64,000 bases of DNA, from NCBI RefSeq assembly GCF_026914265.1, contig NC_069129.1:23221743-23285742 (forward strand), read 5' to 3'. The translations under genes were made by a program, and so were the position numbers. The notes below the pieces were generated by a model that did not search any database, was not told the DNA's origin, and saw nothing but the letters and a program-made list of their open reading frames with translations. Positions 1 through 64,000 of this stretch are shown here, in pieces (positions within the stretch are counted from its first letter, which is position 1; every line of letters begins with the position of its first letter). Source of the DNA: Mya arenaria. Taxonomy: Eukaryota; Mollusca; Bivalvia; Myida; Myidae.

Positions 1-1440
1 TTACCAGATATTGTCTGAATAATAACGATGATAATTGAGATTGACGGGAGAAAATGCATTCTTCAAGATTTAATAAAGCTGACGAAGGGTTATTGGAAAC
101 CGTTTTTTCTAGAACTTATTCTAACTGATTTTAAGGAAACATAATAAAACGCACGAATAGCAGCTACACAGAGCACGATCTGCTATCACTTGCACAAACT
201 AATGACTGTTGACACCCGATAATGAGGTAATTGCTGCCTTTTCAAATGTTCAATAGTTCAAAAGGTAAAGTAAGTCTCAACATAGTGTGATGCTTTTGTT
301 TAAATAGGAATAGAACTCCCTGGACATATGGACATCATTCATCAAACAATGATCGGAAAATTAGTTATAGCGACGTTTTGCTTGAAGGAGGAATTAACAG
401 CACACTGGTTGCCATTTAACCATTAAATAGCTACTAATGGGCATGTAGTTTGTCAATAAATGATAGTTTATGGTTGTTAAATCCAATGGAGTATTTTGAC
501 TACCTCTGACAAACAACATCGGAAAAGCGAGACTCCTATTCGCGTCACGGTATTTAAATCGAAATTTTGAAAACATCGTTTCGAATACAGTTTACAAATT
601 GTTATTACTGAATCTACCTGAAGCTGACATCAGAGCATTTACCAAGGACATAATTGTAATAGTAGATTTTGTGTTGTCTTGTTGTGTTGTGTTTATTTGG
701 TCTTGATTAATGTCTTTTTGGAACAATATCATGGTGGAATAGTAGGCTTCTGGAATGAATTGTGCCAATACTGTCCATTGGTTAACCTTACTTCCATCGG
801 CATTTAAAATCGAATAATGTCTTCAAACGCGTAGCTACAAGGTTTTATTGTGCGAGCATGACTATCGCCGCGTCACACGCGTATGTACATCATGTGTCAT
901 ACGTTAACTACTATGTGTGCGATACACGCGTTTGTGCAGCGTGTGAGATGCTATGATTGCACGACTAAGTTAGCGGCACCAGCGAGCGTATATAACATAA
1001 TATATGCATCTGATATTAGTATTAAGCAAATACTTTTACCATGCATTCTTCTTCTTGTTACTATGCATTTTGGGCCAAATACCCAAAAATAAAAACCATG
1101 CATCTGTAATATATTTTATATTATCGCTTCAGATAATTAATGTGCACATGCTGCGTGGTGATGCTTGGTTAGTCTTTTCAGTTCCTTTACACACTATACT
1201 TCCATACATTCCTAATTTAGCGCACATGCCATGCTATCTGTTAACCGACTCATAAAAAAATAAACATTTATTTTATCCGAATTTTTTTAACAAACCGGCA
1301 ATAGAAAATTGATAGCTATAATTTTGCGTAAGGTGCGTCCCACGGGATGCGGCGTAAATAACACTCTTTTAAAAGAGGGGTAACTAAGAAATTAATTAAA
1401 ATTCCATAAAACTCAGAAAATAAGCATAAAAAAAACGAAA
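1..1440. other. Intergenic, no gene recognised
   Basis: AT-rich sequence with only short chance reading frames. Between about 830 and 960 there is a small patch richer in CpG, with repeated cacgcg/acacgcg words. I see no exon-like frame with splice sites and no family I can name. Confidence 0.5.
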
Positions 1441-1444
1441 ATTC

Positions 1445-1574
1445 TTTATTTCAGTGTAAGATCGTTTTTTATTTCACTCATGATCACAGAAAAACTATAT
1501 TTTCATGAGTCGTGAAAATATGTTTTTTTTATATGACACTCGTGAATAAAAATACGATCTTACACTGAAATAAA
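1445..1574. mobile_element. Short hairpin MITE with perfect 20-bp terminal inverted repeats
   Basis: The first 20 bases (1445-1464, TTTATTTCAGTGTAAGATCG) are the exact reverse complement of the last 20 (1555-1574). The inner bases continue as an imperfect stem around a TCATGAG-containing centre. At 130 bp it has no coding capacity, so it is a non-autonomous inverted-repeat element (MITE). No clear target-site duplication is visible, so the superfamily is open. Confidence 0.75.
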
Positions 1575-1992
1575 CAAATATCGTCTATTCCCTCGAGTAT
1601 ATCAGTTTATTGTTTCAAAAAACATTTTTCACATACATTTTCCAATATTGAAAGCATCGTTTCATTATCAATAGATTACTGTTAACACTCGATTCCTGCT
1701 AATGTGATCGCTGGAAGGCGATTCGTCTCAATAATACGAGGGTCAGTCGTCATGTTCAATAACATTCGCAATTTTTATTCAATCATTTAAATTCTCAGTG
1801 ATATTAAAATACGACACGTTATAGTCAGGTAAACAAAAACATATTTTGATGGATACAAATATATTTTATATAAAGATTTATTAATGTTGTTTAAGTGTTA
1901 CGGAGCTGTTAGAAATCTTACATTCTTGTATAAATAAATGTATTATCTCTCTAATCTTCAAAATTTGGGGCGTAAACGTCATCAGTTTAGAC

Positions 1993-2452
1993 ATGACGTC
2001 AGGAACGAATTTGGTTAGTTTTGTCGTCAAATCCGCCATACATTTGAGTAATCGCAAGTTGAGTGTTACTACCCCGCAACAGATGGAAAAAAAAACACCT
2101 ACGTTATTTCGTACGGAGCAACGTGCAGTGATTAAGTTTTGCGCAAGTGCAGGAATGACTCCTACGGAAATGTTTTAAATTTATGGAAAATTAAAAGGAT
2201 CCTAATAAGGTCAGCCGATCACTGGTCTTTGAATGGCATCGGCGCTTCACGGTCGGCAGAGATGAATTAAATGACAACCCAGAAGCTGATCGTCCAACAT
2301 TCCGCGCCAAAGATGTTTGTGCTGTAACACGTACAATTTCAGACGACAGACGAACGTCGGTTGACGAAATAGCATTCACCACGGATTTGAGCCATGGAAC
2401 AGTTCATAAAATTCTTAAAAATAACCTCAACATTCTTGGTTCTTTAACGTGA
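1993..2452 (+). pseudogene. Relic of a mariner-type transposase, N-terminal part
   Basis: Two adjacent open stretches in different frames resemble the N-terminal helix-turn-helix region of mariner/SETMAR-like transposases. The first (1993-2178) contains QRAVIKFCASAGMTPTEMF, like the motif around IKFCFLLGKTAAEA. The second (2225-2452) reads VFEWHRRFTVGRDELNDNP, then ADRPT, later TISDDRRTSVDEIA and SHGTVHKIL. This corresponds to the family order FEWHKRF, DDPRSGRPST, DRRLTVRELAE and SHGSVQKIL. The frame is broken near 2180-2220 by a stop and a frame change, and the catalytic DDD domain is absent, so it cannot encode an active enzyme. No terminal inverted repeats were seen. This is a truncated DNA-transposon fossil. 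Confidence 0.8.
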
Positions 2453-2820
2453 TCGGTGTAAAGCACCGATACACGGGATAAAACTTTCCTAAGTTGAACC
2501 AGTACTGAGTATACCACTTTTCCAAGCACTACCCTTTAAATACCGAGCGCCAGGAAAGGGAGCTACTTGTACCAACTTTTACCGTCTTTCGGTATGAAGT
2601 CTTTCGAAGTTACTCTTTATTTCCCTTCTATATTTATGCGAAAAACTACAGAAACAAGCTTAGTAGCAAAGTAGCAAAAAGTTTAAACATAAACCCGGCT
2701 TAATGGCACTGGGTAAACGCCAAAGACATAGAACATAAAAACAAAAAATCACAAACAAGAAACATGGAAGAACAGCACAAAACTCCACAAACAGCACAGT
2801 GCATACATATATAAAACTAG

Positions 2821-3175
2821 GTATATTTATAAAGGATTGTTAGGTACCGCCTTGTAACGGTCAGTAAAATATAAATTTACTGGTGTTTAAACCATTTTGT
2901 GTGCACAACCTCACACTTATCCCAACAATCCTGAATAAAGTAATAACGTAAATGGTGTAACATCAATTTCCTGGTGTTTCTTTAACATTTGCTTTCCTAG
3001 TTTTTGCCATAATCTCGTTTAAAATAAGACTTTTTTAACTTTATATTCATATATACAAATCTAGGTGTGTTTATCAAGGATTGTTAGGTACCGCCTTGGA
3101 ACGGTCAGTAAAATGTAACTTTGCTCGGGGTTTAAACCAGTTTAAGTGCACAAACCTCACTCTTATCCCAACAAG
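2821..3175. repeat. Two direct copies of a ~110-bp dispersed repeat
   Basis: Positions 2821-2930 and 3064-3172 share the same order of words: aaggattgttaggtaccgcc, acggtcagtaaaat, gtttaaacca, tgcacaa, cctcac, cttatcccaacaa. They are separated by about 130 bp and are roughly 85% alike by eye. Neither copy has a reading frame. Their class is not determined. Confidence 0.7.
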
Positions 3176-3569
3176 TCACACTGCGTAACCTTGTTTGTGC
3201 AGGTATAAAATCAAACTCAATATGTCAATTATAAAGGAGTTTATATTTATCATTTTGTAAACCATTATTTTTTGGCATGGGGGTTCGTGATCACGCTACC
3301 TCAGTTTATTGAAATCACACATTGTACAGTGCAACAAAACCTAAATCATAATTTTAAAATCGTTTCGGATACGCAGCATCTTAACCATTTCAGAGAAGAT
3401 TTTCTTTAAATTTAATTCAAAAGCACAAACCACCCCTTCACCCACCAATTCTGTGCCAACATCTTACTTGCTTACAAGTCATGGTCTCACGCCGTCCAAC
3501 TTTTTATCTAGATTTGAAATATGTAAATAAATCCGTCTAGTAAGACCAATAACTGCCAGACATTTTTAA

Positions 3570-3636
3570 CAAATTCGGAGTCACTCTTTATTTCCCTTTA
3601 AGTCACAAATTAATTGCGGAACCTTGGCTGTGCTTT
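3570..3636. repeat. Dispersed repeat with a second copy at 43.4 kb
   Basis: This stretch (gagtcactctttatttcccttt, then cacaaattaattgcgga and ttggctgtgc) reappears at 43384-43446 in the same orientation. A partial match lies near 2608-2632. It is non-coding and ends where the 155-bp tandem array begins. Confidence 0.6.
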
Positions 3637-6310
3637 TTTAGCTCACCAGAGCACGAAGTGCTCAAGGTGAACTATTGTGATCGGTCTTTGTCCGGCGTCC
3701 GTCCGTCAGTCCGTCCGTCCGTCCGTCCGTCCGTCAGTCAGTCCGTCCGTCAACAATTGCTTAAAAAACATCTTCTCTAAAACTACCACTCCAAATTCAA
3801 TAAAACTTTACAGGAAGCTTCCTTCGGTGACCCTCTACAAAAATACAACAAGGGGTCACGATTGATCAACAACAATAACAACAGCAACAACAACAAAATC
3901 GCTGACTTCCTGTTTTGCTTCAAAAAACATCTCCTCTGAAACTACCACTCCAAATTCAATTAAACTTTACAGAAAGCTTCCTTGGGAGACCCTTTACAAA
4001 ATACAACAGAGGTCACGATTGATCAACAACAACAACAACAACAACAACAACAAAATGGCCGACTTCCTGTTTTGATTTAAAAATATCTCCTCTGTAACTA
4101 CCAGTCTAAATTCAATTTAACTTTACATGAAGCTTCCTTGGGTGACCCTTTACAAAAATGCAACAAGAGATCACGATTGATCTAATACAACAATAACAGC
4201 AACAACAACAAAATGGCTGACTTCCTGTTTTGCTTAAAAAAAACACTTCCACTTCAAATTCAATGACACTTTAGATGAAACTTCCTTGGGAGACCATGTA
4301 CAAAAATACGACAAGGGGTCACGATTGATCAACAACAACAACAACAGCAACAACAACGAAATGGCCAACTTCCTGTTTTGTTTTAAAAAAAATCTCCTCT
4401 AAAACTACCAGTCAAAATTCAATGAAACTTTACAGGAAGCTTCCGTGGGTGACCCTCTACAAAAATACAACCAAAAGTCACGATTGATCAACAACAACAA
4501 CAACAACAACAGCAAAAACAACAAAATTGCTGACTTCCTAGTTTGCTTTAAAAAAACATCTTCCCTGAAACTACCAGTCCAAATTCAATTTAACTTTACA
4601 GGAAGCTTCCTTCGGTGACCCTCTACAAAATTACAACAAGGGGTCACGATTGATTAACAACAACAACAACAACAACAACAGCAAAAACAGCAAAATGGCT
4701 GACTTCCTAGTTTGCTTTAAAAAAACATCTCTGAAACTACCACTCCAAATTCAATGAAACTTTACAGGAAGCTTCCTTGGGTGACCCTCTAAAAAATACA
4801 ACAAGGGGTCACGATTGATCATCAACAACAACAACAACAACAACAACAAAATGGCCAACTTCCTGTTTTGCTTTAAAAAAACATCTCTAAAACTTCCAGT
4901 CCAAATTCAATAAAACTTTACAGGAAGCTTCCTTGGGTGACCCTCTACAAAAATACAACAAGGGGTCACGATTGATGAACAACAACAACAAAATGGCCAA
5001 CTTCCTGCTTTGCTTAAAAAACATCTTCTTTGAAACTACCAGTCCAAATTAAATGAAACTTTACAGTAAGCATCTTTTTGTGACCCTCTATAAAAATACA
5101 ACAGGGGGTCACATGATTGAACAACAACAACAACAGCAGCAGCAACAACAACAAAATGGCTGACTTCCTGTTTTGCTTTAAAAAACCATCTCTTCTGAAA
5201 CTACTAATCTAAATTCAATGAAATTTTACAGCATGCTTCCTTGGGTGACCCTCTACCAAAATACAACAAGGGGTCACGAATGATCAACCAAAACAACAAC
5301 AGCAACAACAACGAAATGGCCAACTTCGTGTTTTGCTTTAAAAAACATCTCCTCTAAAACTACCACTCAAAATTCAATGAAACTTTACATGAAGCCTCCT
5401 TGGGTGACCCTCTACAAAAATACAACACGGGGTCAAGAATGATCAACAACAACAACAACAAAATGACCGACTTCCTGTTTTGCTTTAAAAAAAACATCTT
5501 ACCTGAAACTACCAGGCCAAATTCATTTTTACTTTACAGGAAGCTTCCTTCGGTGACCCTCTACAAAAATACAACAAGGGGTCACGATTGATCAACAACA
5601 ACAACAACAACAAAATGGCCAACTGCCTGGTTTGCTTTAAAAAACATCTCTAAAACTACCAGTCCAAATACAATGAAACTTTACAGGAAGCTTCCTTAGG
5701 TAACCTTCTACAAAAATACAACAATGGGTCACATTTATCAACAACAACAGCAACAACAACGAAATGACCAACTTCCTGTTTTGCTTTAAAAAAAATCTCT
5801 TCTAAAACTACCAGTCAAAATTTTATGAAACTTTACATGAAGCTTCCTTGGGTGACCCTCAACAAACATACAACAAGGGGTCACGATTGATGAACAACAA
5901 CAACAACAAAATGGCCGACTTCCTGTTTTGCTATAAAAAACATCTTCTCTGAAACAACCAGTCCAAATTCAATGAAACTTTACAGGAAGCTTCCTTTGGT
6001 GACCCTCTACAAAATACATCAAGGGGTCACGATAAATTAACCACAGCAACAGCAGCAACAACAGCAAAATGGCTGACTTCCTGTTTTGCTTTAAAAAACA
6101 TCTCTGAAACTACCAGTCCAAATTCAATGAAACTTTACAGGAAGCTTCCTTGTGTGACCCTCTACAAAAATTCAACAAGGGTCACGACTGATCAACAACA
6201 ACGACAACAACAAAATGGCCAACTGCCTGGTTTGCTTAAAAAAAACATGTCTAAAACTACCAGTCCAAATTCAATGAAACTTTACAGGAAGTTTCCATAG
6301 GTAACCATTC
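3636..6310. repeat. Tandem array of ~155-bp units headed by a TTTAGCTCAC-type bivalve element
   Basis: The left end (3636-3760) has a head beginning ttttttagctcaccagagcacgaagtg followed by a (gtcc) tract. About 16 tandem units of roughly 145-165 bp follow. Each unit has the landmarks gacttcctgttttgcttt, aaaacatct, aaactaccagtccaaattcaatgaaactttacaggaagcttcc, gtgaccctctacaaaaatacaacaaggggtcacgattgatcaac, and an (aac)n stretch. Unit starts at the cttcctg word fall near 3905, 4063, 4220, 4370, 4540, 4705, 4860, 5000, 5165, 5320, 5470, 5625, 5770, 5920, 6078 and 6226. The array stops inside a unit near 6310 with no matching right end. Short frames here come from the repeat and are not genes. Confidence 0.9.
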
Positions 6311-6955
6311 CTTAGCACACAATTTTAAACCGTTTGAAGATATGACTCAAAAAAGTTACTCATGTTTGAAATTTCGTTATACAGAGTAGATAAAATACAC
6401 TATATTGTTTTACTTAAACCTCACCTGAAGTTACAATTTGTCAAATTGGACAAATCAAAGACTGCATTTAAATATAATTGCAATTGAATTACATTTTAAT
6501 TATTTCTACATTATTTTGTGCATTTACAACCAATAATTTAACTCATATTTTCAGTTGGTGTAGTCTTTTCAACAATGGCATTCAGTCACATTTCTTCCAA
6601 AACTTGGCAAAGGGAGGCAGAAGGCAAATAGCTTATACTATGTTTGTGGGGATAATCTTGTATCACATTGAACAAAATTAGGCTGTAATGGAAAAGGTAA
6701 CAATGCAAAAAGGAATAGATATCAAATTGTTCCCAAAGTATACCAAGGAAAGTACTATCGGACAACAGATATTATGAGCATCAATATACACAATCTCTGA
6801 ACACAAAACTGTTAACAGAATTCCTATAGAATCCTGAAATAAAAGGACATTGACCAATTGGCAAATAAAATTGAAAACCCTGGTACCTACAATAAACACA
6901 TATATAATATGCAAACAGTTGCAAGCATTTTAACCAATATAAAACAGGGATTAAG
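6311..6955. other. No gene recognised
   Basis: AT-rich spacer between the 155-bp array and the ATC microsatellite. No exon, RNA gene or repeat family was recognised. Confidence 0.45.
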
Positions 6956-6959
6956 AAGT

Positions 6960-7015
6960 ACATCATCATCATCATCATCGTCATCATCATCATCACCATC
7001 ATCTTCATCATCATT

Positions 7016-7064
<49 letters not shown>

Positions 7065-7109
7065 CCACCACCATCATCAACATCATCAACAACAACAACA
7101 ACAACAACG
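6960..7109. repeat. (ATC)n microsatellite passing into (AAC)n
   Basis: About 130 bases of mostly pure atc/tca triplets with a few interruptions (cgt, cac, ctt, tta) run into about 25 bases of aac triplets. Homopolymeric Ser, Asp and Met frames on both strands follow from the triplet and are not evidence for proteins. Confidence 0.97.
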
Positions 7110-7794
7110 TAACCTGGTAAGTATTTGAAAGTTAAAAGTAAAAGAAACATTTGAAAAACTGAAATGAAGCTTTATCGTGTTGCGTGTTTTGACATTTCGT
7201 ACAATTGCAATATCATTGCTTTAGTTTACAAACTGACTGCACAGAGTAAATTAACTAGTCACATGTTGTAAAAATACATTTCAATAAATCGAAACCGAAG
7301 TGAACATTACAGTTTTCATAATTATTTTCATTTGTTTTGGCCCTGTGTTTATAAGCTGTCAGCCCGTTTCCTTTAAGAATAATCTACTGATCCTGAAATA
7401 TGTGTTTTAATACGGTTTGTTTAAGATAGTAAACAAAAGTATAATATAATTTGATTTTGATTAAATGATAAGCACAACACTTATTGTGGTTCAGACATCA
7501 AATACATGATTTTCAACTCCACTTAATTCCTGGTTTCTTGCTAAGAGAGGGAACATGTATACATTATTATGTGTGATAGAGGCCTTACTCATCTCTAACA
7601 ACATATAAGTCATCGTTCTCAGAACACTCGTTAACTCGTTTTAAGCATTCGAAAAGTTGGATCTGGTCGATGATTTTGTTTCAGTTTAAATTGTGAATGC
7701 AAATTTTTACTAGACGGTTAAATAAAAAAATACTGTATCAGTAAATAAATAAAACCGATTTATATTTTCATGCATATTTGATAATATAAATTAT

Positions 7795-9600
7795 CAAAAA
7801 TTAGTATCCTTGCGAAACGTATTAAATACAAAGTCAAACTACACCTGTCGACATAAAAAGGTATACTGTTCTTATGACCAAAACGAGTATCACTACAAAC
7901 CCGTGTCATTGCTATAAAATGTGGATCTTTGTATTTGCATACATCTGTTTACGGACTTAATAATCGGAACCTTTGGTAGATATTATTTTATTGTAGAAGC
8001 GCTTACATGCAAATTACATTAAAATATATTGTTTTATAGTTCTTGTGTAGTCAATAAATTTGGAAGGATAGAGTGATTTATTTCCACTGCATATATTTTC
8101 AAATTATCGTTCAAACCTCCAACGTCGGTGGGCTAAAAAGACTGTAGGCACGAGCAAGAGCAGAAACCGGCAAAGATGCCTGTTTGGTGACAGCAAAGCA
8201 AAACCGACAAAAACACGGTCTTGTATATGATTCAATTCTCAATTAAGCAAACAAATGACATGAATAATACCAATCCGAGGTTTGCAGAAATAGAACGGTC
8301 GATGATTACAAAAAGAATTTTACCAGCTGTTCAAGACCAACCAGAGGTTTGTGAAAAGAAAATTGTCGATGTTTTCAGACCAACAAACTAGTAAAGAAAC
8401 CGTCCATGGAGTATAATCAAATCGAAATACTTCTGAAATTATGGGCATTGTATGCAGTTAAATGAGTTATAAAAGATTTATTACAGCGCAAATACAGCTC
8501 ATTATCAACAAATGACATTATTTGAAGACATCTATTCGTAGTGTAAAGAGTATTTGTTAGCAAATAAGTCAATATAATTCAATTTAAACATTGTATTCTC
8601 TTGAATTTAAAAAGAAAGAGAGATAATTGTTTAGGCTGCATGTGAGGACGTCATTCAAATATAGCTTTCACTTATTCGTGCAACCCATTTTTATATTTAT
8701 CGATGAATAATTACCAGCACGTGTCAAAGTATTGAAACAAAATGCTGAATAGCAAACATAATTGTTTTATCATAATCTAGATTAGACCATACCAAATTTT
8801 TATAAGTACAACGTCGGGTTCCAATTTCAACACCAATCTTCCCGGTAGGAATACAAAAACAAGAAAGTGCCATATTCTCTTTACAATGAAAACAAAATTG
8901 ATAGCAGATATCGTCAAAGAAAACGTCGTTTATATCAATTGGCAAGTCCATACAACTTATTTTTTAACTTTTTTCTCAAAAATTGGGATATATGTCTTAT
9001 TATTTGATTATGATCAGCAGAAAAAGGTCCACGCTGGACTGTTTCAGATTGTGTTTCAACCACAATTGGACATGCGATAATTAACAAAGCGAACAAAAAT
9101 TGTCAGCCGATATCTCTCAGCGGAGACTATAAGAAAAAAGGCTACCTATTGACGGTGTCTGGAAAATAAACAAACTATGTTTGGACAAATTAAAAACCCA
9201 CTTATATTTAAGTAAAGAATTAGAAGTAAAACTGCAATGCCTGGAAAGGGATGCTTTCTGAAAATTAGATTTAAGATATAAAATTGTTTTTCAAGTGACA
9301 ATTTCGTGTATGTTTTTAAATTAAACGATAGTCTACGGAAAAATAAGAATTTTTTTTTTATATGCATGCACAATGGTTGATGTAAATCATAGTTCAATGG
9401 GTTTTGGTTTCCATAAATTGGTATCCTTGCGACACATTTAATTTACAAATGAGGTCTAAACCTGTCGGCATCACACGATATAATTTGACCAAATATGTAT
9501 ATTCTGTTCATTGCTATCCAATTGTGGAGTTGTGTCATTGCAACTTTCGGTAAACGGACTTTATAATCGGCAATTATATGGTAGATATTAATAAAATTAA
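7795..9600 (+). repeat. Pair of diverged direct duplicates (7795-8005 and 9410-9600)
   Basis: The two ~200-bp segments share ordered blocks: tagtatccttgcga / tggtatccttgcga; caaactacacctgtcgacat / ctaaacctgtcggcat; cattgctat; gtttacggacttaataatcgg / gtaaacggactttataatcgg; and tggtagatatta. They lie about 1.6 kb apart. The right copy lies directly upstream of a decayed lectin exon, so this is best read as part of an old tandem duplication of the lectin locus. Nothing else was recognised between them, apart from a weak local repeat around 8270-8380 (ccaatccgaggtttgcag / ccaaccagaggtttgtga). Confidence 0.6.
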
Positions 9601-9659
9601 GTCAAGTATCAACGTTATCAAATAAAGAACATATGCGACGACACGAAACTTTGATGCTA

Positions 9660-9950
9660 CCGACAAGGGCTTGTAATGATAAGGAGGTGTTTAATTTTTA
9701 TCTTTACCTGCCAGGTCAGCCAGATGGGTGAACATAGACCTACAATGTCATAGACGAGGTTGTTATTACAACAATTACTACTCTTCTCACTACCAAAATT
9801 TTGGGTTGCGATAACTTGAGGCCACTGGATTGTATATGTCATTTTGCAAATGTGGCTGATTGACAAACAGCAATGCATCACTGATTTATCAGTATACAAT
9901 GTACGAAGTAATGCAAGAATCTTAAAGTAACAGTGGGGTTTTAAAAACAT
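9660..9950 (+). pseudogene. Decayed C-type lectin exon fragment, paralogue of the gene at 10.8-13.3 kb
   Basis: From about 9676 the + strand reads DKEVFNFYLYLPGQPDG, matching DGESFDFYYFLPGQPDG of the intact lectin exon at about 13106-13156. Homology continues through the stop into the 3' flank: ggctgattgacaaacagca and catcactg match the sequence at 13248-13280. The carbohydrate-binding QPD motif survives, but the frame stops directly after it and the N-terminal half of the domain is not found upstream. It is a host gene relic left by tandem duplication. Divergence of roughly 30% suggests that it is old. Confidence 0.8.
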
Positions 9951-10796
9951 TATATTTTTAGTATAAAATTAACGAACATATTTGTAACAATCTTATAGAA
10001 GCTTTAATGCAATATTCCACCTTAGTTCTAAATGTGAATATTGGATTGAATATATTCAAATATATTACGGTGTCCCTCTGGCGTGCAGACTCGCGGCATC
10101 GACAAACCTGCCCCCTGTAATCAAACGTTAAACAAACTTGTTAACTGTTCCCTTATAGTATATTATTGCTTTTTGGTTACTGATAATTCATGTGACGGGC
10201 ATAAAACTCTTATTTTTATGACGTGGTGTTTTAATTTAATGAAAAACAATCCTTTGAAATTACTCAGATGTGGAGTGGAGTTTATTCTTTAATTTCTTAT
10301 GCCATATATTGTCCGATCCTAACGTTCGTAAAATAGACCGACGGTTCCACAATTCTTACCGAGCATTTTAGTAATGCTTTTCTCGGCAGCTAGTGACTCA
10401 TTTTTTAGTAGAGATAAATATTTACCGGGTCCCTGCTATCGTCATCGTTGTGAGTGTCGTGCAAAAACTCATATATTTGGCATGTCTGACACATGTGTTG
10501 GTGTGTACTCAAAGCTTTTGTCACTAGCTTGCCTTGAGTACCTTAAAATAAGTTTTTTATTTATTTAATACCACACGTCTATTAGCTATATTAATTATAA
10601 ATGACTCCAACGAATATCATCATTATAACAAACGTTTATCAAGCAAATATTTAACTTGCCAGGTTTTTCTTTGCTTTAAGAGAGCGTCATGCTATTATCC
10701 AATACCTTGCTAACATAAGATGACAACCTTTTTTTGTATATGCAACTAGTTAGTTCGCGAAATTAGGACGATAAGGAGCAAACCCTTCAACCAAGC
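9951..10796. other. Upstream flank of the lectin gene
   Basis: No exon or repeat was recognised. The region presumably includes the lectin promoter, but there is no clear TATA element at a fixed distance from the start codon, so no promoter is called. Confidence 0.4.
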
Positions 10797-13255
10797 ATGG
10801 TGTTGAACAATATTGTTATCGTTTGGGCTTGCTTACTTTGTTTTGCAAGCTGCGAGTTCTTTCAAACTTATTTCATAAAATCTAACGAAGCAATCACAGG
10901 ATCTTTGTTAGAAGATAAACAGAGAAGGTCAATTATGGACTGTTTGCGAATTTGTTCAAGCCATTCTGGATCTTGTGATGCTGTGCGATTCAACAAAGGA
11001 AACCAAAGTTGCCAGCTGATGAATTTTGAAGGAAGCCAGATACAATGGCCACCAAGTGACGCCATCTGGGATGTGTACATGGTATACTTAACATGTTAAC
11101 GTCAGAATAAATACTTTGATCACATTAGAAATATGCTAAGACCTAAGTGTTTAATTGTAATGCTGGTAATGTACAGAGTTGCATAGTTGTAAAGGTGCCC
11201 GCCTCTCACTCAAGAAGCCGTTGGTTCGATTCCCACTGGGGGGATCTTTCTCATCAACATTCAAAATAGACATCAATAATTGTTTCTTTCAAGGAAATGG
11301 TCTCCAGGGTGATTTTATTAGGTTTCTTTACAATCGAGATAAAAGAAATATGTATGGAAAATACATTTACTTTGCTTTTTAAATCTGCTTTAAGCGGTTT
11401 TATTGATTTGCATTTGTGTGGTAGTATGATAAAATATCCCTGGTCTGCTTGTGTTAAATAAAGCAATTATTGTAGCGATAATTGGACTTCCTAATTACAA
11501 CTAAATACCATTAAAGTTGTATTGTGAACAAACGCAAATGTATGGGTGCAAATTGTTTTTTTACAGAAAAGTCGAATAGTCCAAAAAAGTTTCCATACTT
11601 CCAAAATATGCATTATAACCATAAGACTTTCAAACAAATAATCGATTGCATTGTGTGTTTTTTTTAAATTGTTAATACATATCTTAAAAGCACTTGCCAA
11701 AGATTGGCATCAAGAGGTCTTTTACCTTTTCCGTCAATATGGCGTTTGGACAGTGAAGCTATCAATTTGATATTTTCACTACTGACTAAGACGTGAAAAT
11801 CAAATGTAGTTCCCTTTGATAAAAACATTCGGAACTCCTCGGCCATTTTATCGAAAACAACCTCGGATGTATTTGGACGGTTTACATACTCAAAAAGTGG
11901 TACGTTTAAGTCCGCTGCAAATAGATCGTGTAGTAATCTTATTTAGCAGTTAAACTTTATCACTTAACTCTTGGGAATCTTAATTATGTGTGCAATAAAA
12001 CACTTCATTGGCAATCAATTTACACTGAGATCAATAAATACAACTCTTAAACACTACATTTAATTAATGATATTATTCAAAAAATTACGAACTACTTCAA
12101 CCGATGAACCGGCATACATCCGAGGTTGATTTTGAAAAAAAAATGGCCGAGGAGCTCCGAATGTGATAAAAACTGAGTACTTTTTTATGAAACAGGAAAT
12201 TACGTCAAAATTAATAACTTGATATTAAGAAAGGATCTTATTTGTTGACATGAAAACAATGGGAATAAACATAACCGTGTATTAGTGAAATAGTATTTCT
12301 ATGTACTAAACATTTTCTTGAAGCTGAATGCTCGAAAAGTGCTTTGGTACAAATTAAGTACAAACTGAAACAAATGCTCGGACATTCATTCGATTTCATT
12401 GTCTACTTAACTGAGTGTTGAAACTGTTCTATATATGTCTTGTATGAATGGGCGGATCGAAATATGCGACAGAAAAAAACGGGCAAAAATGTTTACTTAC
12501 GTAATAAGGCGCGTTTATTTCAAGTTCATTTGGTCACCGTTATTTGTATGTATCGATGTCTTTAATTTAAAGAACAATTAAATATTATTAAAGTACCCAA
12601 CGATGCGTTGTGAATTGTCCTACCCTGGGTTGCGACATCCCGGTTAAAATACAAATGTCTGTTATGCTGTTATGTGTTAAATATCCCTAGTATCAAATCA
12701 CTAATATAAGTTAAGTGTATGTAAGTGTTCTGTTTTGTTCTATTCCGTTTTGATCTAATTTGTATGTAAGATTTGTTCATACAAACCATACTTAATATTC
12801 AAAACTGTGAAAATATCAGTGTTATCTCCTTGCAGGAACCATTTCCACCAGCCATTGCCAACATTACATGTAACACCGCAGCCGGCTGGGTGTCTACAGG
12901 ATCAGCCTGTTTCCTTCTAGTAGTAACGCCAATGTCAATGGCTAACGCACGTATCAATTGCGAAAGCATGGGTGCCAAACTTGCATCCATCTCTGACGAA
13001 AACGAGAACCAATTCGTTATCGATCTCTTGACGAATGAGGGTGTCAATCAATACGTCTGGATTGGTGGGAGTGACGCCCAGTACGAAGGTGTGTGGGAGT
13101 GGGATGACGGGGAATCGTTTGATTTCTATTACTTCTTGCCCGGACAACCGGATGGCTTGGGGCAGAATTATATGGTGATCGACGGAAGGTCTACCTTCGG
13201 CTGGAGAGACCTTGGAGGCACTGGGGCGTACAAGTCACTTTGCAAAATTAGCTGA
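10797..13255 (+). CDS. Secreted PAN/apple-like plus C-type lectin protein, two exons
   Basis: Exon 1 is 10797-11081 (95 codons) and exon 2 is 12836-13255. The intron is phase 0, with donor ATG|gtatac and acceptor ttgcag|GAA, and the product is 234 residues. Residues 1-20 form a signal peptide (hydrophobic IVIVWACLLCFASC). The rest of exon 1 has the cysteine spacing of a PAN/apple-like module (DCLRICSSHSGSCDAVRF, SCQLM). Exon 2 is a C-type lectin domain: TCNTAAGWVSTGSACF opening pair, INCESMGAKLASI, YVWIGG, WEWDDGE and the galactose-type QPD motif. The WND motif is WRD. The inner disulfide is missing on both sides: the position normally N-C is NY, and the cysteine after WRD is replaced by G. 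The outer pair (INC with final SLCKIS) is kept. An adhesive or pattern-recognition role is inferred. Ligand and calcium use cannot be told. Confidence 0.9.
11176..11350 (+). mobile_element. tRNA-derived SINE in the lectin intron
   Basis: A tRNA-like head contains a degenerate A box (tagttgtaaaggtg) and a good B box (ggttcgattcc, 11221-11231). A short body follows, with a tail (tttctttacaatcgagataaaagaaa) like that of the SINE at 43.7 kb. There is no proper acceptor stem or anticodon arm, so this is not a functional tRNA gene. It lies in the lectin intron, sense to the gene. Confidence 0.6.
11818..12175. mobile_element. Non-autonomous element with ~55-bp inverted repeats in the lectin intron
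   Basis: The left arm (11818-11875) contains cattcggaactcctcggcc, attttatcgaaaacaacc and tcggatgtatttgg. The right arm (12109-12175) is its reverse complement with about 10 differences: catacatccgaggttga, atggccgaggagctccgaatg, tgataaaaac. The 230 bp between have no match to each other. The minus strand keeps an open frame that begins inside the left arm (MAEEFRMFLSKGTTFDFHV, from 11846 down to 11664) and runs outward. Whether it belongs to the element or to a captured exon is unknown. Confidence 0.7.
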
Positions 13256-13640
13256 TTGACAAACACCACAGCATCACTGTATTGTCAAGATACAATCTAT
13301 CAAACGATGAAAAGATCTTGATGTAACAATCTTATCGTTTTAAGAAAACGAAATTGTATTTAATTATATGTGTAATCCAATGTGTGCATTTTTGTATTAA
13401 CAGTCTTTGTAGCCCTGTTGCACGTACACTTGTTTTATATTTTAATATTGTATTTGGTCGACATCTTGTTTGGCTTTGTTATATTTATCTGTTTATATTG
13501 TTGGGATTTCATTGTATGCAGGCGTGCGACATCTTCTGTTCTGTCATGTTCTTACTTACACAATATGAATCCTTAAAGCGATGCATTAATTAACCATGTA
13601 TATCACCGTTGCATGTCATTTTTAAAGGTTATAGTTTGCC
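13256..13640. other. Lectin 3' flank
   Basis: The first about 90 bp are shared with the lectin relic at 9.8 kb, so they belonged to the duplicated gene unit and probably form its 3' UTR. No canonical AATAAA was seen close to the stop. The rest has no recognised feature. Confidence 0.5.
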
Positions 13641-13659
13641 CTGTAAATAAGGTACAATA

Positions 13660-14075
13660 GGAATTGTGTCCATTGGACACGGATGTCCCCACTTGTCTCA
13701 CGTGACACAGAAAATGTTTACAATTCGAAAATGACAAGTTTTTGTAATTGATGGGCCATAACTCTCTTCTAACTATGTACAACTGCAATCAAATCAGAGG
13801 TTCACAACAAAATATTAAGGTTTCGTGACTCTAGGTCATGCAGTTATGGAATTTTGAATTACACAAGTTCGATAATGCCAATGTTTGGAAATTGATGGGC
13901 CATGACTCTCCCCAGATGAACAACTTCATCTTCTCAACAACATTTTTCCAAGGCTTTATGTTAAATAGTTTTGGAGTTTGGAATGACACACAATCGCATA
14001 AAAATTACGTACGCAATCACGGAAGGGCGCACGGAAGGAAAAGGGCAACTAAAAGCGGGGGCATAAAGTGTCGGC
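13660..14075. repeat. Dispersed bivalve repeat with 'gatgggccat(a/g)actct' motifs
   Basis: Two internal partial copies carry attgatgggccataactctc (about 13748) and attgatgggccatgactctcc (about 13893). The tail (13990-14075) is rich in cgcacggaagg and ends gcgggggcataaa. This layout, with gggccataactc units and an end with acggac/acggaag words, is common in bivalve interspersed repeats. It has no coding potential. Confidence 0.55.
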
Positions 14076-14089
14076 AGCTTCATTCGAAC

Positions 14090-17000
14090 TCCATACCTTC
14101 GAGCTTGTAGTCTGTGATCTTACTGTTGGCGCTATATGAGGGTGTACGCTTATTTTACGACGCCAACAGGAAATTGATCTTTTTGCGTCGGACTCAGTGA
14201 TAGAATTAGCCTTGTTAGGTTGTTAACCATAAAGCACAGACGAGTTGTAACCCTGGTAAGAGGTAATCCGATTCTTTGTACAGCTCTGTCACTCGAGACC
14301 ACACTTTAACCACTTTGTGAGTGCGGATGTAGGGGATCGAGTTTGCGACCCCTGAATTGACAGTCGTGTCACTTAATGATTTTGCAGGAATTCCAATTTT
14401 GATAGCCCGTTGTTGCATGCTACGTGAATGCTATATGTAGTTGGCTCGATAGTATAGGGTTTAATTTCTGAAACTGATATATTTATAATTCCTGCTGTTT
14501 TACGCTACTTTGCTTAGATATTTCTGTGAAAAACCACAGATAATTTCAGTATTTCAAAAATCACTGCACCTTGTTTTGTTTTTATTATAAATGAAATAAC
14601 TGACTGAAAACAATTAACTGACTTGAAACAATTTATGTGTTACAGAAAAAGGTCACACTATACACTACATTTTATCAAATCATTGTTTATTTTCATTAGT
14701 TGTTTTACAAATTATTATTTTGTTGTTGTTGTTGTTGTTGTTTGCTGTAGGCGTTGTTGGTTGCTGATGTTGATGTTGTTTCACCATTCAATTATATTTT
14801 AACATGAATTCATTGTGTGTGTTTCAATTTTTAACTAAACGTTAACTTAGATGCTACTAAAATTAACTCAGATGTATCCTGTACCATTAAGTATGTTATT
14901 CTTTATTGTTTTAAATAAATTTCCAATATATTGTTGTCAAATATCATTTGAAAGAAATAACCACCATATTAAACCACAAATATAAACGAGGAGAGGAGGA
15001 GGAGGTTTATGAAGATAAAACAAACAAAATCAACATGAAAAGGGAAAAACTGAAAACGAACATTATCATTTACATGCAAAGCAAAAGCCTAGGCAAAGGA
15101 AAGTCTATTGTCAGTGTTTAAGATTTACAAATCAATGTAGGAGGAATCGGACAGCATTTAAGACAAAATTCGAAAGGTAGAAGGATTCATATGGAGGGAC
15201 CAAAGACGATCGTCGTAGTTGTCTATGCTCGAGTTTGATGGACAATTACTGAACATGTCGTTCAGGGGCTTGATGCACCGACTCAAAAAGGTCTTTGGTG
15301 TAAAATATTAATCGGAGACTTTCTATATTTCAAGCAGCAACACAAAAGCCCAATGCAAAAATGGACTACTAAGCTGACAGTTTTACCCGGCCACAAGAAC
15401 ATTTAATAATTTGCCCCAAAAATAGTTCAGTCAGAATGTCGTGGCACGGTTTTGCCAAGGCTTATATGACAAAGAAGCGGGCCATGACGATCGCGTGCAC
15501 ACATTCAGGTCTGTAGAAGATGTCCATAATATGGTATTTAGTTGTAAAAAAAGCAGAGAAAAGTAGGGGTCTTCAAGGAACGCACAGTTATATGCGAAAC
15601 GCACAAAGCAAGGTGTCGAGAAAGTAAATAAGAGGCAAAGTATGATCGTGCTAAACTGTTTTACAGCTTATAGGGATTGTCAGCGGTTTATATTCTGACA
15701 AAACAGTCTTCTGCATGACAATACTGCTGATAAGGCTAAAAGGAAATGCTGGCAATGAAATAAATTTACACAAATTGTGTCCTGTAGAAAATATTTAAAT
15801 CGGACACTATGTGTTTTCAAATTACATTGTGTCGTTATAAAGGAAGTGCTAAAGGCAATCCAGACATTTTTCAAACAATGAAATTACGCTTAAATGTACA
15901 TCTTGTGCGGCAACTTTTTCATAAAAAAAATCATACTAGAAATTTCTCCAAACAAGGCAATCGTGAAAGCCTAAAATATTGATTCAATTCCGATTCGTTT
16001 ATTATGGACGATATAAACCGAATAAATACTACATGTTCGAATGCGCGTATAACGATATATTTAGGTATATATTTGTGTCAAATCGCCCGGTGTCAACACA
16101 TGTCTGGGCAAACTAATAACAACTGAAATTCAGTTTTAATTTTAATTTCTTTAATAACACGGACAATGAGAAATACTTGATTCATTATGACACCGGTAAC
16201 ATAATTGTGTAGATGAGCTTAAATATTTATATGTACAGCTAATATCTTTAAAAACATCATCTAAAAATTAAATGTACTAAAAACTGTTCAGTTTTTTAAA
16301 ATTTCTTTGTTTCAAACGAAACCTATCATTCTTAACACAAAACACAACTAAATGTATCAATAAATGATCAAGTAACATTAATCCTGATATATTCCCGCGT
16401 ATTAGAGTTCTGTTGAACGAGTTGTCCGTCAGTAGGCACCGTAGGAGATTCTTCAACGTTGGAGGAGTCTTCACACACAATGGCCGCCAGGTGGTTGATG
16501 CTCAGCCTTCAAAAACCAACGGTATCTCATCAGGTATATAGCGTAGCAAGTGTTGTGTGAAAGGAAACACAACAGCTTTCACCAATAACAAGTGTAGTTT
16601 GAGCTTTTTCAAGACAACATAATTAACTTTCTTTCATACGCGAAATTGTGCTTTTAAATCGTTTATCACTTCTTCTTTTATAAAAAACAACAACACATCT
16701 TTCCCTACTAAAGTTAATCATATTATTGGACGCTAAATAGTCGCCCTCTCTTACCATAATACGTTGTTGGCGGTGAGTGTCATGTCAAAAAATAAAAGAG
16801 AACAGACTGATGTCAGCAACTGAAAAACATCAACAATACATATAGTATTAATTTTAACTCACATATACCCATTTTTATATGTTTGTTTGACAAGAGGACC
16901 ACGGAACGAACGTCATCGCTCGTCTATTGTTTTCAGTCGAACAAGGGGAACAACTGGACAATTAGCAAAGCAAGAGTAAGGGGTCTTGATATACATATGC
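14090..17000. other. Gene-poor stretch; one (TTG)n tract
   Basis: A short (ttg)n microsatellite lies at about 14720-14750, and a gagga-rich patch lies near 14992-15008. A fragment at 16893-16925 (aagaggaccacggaacgaacg, gctcgtct) resembles one at 50950 and is probably a repeat piece. No exon was recognised. The TMEM241 terminal exon was expected below 18050 but was not identified here. Confidence 0.4.
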
Positions 17001-17004
17001 AAAC

Positions 17005-17328
17005 ATGTGTGCCACGTTTTATTTGAAGATCTCGAGTTGTGGCCAAAATCACCAAGTTTGCAAAATTACGCCGACAACAAAGACACCAAAGCTTGGCCAA
17101 TATCTTGACAAATTCATAACAAGCTCTCATGTTGAAATAGAAATAGAAAATCTTATTATACGGGTACCGATACACATTTGGAGAATACCGTCTAATGCTT
17201 TCAAATTAGATATCAACAAGAACAATAGTGTGACATGGAAAATTGCCCTGGAATTGGATGGAATAGACAAGAGTCCTCTTGATTTAAATTTTAACGAGGC
17301 AAATATTACACTGAAATGTTATTTTTAA
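17005..17328 (+). CDS. Possible small gene or exon, unknown product
   Basis: A 107-residue open frame whose second half has balanced, protein-like composition (LGQYLDKFITSSHVEIEI, then WKIALELDGIDKSPLDL) and ends in CYF. An upstream acceptor-like site (gttttcag, about 16930-16937) could make it the last exon of a spliced gene. I know no family with this sequence. At this length, chance is not excluded in AT-rich DNA. It lies beyond the 3' end of TMEM241 on the opposite strand. Confidence 0.2.
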   Translation: MCATFYLKISSCGQNHQVCKITPTTKTPKLGQYLDKFITSSHVEIEIENLIIRVPIHIWRIPSNAFKLDINKNNSVTWKIALELDGIDKSPLDLNFNEANITLKCYF

Positions 17329-18049
17329 CAGTTGATACTGGTGATCTTCATTTTAACTCTGCATGACCAATAATCGTATTTGACATAGACTTCAAAGAAA
17401 CACATTTTCTTACAACATGTCATAACATAATGTTAAGAAATAGGCCACTCGAGTGTGATCAGAGTAAAAATAATTTTTTTTAGTAACATTTCAAACGGAT
17501 ATAGTCTTTATCGATCTGGAACTTTATCACAAAGAGAAAAACATTCTGGCCAAATTTTATGGCGATTGGGTAGAAAGGCGATATCAAGAGTGTTAACAAG
17601 GATTTAAAAGCATTTGACCTCGTGATCTCATATTTACCCAATATACCAAAACATAACTATAGGTAAATAGTTCATACAGACCTACATCCCAACAAGGTGT
17701 TAGATAATTGAGGAAAATAGTTTGCTTTCGGAGTGATAACAAAATATTATTTTATCAACTGCCCAATATTTTTATCGTATATTACTATAAAATCAATGTT
17801 ACCTTAAAATTAGGAGAAACATATCGATACATGTGACTTGTCATGAATATTGGGTAGAAAACATAGCTTTTTTGAGCAGTTGACCACATGTATGCATAAC
17901 CTTAAGTTGACCCGTTCTGAACCCATATTTTCTATAGTAGTCCTACTATTTCGACAGAACGCTCGTCTTTATGAAATCTTGTTCTATCATATGTCATTTA
18001 TGTCAGAAGCGTTAAAATAGGAAAGGACAGTAACGATATAGGACCTTAC

Positions 18050-21000
18050 CTTCGCTATACCCGCTATTTTTGATAGATCTGCCTTATCAAGTTTAAACTC
18101 CATCAGTTTGATATTGTTAAGGCTTAAAAATACACCAAAAATGCCACTGAAACAAATAATTATAATACAATAAATATTTTGTTTTATTTTATTATTTCTT
18201 GATAAAAGCTATTAAAAATGCTAATTTATGCTTTCATTTGTATAATAATTCAAATTCATAATTTTGCTTGTGCAGCAAAAATAATGAATATTATTCAGAT
18301 CATGTTTTAAAGAAGATTTTACACATTTTATGACGGCTTAAACACAAGCTAGATGTTGATGCTTATTAACTTATAATCTAATATTTTACCATTAACAATA
18401 AAAAAGGCTAAACATAAACAAACCTCATAATACATCCCATGTAAAATTTGGAATAAAATAGATATGGATAAGCCCCTGCCTTAATAGCATCACCTGAAAA
18501 AAAATTCATCTTAAATAAAAAAAAAATCCAATACAGATTAACAATAATTACTGCAGAAATTACTCAAAATATACACAACGAGCGTGAAGCGCAAGTTGTG
18601 TTTAATTTCAATCACGAGGGTTGGATCTAGAATATTGCCCAGGTTTCTATGCAATACGCGGAATGCGATTAATGAAATATCATTGTGATTAATCCCATCT
18701 TGTTTATATCGCGGCAAGAGCTGTGTCTACTGGTTATACTTTATAGAAAAACAAAGAAATCACTCTCCAATATGTAACCATACAATCATGTGCTATAAAT
18801 CTTACAGCATTTATTTATTTTTTTTGTTATATAAAATGTTGGATATTGCGGTTGCTGATTACGCAAAAAAAATGTAATAGCTAAGTTATCAATTGTCAAG
18901 GCTTTTTCAGCAAAAGTTGAGAAAAACCTTGGTCTTTTTATTTTGGGATTTCTTTTAACGCGTAAACACTTAAAATTTCGAAAATTTACTGAAATGCTCA
19001 AAGTTACTTGAAATTATTGAAAAAAATACATACAGTTAGAAAAAAAACACAACTGTATTGACATCAGCACAAACAAACATACCATGATTAAAAAATGTTG
19101 ATAATTTAGGGGAAACATGTGTATATAAATTGTGAAATATGTACTTTTTTCAGTAGCCAAATTTGGCCTTTGCTGAAGATGGTGAAAAGGCCCTGAATGT
19201 ATACATTGGCCAAGTTCTAACAAAAGCTCACCACCATTTTCAGTTCAAAAACAATTAAAATCGACTCGTATGCGTTTTTCGAAATTAAAATTTAAATATC
19301 AAAATGAATACAAATGCACTTGAAGCTTACCTAAAAAGTAACTTGATGGGGCTAAAACAATCACACTGAAAAAAACACACTTGATATTTACCATACAACA
19401 ACATATGTCATAATAATTGTACAAATTCATAAGTTGGAAGTAATCAAATCAATCAAGATAATAAAATATATTAACATCAATTCCTTATCTTTAAACATTG
19501 CAAGCATGCTCCGTACGTAGCACCAAAAAACAGCGTAAATTGCATACCTGTACAAATAGTTGCAATATAGCTTTTCGTGTGCACTGAAAAAATACATGTT
19601 AAAAACGTTAATGCAGAAATAGTTGTAGCTGTTAATAAAAAAACTTCAATTCAGAACAAAAATATATTTCATTAAACAAAAAATAAAAATGCACATAATT
19701 CTTTAAGTGAATACCTCAATTTCAACCTGCTTCTTGCTAGCTTTGAAAAAATGGAAAGGCCTCCTGCAATAAAATTAAAAACAAAGACTATATGCCTAAC
19801 CAGGTAGGTGTTGTTATATCAGATTAAACAAGCAAATTCGTTGAATTGATATCCCCCGCCTGATTAGGCAAAGTTCATGGAATGGAAATGAAAAGTAGGT
19901 GGAATATTCCTATATTAACATGTAATATGGCTGCAGAGAAATGGACCGTTATGAACGTTGGATATAAGTTTGAGTTTGTTTAGAATTATTTGAAATAAAA
20001 GTATATTGTATTGTATAAAGAATTGAAAATGTAATAGTTTCTATGAATTTGAATGATTTCAAAGAGAAAGTTCAGATGTGTCTGAAGTGATAACAGTAAA
20101 TAGTGGACGGACGGACGGGATGACGGACGGACGGACAACGCCCAAACAATATCCCACTCCCGAAAGCTTCGATTTGGCGGGGGATAAAAAAATCATGAAC
20201 ATGAGCTTCATTTTGGTGATTATTGATTATAACCAAAATCGATTATAATGGAAGTTGATGGAAGTAATTCATCATAAAATACATATATTTATTATCATGT
20301 GTTCAGTCATACATGTATGAACATAAATCCGACCAATTACTACCATGAAATGGTTTCGGGCAAGATTTTTGTAAGATTTGTTCTAGTGACCTTATTTTTT
20401 ATCACATGTGACCCAGTTTTAAACATATCAAAGAGTTCATCAATGAAAACATGTTTAATGAATATTAGACCATACATAATGCCTCTGATGTGTTCCAACG
20501 ATTTTTCTAAGATTTGAGCTAGTAACCAAGTTGTTGACCCCATGTGACCCACATTTACAAGCGGTCCATATTTCATAAAGGGGTACATCCTGACCAAGTT
20601 TAAACATAATCTGACCAATCATTACCATGATATGGTTCCATTCAAGATTTTTTTTAAGATTTGACCTAGTGACCTAATTTTCGATCATATGTGACCTAGT
20701 TTAATATACGTCCAAGAGTTCATCAAGGAAAATATGTTTCTTAAGTTTCATGAATATTTGTATAATGCCTCTAGTTTGTTCCAAAGATTTTTCTAAGATT
20801 TGACCTAGTGACCTAGTTTTTGACCTCATGTGACCCATTTTTACAAGTGCTTACGATTTTATCAAGGGGAACATTCTGACCAAGTCTGAACATTTTCTGA
20901 TCAATGTCTACCAATATATGGTTCCGGACGGGCAGACGGACGGAATGGCGGACGGCCAAAACAATATCCCCCTCCCGAAACCTTCGATTTGGCGGGGGAT

Positions 21001-24000
21001 AATAACTACATAAAATCATAAAGCGGTCAGTCAATGAATAAATTAAATAGCGTACATAATTTCGCAAGGGTTTGATATTCGTGCTTTATCGCAAATCGAT
21101 CAGTGCAAGCAAAACAATTATAAATTTTTGATTAAATGGCTAAGCAAATTTTAAACCACGCAAACTGGCTAACACAAAAATAAGAGAGCAAATATTGCCC
21201 TGTATCGCTCACATCAGTACCAGGAGAAACTACTAAAGCAAGCTATTGTCAAGGAAATCATTGGTTGCAAAGAAAATGTGGTTGCTAAGAAATTAGTGGT
21301 TGCCAAGGATGTTCACAGTTGTAAGGGAAACTAAGGAAGCAAGTTATTGCCATGGCAGACAGAAAGAAGATGGTGGTTGCTAATGAGATACATGGCTGTT
21401 AAGGGGATCAAGTAATTGCCAAGGAAGTCATTGGATCTAATTTAAAAGGTATTTGCTTTGTTAGTTAGTGGTAGCGAAGGATGTACATGATTGCTTAGAA
21501 AATGCCGTTAACTAGGCAAGCAGGCCATTGCCGAGGTTGTCGTTCGTTAATAATAATTAATGTGGTTAAAAAGAAAGTTAATGGTTGCTAAGAAGGTCCA
21601 TGTTTGTTAAAGGAAGATTTGGTGGCTACGGAAGCAAGTTGCTGCTAAGGAAGTTGTTTCGAACAAAGACTGATGCAAACGAGAATTTGTGGTTGCTAAC
21701 GAAGTCGGTGTTTGAAAAGAAACGTAAGTGTTGCAAGGGAAGTAAGGCCTTTAGAAGAAAGTTTGTAGAGGACCACTAGACAAAGCTACAAACTGAATAT
21801 CTCAGCTCAGGGCACCGGGACGGGGCCAATCATGACATCAGGGACAATTTGAACACACATTGTAAGGACTATAGAACAATGCTACATGCCAAATAATTTG
21901 GCTCTTGGCATTGCTGTTTTGGGGGATGTATTCCTTATTACTATAAGACAATGAAAAATAATTAACCAGGAGCAGGCTATCTTTGACCCTAGGGCATGAT
22001 TTGACCAATCTTGGTGAAGGACGTCTAGACAATGCTATTTTAACTCGATGTCTCGTCGTTTTGGACAATAAGTCTTCCTGAATTGAACGATCTTGGTAGC
22101 GGACCACTAGACAATGCAACATGTCAAACAACTAAGCTCTGGTTTCTGGAGAATATTTTAAGATGTTCTTTTAACTGGCCATGGCGACAAGAACTCTCAA
22201 TGGAAACTATTGAAAGAGTATCAACCAAGGATAATTCGTGTGACATTTGGTGAAGTTTGACCAGGCGGAATTGTAAGAAGGAAAATTCGTTTAAAACAAC
22301 TGCTTGCGACGGGAAACGTACTCCGGACAAGACACCTACCATAATAGCTTACCCATAAGAAACTTCGTACTGAGATGAGTTAGAAACGCGTAAACAGGAA
22401 CCTCGTGCAAAATACATATATACAGTAGCGTACCTGTTGTAAGGACATGTACACACATCCAGTAATATCCGTCAGTATTGAAATCCGGGTCAGAAACACC
22501 AATGAGAATGGACGTAATCACAAGAATCATCATCATCGCGTAGCTGTATAAACTTGTCAGCTAGGGATAGGAAAAAACACCGTGTGAAATTAGTTCGAAG
22601 CTGCAGCCCATTGTACTGAACTGGTGAAGTCTTTGGTTAAGTTGAAGTTGACCAAAATATTTATTAATTGGTCAATAAGCATCCGAAAATTATTTAACCA
22701 ATAAAATCATTTAAATTACCAGCCAATGATAACATGTGGACAACTTATATATACATCCAAGTTTTGTACACTAGGCTGCAGGTAGTCAAAACAGAGACAA
22801 GTTTCTTACTTTAGCATTGTCACCTGCACCTGTTCAAACCTCCCCCGCATCCATGATGAAGAACATCGTATTTAATTCAATGTAACAGTGACCTCATACA
22901 ATTCCAAACATAACTGTTCTGTTCAGTAAATTAACACCTTCTATGGCACCTTTGACACATAAAACAAACATGAAACACAAACAAACTTTAAATCCATATT
23001 AATCAAACACATACCTGCCTGTAAAGCGCGAGCTGTCCAGTGCAAAGTATCACAGTTATCAAGTTGTGGAGGGAAAGAAAAACGGGCATTGGCTGAAAAG
23101 TAGTATGGTTAAAAGATTCAACACATCACGCAATGGAATAGATAGTGCTGGTAAAGCAAATATACTCCTATCTGTTTACGTATTGGCATTTAAAATTAGT
23201 GTTACATTAACCATCACATGATTTATAGCAGGTATACCTGCCATTGGTTATCTCATTTCCTTTTCATTACATATTCGCAAATACATTTACATTTCATAAT
23301 CCCAATGCCAACCATATGCAAGGTTATTGACAAATACTTTTCTAAATAAAAAAAATCCTTAATTGTTTGCTAAGCATCAACTTTAAAGTGAAGTAAATTT
23401 TACTCATAGGAGATTGTTCTAACTATTTTAAGACATGTATTCAACTAGTATATCCTATTATTGTATTGATGTACATGATAGCAAGGGATGTGTTATAAAC
23501 TGGATCCAGCTGACTATTTAGTGTTCATTCTACTCTGAATCTAGATGTGAATTTGTTCTATTCAGTATCTGGCCATTCACTGAATGTTTTTTCCTACTCT
23601 GTATCACGCCATGTATTAAGGTATTGGTTTACTCTGCATCTGGCCATCTATTAAGAATTTGTCCTACACAGTATCTGGCCATCTATTAAGAATTTGTCCT
23701 ACACAGTATCTGGCCATCTATTAAGAATTTGTCCTACACAGTATCTGACCATCTATTAAGAATTTGTCCTACACAGTATCTGACCATCTATAAAGAAGTT
23801 GTCCTACACAGTATCTGGCCATCTATTAAGAATTTGTCCCAAACAGTATCTGGCCATCTATTAAGTGTTTTTCCTACTCTGTATCTGGCCATCTGCTAAA
23901 TGCTTGTTCTACTCTGTATCTGGCCATCTGATAAGGGTTTGTTCTACTCTGTACCTGGCCATCTGATAAGGGTTTGTTCTACTCTGTATCTGGCCATCTG

Positions 24001-27000
24001 ATAAGGGTTTGTTCTACTCTGTATCTGGCCATCTGATAAGGGTTTGTTCTACTCTGTATCTGGCCATCTGATAAGGGTTTGTTCTACTCTATATCTGGCC
24101 ATCTGATAAGGGTTTGTTCTACTCTGTATCTGGCCATCTGATAAGGGTTTGTTCTACTCTGTATCTGGCCACCTGATAAGGGTTTGTTCTACTCTGTATC
24201 TGGCCATCTGATAAGTGCTTGTTCTACTCTGTATCTGGCCATCTGATAAGGGTTTGTTCTACTCTGTATCTGGCCATCTGCTAAGTGCTTGTTCTACTCA
24301 GTATCTGGCCATCTGATAAGGGTTTGTTCTACTCTGTATCTGGCCATCTGCTTAGTGCTTGTTCTACTCTGTATCTGGCCATCTGCTAAGTGATTGTTCT
24401 ACTTTGTATCTGGCCATCTGATAAGCTTAAGGGTCTGTTCTACTCTGTATCTGGCCATCTGCTAGCTGCTTGTTCTACTCTGTATCTGGCCATCTGATAA
24501 GGGTTTGTCCTACTCTGTATGTGGCCATCTAATAAGGGTTTGTTCTACTCTGTATCTGGCCATCTTATTAGGGTTTGTTCTACTCTGTATCTGGCCAAAT
24601 TTATAAGTATTCATCACAAACGGATTTTACTATAAATGCCAGCTGGATACAAATATAAAATTGTTTATGCCCAACAGTTTTTAACTTTATAAGTTCAAGC
24701 TCACAGTACCAGTTTTGCAAGTGCCTTGGACCCTGAGTATATTGATCCAACAAATAGAAGCATCCCAGGCAACCAGTTGGCTACATCATATCTGAAATCA
24801 TTCATTTTTAAACAATACATTTTCATGATGTAATATCAGTTTATCTGAACCTGTTTAAAACATCAGTTTCAAGAAAATAAACCAATTAAGTTTTTAAAGA
24901 GTTTTTATAATACAAACATTTATTGTAAAAAATAAATATTCACAAATTCGTATCAACTCGGTATAATTTTCCACAATAGGAAAATGTACATTTATTGTAA
25001 AAAATAAATATTCCAAAATTTGTATCAACTCGGTATAATTTTCCACAATAGGAAAATGTATGTGTATTTTGACATTGGCTTATCAGCTGCAAACAATAAG
25101 GTTGGGGCAAAGTGATGTTATGTGTGTCTTCCTCTTGTTTTTAATTCTCTTAAAAGTGTCTAATATACCTTGTGATGTTCTCCATAAGTGGTGGCACATG
25201 CCTCGCTGTCACAAGCAAACTAAGCATTAAAAAACCAACAAGAGTCTGCCATCTGGAACAACAAACAGCAATGTAGTAGGTTAGATGTAGAAAAGTAAAT
25301 GTGACTAAAATTGGATTTAACAGTATAAGTTGTTCTATCTGTTTAGGTCAGAACATTTGTTAATATCATCTATGCATACATAGCTAAATAACAAATTGGA
25401 TAAGGCCTCTTGAAATATATCATTACCCTACTCCCTCATAGAAAAGATGTCAACTAAAATGATAGCTTCATAAAGTGTTTTCAGACAAACCTAAGGCCTA
25501 AATAATATTTTTGGTTCAGGTTACCCGACCCTACTTCTGAAAAAAGTGCTGACCCTACTGCTTCATAGTCCTTTATTTTTTTGTTTTTTTAAAGTGTGCC
25601 TTTTAATACAGTCAAAACACGTTGGCTCTATATCACATGGCTTGATTTCCTCGTTGGCTTGAATTTGATGTAAAGGACTGATTTATTTAATCTATGTAAA
25701 CATTACAACTTGGCTCGATATTTGCAAGGCTCAAAGTATTTTGGCTGGTCTCACGGAAATCGAGCAAACGGGTTTCGACTGTATGTAGTTTAAAACCTTT
25801 TTAGAGTTACACAGAAGATTTCTTCAACGTCATTCCTCAAAGATGACAATAACGTTTTGACATAAAGCCTCATAAAAAAATTATTAAAAAAGCCTACTTA
25901 CCCTACCTATTTTTAAAAAGGATGTAACCCTAACCAAACCAAATTTTGCCTAAACAATATCAATCAACAGTTAAAATATATGTTGACAAATTATGCTACA
26001 ATTTATTATTTATATAAAACTCGCTATTTCTATCTGTCCACAGTGATTTAATGGATAATGGACATGTTTCCCGACTGCAGACCTAGAGTTTAAAGTGACT
26101 GGCTCATGTGTTTGGACCAAAAATTAGTTTTCCCGGTAATGCATCTGAAAACACTTTAACATTATTTTACTCTATGATATTGAAATTGCACAAAAAAAAT
26201 ACAGTTATAGCACTAAAAATATTTTGGTTTTAGAGGTGTTCAAACCCGGCAGAGTCAAGAAAAAAATAGAAAACAGCCAGCTAGTCCACACGGCCACCGG
26301 GACTTTAACAATGTGGTGGATATGTTGACCTGTTAGGGATACATTGATTACATCACATGATAATGTCAATCAACCAATCACGCAACACCACAGTTGAATT
26401 AATTTTCAAACGCATTATTAATGCTAATGAAAATTGTGGTCTTCAAAGACGTCATATTTGAGCAAATATCAACATTTGCTGAAGGCTTCCAACTTTGGTA
26501 TTTTTGTTTATGGTTATGATTTGCCATACTTTATTTTGTAATTTTATTTTTAAAAAAGTACATTTTACAAACCATGAGCGAGTTACTTTAAGGGTATGAA
26601 TCATGCATTTTTGGTGATTTTTTTTGTTTGCATTTTTTTCCTTATTTTTCTTTTTTATCATCACATAATATTATGTCAATTTGATTTGATGTCTAATAAC
26701 ATTTGATTATGATTTGTTTTTAAAAAATATGCAGAAAAGTTGTATTTAATTACATCAAAATTGCTGCTTAGCCTAAATGTGCCTTTAATTTTTTTTAATT
26801 TGATTACATCAAAATAGCTGCTTATGTACCTTTAAAAAGTTCATGATGCATACAGATTATGCAATTTATTGCAACACATTTTGTCATTAAAAATCTGCAG
26901 TATTCAAAATCTGCTGCTTTGAGGAAACTTTTGCTCTTTTAATATGAGGCTAAACTTGCTTGCTGGAATGGTATTATACCATTGAAAGCATTGCAGACAG

Positions 27001-28110
27001 ATTAACCATCACCTTTTTTTTACTTTTTCATTTTCATAGCCCATTTCAGTTTGAATATTTTCTGTAAAGGTGAACAAGTCTGGTTAGATTAAGCCTTAAT
27101 TCTTACCCTTGAAATATTGTTGGAAACTGGAACCCAAGTACAGTCAACACATACTGAAAAAAGGAATATTGTTCCAATTTTCAATTATTTATATTGAAAC
27201 AACATGTACATAACAAAACTTGATTGAACATATTCATTTTAAATGTATCCGTACATAAAAATGATGTTATGTCAACTTATAATACATGATTTTTAAATAA
27301 CAAGCTGAATTCAGAAAATAAAATCTCATTGTATACAGTATGGTGCACCAGAAAGATAAACATTATTTGAGCTACAATTGCAAACACTGGGACCTTTCTT
27401 ATCATGCACATAATTATTGTATGTTTACTAAATCTACCTTTTTTGAAATTGTTACCTTTATTGTTTGTTTATATCCACTGATGAAGGCGTTACGCCGAAA
27501 CGATTAAGATAATAAACTTTACGTGTTTGTGTGGTTTATTTTATTAATATTCATACCATTATTACTAGTGTGAAATTTTCCAGTTAAACTGTTTATGACA
27601 TCCATATTTTACTGAAAATGTTGATCTTAAATCTGCAATCTCACAGATTTAACATTTTGACAACTTTTTTATTGTTTGTCTTGGAAGAAGCCAATTTTGG
27701 AAAAAATCCATGGAAACCAGCTATATAATACTGCTGACAAAAAAGATCGCAGATTTTTATATTTAAGTTCAAAAAAGATGTTTTATGCATTTCTCTTAAA
27801 TCGTTAGTAAAGGTTTAAGCTATAAAACATTAGTTTTCAAACAGAAATATGAACATCTATGATCTGATTTTTTGACAGCAATCTTATATCATTGGTTTGC
27901 AGAAATTTATGCAAAAAATTGCTCTTAATCTTCAAGACAAAAAAAATAATTGTAAGAATGGTATATTTGTGAGCTTTAATGATATGTGTTGTACACTAGT
28001 TGAAAGGATGGCCTCAATGTCCTTTAAAGACCGGATCTTACCTTGTTAACAAACTGTGTTGCGATAAACAGCAAGCAATACACTGCTGCAAGCTGGTACT
28101 GTTGCTTCAT
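18050..28110 (-). CDS. TMEM241: TMEM241 homologue, multi-pass membrane protein (11 exons; terminal exon not found)
   Basis: Minus-strand exons: 28110-28042, 27153-27107, 25252-25169, 24791-24710, 23092-23015, 22560-22434, 19763-19715, 19583-19548, 19365-19331, 18493-18424 and 18146-18050. All have GT-AG borders and continuous phase, giving 258 codons. The start MKQQYQLAAVYCLL opens the first membrane helix. Matches to vertebrate TMEM241 include NK/YVLTVLGFQFPTIFQGWQTL, WLPGMLLFVGSIYSGSKALA, PMPVFLSLHNLITVIL, DPDFNTDGYYWM and SGIFGVF. The human protein has about 296 residues, so about 40 C-terminal residues are missing, presumably in an exon below 18050. The family is related to Golgi nucleotide-sugar transporters, and human TMEM241 has been reported to carry UDP-GlcNAc. 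Transport here is inferred. The central exons are very short (49, 36, 35 nt). The introns hold the repeats listed separately. Confidence 0.92.
19850..20186. mobile_element. Non-autonomous element with tatcccccgcc / ggcgggggata ends
   Basis: It starts tatcccccgcc at 19850 and ends ggcgggggata at 20176-20186, an exact 11-bp inverted repeat. Just inside the right end is a tract of gacggacgg words and the block acaatatcccactcccgaaa. There is no coding capacity. It lies in TMEM241 intron 6. Confidence 0.7.
20187..21002. mobile_element. Longer relative of the preceding element, left end missing
   Basis: It ends with the same right terminus (gacggacgg, acaatatccccctcccgaaa, ccttcgatttggcggggg, 20925-21002) as the neighbour. 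The body has degenerate tandem units of ~170-200 bp with gacctagtgacctagttttt, atgtgacc, agagttcatcaa and tggttcc words (unit starts near 20350, 20640 and 20790). No left tatcccccgcc end is present, so this copy is truncated or internally rearranged. Frames within it are repeat artefacts. Confidence 0.65.
21180..22150. repeat. Degenerate 'ggttgctaagg' minisatellite followed by a dispersed repeat
   Basis: At 21230-21740 the words ggttgctaagg, attgccaagg and aagtcattgg recur irregularly, indicating an old, diverged minisatellite. At 21770-22140 three diverged units share gaccactagacaaagctac-like words (21771, 22020, 22097) and aagctct(gg), typical of a bivalve interspersed repeat. Both lie in TMEM241 intron 6. 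Confidence 0.6.
23520..24597. repeat. Minisatellite of ~30 units of 35 bp in TMEM241 intron 4
   Basis: The core unit is tgttctactctgtatctgg followed by ccatctgataagggtt. The left third (about 23660-23865) carries a variant with tcctacacagtatctggcc and atctattaagaattt. The rest carries ctctgtatctggcc with gataagggtt or gctaagtgctt endings. At its left edge (23520-23650) units are more diverged and of irregular length. Copies in the centre are nearly identical, which implies recent expansion or homogenisation. There are no unique spacers, so it is not a CRISPR-like array. Confidence 0.97.
24913..25060. repeat. Two-copy tandem duplication of ~74 bp
   Basis: The sequence from acatttattgtaaaaaataaat through caactcggtataattttccacaataggaaaatgta occurs twice back to back (about 24916-24988 and 24989-25060) with only a few differences. 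It lies in TMEM241 intron 3. Confidence 0.85.
25607..25783. mobile_element. 177-bp MITE with TACAGTC ends
   Basis: The left end TACAGTCAAAACACGTTGGC and the right end (ending CGGGTTTCGACTGTA) are inverted repeats of about 25 bp with five mismatches. The flanks suggest a TA target duplication (AATA before, TATG after). It is non-coding and lies in TMEM241 intron 2. The TA duplication would fit a Tc1/mariner-like mobiliser, which is inference. Confidence 0.7.
27470..27545 (+). mobile_element. Possible Penelope-like element tail with hammerhead-like core
   Basis: The sequence ctgatgaaggcgttacgccgaaacg (27478-27502) has the CUGAUGA and GAAA blocks of a hammerhead ribozyme separated by a perfect GGCG-UUA-CGCC stem. 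It is followed by a tail with aataaa. Hammerhead motifs of this kind are known from ends of Penelope-like retroelements. Here an extra A sits between CUGAUGA and stem II, and no convincing cleavage-site strand was found, so it is probably degenerate. No reverse transcriptase remains nearby. It lies in TMEM241 intron 1. Confidence 0.35.
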
Positions 28111-31110
28111 TTTGTGCCTAGAGCCTGAGCAAGACACTTGGTAAGTTTAGTACACCATTCATTTGCCCATTGCTTAGTAATGTCTTCTGAAAGGATAATT
28201 GAATAAATGAATATACTTAAGAATTAACACAAGCTCTTTGACTTTGTTTTATTTTCAGTGACTTTTCCAACAATTTGGGAATGGTGAGGGAGCCTTTCAA
28301 ATTTGGAAAAGTGTTGTTTTTTTCACTAGAATATGTCATAATGAGATCCAATTTTGCCTACAAATGAACAGGACAGTGTGCTCGACTATACACTGCTTTG
28401 TTTTAGAAATGAATACATAATGATGTGATGCTTGTCAAAAGCAATAAATAATTCAAATTAAAATGTAAACAATAAATGCCGCGCTGTGACGAAACCAGGT
28501 TTTCAATGATTGACAGAGAACTTCAGCCGTCGTTGCGGGATTTTGAGTTTAAACTGGGGTTTTTCTATTTTAAGTAACAGTGACCTTGACCCAAGGGGCC
28601 CCAAACGCAACCTCATATAAGGTCTATATAAACTATTCCTATGTATACACCAAGTTTGGTCGCAATATGTCAAACCTAACTAAAATGATTCAATAGCATA
28701 AGTGAAATTGACACTGCCCTCTCACCGGTCTGCCTGAACAATGACACACATCACTCTAATTCAAAAAGTAAATAGATTTTTGTTGATAAATTATTTTGAG
28801 AGCCATAGATGAACATTGAATTATACTTTGATTATATCTCCCAGCAAACATTCCATGTCGCCTCAACTTCAGACTACAATATGAGTACAAAATTCTAAGT
28901 GGTTTAACTCGAAATCAGACTTCGTAATTACAACCAATTTTTACTACATCAATTTCCATAAATGTTATATTCAGCCCAAAGTTTGAATATGTGCCAAAAT
29001 AAAATGCAGGTGTCACCATACAAACAATTTCCTATAGGTTTATATGGAAAACCAAATGTATTTGGCATTTTTAACCTAGATATTACAGGTATGTAAGACG
29101 TGTGATTCAATCTTGTGGAAACCATACATATGTCTGATGAAAATTGATTTAGGCAGGCGCCCAATGAGTGTCCCACGTCCAGACGACATCGTAAATCCAC
29201 GTCGCACAGACATTGTAAATCCACGTCGCACAGACATCAGGGTTAACACCTTGCCTTGACGTGGGGAATTTGGCTGGCAATGCCAAGACTAGAATCCCAT
29301 GTCCCGTCAGATGAACATCGTTAAAATAAAAGCCTGGACGGCATTTTAAAATGACTATGCAACTTAGCTTCTGGTACACATTTTTACATAATTAATGTTT
29401 GGCCTGTGGTTGAAATGCTGAACAATGACTTCAATCCAGTCAAAGTTTATGAGTCTCCCTTACCCTTATAATCAGATAATGCCCACCCTACCTGGGCTTT
29501 ATGATCTGAAATTGTATTGCAAATAAAATCAACAAATATTCAAACCGAAATTAAAATTCTTTATTTTTTATTTTAATTTCTGAAATAGATATTTTTTTCA
29601 GAAATGTTAGGCAAGATGGTCAATGTAAAATACAGAATCAAAATCTACTAAAAATAAAATCTACAACATCCGAAATTGTATCCGAATTTTAACTTTGTTT
29701 ATAGATTTATAACCTCGGACACTTCTTTGACATACTTATTTGCTCTTACTATATAAATAAACCATATGTCAACGTTCACTTCGAAACTGTGATTCTATTT
29801 GAGGCAGTCGTATTCCTTAACAAATTATAATTATTTTAATAACAACCAACCTTATGACGTCAACATTGGTACGAACTGTTTTGAGTACGAACTACCTGGT
29901 ATCGAATAATACACCCAGTATTAAGCAGCAACAAATACGTTAAAATATACATAATGTTTGTAGAAAATAGTAATTTTATACGAAGCAATCATAATTTTGT
30001 TTTATAAATCAATGGCAATGAAAAATAATGTTTATAAATTTTACGACATTAGCTTTCCATTAAAGTTTATCAGCCGGAGAACGGGAAATTATTTCACAAG
30101 GATTTGGTGTTTATGGGTGGGAATGGGGAGCGTTTATTTTACAACGCCATCGGACTTTCACATTTGGTGTCGGTCCCAGTACGGACATCATTCTTGTTCT
30201 TTATGTGCACCAGTGCTGGATTACGCTTTTACCTCGTTTAATATCCCTTTTTGGGTGAGAGTTGTATACAGTGGTATATATATATATAATATATCACTTG
30301 ACTTTAAAGGGGTTCTGACATGGGTCACCAAAGGTCACAACCGATGTAGACAAACAAGTAAGAGACGTTTATTTTTAAATAACTTTCTTTGAAAGATTAA
30401 GATATGAAACTATTTCCTCGCCTATAAAATAATATGCTATTTTCTGCTTCTACACGTGTAAAATAGTTTAGATTTGCTTGTATTTTAATGATGCAATCCT
30501 TGGCCAAAATTTCAACTTGACGGAATTTTGTTAAACGATGCAACGCTGAAATTGTATAAGTTTAATTTCATTTGAAGTGTTTAGGAGCGATTATCATACA
30601 TTGTTGATTAGAAAGTGTCAACCATTTCGTGAGGTACATGTATACAAACGTATTTTCTGTCAATCAGTAAATTACAACAGTCAAGTTGTGTGCGTGTTTT
30701 TAAAATTTATTTCTATTTTAACATACTGCAAAGATATAACTTTATCCACGACATTTATATTTTTTAAGATAAAATCATGTTGGAGTAGTCCTAAAATACG
30801 AGCGCAGCTTAATTAAATCCAAAAAAAAAATGTATTAAATTTTCTCGCGGGCCAAAAGGTTATTAACTCTAAACTACCAACTCTTCTAAATATATTAACC
30901 AAAGGGCGCATTTAAAAATACATGTTTTATATCAAATTCCTCTTGTCGCTCTTTTATCATAAACAAAATTTAATACATTTTCATGTAAACTCAACCGGTA
31001 TTAAACGTTTCGGGACAAAAAAAAAAAAAAAAAAAAAAATAATTCTAATTATGAATTACTTCTGTCAATATCAACGCGGGTGTTTTAATAATACACCAGT
31101 CCTTTACTCA
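28111..31110. other. Intergenic between TMEM241 and the GMC gene; repeat pieces only
   Basis: At 28575-28740 there is a fragment with gtgaccttgacccaaggggccc and ccaagtttggtcgcaatatg, typical of bivalve interspersed repeats. At 29178-29240 a 27-bp unit (gtaaatccacgtcgcacagacat) is repeated directly. At 29997-30392 a 131-codon frame is open, but it has no recognisable similarity or splice context and is not called. A pure A tract lies at about 31017-31039. Confidence 0.5.
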
Positions 31111-31114
31111 GCCC

Positions 31115-31240
31115 TTAAACGCCTAGTTCAAGCCTTCTATAAGTAATCCCCCATCCGTGTATAGTACACAACTTCTGTGTATTGATCTTAATCTTTATTG
31201 CTTTATACTGTCTATCAAATCTAAGATCTGAGCAAGACAT
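31115..31240 (-). mobile_element. Partial, inverted copy of the TTAA-flanked MITE
   Basis: It begins TTAA at 31115, then cgcctagttcaagccttctataagt, cccccatccgtgtatagtaca and tgtgtattgatcttaat. This is the reverse complement of the right part of the MITE at 32334-32618. The similarity fades around 31240, so the other half is missing. Confidence 0.75.
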
Positions 31241-31899
31241 ATTATCTTATATTTTTATTTTGTTTGATTTTTCAAATAATATTAAAATTATTATTACAAT
31301 GCTGTTGAATAAGAAGAAGAGTAATAATAAATGTTATTTATAAAAGATTTTTAGAAACGTAACGTCAATAATGAATATTATTTATACTCTACAACATATA
31401 ATGAAACATTTTTTAGTCTTATTTATTTGTTATTGATTTCCCATCGGTCAAATTAATAAAAACATTGGCTTAATAATGCATATTGTTTTATACAAGAATT
31501 GGTTAAGTATTAGTGAGACAACGAGATTATATACTATAAAAGTGTCAACTCTAAATGGCCCTGCGCCAATAAACAAATATATAGGAAAATGACGCCTGTT
31601 CTGACACTGTACAATAAACAAGGGATGCAGGACAGGAAATTAACAAACGTTCCTTAAACTTGGCCTTTAAGGCGTAAATTATCAGCATCTTTAACGAGCG
31701 TCTAAATACGTTATTCTTTAACAGCCCAAAGCGGGCTTGGGGCTTAGGCTGTGCCCATCGTGGCAACCCTGAGATTGGCTTTGTGACTTATGCTGTGTCC
31801 ATAAGATGGGCTTTTGGGCTTTAAGGCTGTGGCCTTAATTAACACTCCTAAGATAAGTTTGGTGCTTAGGCTTCACCCTCTATTGACCGCTCTGACATA

Positions 31900-32710
31900 G
31901 AACGGTTTTATCCCTTGCTTATCGGACAATGTTAGTGAATTTGTGTGACTTGTTTGTTTGAAGGTTATAACCAAGATGTCGTGAATGTCATCGGCGCTAT
32001 CACAACATCAATTTATGATGACAAATAGTATGCCTTTATAGTCAGTCGTTTAAATGCTGTTGCAAAACCAGTGTTCCGATTATTCGTGACAAGAAATGAT
32101 AGATAAATCTAGAATGTATCGCAGTTTGATATTTAATGCACACACAACTCTGTTTTTATATTTTGTTAATAACGACCTAAAACCTTGAAGCTAAGTTGAA
32201 TATCTGTGTCATCATGCATTGAAGTTGTTCACCTGGGATGAACCACGAGTTATCTAGGTCATTGGGCTGATGTGAACCGCTACACCGTACCATGAAGGCT
32301 GCCATTTGATCATTTCGCAAGTGCATAAAGTGTTTAAAGGCATAGTTTAAGGAGTGTTTAGCATGACAATCGACTGCTGTGCATCTCCTGTTAATTGCAC
32401 TGATGTCATAGTACAGGCCAATTTCCAGTTTATTTGTTTATTGGCTCAGGGCCATTTAGGGTCCATTTAAATAATAAAACCTCCAAAACTGCACAGCAGG
32501 ATATTCAGATCAGAGATCTGATAAGACAATTATGCATTTAAATTAAGATCAATACACAGTGTTTGTGTATAATACACGGATGGGGGTCACTTATAGAAGG
32601 ATTAAACTAGGCCTTTAAAAACTTTGTTATCCTTTGCTGATCGGTCAATATTGCTGATACTGCGTGACTTGTGTGTTTGTAGGTTATCACGAAGATGTCC
32701 GAGTTGAACA
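31900..32710 (+). repeat. Direct duplicate of ~85 bp on either side of the MITE
   Basis: About 31902-31990 (ttatcccttgcttatcggacaatgtta, tgtgacttgtttgtttgaaggttat, aagatgtc) matches about 32626-32705 (ttatcctttgctgatcggtcaatattg, cgtgacttgtgtgtttgtaggttat, aagatgtc) at roughly 80% by eye. The copies lie 0.65 and 1.4 kb upstream of the GMC oxidoreductase gene. The remaining sequence of this gap has no recognised gene. Confidence 0.55.
32334..32618. mobile_element. 285-bp MITE bounded by TTAA and aggcctagttta ends
   Basis: The left end TTAAAGGCATAGTTTA (from 32334) and the right end TAAACTAGGCCTTTAA (to 32618) are inverted repeats with one mismatch. Both finish in TTAA, as expected for a TTAA target-site duplication. 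Internal landmarks are ctgctgtgcatctcctg, ggctcagggccatttagggtcc, aacctccaaaactgcacagcagg and cacggatgggggtcac. A second copy starts at 63785 and a partial inverted copy lies at 31115. A piggyBac-type mobiliser is inferred from the TTAA ends only. Confidence 0.85.
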
Positions 32711-33258
32711 ATGCCAATGCATGTCATTAAATATGTCATTAAACCTTATTATCTGACCGGAGTGTCGGACCAAACTCACGAACACTATTAGCTATATGTT
32801 TCATGTTCCAATATATGCGGAAGGCACCGAACGTTTCACGAACGTCATTTAATAAATTATAGATAAATTGAATAATCTTACACTTTTTTCGAAATTATAT
32901 TACGTTGGAAGAAACTGTAACATTGGTAAGGCGTTTATGGCTACCGCGGAGCCCGAACCCTGCATGGAACCCTGTATTAATTATAGGAAGTTTAAAAAAA
33001 TATATAATCATTTGCACATTTCAATTTTATTGCACATAATATATACATTTTTTTATAATATGTCTTTGCTTATGGAAGCGAAGGTTCAAAATAATATAAA
33101 TTTGTAATTAGTTCAAGTTTAATTTATAAATTTGTCATGTTTATGAATTTTATTGGATGGTATCGTAAAAAAAGTTCATTCAAATATTTTCACTTTAAAC
33201 TGTTTGAATAACTTAACTTGTTTTTCTTATCTTAAATAAAGATCAGTCGTTGACCTTG

Positions 33259-33287
33259 TTATAAAATGTAGGTTGCGCTTGCAACCT
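33259..33287 (+). promoter_or_regulatory. Putative core promoter of the GMC gene: TATA-like box plus 7-bp inverted repeat
   Basis: TTATAAAA at 33259-33266 is followed directly by AGGTTGC-gctt-GCAACCT (33270-33287), a perfect 7-bp inverted repeat around a 4-base loop. The start codon is 60 bp further on. Spacing fits a TATA box with transcription starting near 33290. The inverted repeat could be a dimer binding site or simply a hairpin at the 5' end of the mRNA. Both are inference. Confidence 0.4.
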
Positions 33288-33346
33288 TTAATTAGAGTGT
33301 TTTCTTCATGTTATCTCATTTGTGTTAAACCTATAGTATTAATAAG

Positions 33347-35167
33347 ATGGAATTGAAGATCGCAATTTGTGGGATCGTAGCTGCGTTTGCATATTTTTAT
33401 TTCTTGTCTGTCAACCCTTTTAAGAGTCACCGAGAGATACTTACCGATACAGTTGCAGAGGAGTATGATTACATTGTCGTTGGTGGTGGGTCCGCGGGCA
33501 GCGTGCTGGCTGCGCGACTGTCGGAGGACAAGGGAAACAGGGTGCTGCTGCTGGAAGCAGGAGGCTTTTACGATGAAAATCCATGGTTCCACATTCCTAT
33601 ACGTTGGCTAGATATCGAACAAACGGAACATGACTGGGCTTATTACACAGAGCCACAGAAGGACTCATGTCTCGGCTTGAAAGAGAACAAGGCGTTTTGG
33701 CCCCGAGGTCGTGTACTAGGAGGTTCGAGTGTGTTCAACGCCATGCAATATACGAGAGGAAGCCGTTACGAGTATGACCAGTGGGCTAAGAATGGAATTG
33801 AAGGCTGGAGCTACAAAGATGTGCTCCCATACTTCTTGAAATCTGAAAACATCCAGATTGACGAGCTTCTTACCTCACCATACCACCACAGCGGAGGGCC
33901 ATTAACTGTATCATCAGGTCGTGTTACAGAATTGTCCGATTTGTACATGAAGGCTGGTCAAGAACTTGGCTATAACATTACTGATTACAACGGGGTTGAC
34001 CAAGAGGGCTTTAATAGAATACAATTAACAGTTAAAAGGGGTGTTCGGGACAACACTGGGTTAGCTTTCCTTGGACGATCAGGCAAAAGACTAAATCTCG
34101 ATATTGCATTACATTCGTTTGTTACGAAAATCGACATTCAAAATAAACGAGGAGTTGGTGTTTATTTCATTCGAAATGGTCGAAAGCAATATGTTCGAGC
34201 GAGAAAAGAAATCATTTTGTCAGGCGGTGCGATCAATTCACCACAGATTTTAATGCTGTCGGGAGTAGGTCCGAAGGAGCACTTGGAATATTTGAAGATA
34301 CCTGTTGTCGCTGATCTTCCAGTGGGAAACAACTTGGACGATCATCTAATGATATTTTTGTTTAGTAAAATAAACCAACCATATAGCATAACGAAGAAGC
34401 TTAAAGAAAGCTGGTCGACATTAATAAAATATTACCTATTTGGAACTGGACCCTTAACGATCGCTGGCTCAGATGGATCAGGATTCTTCTATATTGATGA
34501 AAAGAAACGTGGAAAGACAAATGCCGATATTCAAGCAATTCTTTTCAGTGACTTTTTGGATAAGGGTAACGCCCGCTATTTCAATTTTAGAGATGAGATT
34601 GCTGACGAGTACTTGGCTGAAAACCCTGATGTTGAAGGTTTTAACGCTATTTTTAGTGTAACCCATCCGAAAAGCAAAGGAACAATTCGGTTAAGAAGTA
34701 CTGATCCATTTGATTATCCTATCTTGGATCCGCGTTATCTCGAAGACAAACAAGACATTGAGGCGTTTATCGGCGGCATAAGGATATGGGAAAAGTTCAT
34801 CCAGACGCCAACAATGAAAAAACTAGGAGCTGATATCGAGCAAATGAAGCTTTCATTTTGCTCTCACCATGACTTCCGTTCTGATGCCTACTGGGAGTGC
34901 TTCGTGCGACATGTGGCAGTAACCGTGTATCACCATTCTTGTACGTGTAAAATGGGGGCTATAGACGATAAGACATCGGTGCTTGACCCTCAGCTTAAAG
35001 TCAAAGGGATTCAAGGGCTTAGGGTAGTGGATGCGTCCTCACTTCCCCAAGTGACATCTGGCAATACAAACGCCCCAGTTATAATGATGGCTGAAAAAAC
35101 AGCTGATCTTATTAGAGGTATTGACTCAGTGACGGATATCAGAAAGAAACTGCCTAAAGATATTTAA
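33347..35167 (+). CDS. GMC-family FAD oxidoreductase (choline/glucose dehydrogenase-like), single exon
   Basis: A 606-residue intact frame with no intron. Residues 5-21 are hydrophobic (a signal anchor or signal peptide). Residues 41-60 (DYIVVGGGSAGSVLAARLSE) are the dinucleotide-binding motif for FAD, followed by the acidic end of strand 2 (VLLLEAGG). GMC signature 1 is RGRVLGGSSVFNAMQYTRG at 120-138, and signature 2 is GGAINSPQILMLSGVGP at 293-309. The C-terminal substrate domain ends with VYHHSCTCKMG (catalytic His near 530), DASSLPQVTSGNTNAPV and a final helix. Length equals the family norm of about 570-620. GMC enzymes oxidise alcohol groups using FAD; the substrate here cannot be told from sequence. 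The start at 33347 is the first ATG and precedes the hydrophobic segment directly. The single exon in a landscape of multi-exon genes suggests either a family trait or an old retrocopy. Confidence 0.96.
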   Translation: MELKIAICGIVAAFAYFYFLSVNPFKSHREILTDTVAEEYDYIVVGGGSAGSVLAARLSEDKGNRVLLLEAGGFYDENPWFHIPIRWLDIEQTEHDWAYYTEPQKDSCLGLKENKAFWPRGRVLGGSSVFNAMQYTRGSRYEYDQWAKNGIEGWSYKDVLPYFLKSENIQIDELLTSPYHHSGGPLTVSSGRVTELSDLYMKAGQELGYNITDYNGVDQEGFNRIQLTVKRGVRDNTGLAFLGRSGKRLNLDIALHSFVTKIDIQNKRGVGVYFIRNGRKQYVRARKEIILSGGAINSPQILMLSGVGPKEHLEYLKIPVVADLPVGNNLDDHLMIFLFSKINQPYSITKKLKESWSTLIKYYLFGTGPLTIAGSDGSGFFYIDEKKRGKTNADIQAILFSDFLDKGNARYFNFRDEIADEYLAENPDVEGFNAIFSVTHPKSKGTIRLRSTDPFDYPILDPRYLEDKQDIEAFIGGIRIWEKFIQTPTMKKLGADIEQMKLSFCSHHDFRSDAYWECFVRHVAVTVYHHSCTCKMGAIDDKTSVLDPQLKVKGIQGLRVVDASSLPQVTSGNTNAPVIMMAEKTADLIRGIDSVTDIRKKLPKDI

Positions 35168-35478
35168 AATTTTCAAATCATTATTATAAATTATATTGCT
35201 CAAAAGTCATAATACCTTAACTTACAATAGTCTAGATATGGTATGTGTGTTTGTCTTTTTACAACTATTATAGCTTATATGTTGAAATACCGGAGCTATC
35301 AATTACTTTTTAAAGCATTATCTTAAGATGGTATTATCATACACTATTATATCAATTATTGGCGTCTCGTGGTCAGTTTGGAATAGATTTCAATGGACCA
35401 CACTTATTATTGTAGAATGAATTATATAATATCTTTGTGAAGAACCTCTATAAACAAAATGTATAAACTTATTAACGC

Positions 35479-35484
35479 AATAAA
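35479..35484 (+). terminator. Likely polyadenylation signal of the GMC gene
   Basis: AATAAA lies 312 bp after the stop codon, the first canonical hexamer on this strand after the gene. It is followed by a GT/T-rich stretch (gtatgtctcg, cttgttgg) suitable as a downstream element. Confidence 0.5.
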
Positions 35485-35567
35485 ACGTATGTCTCGTACC
35501 GTTATTACAAACTTGTTGGCACATTTATTGGGTATTTAATAAATTGTCCCCAAAGTAGTAGGCTACA

Positions 35568-35875
35568 GTGTTTAGCTCACATAAGCACAAATTGCTAAGC
35601 TTGAGCTATTGTGATAAGGTAGTTGTCCGTCGTCCGTCCGTCGTCAACATTTTCCTTCAAAAATCTTTTCCTCCAATAGCACTAGCACAATTTCCATTAA
35701 ACTTCGCAGATATATCACCTGGTTGGCCCTCTTCCAGATTCCTTCAAGAAAAGTGGTTCCATGCAATACTCCGGTTGCTATGGCAAACAAAAGGAACAAC
35801 TTTGAAAATCTTCTTATCAGATATTGCTACCTATAATTTAATATACTTTCGCAGAAATGCTCCTTAGGTGACCCA
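35568..35875. repeat. Single copy of the TTTAGCTCAC-type element
   Basis: It begins tttagctcacataagcacaaattgctaagcttgagctattgtgat and then (gtccgtc) words, matching the head of the 155-bp array at 3636. The body has ccattaaacttcgcagatatatcacc and ctccttaggtgaccc. It is a diverged, non-arrayed family member. Confidence 0.7.
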
Positions 35876-36099
35876 GACGAATTCCGTCAACCTATGTTGA
35901 TTCGTAAAAAAACGTCATCCGGGAGGGACGTTAAATGGGGTTGACAGTGCTATAAACCGGTGCACGTTTGAACCAGGGAAGCTCTAACCAGGATTACAGT
36001 ATCTTTGTACATCATGCACCAAAAAGCCTTATATGACGTACAAATCTTGTCGGAGCACTCGCTCAAAAGGACTTTGCTTGAGTGATAAATAAACGTACA

Positions 36100-36365
36100 A
36101 ACCCTTTGCATTGTTATGGAAGAGTTCATTAACAATCAAATCGTGATCAAAACTGTCCCTTTTCCATGGTCCAGTTCCACGGACCTCAGAAACTGTTGAC
36201 GAGATGCCTTTTATACCATGTGGGGATGTTGCACACATATATAACGGGAATGCAACACTTCAAAGATTACCAAGAGTACCTGATATATTCGAAGAGCTGT
36301 CTGATTACCCTGATTCAATGAAGTCATTTGAATGCAAGAAAGGTCAACGCCAACATTCTTAAAAT
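36100..36365 (+). pseudogene. Coding-like remnant of unknown family
   Basis: Two overlapping open stretches look protein-like: one with EEFINNQIVIKTVPFPWSSS (from 36118) and another (to about 36361) with DEMPFIPCGDVAHIYNGNA, LQRLPRVPDIFEELSDYP and SMKSFEC. Composition and continuity suggest an old coding sequence no longer in one frame. I do not recognise the family, and its origin (host exon or mobile element) is unknown. Low-complexity spacer follows to 37150. Confidence 0.3.
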
Positions 36366-37159
36366 CTGGTTCAAAATCACTAACTCTTACTGACTGGAAG
36401 GCTTTTATGGGCAACGATGACAAAATCTAATTGTTATGTATAATTTTCGACGAGTGGTAAACTGGCAAATATCAGAAATGCTTTGAGACCGCTGTTTCTA
36501 CTATGTTCTAAGAGACTGAATGTGTTACAGTCGCCCAGCTCTTGACAGTACCTGACTATTGAAATATATCCAGAGGAGGCATTATTTGCATTCTAACAGG
36601 AGACAGACATAAACAAGGACATTGTAAGGTCTCCAGACACATATGATATCCTAGAGCTGCGAGCGAAGTATTCCAGTTTTATTTCATACTGGTGTAAGTA
36701 ACAAGCGGCGATTTTTCAATGTTAATGAGATTTCTAATGAAAGCGCCGAGGAACGGTGGCCCCGAGAGAGTAAGCATTTTTTTCAAATGACGACAGGAAT
36801 TTCAAAAACGAATTGATAGGAACACACAGGGAAGTTGAGAGGTGGGGTTCATATGTTTCACAACAACGTACGAGTTGACAGGCTTCAATTTTATTATATA
36901 TAGTATAAGATAAAAATAATGTATGTAGAATATGTTTGAAAATTTTAGGGTTGGGACGTTTGTTATTTCGAAGTAGTTGAAAGGGAAATACAGATACACA
37001 AGTTGATATGAAATGTATGTCATTGTATATTTTTATGCAGTAAGTATGCATAATATGGTCATTTTTTAAAACTCATCCAGGCATGTATGCTAAAAGATGT
37101 TAATATTGTTCCCAAGGGATAAGTTTCACAATCGAAATGAACATCACGTTAATTTTGAA

Positions 37160-38227
37160 CAAGAGTTGTCACAGAGACAGCAGGCTCGACTATTCCGCCG
37201 CTGTTCAGTGTAAGGATTGAAAAGTTTTGGCGAAACATGCATGGATATCTGTTAGATAAGATTTCAATGCAATTCATGTGGTGAGATATTAACATAAATG
37301 TGGTTACATGGAAATTTTCAACCAGAATGTTTAAGTCTAATAATAAAGGGCAATTATTTGCAAAATACAGTTATATATCTTGGTTATTCAATGACATTGA
37401 GTGGTTGAATACCATTCTATAAAGTCCCAATGCAATACATCGAGTAGTTGCTGAGAAATTTACCTATGTGTGCTTACACGCAAAACCTTAACTAGAATTT
37501 CTATGTTGAATAATAAAGGGCAACTATTTGGATTAAATGCAATTGTATGAGTCTCAATGCAATACATCAAGTAGTTGCTTTGATATTTATATAATGTGTG
37601 CTTGCACACAAAACCTTAATCAGAATATCTAAGTCGAATAATAAAGGCCTATCATTTGCATTAAATGCAAAGTGAAGTTATCTTACTAGGTTAATTAATT
37701 AGGTTGGATGGTTGAGTACCTTGTAACATGTCTCAATGCAATACCCCAAGTAGCTGCTGAGATATTAACCTATGTGTGCTTACACGCAAAACCTTAACCA
37801 GAATCTCTAAGTCGAATAATAAAGTCCTATTATTTGGATTAAATGCAAACTACAGTTATCTAACTTTGTTAATTAAGTAGGTTGGATGGTTGAGTACCAT
37901 TGTATCAAGTCTCAATGCAATACCTCAAGTGCTTAATGAGATATTTACCTATGTGTGCTTGCCTGCAAAACCTTAACCAGAATTTTTAAGTAAAAAAATA
38001 AAAGCCTATAATGTGCATTAAATGCAAAGTAGAGTTTTCTAGCTTGGTTAATTAAGTAGGTTGGATGGTTGAGTACCATTGTATCAAGTCTCAGTGCGAT
38101 ACCTGAAGGAGTAACTGAGATATTAACCTATGTGTGCTTGCACACAAAACCTTAACCAAGGTGTGACGCCAACACCGACACTTGGATGTGTAGTATAGCT
38201 CTCCATATTCTACGAATAGTCGAGCTA
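37160..38227. repeat. Element with inverted ends enclosing ~6 tandem units of ~180 bp
   Basis: The left end (37160) reads caagagttgtcacagagac, then ggctcgactattccg (37183). The right end has acgaatagtcgagc (38212-38225), the inverse of gctcgactattcg. Inside, units of about 175-185 bp repeat: ccagaatctctaagtcgaataataaagg, attaaatgcaaa, ttatctaacttggttaattaagtagg, ttggatggttgagtacc, tctcaatgcaatacctcaagtag, gctgagatattaacctatg, tgtgcttacacgcaaaacc. A single diverged unit of the same family sits at about 58615-58850. It is non-coding. Confidence 0.85.
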
Positions 38228-38229
38228 AA

Positions 38230-39040
38230 ATTGATATGAAAATATCATCTGTATGCAGACAGAACATGGAAACAAACAACATAGCAAATGAAAAGTGTTT
38301 TGTACAAACGAGAAGTACATTGTTTTATTTACATATCAAAATCAACGTAAAGTAGTAGTACATTCAGTAAATGTCTGTGTTGGAAATATGTGTGTGAGCA
38401 AACTATGCATAATTTGATGAGGTTGGCAATAAACACATGTATAAATGCACATGAAATATGTCTTAACATTATCAACATATACACTGAAAGAACATGTACA
38501 AATGTATGAATGAAACATTTATGTGTTGCCAGTGTTTATGTTTATTTTCAATAAATGTTTCAGTATAAAGCAACAACTGGTACATAAAAATGTGGTCATT
38601 GCAGAATTACTATATTATGATATATGAGATGGCACAGTGTAATTGCAAGCACAAGTACATGTACCACATACATAGTCATTAATATTCATTGCATGATAGA
38701 GGGGGAACAGGCTTCAGAACTCATATAGTTCATCTGCAGGCTATATGCAACACATACTGAAAGTTTGGAAATGATATATTAAACAATAAATGATTGAGAC
38801 AAATATTAGCACCTGTGGTATTTTCATAAAATAGCCATTTCCCTCAAATGGTAAGCTGCAAACCTTTGAAGAGCCATTATTTCTTTATGCATTGGAATAA
38901 TTTGACCAAGTAAAGTTTTCCTTGTAGCTTTCAATGGTGTCTACAGAACAGCACCACAAAAATGACCAGCCTACTCTTATAAGTTTTTTTCTAAGCAAAA
39001 TAAGGTTTTTGCACATCTTTTGCGCTTAGAGTTTTATATA
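38230..39040. other. No gene recognised
   Basis: AT-rich sequence without exon-like frames or named repeats. Confidence 0.4.
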
Positions 39041-39043
39041 AAC

Positions 39044-39425
39044 AAGAGGCCCAAAAGGGCGTATGGTCTACTGGCTGAGTGGATCTGGCTGGTTTTCAAA
39101 AGGAACCGAGCTCTTATAGATATGTAGATACTGTACAAGTTCCATCGAGATACAATCAAAACTGAAGGCTGTATCGTGTTAACGAGCAATTGTTTACAGG
39201 ATTTTTATACTATCAAGGCCCATAATCTAGGCAAGCATGGTCGTCTCTGGCTGGTTTTCAAAAGAAACCGAGCTCTAATGGATATGTAAATACTGTACAT
39301 GTTTCATCAAGATACAATCATAACTGAAGGCTGTATCGTGTAAACATGAATTGTTTACAGACGCACGGACGCACATACTACGTACAAATTACCATCGCAT
39401 AACAAAAATGACATAGAGCCAAACT
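39044..39425. repeat. Two tandem units of an 'aagaggcccaaaagggc' repeat
   Basis: It starts aacaagaggcccaaaagggcgtatgg at 39044. Two units (about 39085-39200 and 39245-39355) share ctggctggttttcaaaag, aaccgagctct, gatatgtagatactgtac, catcaagatacaatca, aactgaaggctgtatcgtg and aattgtttacag. The tail has gacgcacggacgcac. A diverged single copy is at 59320-59545 in CTNNBL1 intron 3. Confidence 0.75.
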
Positions 39426-40357
39426 GAAATGCTTCAACTTATCAAAATTTTGCTTTTCTTATCCACTTATATACAAAGGTAACAGAACTGTTCAGTTTAA
39501 CAAAAGAAATTTAGTGATAATGTGTTTATAGACAGTCTAAACACCGCTATATGCCAAATTGTTTGCTTCAGGGACAAATGGCACAACAAAAGAAATGGTA
39601 AAAAAACACACCCAAAACTGACAGATTCATGACAACTGCTAGTGTTTTCATGTCTGAGGTGGCTACATGATGTAGAAAATGCAGAGATAACATTAATATG
39701 CCCATTTTTAATATTTTTTTTACTTTAAGTATCTGTTTTGAAGGCTAGATTTGGCATTAAAATCAGAGTACAGCACTTCACCAATGTCTATAAGTTGCTT
39801 ATTTACACCTGATTTGCTATAAATCTCACTCCTTTGATCATTTACACACAAACAAGTACTACAGAGTTGACTTACATATTCATTCTTCTGAAATATTGGA
39901 TTCAGGGCTGCATCTCCTGGATTCAGATTGCAGGACTACCGGTGGGAGGAAAAAGGGAGCAAGCAAGACACAAAAGCAATGTTTTACACTTATAAAACTA
40001 TCTGCCAATACTGTTCAAGTTTGAAAAAAGCATGTTAACACTCATTTGAGGAATACACAACCTTTTATGTGGTCATAAATGTGATAAATATGCAGAAAAG
40101 CTCATGAATTGAAAGATTTTCAAGACAAATTTTATGAAATATGTAGTTTTTTGGACATTTTGCTATCAGTTTTTAACAATTCAAAAGTTAATCTCATCTT
40201 ATTGAGTACCCAGATGCATTTTGAAAGCATTAAAACCAGACATGCATAGAATTTCTTCTTACTTGGAGACAGCATTTCTTTCTCTGAAATCCTTGCTGAA
40301 TGCCGGTATGGAAAACCACACGAGACCACATTTTTACCAGCACTGGTTCTTTTCCAT

Positions 40358-40705
40358 GAAAATTCCCCCGTGGCTACAGCAACCAGGCTGGCTATTGAAA
40401 TAAACAATACATTTGGGTTTAAAAACATTTATAATGTATTAAGGTTGTTTGTTTAATGCAAGAAGGGAAAAGGCTCTAATCTTTATGAAAGTGGCTCAGT
40501 TTTTATTTCTTTTGCCTTGAGAAATGTACATTCCCCTGTGGCTACAGCAACCAGGCTGGCTATTGAACTAAACAATACATTAGGGTTTTAAGACATCTAT
40601 AATGTATAAAGGTTGTTTTTTAAATGCATGAAGGGAAAAGGCTCTAATCTTTATGAAAGTGTTTCACTTTTTATTTCTTTTGCCTTAAGAAATGTCAAGT
40701 TTTTC
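40358..40705. repeat. Tandem duplication of ~170 bp
   Basis: Copies at about 40358-40520 and 40529-40700 share cccctgtggctacagcaacc, aggctggctattgaa, taaacaatacatt, gaagggaaaaggctctaatctttatgaaagtg and tttttatttcttttgcctt at over 90% identity. On the minus strand the left copy and its flank are open for 98 codons, but no family or convincing splice structure was recognised. Confidence 0.85.
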
Positions 40706-41146
40706 AATGTATAAACTGCATAAATAAATGAATATATATGAATGATTGATGGAATGAATTAATGATTTATTTGAAAGGTGGCATTATTTCTTTAAAATAG
40801 GGATCTCATTGTGTTGCTGTGATTCTTGAAGTAGATGCTTTCTTGTCCATAAGCTGAAAATCATATGCACACTAAATAAAACATCATTCTGCATCAAATG
40901 TGCAGTAAGTTTTGTTTAATTGCTTATAGAATTTTAAATTAATGTAATGTTTGCTTAAAGAGCAAACAAAATGTGCAAATAGATGCACAATACAGACCAA
41001 AGACTAATTCGAGTCAGCAGTTTCATTAGAAAATAATATCATTATCAAAGCCGCACCCGAAATGATCGACAAACAAGATGAAAGGAATTCATTTAGGAAT
41101 GGAACAAACAGTATCAATGGGCTTATATGACCCAAACTTACTCACT

Positions 41147-41833
41147 TTATACTTCAGTTTGGATACAATTTTCCATTATATGATCTTGAAGTACTAACAA
41201 ATTACAGCATGGCGGCATGTTGGCATACACAAAGTACAGCTCGGCCGGGTGGGCAGCTCGGCGGGCCGGCTGTCTGGCTGGCTCTTTACAGTTCCTCCCG
41301 GGTCTGTTTAAAATAATAAGAAAGGAAAATAAATAAATCAACAACACCCAAACATACAATCATTGACGCCCGTATAGCCTAAGCAACATACTCAATTAAC
41401 ACATCTCTGGCATACCAGTTTAAATTGATGGGTTCAACTTTTAAGTGTTCCATCACGACCAAAAGCTGCTCATGACAGGTGCGATGAAGCCAACACTTGA
41501 AGATGAACGGCACGAATGCATAAATTAACGAAAAGCATAATATACGTCATTAAAATTAGCTAGATGAACTACACAAATTCACATCGTAATCTAAACAGTT
41601 TAAATAATAGAATTAACACGCAGGTTCATTATTTAGGCCTCTCAATTAATGTAAGTCACGCACATAAACAACGCAGGTAAAACACAGATATTTGCACAAA
41701 GAACAATATGTATACAGTGCAAATAATGAAGCAATTTCAATAACTGTCATGTCACGCACACGTAGAGCCGTTCATGTGTAACAATCTGATTATAAAATAC
41801 TTACAAAACGCATTTAATCCAGCTGAAGTCCAT
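41147..41833 (-). CDS. Candidate small two-exon gene, unknown product
   Basis: Exon A, 41833-41805, starts MDFSWIKCV and ends at a good donor (TTTT|gtaagt). Exon B, 41303-41147, follows an acceptor (ttttaaacag) and continues in phase: LPGRNCKEPARQPARRAAHP, then ELYFVYANMPPCC, to a stop. The predicted product is 61 residues. Upstream of the ATG on this strand is CGTCGCCATTTTG, a YY1-like element often found at TATA-less promoters. I do not recognise the protein. It could be the start of a longer transcript that splices out before the stop, or a non-coding RNA. Confidence 0.3.
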
Positions 41834-41959
41834 GAGACACTTTTTGGCAGGGCGCTTACAAAATGGCGACGATCGAAAAGTGAAATGATCATGCTAAATA
41901 TAGTATCTGTATAATATACTTTATCGATATACGGTTTCCAAAAAGCATTCACTTCGTTT

Positions 41960-43380
41960 GTTCGTTTATTGATCAGTGAAATAATGTTTACATATCATTT
42001 CATTTTTAAGGAAATTTTAGAATTGTTTGGATTCGATTAATCAAGTATGGTAACTACTTCTTATACCGACTCACACCTGTAAAAATACATTTAGTTTTTC
42101 GCCGTTTTTGAGCGGTTGCGTATAAATATGTTGTCTTCATTTTGTGATTTTTTCAGCTGCATTTTCAGGGATATGCAAAATGTACGAGTTTAAGCGTACA
42201 TTACTATAGATCAATTCAGATTTGTTAGTTTAAAGATGTCATGTGTATTCAAGCATTCAATGAGCGCATTATTTCGACCGAATCACCGTGTAATCATTTG
42301 TAGTAACGATCGGATGTGCCTACTATGAACGTGGCCCTGAAGGGCCCCCGTTCAAAAACAGAGGAGAAGATATTTGTTCAGTTGTACTAGCCATTCATAG
42401 CTTCACGAGGTGTGATACAACAAGCTGGTTTGTTAGGAAAGAGAAAATGGTACCCCTTTAAATCCTAGAAAAGAACCAATACCTATATCATATAGCTTCA
42501 CTGTCTAAACTTGGTCACCTTGAAGGAATTGAACGTCTTGTCTGCTGGATGGTGAACCAAAATAACAAATTGAGATATGACATATTCATAACAGCATCAG
42601 CACGAGTTTACTGCCGCCATGTAGGGCATACCTTGAAATGCATGTTCACCTGGTCAACAATCAGGTGTGCGTCTGGCTTCACTCCAATGAAAATTCCCTA
42701 CTAAGACTTCAAGATGTAGGATGTAATGGTTAGGAAACAGACCAAGTGGTATCGAATACGAGTGGACAAGTGATAGCATTTTTTTTTTCGAAATACCTTA
42801 ACTTCGCAAGGACATTTCATTTTGACAACCTAAAAATGTCAACATGCTACTATATATTTTAACTCCTTAATAATAAATAAATGTACATGAGAAGCAAATT
42901 AATTCTAATTGTTATTTGATGAATAATATGAAACCAATGTGATTTAAGTAAAAACGCACCCTGGACATGTAATTCAGTGTAATCTCGTATTTATTTTGAC
43001 TGTCACAAGTGCATAATTGCAGTTATGTTTTGCTCACTTTTACATAAATGTACAGATGACTGACCGATTATGAATATAGATAGTAAACTGACCGTGTTAG
43101 TGTAAAAATATCTAACTAAAACAAGTTTACTGGTACATGGTATTCGTATACCTTAACTGTTTATCAGGTTGTCCCTTTAATTAGGGACGGTTAAGTCATA
43201 ACTGATGACTTGGGAAATACAAACAAATACCAGAACAAATAAATCCATTTTAAAAAAACATTTGACTGGACAAACGATGAAGTCATTAAATGCAATTTAA
43301 GGCATGTCTTTTGTAAATAATTTGTATGGAAAAACATAATTTAAATTCGAAAGTCCTATATCTGCTAGAAATTTTCAACC
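41960..43380. other. No gene recognised
   Basis: Around 42320-42720 the + strand has moderately GC-balanced sequence (cttggtcaccttgaaggaa, ctgctggatggtgaacc, gcacgagtttactgccgcc) that could be a decayed coding region, but no frame or family could be assigned. A short inverted repeat gtccct-ttaatt-agggac lies at 43173-43190. Confidence 0.35.
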
Positions 43381-43383
43381 TTT

Positions 43384-43446
43384 TCAGAGTTACTCTTCTT
43401 TTCCCCTCTTATCACAAATTAACTGCGGAAACTTGGCTGTGCAAAT
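43384..43446. repeat. Second copy of the repeat at 3.57 kb
   Basis: It contains cagagttactcttcttttcccc, cacaaattaactgcgga and acttggctgtgc, in the same orientation as 3570-3636. It marks a short dispersed family. Confidence 0.6.
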
Positions 43447-43699
43447 ATAAATAAAGTCTTAGATAACAATTCAAGTAAACGTCTATAATTGGATATGTAG
43501 GCAAACGAAGTATGCATAGAGAAAACTCAAAGTGATATATTAAATTTTCAACTTATTCGTTAATGTTCATGTCTTACTTTTGTCTCAAGTAGCTTACTTG
43601 TACATGGGACATTTCATCCCTTCAATTGTAGTGGTACAGGACATGGGGGCTATTTCTTTTTTTCCTGTTGTACATTATAAGTGCAACCTGCACTTCTCA

Positions 43700-43915
43700 C
43701 CTTGTTTATGCAAGGCGACCCGGGTTCGATTCCCGGCCAGGGCGCATGTCAGTTTGGTTAGTGATCACTAAGCCCGACAAGTTGGTTTTCTCTGGGTTCT
43801 CAGGTTTCCCCCACAACACAATACCACACTCTCACGCAACATCGTGCCAACGAGAGTGACTTAATAGTATAAGTTTTCATACTTTTCCATACAATCGTTG
43901 TAAAATATATAATGT
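43700..43915 (+). mobile_element. tRNA-derived SINE, 5' truncated
   Basis: The left part keeps only the T-arm side of a tRNA (gggttcgattcccggccagggc, B box at 43725-43735). The body has ggttttctctgggttctcaggtttcccccacaac and cgtgccaacgagagtgacttaata, and a tail acaatcgttgtaaaatat. This body is the layout of SINEs widespread in bivalves. The A-box half is missing. Confidence 0.75.
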
Positions 43916-43919
43916 TTGA

Positions 43920-45866
43920 ACTAACCTGCATTTCAAAAATATAAAACTGTTTTTGAACACGTAATTTATCTAGTATATAATAACCTGACATAGATGTAAA
44001 TCAAAATAAATTAAAATTGTAAATTAAACTATGTTTACCAAATTACTTATTTGTTATAACAAACTACTTTATGATGACATCATGTGGGTTTTTTGATACT
44101 GTATAAAATTCAGCTAGTACTAGACCCCCAGCTAGCTGGTACTGTACAATACGATTGTACCTTGGAGGGTTTTAACTGTTTGAAGTATTTTTTGAGGATT
44201 TTGTGTTAAAATTTTTAATAAATACATATGTTCCCCTGCCGTACACGAATTGGGTACAATGGATTAAACTTCAATAAGTTACGTAACATTTGCATTCCGT
44301 TCCTTCTATATATAGCTGTTGATACCTATTTGTATCTGTTTGTGTGAACTATTGTATGTAGCGAAAGCATGTGTTATGTGTATGATATGAGAAACACTTA
44401 AACAGGTCCCTGGTACATATACATGTACTATGTCAGCTGTACAGCTACTGAGTAGTGAGATGGTGTCCCTTATTAGAGCTATGATCAAATCCTCTAATTA
44501 AAAATCAAATGATCTTCAGAAAATATCGAAACTCTCCGGAACGATAACTACATCTATGCATGCCTAGCTTTGAATACAGAAGAATAAGAACAGACATATA
44601 CAAACGTTAAAACCCATGCATGGAATTGATCATTTACACAAACAATCCAAACAATCATAATTGCCATCTCCAACAGAACGATCACAAAATACGTAGAGGA
44701 ATTATATTCAAACTCAATTTATGTAGGTGCAGAACTGATTAAAAAAATAACACATTATCCATGACAAATTAAAGACACCCAAAATAAAATATTTTTAAAA
44801 AGTAAGCTGAACAAATAATGGATTAATTTGGCCTTAAAAAATTCTAGCCAAAATACCCAACATAAAATAATTAAATAACAAAACATAAAAGTGTGATAGA
44901 CTGCAAAGCAATGGGACGATATATATGGTCCCGGGAGGGGAGGAAATAACGATAAATTGTTTAAGCAGAATTCACGACATAACTTGAGAATATACAAACA
45001 TTATACATGAGGAAAAAGGTACAATAAAGTGATATAATTATAAACAAATTAGACGTACAAAAATTCTTAATAGTACACACAATTGAGGTATATATTAAAT
45101 ATATGTTGTACTGAGGTACTGGACTGTAATTGCAAATACATTAATAAAGTGAATAGGACGAAACACACAAACATATCACACATTCTCGTTATTTTTTCAT
45201 GAAGGTCATTCACCAGCGGGATCATATCTTTTATAAATTATATGACATGTACACTTGTTTTGCTCATAGTTCTAAAATAAATATGCGACTCTAGGAACGC
45301 ATTCATGCACATTTCAATAAAGGTCAGATTTTATTAGGTCACTAAATTCAGTTCTTACATGTTTCATTTGATGTGGTATTTCACGGACCTGTAAATTGGT
45401 TTATAGTTCCGTGGATAACTGACGGTACTCAAGGAATGACTTAATTTGTTTTTAGAAAATGGTTTATGCAAAAAATACTCATGTAAGATCGCTAATTTTC
45501 AGTTCCAAAATCTAAGGAAATAAGATTAAATATAGCTTAATTCTGTTGTTAGTTTTTTTTCCCATTTTAGGCCAACAGACTATTTATTTACTAATTTTCA
45601 GATTAAACATATTAGTCACTGAAATTAACCTCTTATTTCAATTTTTACTCATTACTACTACACGGTTCAGTATTACTATAGTTTGTATATATGGTACGAG
45701 ATAACCAGCTGCATGAATGGTAAGAGATGTGTTGGTACGATATTGCAATGGTATGAAGTCCAGGATACCGGAAACCGAAGTTTAGCCACTATCAATTCTT
45801 TACGACATTTGCCGTAAACAGTTGACCTTCTTCCTCCATTCTCGTTAAGAAGGGGAAAATAAAATA
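43920..45866. other. Intergenic upstream of UQCRFS1
   Basis: AT-rich, with no exon recognised. An imperfect inverted repeat cagctagtact / agctggtactg lies at 44112-44146. The last ~150 bp before 45867 (ggataccggaaaccgaag, cttcttcctccattctcg) presumably contain the UQCRFS1 5' UTR and promoter, with no clear TATA box. Confidence 0.4.
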
Positions 45867-48796
45867 ATGATCGCGGCGCAGAAAATAGCTGGTTTGACAG
45901 CAACAACTCAAGTTGTTCCAAACTTCATAGCCCCTGTGGTACCTCTTCTAACAAAACATCTAGAGAAAATATATGTACCTAAAGCGAAACCGGGCATCCA
46001 GCCTTTGCCAAAAGCTGCCTTCTTAGCCTCGGCACAAATAACTGGCAAGTGTTTTTGTTATGTAACTGTAAAATATTTAATATATCATTTATTACAAATA
46101 AAATCCTCTTGGTTTGATTACGAATAAAGTCATCTAAGGTAGAGGTAATGAAATCACAGTGATTGTTTAATTATTTTTTTGTTCTGTTTGTAACATTAGT
46201 CTCAAGATGTAGATGCATTAATGTGACACTTTAGTGTAAAATGGTAGACGTTCAATGCAGGATTCTTCTTATACCTTCACTTAAAAGACATTTACTATGA
46301 GATCCTTTTAATCCCTAATGTCCAAACTAGTTTGAATGTGTGTATGGTGTGGGGGGATTTGATTTTGAAGTTGTGTTTTATGTAAGAGAAATATTTTATG
46401 TTTGAAATAGATAATAAAGGGTTATATCCTTATTTTCCCATGTAATTGAAATTTTTTTTTGCACAAAACAAGCATTTAATGCATGAAAAACCCAGGCTAT
46501 ACCTTAAGTATGTAGATAAGCTTCTTTTGACATGGACAACTATATTGCATACATCATACTTACAAAAAATATGGCCTCAACTGTACTCATTCTGTGTTCT
46601 TAAAAAAGTTTCGATATTTTTATAGCAAAATGAACAATATGAAGTAATACTTAGGTTTAGATTATTTAAACTTGTATAAAAACGTTTTTAACTTATGTAC
46701 AAACAAAACAAAACAAACATCAATAAAGAAATTTGTACACGGAGCTAATATGTTATAACATATTTAATGGTAATATTTCTTGTTTTTATGATATTTTATA
46801 GACTTTATATGCTTTAACCAGGAATAACAATCAGAATGACTACCGAAAATGGTGACCGAACAATTCGTACATGTAGGATTTGTTATATTAATTTCAAAAA
46901 GACGTAAAACAGATCCATCCACATACAATTTTTTTGACAAAAAAATCACAATCTTAAGTTAAGTTTCAACTTAAGCAGGGTTAGAATACTATGACAAATA
47001 AGCCTACAAAATCACATTGTTTTGCAAAGGTGACCGTCTTTTCTATTATTTCTAGGACCAGCCCAAGTGAGGTATTCACACACAGATATTCGAGTACCAA
47101 AGCTAGACGATTATCGCCGGCCAAGCAATGTCTCAAATACAGACAAAAACGAGGGTGGTCCCCAGGCCAAGACTTTCACATATATTTTTGCAGGAGGTTT
47201 GTCTTCAACTTGTCAATGTAATATTTATTGATTCTGAATTACAAAGAAATATTGTTAACAAGGTTTTAAAATATTGTTAACAAGGTTTTATTCTTGTCCC
47301 GAAGTTCGGCCCCATTCCCCACCTGAAAAAGTATATTTTTCACCTGCCCATGTGAGAAAAATGGAGGAGCATTGTCCTCTTAACATTCAGCAATTGAATC
47401 AATAAAATAGTGCCATTCATGAAATGTCCATAAATTGTGTTTAATACAAAGTTTGAAAACAAGTTTAAAAAAAACATGTATATGAATCATGTTAGAATCA
47501 TTCCCCTTTTTGCCAAAATGAAGCTTTTTCCCCCAATTAATGGGCCCTCACTCACTCAAACACCATTCCCTTAAAAGTGAAAAAAACACTGGTTAAATGT
47601 ATTTGAAGTTGTTGCCACACAATTGTACCTTTATTCCAATTCAAATGGATTTTTCAATGTCAGACCTTTTTAAATGAGAACGAGTCTGTAGAAAGAAAAT
47701 AGTTTTTTTTTTTCATTTTTTACAGTTTCTTGGTGAGAGGCAGAAATTTGTGATTTATGAAAATTATTCATAAATTCTGCTTTAGGCGATTTAACAAGGA
47801 ACTGTTGAAATAGAATTTAAGAAATATCTCCGGTGTGTCACTAGTGTGTTAAAATGAGATTATTTCATTTCCAGGATTTGGGGCAGCTGGCGCACTGTTG
47901 GGAAAGGATGTTGTTAATGGTGTAATTTCGTATATCAGTGCTGCGAAGGACATTGTTGCTCTGGCGAAGATCGAAATCGGTCTCAGTGACATCCCTGAGG
48001 GAAAAACGATGACCTTCAAATGGCAGGGAAAGCCGCTGTTTGTACGTCACAGGACAGCTGATGAGATTGAAGAGGTTCGGTCTGTGGATATGGCTGCATT
48101 GCGTGACCCACAACCGGATGAGGAAAGAACCCAGAATCCCAAGTGGCTCATCTGCATAGGAATATGCACACATCTTGGTATACAACGTGCTATTTAATGT
48201 CTGAAAATAGGGCCGAACTTTTTGTTCACTCTTAACTAGTGAATAACCTTAGCACAGATATATCGAAATGCAGTCTTATTCTCTTAATAACATGACACCC
48301 AGGATTTTAAAGGGGTGGCTTTGCTTTGAAAACTGTTGAAAGAGGGCTTTTTAGTAGAAGTCTTAAAAACAGCCTGATAAAAGTAATTGGATATGTACAA
48401 AAAAGCAACTGTATCTAAAATGTAAAAATATAGAAATGGTGAATTCAGAAAGCAGTTTTCACATTTTTATTTTTTAATTTTGGCGGCAATTCATGTCGTT
48501 GGTTTTTGTTTTATGTCATGCAAAATAGCATAAATTAGTGCACAACTTTTTACAAAGCAGAAATGAAAAGAATTAGTTTTTAGACCTCAAAAACATTTAT
48601 CACCATTTGTTATCCTTTGATTTCCTTAGGATGCGTGCCAGTAGCAGAAGCCGGTGACTTCAACGGCTATTATTGCCCTTGCCACGGATCCCACTACGAT
48701 GCTTCTGGACGTATCAGGAAGGGCCCCGCTCCTCTCAACCTTGATATACCGTATTACGAGTTTATGGATGATGAAACAGTCGTTGTTGGGCAGTAG
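45867..48796 (+). CDS. UQCRFS1: Rieske iron-sulfur subunit of the cytochrome bc1 complex, four exons
   Basis: Exons 45867-46044, 47056-47196, 47875-48177 and 48630-48796 join in phase to 262 residues (human 274). All three introns are phase 1. Intron 1 uses a GC donor (ACTG|gcaagt) with an ordinary AG acceptor; the others are GT-AG. Residues 1-60 are the mitochondrial presequence region. SHTDIRVP (67-74) opens the mature N terminus, and residues about 101-128 ([18 protein letters not shown] onward) form the single membrane helix. [15 protein letters not shown] and [10 protein letters not shown] are conserved family blocks. The 2Fe-2S ligands are C204 and H206 (CTHLGC) and C223 and H226 (CPCH), with C209-C225 as the disulfide. 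It moves electrons from ubiquinol to cytochrome c1 in complex III. All key residues are present. Confidence 0.97.
47290..47600 (+). repeat. Dispersed repeat in UQCRFS1 intron 2
   Basis: It contains ttcggccccattccccacctgaaaa, ggaggagcattgtcctcttaacattcagcaa, cccctttttgccaaaatgaag and ttaaaagtgaaaaaaacactgg. The same order is found at about 58207-58440 in the same orientation, roughly 75% alike. Confidence 0.65.
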
Positions 48797-49086
48797 TGTT
48801 ACGATGGGACTATTTGTTTTGTTGGACAAGACTATGTAATTGTTGAGTTATTTATAAAAGATCTTGTGTGTTGACAACTTCGGATATTTCCCTTAAATAA
48901 TGTAAAAGAAAAAAAAACAGTAATATTTATAAAAAAAAATGTTGAAGTAGATTTTCAAGTTCTCGTATGTGACATAATATAAAAGATATATCAATTAATA
49001 GATGTTAATAACAACTGTTAGTAAAAACTGTTAGTAAATTTTTATTTCTCCATTTAAGAATTGTGATAGTTTTAACATTTTGCTGT

Positions 49087-49092
49087 AATAAA
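49087..49092 (+). terminator. Likely UQCRFS1 polyadenylation signal
   Basis: AATAAA lies 291 bp after the UQCRFS1 stop codon, followed 20 bases later by a T-rich stretch. Confidence 0.55.
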
Positions 49093-49214
49093 TTTTTGAA
49101 CAGTGTATTTCTTATTAAAGTGCTTCCTAGGTAAATTTTATTTTCAACTATTTAACGGTCAAGAAACATCCATGTGACCTTCATACATGTATGTAGTCTT
49201 GCCATTGTCTTATG

Positions 49215-49515
49215 CGTTATCAGAGATGTGATTTGTCCGCAGATTCACGGATTTTTTACTCAGACAGATCAAGGGACCACAAGAAATAAACATTTTTTTT
49301 TTTAACTTAATTTTAAAGTAAAAACTGGTTGCTTTTGGTTGGTACTTCATTTATTGTTAGTATTGAAACTCCAGCTTACACCAATTTTGAAATTTAGAAG
49401 AGCTCACTAAAGGGCTCCTAAAAAGCCAGTTTTGCTTCTGCATCAGTGTTCTTCACCAACTTTGATTGCCCATGAGACCTAAAGCGCCCTCAGAACCCAT
49501 CACCAAATGGTTTCA
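49215..49515 (+). repeat. Dispersed ~300-bp repeat with inverted partner at 54.0-54.3 kb
   Basis: It starts gatgtgatttgtccgcagattcacgga and includes ggttgcttttggttg, agaagagctcactaaagggctcctaaaaagcca and tgccca.gagacc-like words. The reverse complement of about 53995-54310 has the same order (atgtgatttgtccgcggattcgcgga, ggttgctttcagttg, agagccctcaaagagcttctaaaaagcca). Confidence 0.65.
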
Positions 49516-50104
49516 GACCTTAAGCTGCTAGGTCATTCACATCCTTGTGTTAAACAAGATTGTGGGATAAAAACACCAGTAACCAGTTAGGCCCCTTTTT
49601 GGTTAAACAAGAGAAGATTTATTTCTTGTGCAGACAAGAATTTGGTATAAATTATCCTCTTTGCTACAAATAATGGTGGCCATCTTAATACTTGATAAAC
49701 CAGCTTTTAGGATATTTCTTCATTACCGTAATTGCTTACTTCACTGTTGAACAGTCCAAATGTGTTTGCCGATGTATATGATTTCACTATTTACAAAGAC
49801 GAGGAGTATCTTCCAACAAAAGAAATGTCTATGATGAATTGTGCTTATTGCTATTTTTAGAGTACCACATAAGAGCCCTCTTTACCAATCAAAATAGCAC
49901 TTTCAAATTCTCTTTCCCTCGCTTTTTATACTATGACCTAATTAAAAATGTAATTTTAAATAGGATTTGGTTGTATAGCTCTTGGGGATTTTAAGAATGG
50001 GACCTAGAGGTATTTTTTGTCCAGTAAAAGAAAACAAACATTGAATTTAACCTCGGACATTCCAAAAATTATTTTGTCAAAATACTTAAAACGTTGACTT
50101 GAGC

Positions 50105-50440
50105 GTTTTCATGATTGTTTCAACACCCATTACAGTTGTAAAAACAGACATCATCAGGAATTCCCCAACAACACTTCATAAAATTACACAGGCAAGTGTC
50201 AACTTGACAGGTAGATGGACTTTCACCTGCACTCAATAAACATCCCTGCATGGTGTAGACTGTTTTCATAACTGCTTTAAACACTCGTCAAAGTCCATAA
50301 AACGGCCAGTGTCTGGGACGCCCCATACCAATACATTGTAGTATATTACACAAGCATGTGTCCAATCGACACGTAGATGGAGTTTTACTTACACTCAATA
50401 AATATCTCCACATCGTGTCGACTTCTTATTCTACACTACT
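50105..50440. repeat. Diverged tandem duplication of ~190 bp
   Basis: About 50145-50260 and 50305-50430 share caatacacttcataaaat/acattgtagtatat, tacacaggcaagtgtcaactt / tacacaagcatgtgtccaatc, gacaggtagatgga / gacacgtagatgga, tttcacctgcactcaataaacatc / tttacttacactcaataaatatc and catggtgtagac / catcgtgtcgac. It is non-coding, beyond the 3' end of CTNNBL1. Confidence 0.65.
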
Positions 50441-50929
50441 GATCCAGTTCTGTACAACAACTAAACACAACTCACTTTGAAAGGTTTTCGGCAATTACAT
50501 GTTTTTTTATTCAATATAAGGTGGATGCCTTTTTCAAGCCCTATGGCATAACAGTGAACTGACTTAATACATGTATACATGTAAGTAAATCATAAGCAAC
50601 ATGGTAGTTTACAATAATAGCACATTTATTATTTAAAAAATACTGTACAATAACATTTACAATCTGAAATGAAACTGAGCACATAAGAAAAAGAAAGTAT
50701 GTCATAATAATGTACTGTGTAATGTTTAATATTTGTCAACATGTACATTTCTTATTATACATGTAAACGTTTATTCTCACAAACACCTGCTTAAAAACCA
50801 TAGCGTCATTGTTTTTTCATTCACCGGAAACAAAATACCGCCCGGTATATATAAAAGTTTTTTTTTAAAGACTGTTTCTATTTTGTTTAAATTCTTACTT
50901 TAGATCACATAACGTGTTTTACTGTGTCA

Positions 50930-51280
50930 ACAGGTATGATGAGAAAAACAAGAGCGCCACGGAGGGAACGCCAACGCAAGCTGTTTTAAATCAGAGGTGT
51001 ATTAAAGCTTTGGATAATAACATTTATGATACACCTCAGCCCTTCTGATAATAACAAATTCAGATAACACCTAAGAAATTCCATTAACTTTTAATTATAG
51101 AACACCTCAGCCCTTATGATATTGATACATTTCTGAGCTTTGATAGGTGTGAACAGATAAGACCTTAAAAAATGCAAAAACTATGAGTTTAGCAGCACTT
51201 TTGATAACGATGGAATTGATGCACCTCAGAATGATATCGGTACATCTTTGAACTTCTGATAATAACAATATCCATACACC
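50930..51280 (-). other. CTNNBL1 3' flank with degenerate short repeats
   Basis: On the + strand the words cacctcagcccttctgataat and related forms recur at about 51033, 51107, 51220 and 51275, an old degenerate repeat that probably lies in or just past the CTNNBL1 3' UTR. A repeat fragment (acaagagcgccacggaggg) is at 50948. Confidence 0.45.
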
Positions 51281-54200
51281 TCAAAACTTCTCAATCAGCT
51301 GCATGATATGATTTTGTTCCTCTTCTCGCAATTCTGGGTCCTTAGCATCGCCGATATTTCCAGCATATTCTGAAACACACAAAATATTGAAGGTGAGACT
51401 TGCACATGATTCTAGCACAACCGGGGACATATTCTCTGGGGCTCCATTACAATAAAGATTGTTAGACTAAAGATCGTAACTTTCAAGGCGTTACTGGCAT
51501 ACTGTAGGCTGCGTTTTGATAAAAAAATATCGTAAGGACACTGACATCATCGGTTGAATAAAAGCAAAGGTTAAAGGGGGTTAAGACACCTTTTGAAATT
51601 ACTTCAAAAGTCATTCATGTTTATTTCAAGCGACTTCCTACTGCTTAGATGAAAATGTCCGAGCAAAACCCAATCTTTAGAACTGTACATACCGGGGTAA
51701 GTCTGAAGTTTAAAGCTCTTAATCTTGATTTCATAATAAATCCCAAGTTTAAATGCCCACAATATTGGTTGATCATGATGCAAAAAAACCCAATATATTT
51801 TTAATGCATTATTATGTTTATTTCATTTGACATTAATGATTAAATTATGTGGTATTTAAATTAAAAATGATATTTTGGCTGTTTTTTAACTTGGAAATTT
51901 GTGGCCAAGTAGCTTTTAATTGAAAAATAACATATTTAAAAGCTTATAATTTTTAATCTATACACAAATAATATGTGTTTTTGTTTTGATCATTATTAAA
52001 CACTCAATTGAGTAAAACAATAATGCATTAAAATGGAAAAAAAATGCATCAAACTCTATTGTGTGCCTTGCCAAGAATCTTACCTCTCATGATGCTACGA
52101 ATTGACTTTACAGAGCCGCCTCTCATATTCAAAATTTGCTGCACTCGAGATTTAATCTAAAAAGATTGTAAAACATACTAAAATAAAATAAATGATGGAA
52201 AGTCATTCAATGGAACATGATTTTTTTTTATATTGATTTATTTGAAATTATTAAATTTTCAGTTATGATTTTGTTATTCATCTTCTTTTCTCCAAAAAAT
52301 GGAAACCTACACTGGAAGGGCCTGTGACAGATGTCTCGAGGAGAATGTAGTCGATCAGCTGTAGTGTGAACAGCCCCGCATCGAGACGACGCAGGTAAAA
52401 CTCATCCTCCATATCATCATCAACCTCCTTACTGGTGTACTTTAATCTCTAAAGGGATGGAAAAAAGAATAAATGAAAAAAAACATATATCAGGTGTGAG
52501 TAGCAAAACTTGAAAAGCACATGGTCATTTCAGAGTACCGGTACCACGTAAGACCTGATTTTCAAAAATGTTTATTTGGTGTAAAAAGTATATTAAAATA
52601 AACCCAAAGAAAAAGTAGCAAAAGGTTTAGCCCAGTCTCAAAGAAGTTCACATGTTTTGTACAGTTCATTTTAAATGCATATTTGCAATGCAATGACCAC
52701 AGCCAGAATAGCATTATCAGCCAGGCAGTAACATTCTAGCCATGGAGGAACTTCAAAGGGCTCTCAGCTAGTGTACCATTGCATAAATATTTGTTTCAGA
52801 GCCCTTAAAAAATTCTTACAGATTTTTCCCTCTCAATTTGGTCATCCACAAATCGTACTTTGTCCAGGTATTTGAAATGTAACTCCAGCAACCGTTCAAC
52901 CTGCATTGATGAAACAGAAAGAAAGATATGTATTTATTTTTGATACCAAATTTTACAGTAGATATTATGCTTATGCTAGAATATATAATATGCATGGGAA
53001 AAGGGAGAATAGAAATAAAGGAAAAAAAATCGAAATAATATGTAAAGTTTACAGGGAAAAGATGAAACTGAAGGTTAATTTATAGGATCTTTAAGTACTT
53101 TAACTTTAACCTGGCAGAAAACTGCATACCATCTAACAGAAAATTTGGTAATGATTTTCCCACATGATTAAAATTTTGATTTATTTGTTAAAAAAACCCC
53201 TGAAATAACCACTATCCAAGCGAAACAAGTGGTGTATGACCACAACAAAATCCATCTCTTTGTGAATGGGCCGAATTCAACCCCTTTTTCATTAGAATTC
53301 CCCCCAGAGCAAACAGTACACCTTCTTTCACATAACTCATAGAATAGTATTATTCAGAATTTTTCACACCTTTTCATGGTCATTCTCAATAAACTTGCTT
53401 AACAACCGTTGTCTTTGGGTGGACTGGCAATTTCTCAACATCGAGCTGATAATGGAACAGATGTGCTCTGAAAAAGATTCATATTGACATGAAATTTAGA
53501 ATAACAATTTACAATGTAATTAAACACTTTCCGGCATAAAATTAATTAAAGAATTTAATATGAGCACAGCAATCAGTGTGCGTGTGTGGTGGTGGTGGTG
53601 GTGGTGGTGGTGGTGGTGGTGGTGGGGGGGGGGTATCTCAGTAAAAAAGGGGTATTACTCAACAATCACTAAACCAAGAGTTGATGGATTTGCAACACAT
53701 GGTCTCTTGCCACATGTGTACCAAATTATGTGTAGAAAATATGCTCATGTACTATGACACTTTGGCTTTAATAGTTGCTGAGTCATGCCTCTTTTTGACT
53801 GAAAAACAACAGACAAACATTGGAGTTAGCTTCACAGTGCTCTTGAAAATACATCAAATAGCAACCTATAAGGGTTTGTGACACAAATATGCATGTTTTG
53901 TTGTTTAAAAGATTATGAAATGTCTCTAGGTTTACCGCCCATGGTCAAAAAGTACAAATTGTCCAGTGGACAAAATGAGCACAAGCCCACAAACCCTGCC
54001 AGGGATGTGATTGACAGCTGGCAGCTGGAGGGCTGAAACTTTTTCGGCCTTGGGTTTATGGGGCACTCTTTGGGTCAAAAGCGTACTGCTGTAGAAGAAA
54101 AAATGGCTTTTTAGAAGCTCTTTGAGGGCTCTCCTGACTTTAAATTTGAAGCAAACTGGAAAATTAACTTAAACAACTGAAAGCAACCAAATAGTTTTTT

Positions 54201-57200
54201 TCAGGTAAAAAAACAAAAAAACAATTATTTTTTTTTTTTGGGGGGGGGGGGGTGTCTCTGGGGCCATTAGATCCGCGAATCCGCGGACAAATCACATTTC
54301 TGCCGATTTGGTAGAATGCTTTCTGGATGTGCTCAAATTCGGGATTGTATATTAAAGGGTTTGTTAACAAATTTGATGCCAAGCACTAGTATAAGAATTA
54401 GTGCTTATTCATCCAAAAGTTTAATTTCATGATTGACTGTCCATTTCATAAATAATTTTGTAACATTAAGATACAAGTAATATGCAATACCTTCCATCTC
54501 CTCAGGTGGAGGCCCTGCCCTCCCTTGTTTTGGCGTCTTCATGAACAGTGGGAATATCGTCCGCAGACCGAGAATATCGACAAACTTTTGACAATTGTCT
54601 CGACCCTCTGGCCCAGTCATGGCATGGTTTAACACCTTGATTCCACAGTTGCGTGAAAGTTTCTTCTCTCTGTAACAGGACAGATGATAAGAAATGGATT
54701 AAAAAAAAACTTTCTAGCCCAAACTATTCAGTTACATTTGCATAATAAACATAATCCTAAAGATAAGTAGAGAATTTGTGTAATTCCACAGTTCAAATCA
54801 CATCCCAATTAAAAATTACTTTTTAGAGTTCGAAAATGCATACAATATTATGGATTACGCAATTGTTGAAAGAATGTAGCATATTCAATATGTTTTAATG
54901 TGTTTCATGAGTTGTAATTACCTGAACATATTTTCATGAGCTATAATTACCAAAGCATGAGATTCATGAGCTATAATTACCTTAGCATGAGATTCATGAG
55001 CTGTGATTACCTTAGCATGAGATTTATGAGGTGTGATTACATTAGCATGAGATTCATGAGCTATAATTACCTTAGCATGAGATTCATGAGCTGTGATTAC
55101 CTTAGCATGAGATTTATGAGGTGTGATTACATTAGCATGAGATTCATGAGCTATAATTACCTTAGCATGAGATTCATGAGCTGTGATTACCTTAGCATGA
55201 GATTTATGAGCTGTGATTACCTTAGCATGAGATTCATGAGCTATAATTACCTTAGCATAAGATTCATGAGCTGTGATTACCTTAGCATGAGATTCATGAG
55301 CTGTGATTACCTTAGCATGAGATTTATGAGCTGTGATTACCTTAGCATGAGATTCATGAGCTGTGATTACCTTAGCATGAGATTTATGAGCTGTGATTAC
55401 CTTAGCATGAGATTTATGAGCTGTGATTACCTTAGCATGAGATTTATGAGCTGTGATTACCTTAGCATGAGATTCATGAGCTGTGATTACCTTAGCATGA
55501 GATTTATGAGCTGTGATTACCTTAGCATGAGGTTCATGAGCTGGAGCCCCTCCCCCTTGAGGAACCTGTTTCTGTTGATGGGGGACATGAGGCAGGAGCA
55601 CAGGCAGTTGAAGATGTTCTCCATCATCTCAACCTCCTCTTTGGAACTGGGATCATGCCGCTTGTACCACTGTGAATACATGTGAATGGGAGCTAACATA
55701 TTGGAATTATAATGCTAACATTGAGGTCATGTATATAGCACCATTGTGAATGCACATGAATAGAATGACAACGTTTATTTCTTTTAAGGCAGATTTATTT
55801 AAAGTGACACTCTTATTCAAAATCAAGATATACTCATGTGTAATAAACTTAAATTTTGAGTGATAAACCTTTAACTACTTTCTAAATAATGCATTTATGG
55901 AAAATATAAATTATTGATAACAACATTGTACCTGTATATTTAATAGCTGAAAACGCAAAAAATATTAAATGATTGGTGAATGCTCAAAAATTTACTGTGA
56001 TCTACTTTATTCCCATAACGTAGAAACACTGAGTTGTATGCACATTTCTTTCAAATTCAACTTGGTATCCTTCATAACAACCATCCTTCATACTTATTTG
56101 AATATTAAAAGAAATGTTTAAATTGTGATAAATCTTACATGTGAATAAGAGTGCATCTTTAAGATTATCCTCCTGCCTGCTCCAGCGACATAAAGGCCAT
56201 AACAATACCTTGGAGTTTATTCTTCGACTACTAGACAAACAAAATTGCTGATACTTACAGCCAACTGTTGTAATATAACATCAATGCCATCAACATCACC
56301 AAGGATTTGTCTGTTGTCTGAAACAGAGCATAAAAGATCACAAACATGAATAATAATAATGAGATATTAGCCATGTTTTCTTTTAAATGTCATCATAAAC
56401 AATTGCTTAACGACTTAATGCACAGAATACCTTAGTTTTCGCTTTGTTTTGCCACTATTGTGACAACCCCATGTATGATTGGAATGTCTTGTTCTGACAA
56501 GGTCACCAAGTAAGATACATGTATGTACATATCAGTAAGGTCAAGTACCGCATAGACTTATATTACCATAATACGAGTACATGTACATACCAAATACATT
56601 TTTCACTGTCATAAAAATTCTTACAGTAGTGCTTGGCATCAAAAATTGTCTACAAGCCCTGCTATATACAATCCAGAATTTGAGCAAGGCCGAAAAGCAT
56701 TTTACCAGCCTGTGCTTATCTCAGCCACTGATTCTATGAATAAATTTCACAAGCTTATGCAAAATTTAAGACTTACCATCACTATTTTGTAATAAAATGG
56801 CCACGATTTCTGTTGCGTATAACTTGTTTGCATCAAAAGGCATTTTTGCCTGAAAATAAAAGCAACATCATATATATATATATCATTTATATTTATTCTT
56901 CCATATATGTTTACCTAACAAAGTGGACATCAAGCCATATAAATTTCTACTCATTAAATATGAATATACGAGTTACTACAAGGATTATAGGTCCCTATGC
57001 ATTACTAACCCTGATCCGTTTCAACAGCCACTGCAGAAGACCCTGCTGTGCTGCATCTCCACACATCTCTGGCCGGAATTCTGCCATGTTCTCTATCACA
57101 GCTGTATTGGAGATGGAAAAAATTGCATTGACATGTGATGATAATTGCTGTTGTCTGTTTTCCATTATAACTCCTAACTTAGCAAGAATGAAGACATTCA

Positions 57201-60200
57201 GGTACCCTTTTTTTGACTCTTTAATAAAAAGACAGGCTAAAAATGTTTTTTTAAATACTTCTATAAAATTTTAAAAAAGTTGGCTTAACGCAGACAATCA
57301 TAAACACCACATGAAAATAAAAGGAGTTACGACAGCTTTGCTTTCTATTCTGGAGTTATTCATACCTAGCGTATTGTGAACTCCATCAGCTTCCTCCTTC
57401 ACATTCTCATCAAGGCGCTCCAAGTTCTGTACCAGCAATGCCACCACCTGACCATCCAGCTGTCAGGAAAGATACCAAATAAAAACTAGACGATTGTTAT
57501 TGTAACCAAAACTGATGTCTCCCCCTCTGCACATTGTCTCAATATAGTGTACATTTGTTGCAAGTTATTACGATTCTTCAGAAGGTTGAAGACAAATGGA
57601 GAGGACACAATAATCTAGTCATATGACCTTTGATCTCTTAGTGTGACCTTGACCTAGAACCAAGTTGTTTATGACATTTGCTATGCACATCATCTTATTA
57701 TAGTAAACATTTCTGGCAAGTTATTTCAAAATATTTCAAGCATTATGGAGTGGACACAATTTGTGACGGACAGACGGGCGGACGGACGGACAACTTGACA
57801 AAACTATATATATATGGCTCTCCATTTAGGGCTTTTGGAGGGTGGGCACAGTGATGAAGCAAGAGAGAAAGTTGGTAAAAGGAGCCTCCCTAGACTAGAC
57901 TGAATCCTTATTTTGAGCTGAGAGGGCTTTGTTAAACCTTATGCTTCCAAATATTAGGAAAATGGTCAACTGATCTCCTGATAAAGCACTATGATTACCT
58001 TAACATATAACAAAACTTACAAGTGCTCCTACAAGAGCTGCTGCACCTTCATCACTTTCATTGAGTGTATCCACATCTGTGAGTTCTTGCATTAAATCAA
58101 CGGCTGCTATCGAGATGTCTGGAAAGAAAAAAAACAACAATGAAGTAATACATTTAACTATTTTGCAAAATATGTACATCTTAACAATATCATGTGTTTC
58201 TTGTTTCTTGAAATTCGACCCCATTCCCCTCCTGAAAAGGTAATTATTTGTCCCCTTTACAGGAGCGTTGACCTCTAAACATTTAGCAAATGTAGAAATA
58301 CAATCAATAGGTTTGTTGAATAAATGGTTTGGAAAGAAGTTGAAAATTATTTCGTATTTTCCCTCTTTGCCAAAACAAAGTTATTTCTAGAGTTCATAGG
58401 GCCCAGCCAGCATTTCCTTGAAAGTGAAAAAAACACTGACAGCAATACAATTTTTTTTCATTATTTGGTATGCTTTCAAAATACCAAGATAAACCATGTT
58501 CCTATTGGTTTTAAATATCATGTTGTCTTTAATTCTAATTGAGTTAAATAACGGTTGTATTTATGCCATGATAAAAAAAAAAAAAAAAAAATTAACGACA
58601 GCAGAACATCTCCCCACTCATGATATTGACTTATGTGCGCTTACATTAAGTATCAATGCGATACATCAAGTAGTTGCTGAGATATTAACATATGTTTGCT
58701 ATATGAAAAATGAAGTTATCTAACTTGATTCATTAAGTAGGTTGGATAGTTGGGAATACATGTTTAAAGTTTCCATGAAATACATGTTATATTTGCTGAG
58801 GAATTGACTTACATGTGCCTTAATGCATGACCTTAACTAATGTGTGTCATTTGGAAGAGTCAAGCTCAAAACTTTTTAAATATTATACCTGTATTTTCAT
58901 GTGTTAGAAGCTGAAGAAGTGACTGTACTGTATTCAACTCTACGAGAATGTGGTACAACTCCGGGACAGTTGCTATGACATGCATCTCCAGTATAACATC
59001 GTTTAGTTCTACCTCAGACTCCATAAACCTGTAAATAATATTAAATGTTCAGGTAACTAAAGTTCTAAATAAACGCAAACTCGAAAACAGAGGGTTGGTC
59101 GAGGCAATGGATGCCAAGTCTTGCACTCTTTTCATTCTATTTATACATGAATCATTATAACAAAAATTGAAAGCTTCATTTACCCAAAAAGGCAAGCAGC
59201 ATTGCTGGCCCAAAATACATAAAACATACTCAAATCATATACAACAGATAAAAATACAATAATACACAACTCTCTGTACAAGGTGTCTCCCTTAGAATAT
59301 TTTTTTGATAGGGCTGTAGCATTATAAGGGCCATAATCCAGTGGGCGGGTAATGCATGGGCATATCTGGCTTGTTTAAAAAAAAAAGAAGACTCAAGCTC
59401 TACTGGCATCTTTACTACTGGAAAAGTTTGATTGAGATACAATAAAAAATGAAGACTGTATCACGTTCAGAAGCAATTGTTTATGGACGCACGGACGACG
59501 GACACCACGCCATGGCATAAGTGCTTTTGGCCATTAGCCATTGGAGCCAAAAATGTCATTATGATGGCTGAAAAGGTTATTATAACTTATGGACTTACTT
59601 TTCTGGCATATCTGGAAACTTGATTCTCATTTCCTGATTTTTGTAGACAGCTTTCTCAAACTTCAAGACCAGCTTCTTGAGATTTGTATCATCTAATGTC
59701 TCGCCCTTGAAAAGCATATATGCAAAGTGTATTTCAATGTGTATTTTTTTTTTGAAGAAGAAAATGATCATTAATTTATAAATACTTGTTAAATATTAAT
59801 GAAAAACAATTCTAAAAACAATTTAAAGTGTTTCTTATTAAACATTTCAATCAACTTTGAACAACCAAAATTCCTACATTTGTATGATACTATTAAACTT
59901 GTAAATAGCCAGAATTACTTACAATCAAAATTTTAGCAAGCCTGCCAAGCAGTGCAAGGCAAATAACCTATTAAACCTATTAAACTAAATCTAATAGAAA
60001 TAATTCCTACATCGGCTTCATTCTCGACCATAGCCAGAATCTTTTCCCGTTCTTCTTCACTGATTCCTGACCTGGGTGCTGGTCGATCTCTGCGCCTTTT
60101 CTCGACAATTTCCACCTCTTCCTCATCACTGTCATCACTGTAATCATCTGCGGGACGTTTTCTGCTTATTGTGCTTGGTTTCTCTGGCTGGAATGATCAT

Positions 60201-62954
60201 TATAAAACATCCCGGTTAGCTTGTTAGAAGAGGGTCTAATGCTAGTGTTGGTAGTCATGAGTTGAGTTAGGTGCAATGGGCACACTGACGTCACACTTTA
60301 ACCCTGATATTTAACTTTAAATCTCGGTTTTTTTAATCTCTTTTATGCTTAAGGCTAACCAACAATCATTACAGACATTGCACACTGAAATAATGCACCA
60401 GTCAATTGTAACCACGGCCCCACCAGGTCCGGGGAATAGCAGGGACTTTGACTTTTGGTCCAGCCAAGCCCGGGCAAAATCTTCGGCTGCGGGGACGAAC
60501 TGCTGGTAAAACCCCTGCCAAATGCCCCCGCACCCCAGATAAGGCCAATTTCCCGCTAAATTTGGCGTGAAGACAAAACCACCACATTCACCCGGCACTG
60601 CAGGGCCACCTGCAAGGTAAAAACACGGCCCATTTCCCCTGCTATCCCCGGTATACCCCCGGACTTGGGGGGGGGGGGGGCGTGGTTAAAATTTACTGGT
60701 GCATAAGTGTTTTGCCTAGGGACTGAAAACCATAATCGAAACAGAATGGTGTAGAATGTATGGAATAAGGCATTCTTTCATTATCATTCATGTTAATTTA
60801 ATGACTGTTGTAAATGCATTAATTGACGGAAAAAGGATAAATGTCAAACATAATCTTGGTTAATGCACAATATTTAGGCAAGACTCGGGCAAGAGCCATT
60901 GATTCTTCATTAAAAATCAACATCTTTGGATATGTTCGGATCACATTCATCACATAGTCCAAATAATTGTACGTTGACTGATTTTTCTTTACGATTTTTG
61001 ATGTGGCAAATCCTTCACAGTATACTAATTGTTTTGTACCAAAAGTGGGTAGTTATTCCAATCGGGATTCCAGGTTAATGCATATTGCCTCCATAAAATA
61101 TCATAAAATCAAGAAGTATTACTAGATAATGTTATTTTATATTAGTTGCGTACACTAAAAATAAATATCCAACAAATGAGTTTGATGCAGTTTTTTTCAT
61201 TTCATTCTGTCAAAACATAACAATATATACATGAAAGTCACCTGCAAGGCTGCAGTTCACAGTTTTACAACAAACGGAACACTTCGGCCATGGCCGAGTT
61301 GTTACAATTGTATTTACGAGGTCTATCTCGAAGCTTGTCGGAGGTGGCCGAGTTATAACGATTGGTTCGAGTTGTTCCGCTTGGAATAATTGTTGTCTGT
61401 GTCAGTCAAGTATCGTTTTATTGGAAAGGTAAATCATGTGTTTTAATGCATTTAATGCTTGTTTTGTGCAAAATAACTTTGCACTTACATGGTAAAATAT
61501 TAATATTTATTATCCATTTCAAACATAAAATACTTCACTTAATACACGTCTTTTATTTTAGACTAATTCATCGCATAACAATATACATGACAATTTTTTG
61601 ATCTTGTTATTGTTTGTTTGTTTCGGATATGTTCGGATCACATTCATCACATAGTCCAAATAATTGTGCGTTGACTGATTTTTCTTTACGATTTTTGATG
61701 TGGCAAATCCTTCACAGTATACTAATTGTTTTGTACCAAAAGTGGGTAGTTATTCCAATCGGGATTCCAGGTTAATGCATATTGCCTCCATAAAATATCA
61801 TAAAAACAAGAAGTATTACTAGATAATGTTATTTTATATTAGTTGCGTACACAAAAAATAAATATCCAACAAATGAGTTTGATGCAGTTTTTTTCATTTC
61901 ATTCTGTCAAAACATAACAATATATACATGAAGGTCACCTGCAAGGCTGCAGTTCACAGTTTTACAACAAACGGAACACTTCGGCCATGGCCGAGTTGTT
62001 ACAATTGTATTTACGAGGTCTATCTCGAAGCTTGTCGGAGGTGGCCGAGTTATAACGATTGGTTCGAGTTGTTCCGCTTGGAATAATTGTTGTCTGTCAG
62101 TCAAGTATCGTTTTATTGGAAAGGTAAATCATGTGTTTTAATGCATTTAATGGTTGTTTTGTGCAAAATAACTTTGCACTTACATGGTAAAATATTAATA
62201 TTTATTATCCATTTCAAACATAAAATACTTCACTTAATACACGTCTATTATTTTAGACTAATTCATCGTATAACAATATACATGACAATTTTTGATCTTG
62301 TTATTGTTTGTACTGTGTTAGCAGGTGCCGTAAAATATAAGTAAACTTTTTGGAAAGTGTTAAATAATGATATGTTAAGTCGTTGCCGTAAGTGTTTTAA
62401 TTTTACGTTTAAAAGTGATTTCAAGCGGTTGATCTTTTCCCGCGTTATCGTGACGTCATTTGATAAAACGTTTCCGGCTACAATCGGGTCATTCTATTTA
62501 CAGAATGGGTAAGAAAGGATTACCGAAACGTTTTCTTAAATGAAATGAAGTATTTTTTTAACAATTCTTGGATTAAATAATGCACTATTGGTGTAAATAT
62601 AAGTAATGAATTGCGGGGTTCTTCGGACTCCACACACTCTGACCAGCCCAATTGCGTTCATACCCCGATAATGACATCAACCCCGCAATTCATTCCTTAA
62701 TAAAACGAATACTATGGTATATGTGACTATCAGACTATGCATACATGTATATTATTAGTACAAAATTATATCGAGTTGTGTCCCTTTAACAATATTTTCA
62801 TCTGAATTATTGAATATTTTCACAATTTGACTATCAGTATACACAAAGGCAATAAACGAAGTGCATATTCACGACAAGTAATATATAAAAATCAAATGAT
62901 CGGAGTTTGAGAGCGAGAAGGAACCTGAAATGATAAAAGTTCTCCAACGTCCAT
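51281..62954 (-). CDS. CTNNBL1: Beta-catenin-like protein 1, 16 exons
   Basis: Exons: 62954-62925, 60187-60011, 59705-59599, 59028-58889, 58118-58021, 57459-57366, 57101-57010, 56849-56777, 56317-56259, 55669-55521, 54669-54491, 53467-53370, 52900-52820, 52448-52311, 52156-52084 and 51369-51281. They sum to 1677 nt, 558 residues (human 563), and every phase joins. The start MDVGELLSFQ equals the vertebrate start except one residue. Basic stretches SRKRPADD and EKRRRDRPAPR form the nuclear-localisation region. Armadillo-type repeats follow (ELNDVILEMHVIATVPELYH, DLMQELTDVDTLNESDEGA, NMAEFRPEMC, CSCLM, RFLKGEGLQLMNLMLR, CQKFVDILGLRTIFPLFMK, DEFYLRRLDAGLFTLQLIDY, QQILNMRGGSV). The product is a component associated with the Prp19/CDC5L spliceosome complex in the nucleus. 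No coding damage is seen. The donor of exon 10 (55521) lies at the edge of a minisatellite made from that same junction. Confidence 0.96.
53588..53636. repeat. (GGT)n microsatellite with G tract
   Basis: Fourteen or so ggt triplets run into a stretch of nine g's, in CTNNBL1 intron 11. The poly-Trp frame across it is meaningless. Confidence 0.95.
53995..54310 (-). repeat. Inverted copy of the 49.2-kb repeat
   Basis: The reverse complement matches 49215-49515 (see that entry). A run of t's and 14 g's at 54229-54252 sits inside. It lies in CTNNBL1 intron 11. Confidence 0.65.
54906..55542 (-). repeat. 30-bp minisatellite built from the exon 10 / intron 10 junction of CTNNBL1
   Basis: On the minus strand the unit is AGCTCATAAATCTCATGCTAAG followed by gtaatcac. 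The unit at 55542-55513 is the genuine junction: its first 22 bases are the end of coding exon 10 (two base differences, encoding QLMNLMLR) and its last 8 are the start of intron 10. About 19 further units follow at exact 30-bp spacing down to 54930, plus one decayed unit. All keep GTAAT, and most keep AAG|GTAAT. Each unit has an in-frame TAA directly after the donor in the CTNNBL1 frame. Because 30 is a multiple of three, long decapeptide-repeat frames are open on both strands, but these are not genes. Confidence 0.97.
57520..57800. repeat. Dispersed bivalve repeat ending in gacggacgg words
   Basis: It contains agtgtgaccttgacctagaacc, cacatcatcttattatagtaaac, ggagtggacacaattt and the tail gacggacagacgggcggacggacgg. 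It lies in CTNNBL1 intron 5 and is non-coding. Confidence 0.6.
58200..58445 (+). repeat. Second copy of the UQCRFS1 intron 2 repeat
   Basis: It contains aattcgaccccattcccctcctgaaaa, tcccctttacaggagcgttgacctctaaacattt, ccctctttgccaaaacaaag and ttgaaagtgaaaaaaacactga, matching 47290-47600 in order and orientation. It lies in CTNNBL1 intron 4. Confidence 0.65.
58600..58855. repeat. Single unit of the 37-kb 180-bp family
   Basis: It has tatcaatgcgatacatcaagtagttgctgagatattaacatatg, ttatctaacttgattcattaagtagg and ttggatagttggga, matching the 37160-38227 array units at about 80%. Confidence 0.7.
59315..59550. repeat. Diverged copy of the 39-kb repeat
   Basis: It shares aagctctactgg, agtttgattgagatacaata, aaaatgaagactgtatcacg and caattgtttatgg with 39085-39370, and then has acgcacggacgacgg and catggcataagtgcttttggcc. 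It lies in CTNNBL1 intron 3. Confidence 0.65.
60391..60705. mobile_element. GC-rich 315-bp MITE with ATGCACCAGT ends
   Basis: The left end taatgcaccagtcaattgt (then aaccacg) and the right end (cgtggtt, then aaaatttactggtgcata) are inverted repeats of about 26 bp with four mismatches. The interior is far richer in G+C than its surroundings (ccccaccaggtccgggg, acccctgccaaatgccccc) and ends with a run of 14 g's. It is non-coding and lies in CTNNBL1 intron 1. Frames inside it are artefacts. Confidence 0.8.
60928..62313. repeat. Tandem duplication of ~0.69 kb, nearly identical copies, in CTNNBL1 intron 1
   Basis: Copy 1 (60928-61621) and copy 2 (61625-62313) align end to end with about a dozen differences by eye (single substitutions, one 4-base and a few 1-base length changes), about 98% identity. 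Each copy has a palindrome cggccatggccg (61285-61296 and its counterpart near 61981) followed by gagttgttacaattgtattt, and a second ggtggccgagttataacgat about 65 bp later. No coding frame or splice site is apparent. The origin is a recent duplication, or two haplotypes placed in series by the assembly. Confidence 0.93.
62601..62700. repeat. Hairpin-forming inverted repeat in CTNNBL1 intron 1
   Basis: AATGAATTGCGGGGTT (62605-62620) is the exact reverse complement of AACCCCGCAATTCATT (62679-62694), with a spacer of 58 bases. Flanking bases extend the stem weakly (aagt / ccttaa). It could be a very short MITE. No target duplication was identified. Confidence 0.75.
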
Positions 62955-63464
62955 GTTGAGTTGATGGGTATTTCTGCTGAGTCAAAACATAACGCCACAC
63001 CGTTTTGGCCATGTGATGAAATTTAACCAATCACCTTATAGCAATGGCGACGACTATGTAAAGTGTTACCGATTGTTTTTATGCAGTAAATTTTACATTT
63101 TCTCTATATTTATTCGTCCTTTTCACTCTTAACGCATTCTTGTATCGGAATTTATCCTTTATAAATCGTTTCATTACGTAGAAAGCGTAAGTTTAATTGA
63201 GCATATGCATTTTTCATCCTTCCATTGGAAGAAAAATGAGGTGGCTGTTAAAAACATGTTCATGATGATCAAAATGTGTTGATATTTATTGATTTCATTC
63301 ATTTTAGTTTTTATAACTCTTTGTCTGTATTTACAGTTTTAAGTACTAAGCCATGCTTGGAAACAACAGTTCTGTAAAAATTTAAATATCAAAGTTTGCT
63401 AACGCCTCTCTGCTTGCTTCGTTAAAGAGTGAAACAGTTTAACATTTCAAATGTGATATTTCAG
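62955..63464. promoter_or_regulatory. Likely bidirectional promoter between CTNNBL1 and the + strand neighbour
   Basis: The two start codons (62954 on minus, 63478 on plus) are 523 bp apart and point away from each other. The interval has a CCAAT box (aaccaatcacc, about 63027) and no TATA box at a suitable distance for either gene. A + strand intron ends at 63464, so a 5' UTR exon should lie in this interval. The shared promoter is inferred from layout. Confidence 0.5.
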
Positions 63465-63584
63465 CTGATAACTTGGCATGTCATCAGTCGAGGGAGAAGG
63501 GCCAGACTCCCCTGAGGGAGTGGATGCCGAGGGGACACACAGCCCTATGCAACAGTCTCCCGACCAATTAGACTTTGTTGAAAG
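63465..63584 (+). CDS. First coding exon of an unidentified gene (partial, continues beyond window)
   Basis: The exon is bounded by an acceptor (gatatttcag, ending 63464) and a donor (GAAAG|gtaaga). The ATG is at 63478. It encodes MSSVEGEGPDSPEGVDAEGT, then HSPMQQSPDQLDFVE and two bases of the next codon (phase 2). The acidic, Ser/Pro-rich start is typical of a disordered N terminus. The protein family cannot be told from 35 residues. It is arranged head to head with CTNNBL1. Confidence 0.65.
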
Positions 63585-63784
63585 GTAAGATTGACAGAGT
63601 GAATGGGCAATATCTGTCCCTTAGATATAGCTTGTAGGGAATGAGGTTATAATCCTTGGCATTTTTAAAGTAATGGGACATAAATCAATGCAATAATTGC
63701 CCATTGTTGCAATAATATATTTTCACGGCCTTTAAAACCTCATATTGTTCTAAAATAATTCAAAATGGTGCTTTGAACATTAAT

Positions 63785-64000
63785 TTAAAGGCCTAGTGTA
63801 AGTGGCATGACGATCCCCTGCTGTGCATCTTCTGCTATTTGCACTGGTGTTACAGTAGGGGCCAGTTGCCTGTATATTGGTTTATTGGCTTAGGACCATT
63901 TAGGGTTCAATATTATAATGAAACCTCCAGAACTGAACAGCAGGATACTCAGATTGGAGATATGATAAGAGGGATCAAGGCAAGTAGAATAGGATCAATA
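63785..64000. mobile_element. Second copy of the TTAA MITE, cut by the window end
   Basis: It starts TTAAAGGCCTAGTGTAAGTGG at 63785 and follows the 32334 element: ctgctgtgcatcttctg, attggcttaggaccatttaggg, aaacctccagaactgaacagcagg and gatatgataaga. It lies in the first intron after the coding start of the + strand gene. Confidence 0.85.

Follow-up and report, generated by a model that had tools for sequence, protein, structure and literature searches.

In the human gene IFI6 (6-16, G1P3) a minisatellite supplies several sites that act as splice donors (Turri, Cuin and Porter 1995, as related in PMC4526556). Two of its downstream units are reported there to be used, giving three mRNA species and different isoforms. 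Human segmental-duplication genes carry internal tandem repeats at exon-intron boundaries, averaging 30 bp and 4 repeats, which alter splicing according to the account in PMC2812944. In the Rogers model, as outlined in PMC4974935, a new intron arises when a segment containing AGGT is duplicated in tandem.

In the window, a stretch of 64,000 nucleotides of the Mya arenaria genome to which all coordinates below refer unless a contig is named, a 30-bp minisatellite crosses an exon-intron junction of CTNNBL1. This array is best seen as belonging with the donor-repeating minisatellite of IFI6. In both, the repeat units carry splice donor sites that lie downstream in the same transcript (PMC4526556 for IFI6). 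The candidate downstream donors of CTNNBL1 differ in that their use would give an immediate stop rather than isoforms, and the gene, the animal and the repeat are others. Like the repeats of PMC2812944, the units are of minisatellite size and sit at an exon-intron boundary, but those repeats are described as varying among recent paralogues and possibly forming novel introns, whereas CTNNBL1 was found at a single locus and the intron is an existing one. Most CTNNBL1 units carry AG/GT (the slash marks the splice boundary) and could in principle supply new donor/acceptor pairs as in the Rogers model. Here, however, the AG/GT is an existing donor, and we found no new intron within duplicated exonic sequence; the 3' part of intron 10 is not repeat-derived, consisting of 234 bp of non-repeat sequence with its own acceptor. 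With splicing-factor genes whose alternative splicing is coupled to nonsense-mediated decay, the array would share an early stop on alternative use.

The host gene and the parts of it that matter here are as follows.

51280..62954, minus strand: CTNNBL1, 16 exons, 558 aa (joined gene model and homology)
55521..55669, minus strand: CTNNBL1 exon 10, 149 nt, ending ...CTC ATG CTA AG, phase 2 (human CTNNBL1 homology)
54670..55520, minus strand: intron 10, 851 bp, of which 617 bp are array
54491..54669, minus strand: CTNNBL1 exon 11, starting AGAGAAGAAA after TTACAG

The 16-exon model translates as a single open frame and is 65% identical over 487 aligned positions to the joined pieces of the human chain. 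The gene matches Pfam PF08216, and a hand-joined query matched human CTNNBL1 in the PDB at E 1.2e-202. The gene and exon number proposed in a preliminary description, made from the letters of the window, are thereby confirmed. A protein search of the 1.216-Gb genome (18 contigs) returned this one locus and no second CTNNBL1.

The array itself can be divided into the following features.

54904..55543, minus strand: 30-bp minisatellite of about 21 copies across the CTNNBL1 exon 10/intron 10 junction (Tandem Repeats Finder, TRF, and register/unit list)
55513..55542, minus strand: unit 1, the authentic junction, AGCTCATGAACCTCATGCTAAG/GTAATCAC, donor G+1 at 55520 (unit list)
54943..55512, minus strand: units 2-20, a decoy donor every 30 bp, AAG/GTAAT in 16 of 19 (unit list)
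54904..54942, minus strand: degenerate unit 21 and remnant, donor CAG/GTAATT, G+1 at 54921 (unit list)
55003..55182, minus strand: 90-bp higher-order duplication within the array, units 13-15 recurring as 16-18 (unit list)
55532, minus strand: private base of unit 1, AACCTC against AATCTC in the other 19 full units, synonymous in an Asn codon

TRF reports a period of 30 with 21.4 copies, 92% matches, 0% indels and a score of 1049. Twenty full units run in a 30-bp register from 55542 down to 54943, each with its GT in register, and are followed by the degenerate unit and remnant. The first unit is the exon-intron junction of the gene. AAG/GTAAT is present in 17 of the 20 (units 1-13, 15, 16, 18 and 19), while units 14 and 17 read AAT/GTAAT and unit 20 reads TTG/GTAAT. 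On the minus strand of the window 17 of 18 occurrences of AAGGTAAT fall inside the array, which is far beyond chance. The preliminary description had given a junction-spanning array of about 20 copies, its unit made of 22 exon and 8 intron bases, with the true donor in unit 1 and about 19 decoys behind. All of this holds, with a further donor in unit 21 to be added. The 22+8 split is a choice of phase, as lag-30 identity extends one base further and leaves 23 exon bases in common (55543-55521). A DNA search of the 1.216-Gb genome placed the array DNA here and found no second place, a count that is a lower bound because the search passes over very common words.

Variation is sparse, with nine of the 30 unit positions variable and four of these inside the donor 9-mer. 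The mean pairwise difference is 1.09 in units 2-12 and 2.93 in units 13-20, so the distal units are more diverged. Together with the 90-bp higher-order repeat, this suggests repeat turnover. Proximal near-identity, distal divergence and the private base of unit 1 fit turnover with one edge under coding constraint.

A transcript cut at a later donor reads at once into a stop codon.

55517..55519, minus strand: in-frame TAA for transcripts cut downstream of unit 1 or retaining the intron

Any downstream donor adds 30n bases, of which TAA is the first new codon (codon 341 of 558). Residue 340 would be the last of the truncated product, and six exon junctions lie 3' of the stop. We computed 19 downstream extensions; the four printed each stop at codon 341, and the remaining ones must do so as well because TAA is the first added codon. 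An in-frame TAA on any downstream donor, as had been claimed, is thus what the computed extensions give. A stop with exon junctions downstream is a textbook decay substrate. The premature stop upstream of exon junctions is the arrangement seen in autoregulatory unproductive splicing, though it is generic to phase-2 GTAA donors: any phase-2 exon followed by an intron starting GTAA yields TAA, and the nonsense codon is therefore not special. The only other phase-2 intron of CTNNBL1 (after exon 3, AAA/GTAAGT) likewise reads directly into TAA. The predicted junctions with exon 11 are AACCTCATGCTAAG followed by AGAGAAG for unit 1, AATCTCATGCTAAG followed by AGAGAAG for an AAG decoy and TATGTTCAG followed by AGAGAAG for the partial unit 21. 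Because unit 1 has a private base, ordinary RNA reads can tell which donor is used, and existing short-read RNA could show donor choice without new experiments.

Site strength does not favor unit 1, as its 9-mer AAGGTAATC is identical in 12 of the 19 other full units, and a stronger first donor was rejected as an explanation on the same ground. The estimated U1 duplex of the unit-1 donor (-6.6 kcal/mol against the U1 RNA end) is the fourth strongest among the 15 donors of the gene, making it a serviceable site, and units with AAGGTAATC and AAGGTAATT have the same estimate. Within the array, U1 is matched best by the CAG/GTAATT of unit 21 (-8.1), the most intron-proximal donor. In a small matrix built from the other 14 donors of the gene, one of which was wrong (donor 1 entered as CAGGTCCCA where the sequence reads CAGGTTCCT), the array donor scores 4.6 and 13 of the 14 score higher. 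Folding the array gave no unusual RNA structure (z +1.95; all 20 shuffles fold as well or better), leaving masking of the decoys by structure unsupported. Exon definition favors a short exon, and unit 1, which ends a normal-sized 149-nt exon with its own acceptor, is for that reason probably the donor mainly used. When two donors are comparable, according to PMC6002489, preference goes to the intron-proximal site, for a reason described as not known. That preference predicts decoy use and argues against exclusive use of unit 1.

The DNA was read at 17 donor-word arrays (13 + 4), one of which (L068) fills the whole stretch read. Protein-family evidence was sought for the peptides of four of them (L043/L053, L065, L066, L067), the rest being judged by open frames. 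One array lies on the donor of a second gene.

C1:25439340-25439419, plus strand: 80-nt exon of an amino-acid-transporter-type gene (Pfam PF01490; joined peptides)

Neither the peptide of this exon nor the preceding 29 residues matched Pfam alone. Combined they match PF01490 at E 2.6e-5 and 23.5 bits, just below the cut-off of 25.6, and a joined 95-residue piece passes it with 27.1 bits. A downstream exon passes by itself (36.4 bits), and the joined protein had no match in the PDB. We take the gene to be SLC38-like. The donor at C1:25439420 lies in copy 1 of an array in which a 56-bp unit is repeated 75 times, extending to 25443593. In the stretch read there (C1:25439300-25443600) GTAAGT occurs 70 times, and the unit joins some 30 exon bases to the beginning of the intron, much as in CTNNBL1. 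In this minisatellite-rich genome, donor-spanning repeats thus cross splice junctions in no fewer than two conserved genes. Their near-identical donors, some 20 in CTNNBL1 and some 70 in the transporter-type gene, offer a natural test of the choice between equal 5' splice sites. The only other protein-family match was a sub-cut-off Zn_ribbon hit for the L066 peptide (E 0.041). Some units of the transporter-type array contain an acceptor-like TTTGTATTAG/G and then a 24-nt stretch ending CAG/GTAAGT. At C1:45849507 (minus strand, L053) a putative exon ending ...FLRTKK has a donor GTAGGT followed by a 16-bp array of AGGTAGGTTTTATCGT. This plausible exon had no match in Pfam or the PDB, and it was left out of the tally of donor arrays for that reason.

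Arrays of this kind are common in the genome. From a sample of ten fixed-position stretches of 6 kb each (60 kb), TRF reported seven arrays with a period of 10-100 and at least 10 copies, or six if two abutting arrays are taken as one, in 4 of the 10 stretches. Splice-junction-crossing arrays are thus expected by chance, arrays being dense in this small 60-kb sample. Three successive AGGTAAGT words spaced 16-46 bases from start to start occur 837+784 times, against 482+539 for the reversed pattern. The corresponding counts are 1291+501 against 429+428 for AAGGTAAT at 16-46 and 1690+1399 against 1177+1116 for AGGTRAGT at 47-77. Because many hits overlap within one array, and the control read in reverse is high as well, the counts indicate frequent arrays more than an excess of donors.

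We favor, with a probability of about 0.7, a repeat expansion seeded at a splice junction and largely neutral, in which unit 1 is mainly used and some leak into decay is possible. Structurally, a short stretch lying across an ordinary 5' splice site recurs in tandem, and slippage or unequal exchange probably expanded an initial duplication of it into a minisatellite. The exon-side edge would be kept in place by selection, acting on the coding bases and on the donor of unit 1, while the rest drifts as intron, the other copies mostly being spliced out along with it. A transcript cut at a later copy meets an immediate stop and would be expected to enter nonsense-mediated decay, which we see as a loss that is tolerated rather than as a switch under regulation. 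At least one other gene of this genome was probably hit by such an expansion too.

How much transcript leaks is where the nearest alternatives diverge from neutral expansion. The decoys could be substantially used, so that a sizeable fixed share of transcripts decays, rising with the number of copies and subject to no feedback. The shared 9-mer, the stop at codon 341 with its downstream junctions, the intron-proximal preference of PMC6002489 and the use of two downstream units reported for IFI6 in PMC4526556 all speak for such a cost. Heavy loss in a conserved, single-locus spliceosome gene should be selected against, however, and exon definition favors the short exon, so we consider it unlikely. 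Minisatellite copy number usually varies between individuals. Donor-spanning minisatellites might be recurrent copy-number rheostats here, in which decoy number sets the share that decays and allele length the dosage of CTNNBL1 and of the C1 transporter-type gene. This is a more doubtful proposal still; if true, it could close into feedback in CTNNBL1. Feedback was the reading put forward in the preliminary description: the level of CTNNBL1 would shift which donor of its array is chosen, giving the protein control over its own mRNA. CTNNBL1 associates with Prp19/CDC5L and decoy use would be unproductive, both of which suit a switch. Many splicing factors control themselves by unproductive splicing, as PMC9262138 recounts. 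Against this, the same architecture is found at the amino-acid-transporter-type gene, and the TAA is generic. The TRF list shows no array at the other 14 donors of the gene, and CTNNBL1 does not appear in the literature on unproductive splicing among the matches listed. To our knowledge the transporter family has no role in splicing. While the structure described earlier (gene, exon, junction-spanning unit, decoys and nonsense codon) stands, the feedback has gained no positive support and is weakened by the generic TAA, the transporter-type array and the abundance of minisatellites and donor-word arrays in this genome; we rate it very improbable.

Equally improbable is splicing within the array, in which a unit would act as a poison microexon of 20 nt (CACAG/CTCATGAATCTCATGCTAAG/GTAATC) or would offer a recursive AAG/GT site. 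Inclusion of either of two tested unit versions would lead to a stop at codon 342, and at least 12 CACAG/CTC sites of the array score 6.7 in a first small acceptor matrix in which one acceptor was misplaced. That signal weakened once the exon 3 acceptor was corrected and exon 15 added. In the corrected matrix one of 36 array AG sites reaches 6 (6.5, TTATAG/CTC after unit 20), the second best is 5.5 (TTCAG/GTA of unit 21), and the best regular-unit AAG/GTA site shown scores -2.9. Elsewhere in the window 4.1% of 3164 AG sites equal or exceed the score of the best array site. These scores come from a weak matrix, in which the true exon-10 acceptor, left out of it, itself scores -2.1. By eye, the unit has no pyrimidine tract. 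Finally, tandem repeats can be mis-assembled, and the array or its copy number could be wrong in the reference. The units carry ordered point variants and the 90-bp higher-order repeat, though, and according to PMC10663159 the Mya arenaria reference was assembled from PacBio long reads, long enough to cover 640 bp with ease, so an artefact is hardly credible.

Several other features of the window were observed. Two very similar stretches with near-identical open frames (60819-61432 and 61558-62141) lie in CTNNBL1 intron 1 at an offset of 697 bp. A frame at 48584-48796 (plus), opposite in strand to CTNNBL1 and close to its 3' end, matches the Pfam Rieske family PF00355 with 23.3 bits (cut-off 20.3). 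The frame at 47853-48197 had no Pfam match and presumably resembles the same gene. TRF also identified a 35-bp x 29.7 minisatellite at 23552-24597 and, at 3757-6296, a 147-bp x 16.4 satellite with internal CAA/AAC microsatellites. A 179-bp tandem family occupies 37542-38158. Its TRF consensus is similar to that at positions 1-377 (reverse strand) of the C1 stretch L040, beside another array, and because of this recurrence the family looks dispersed.
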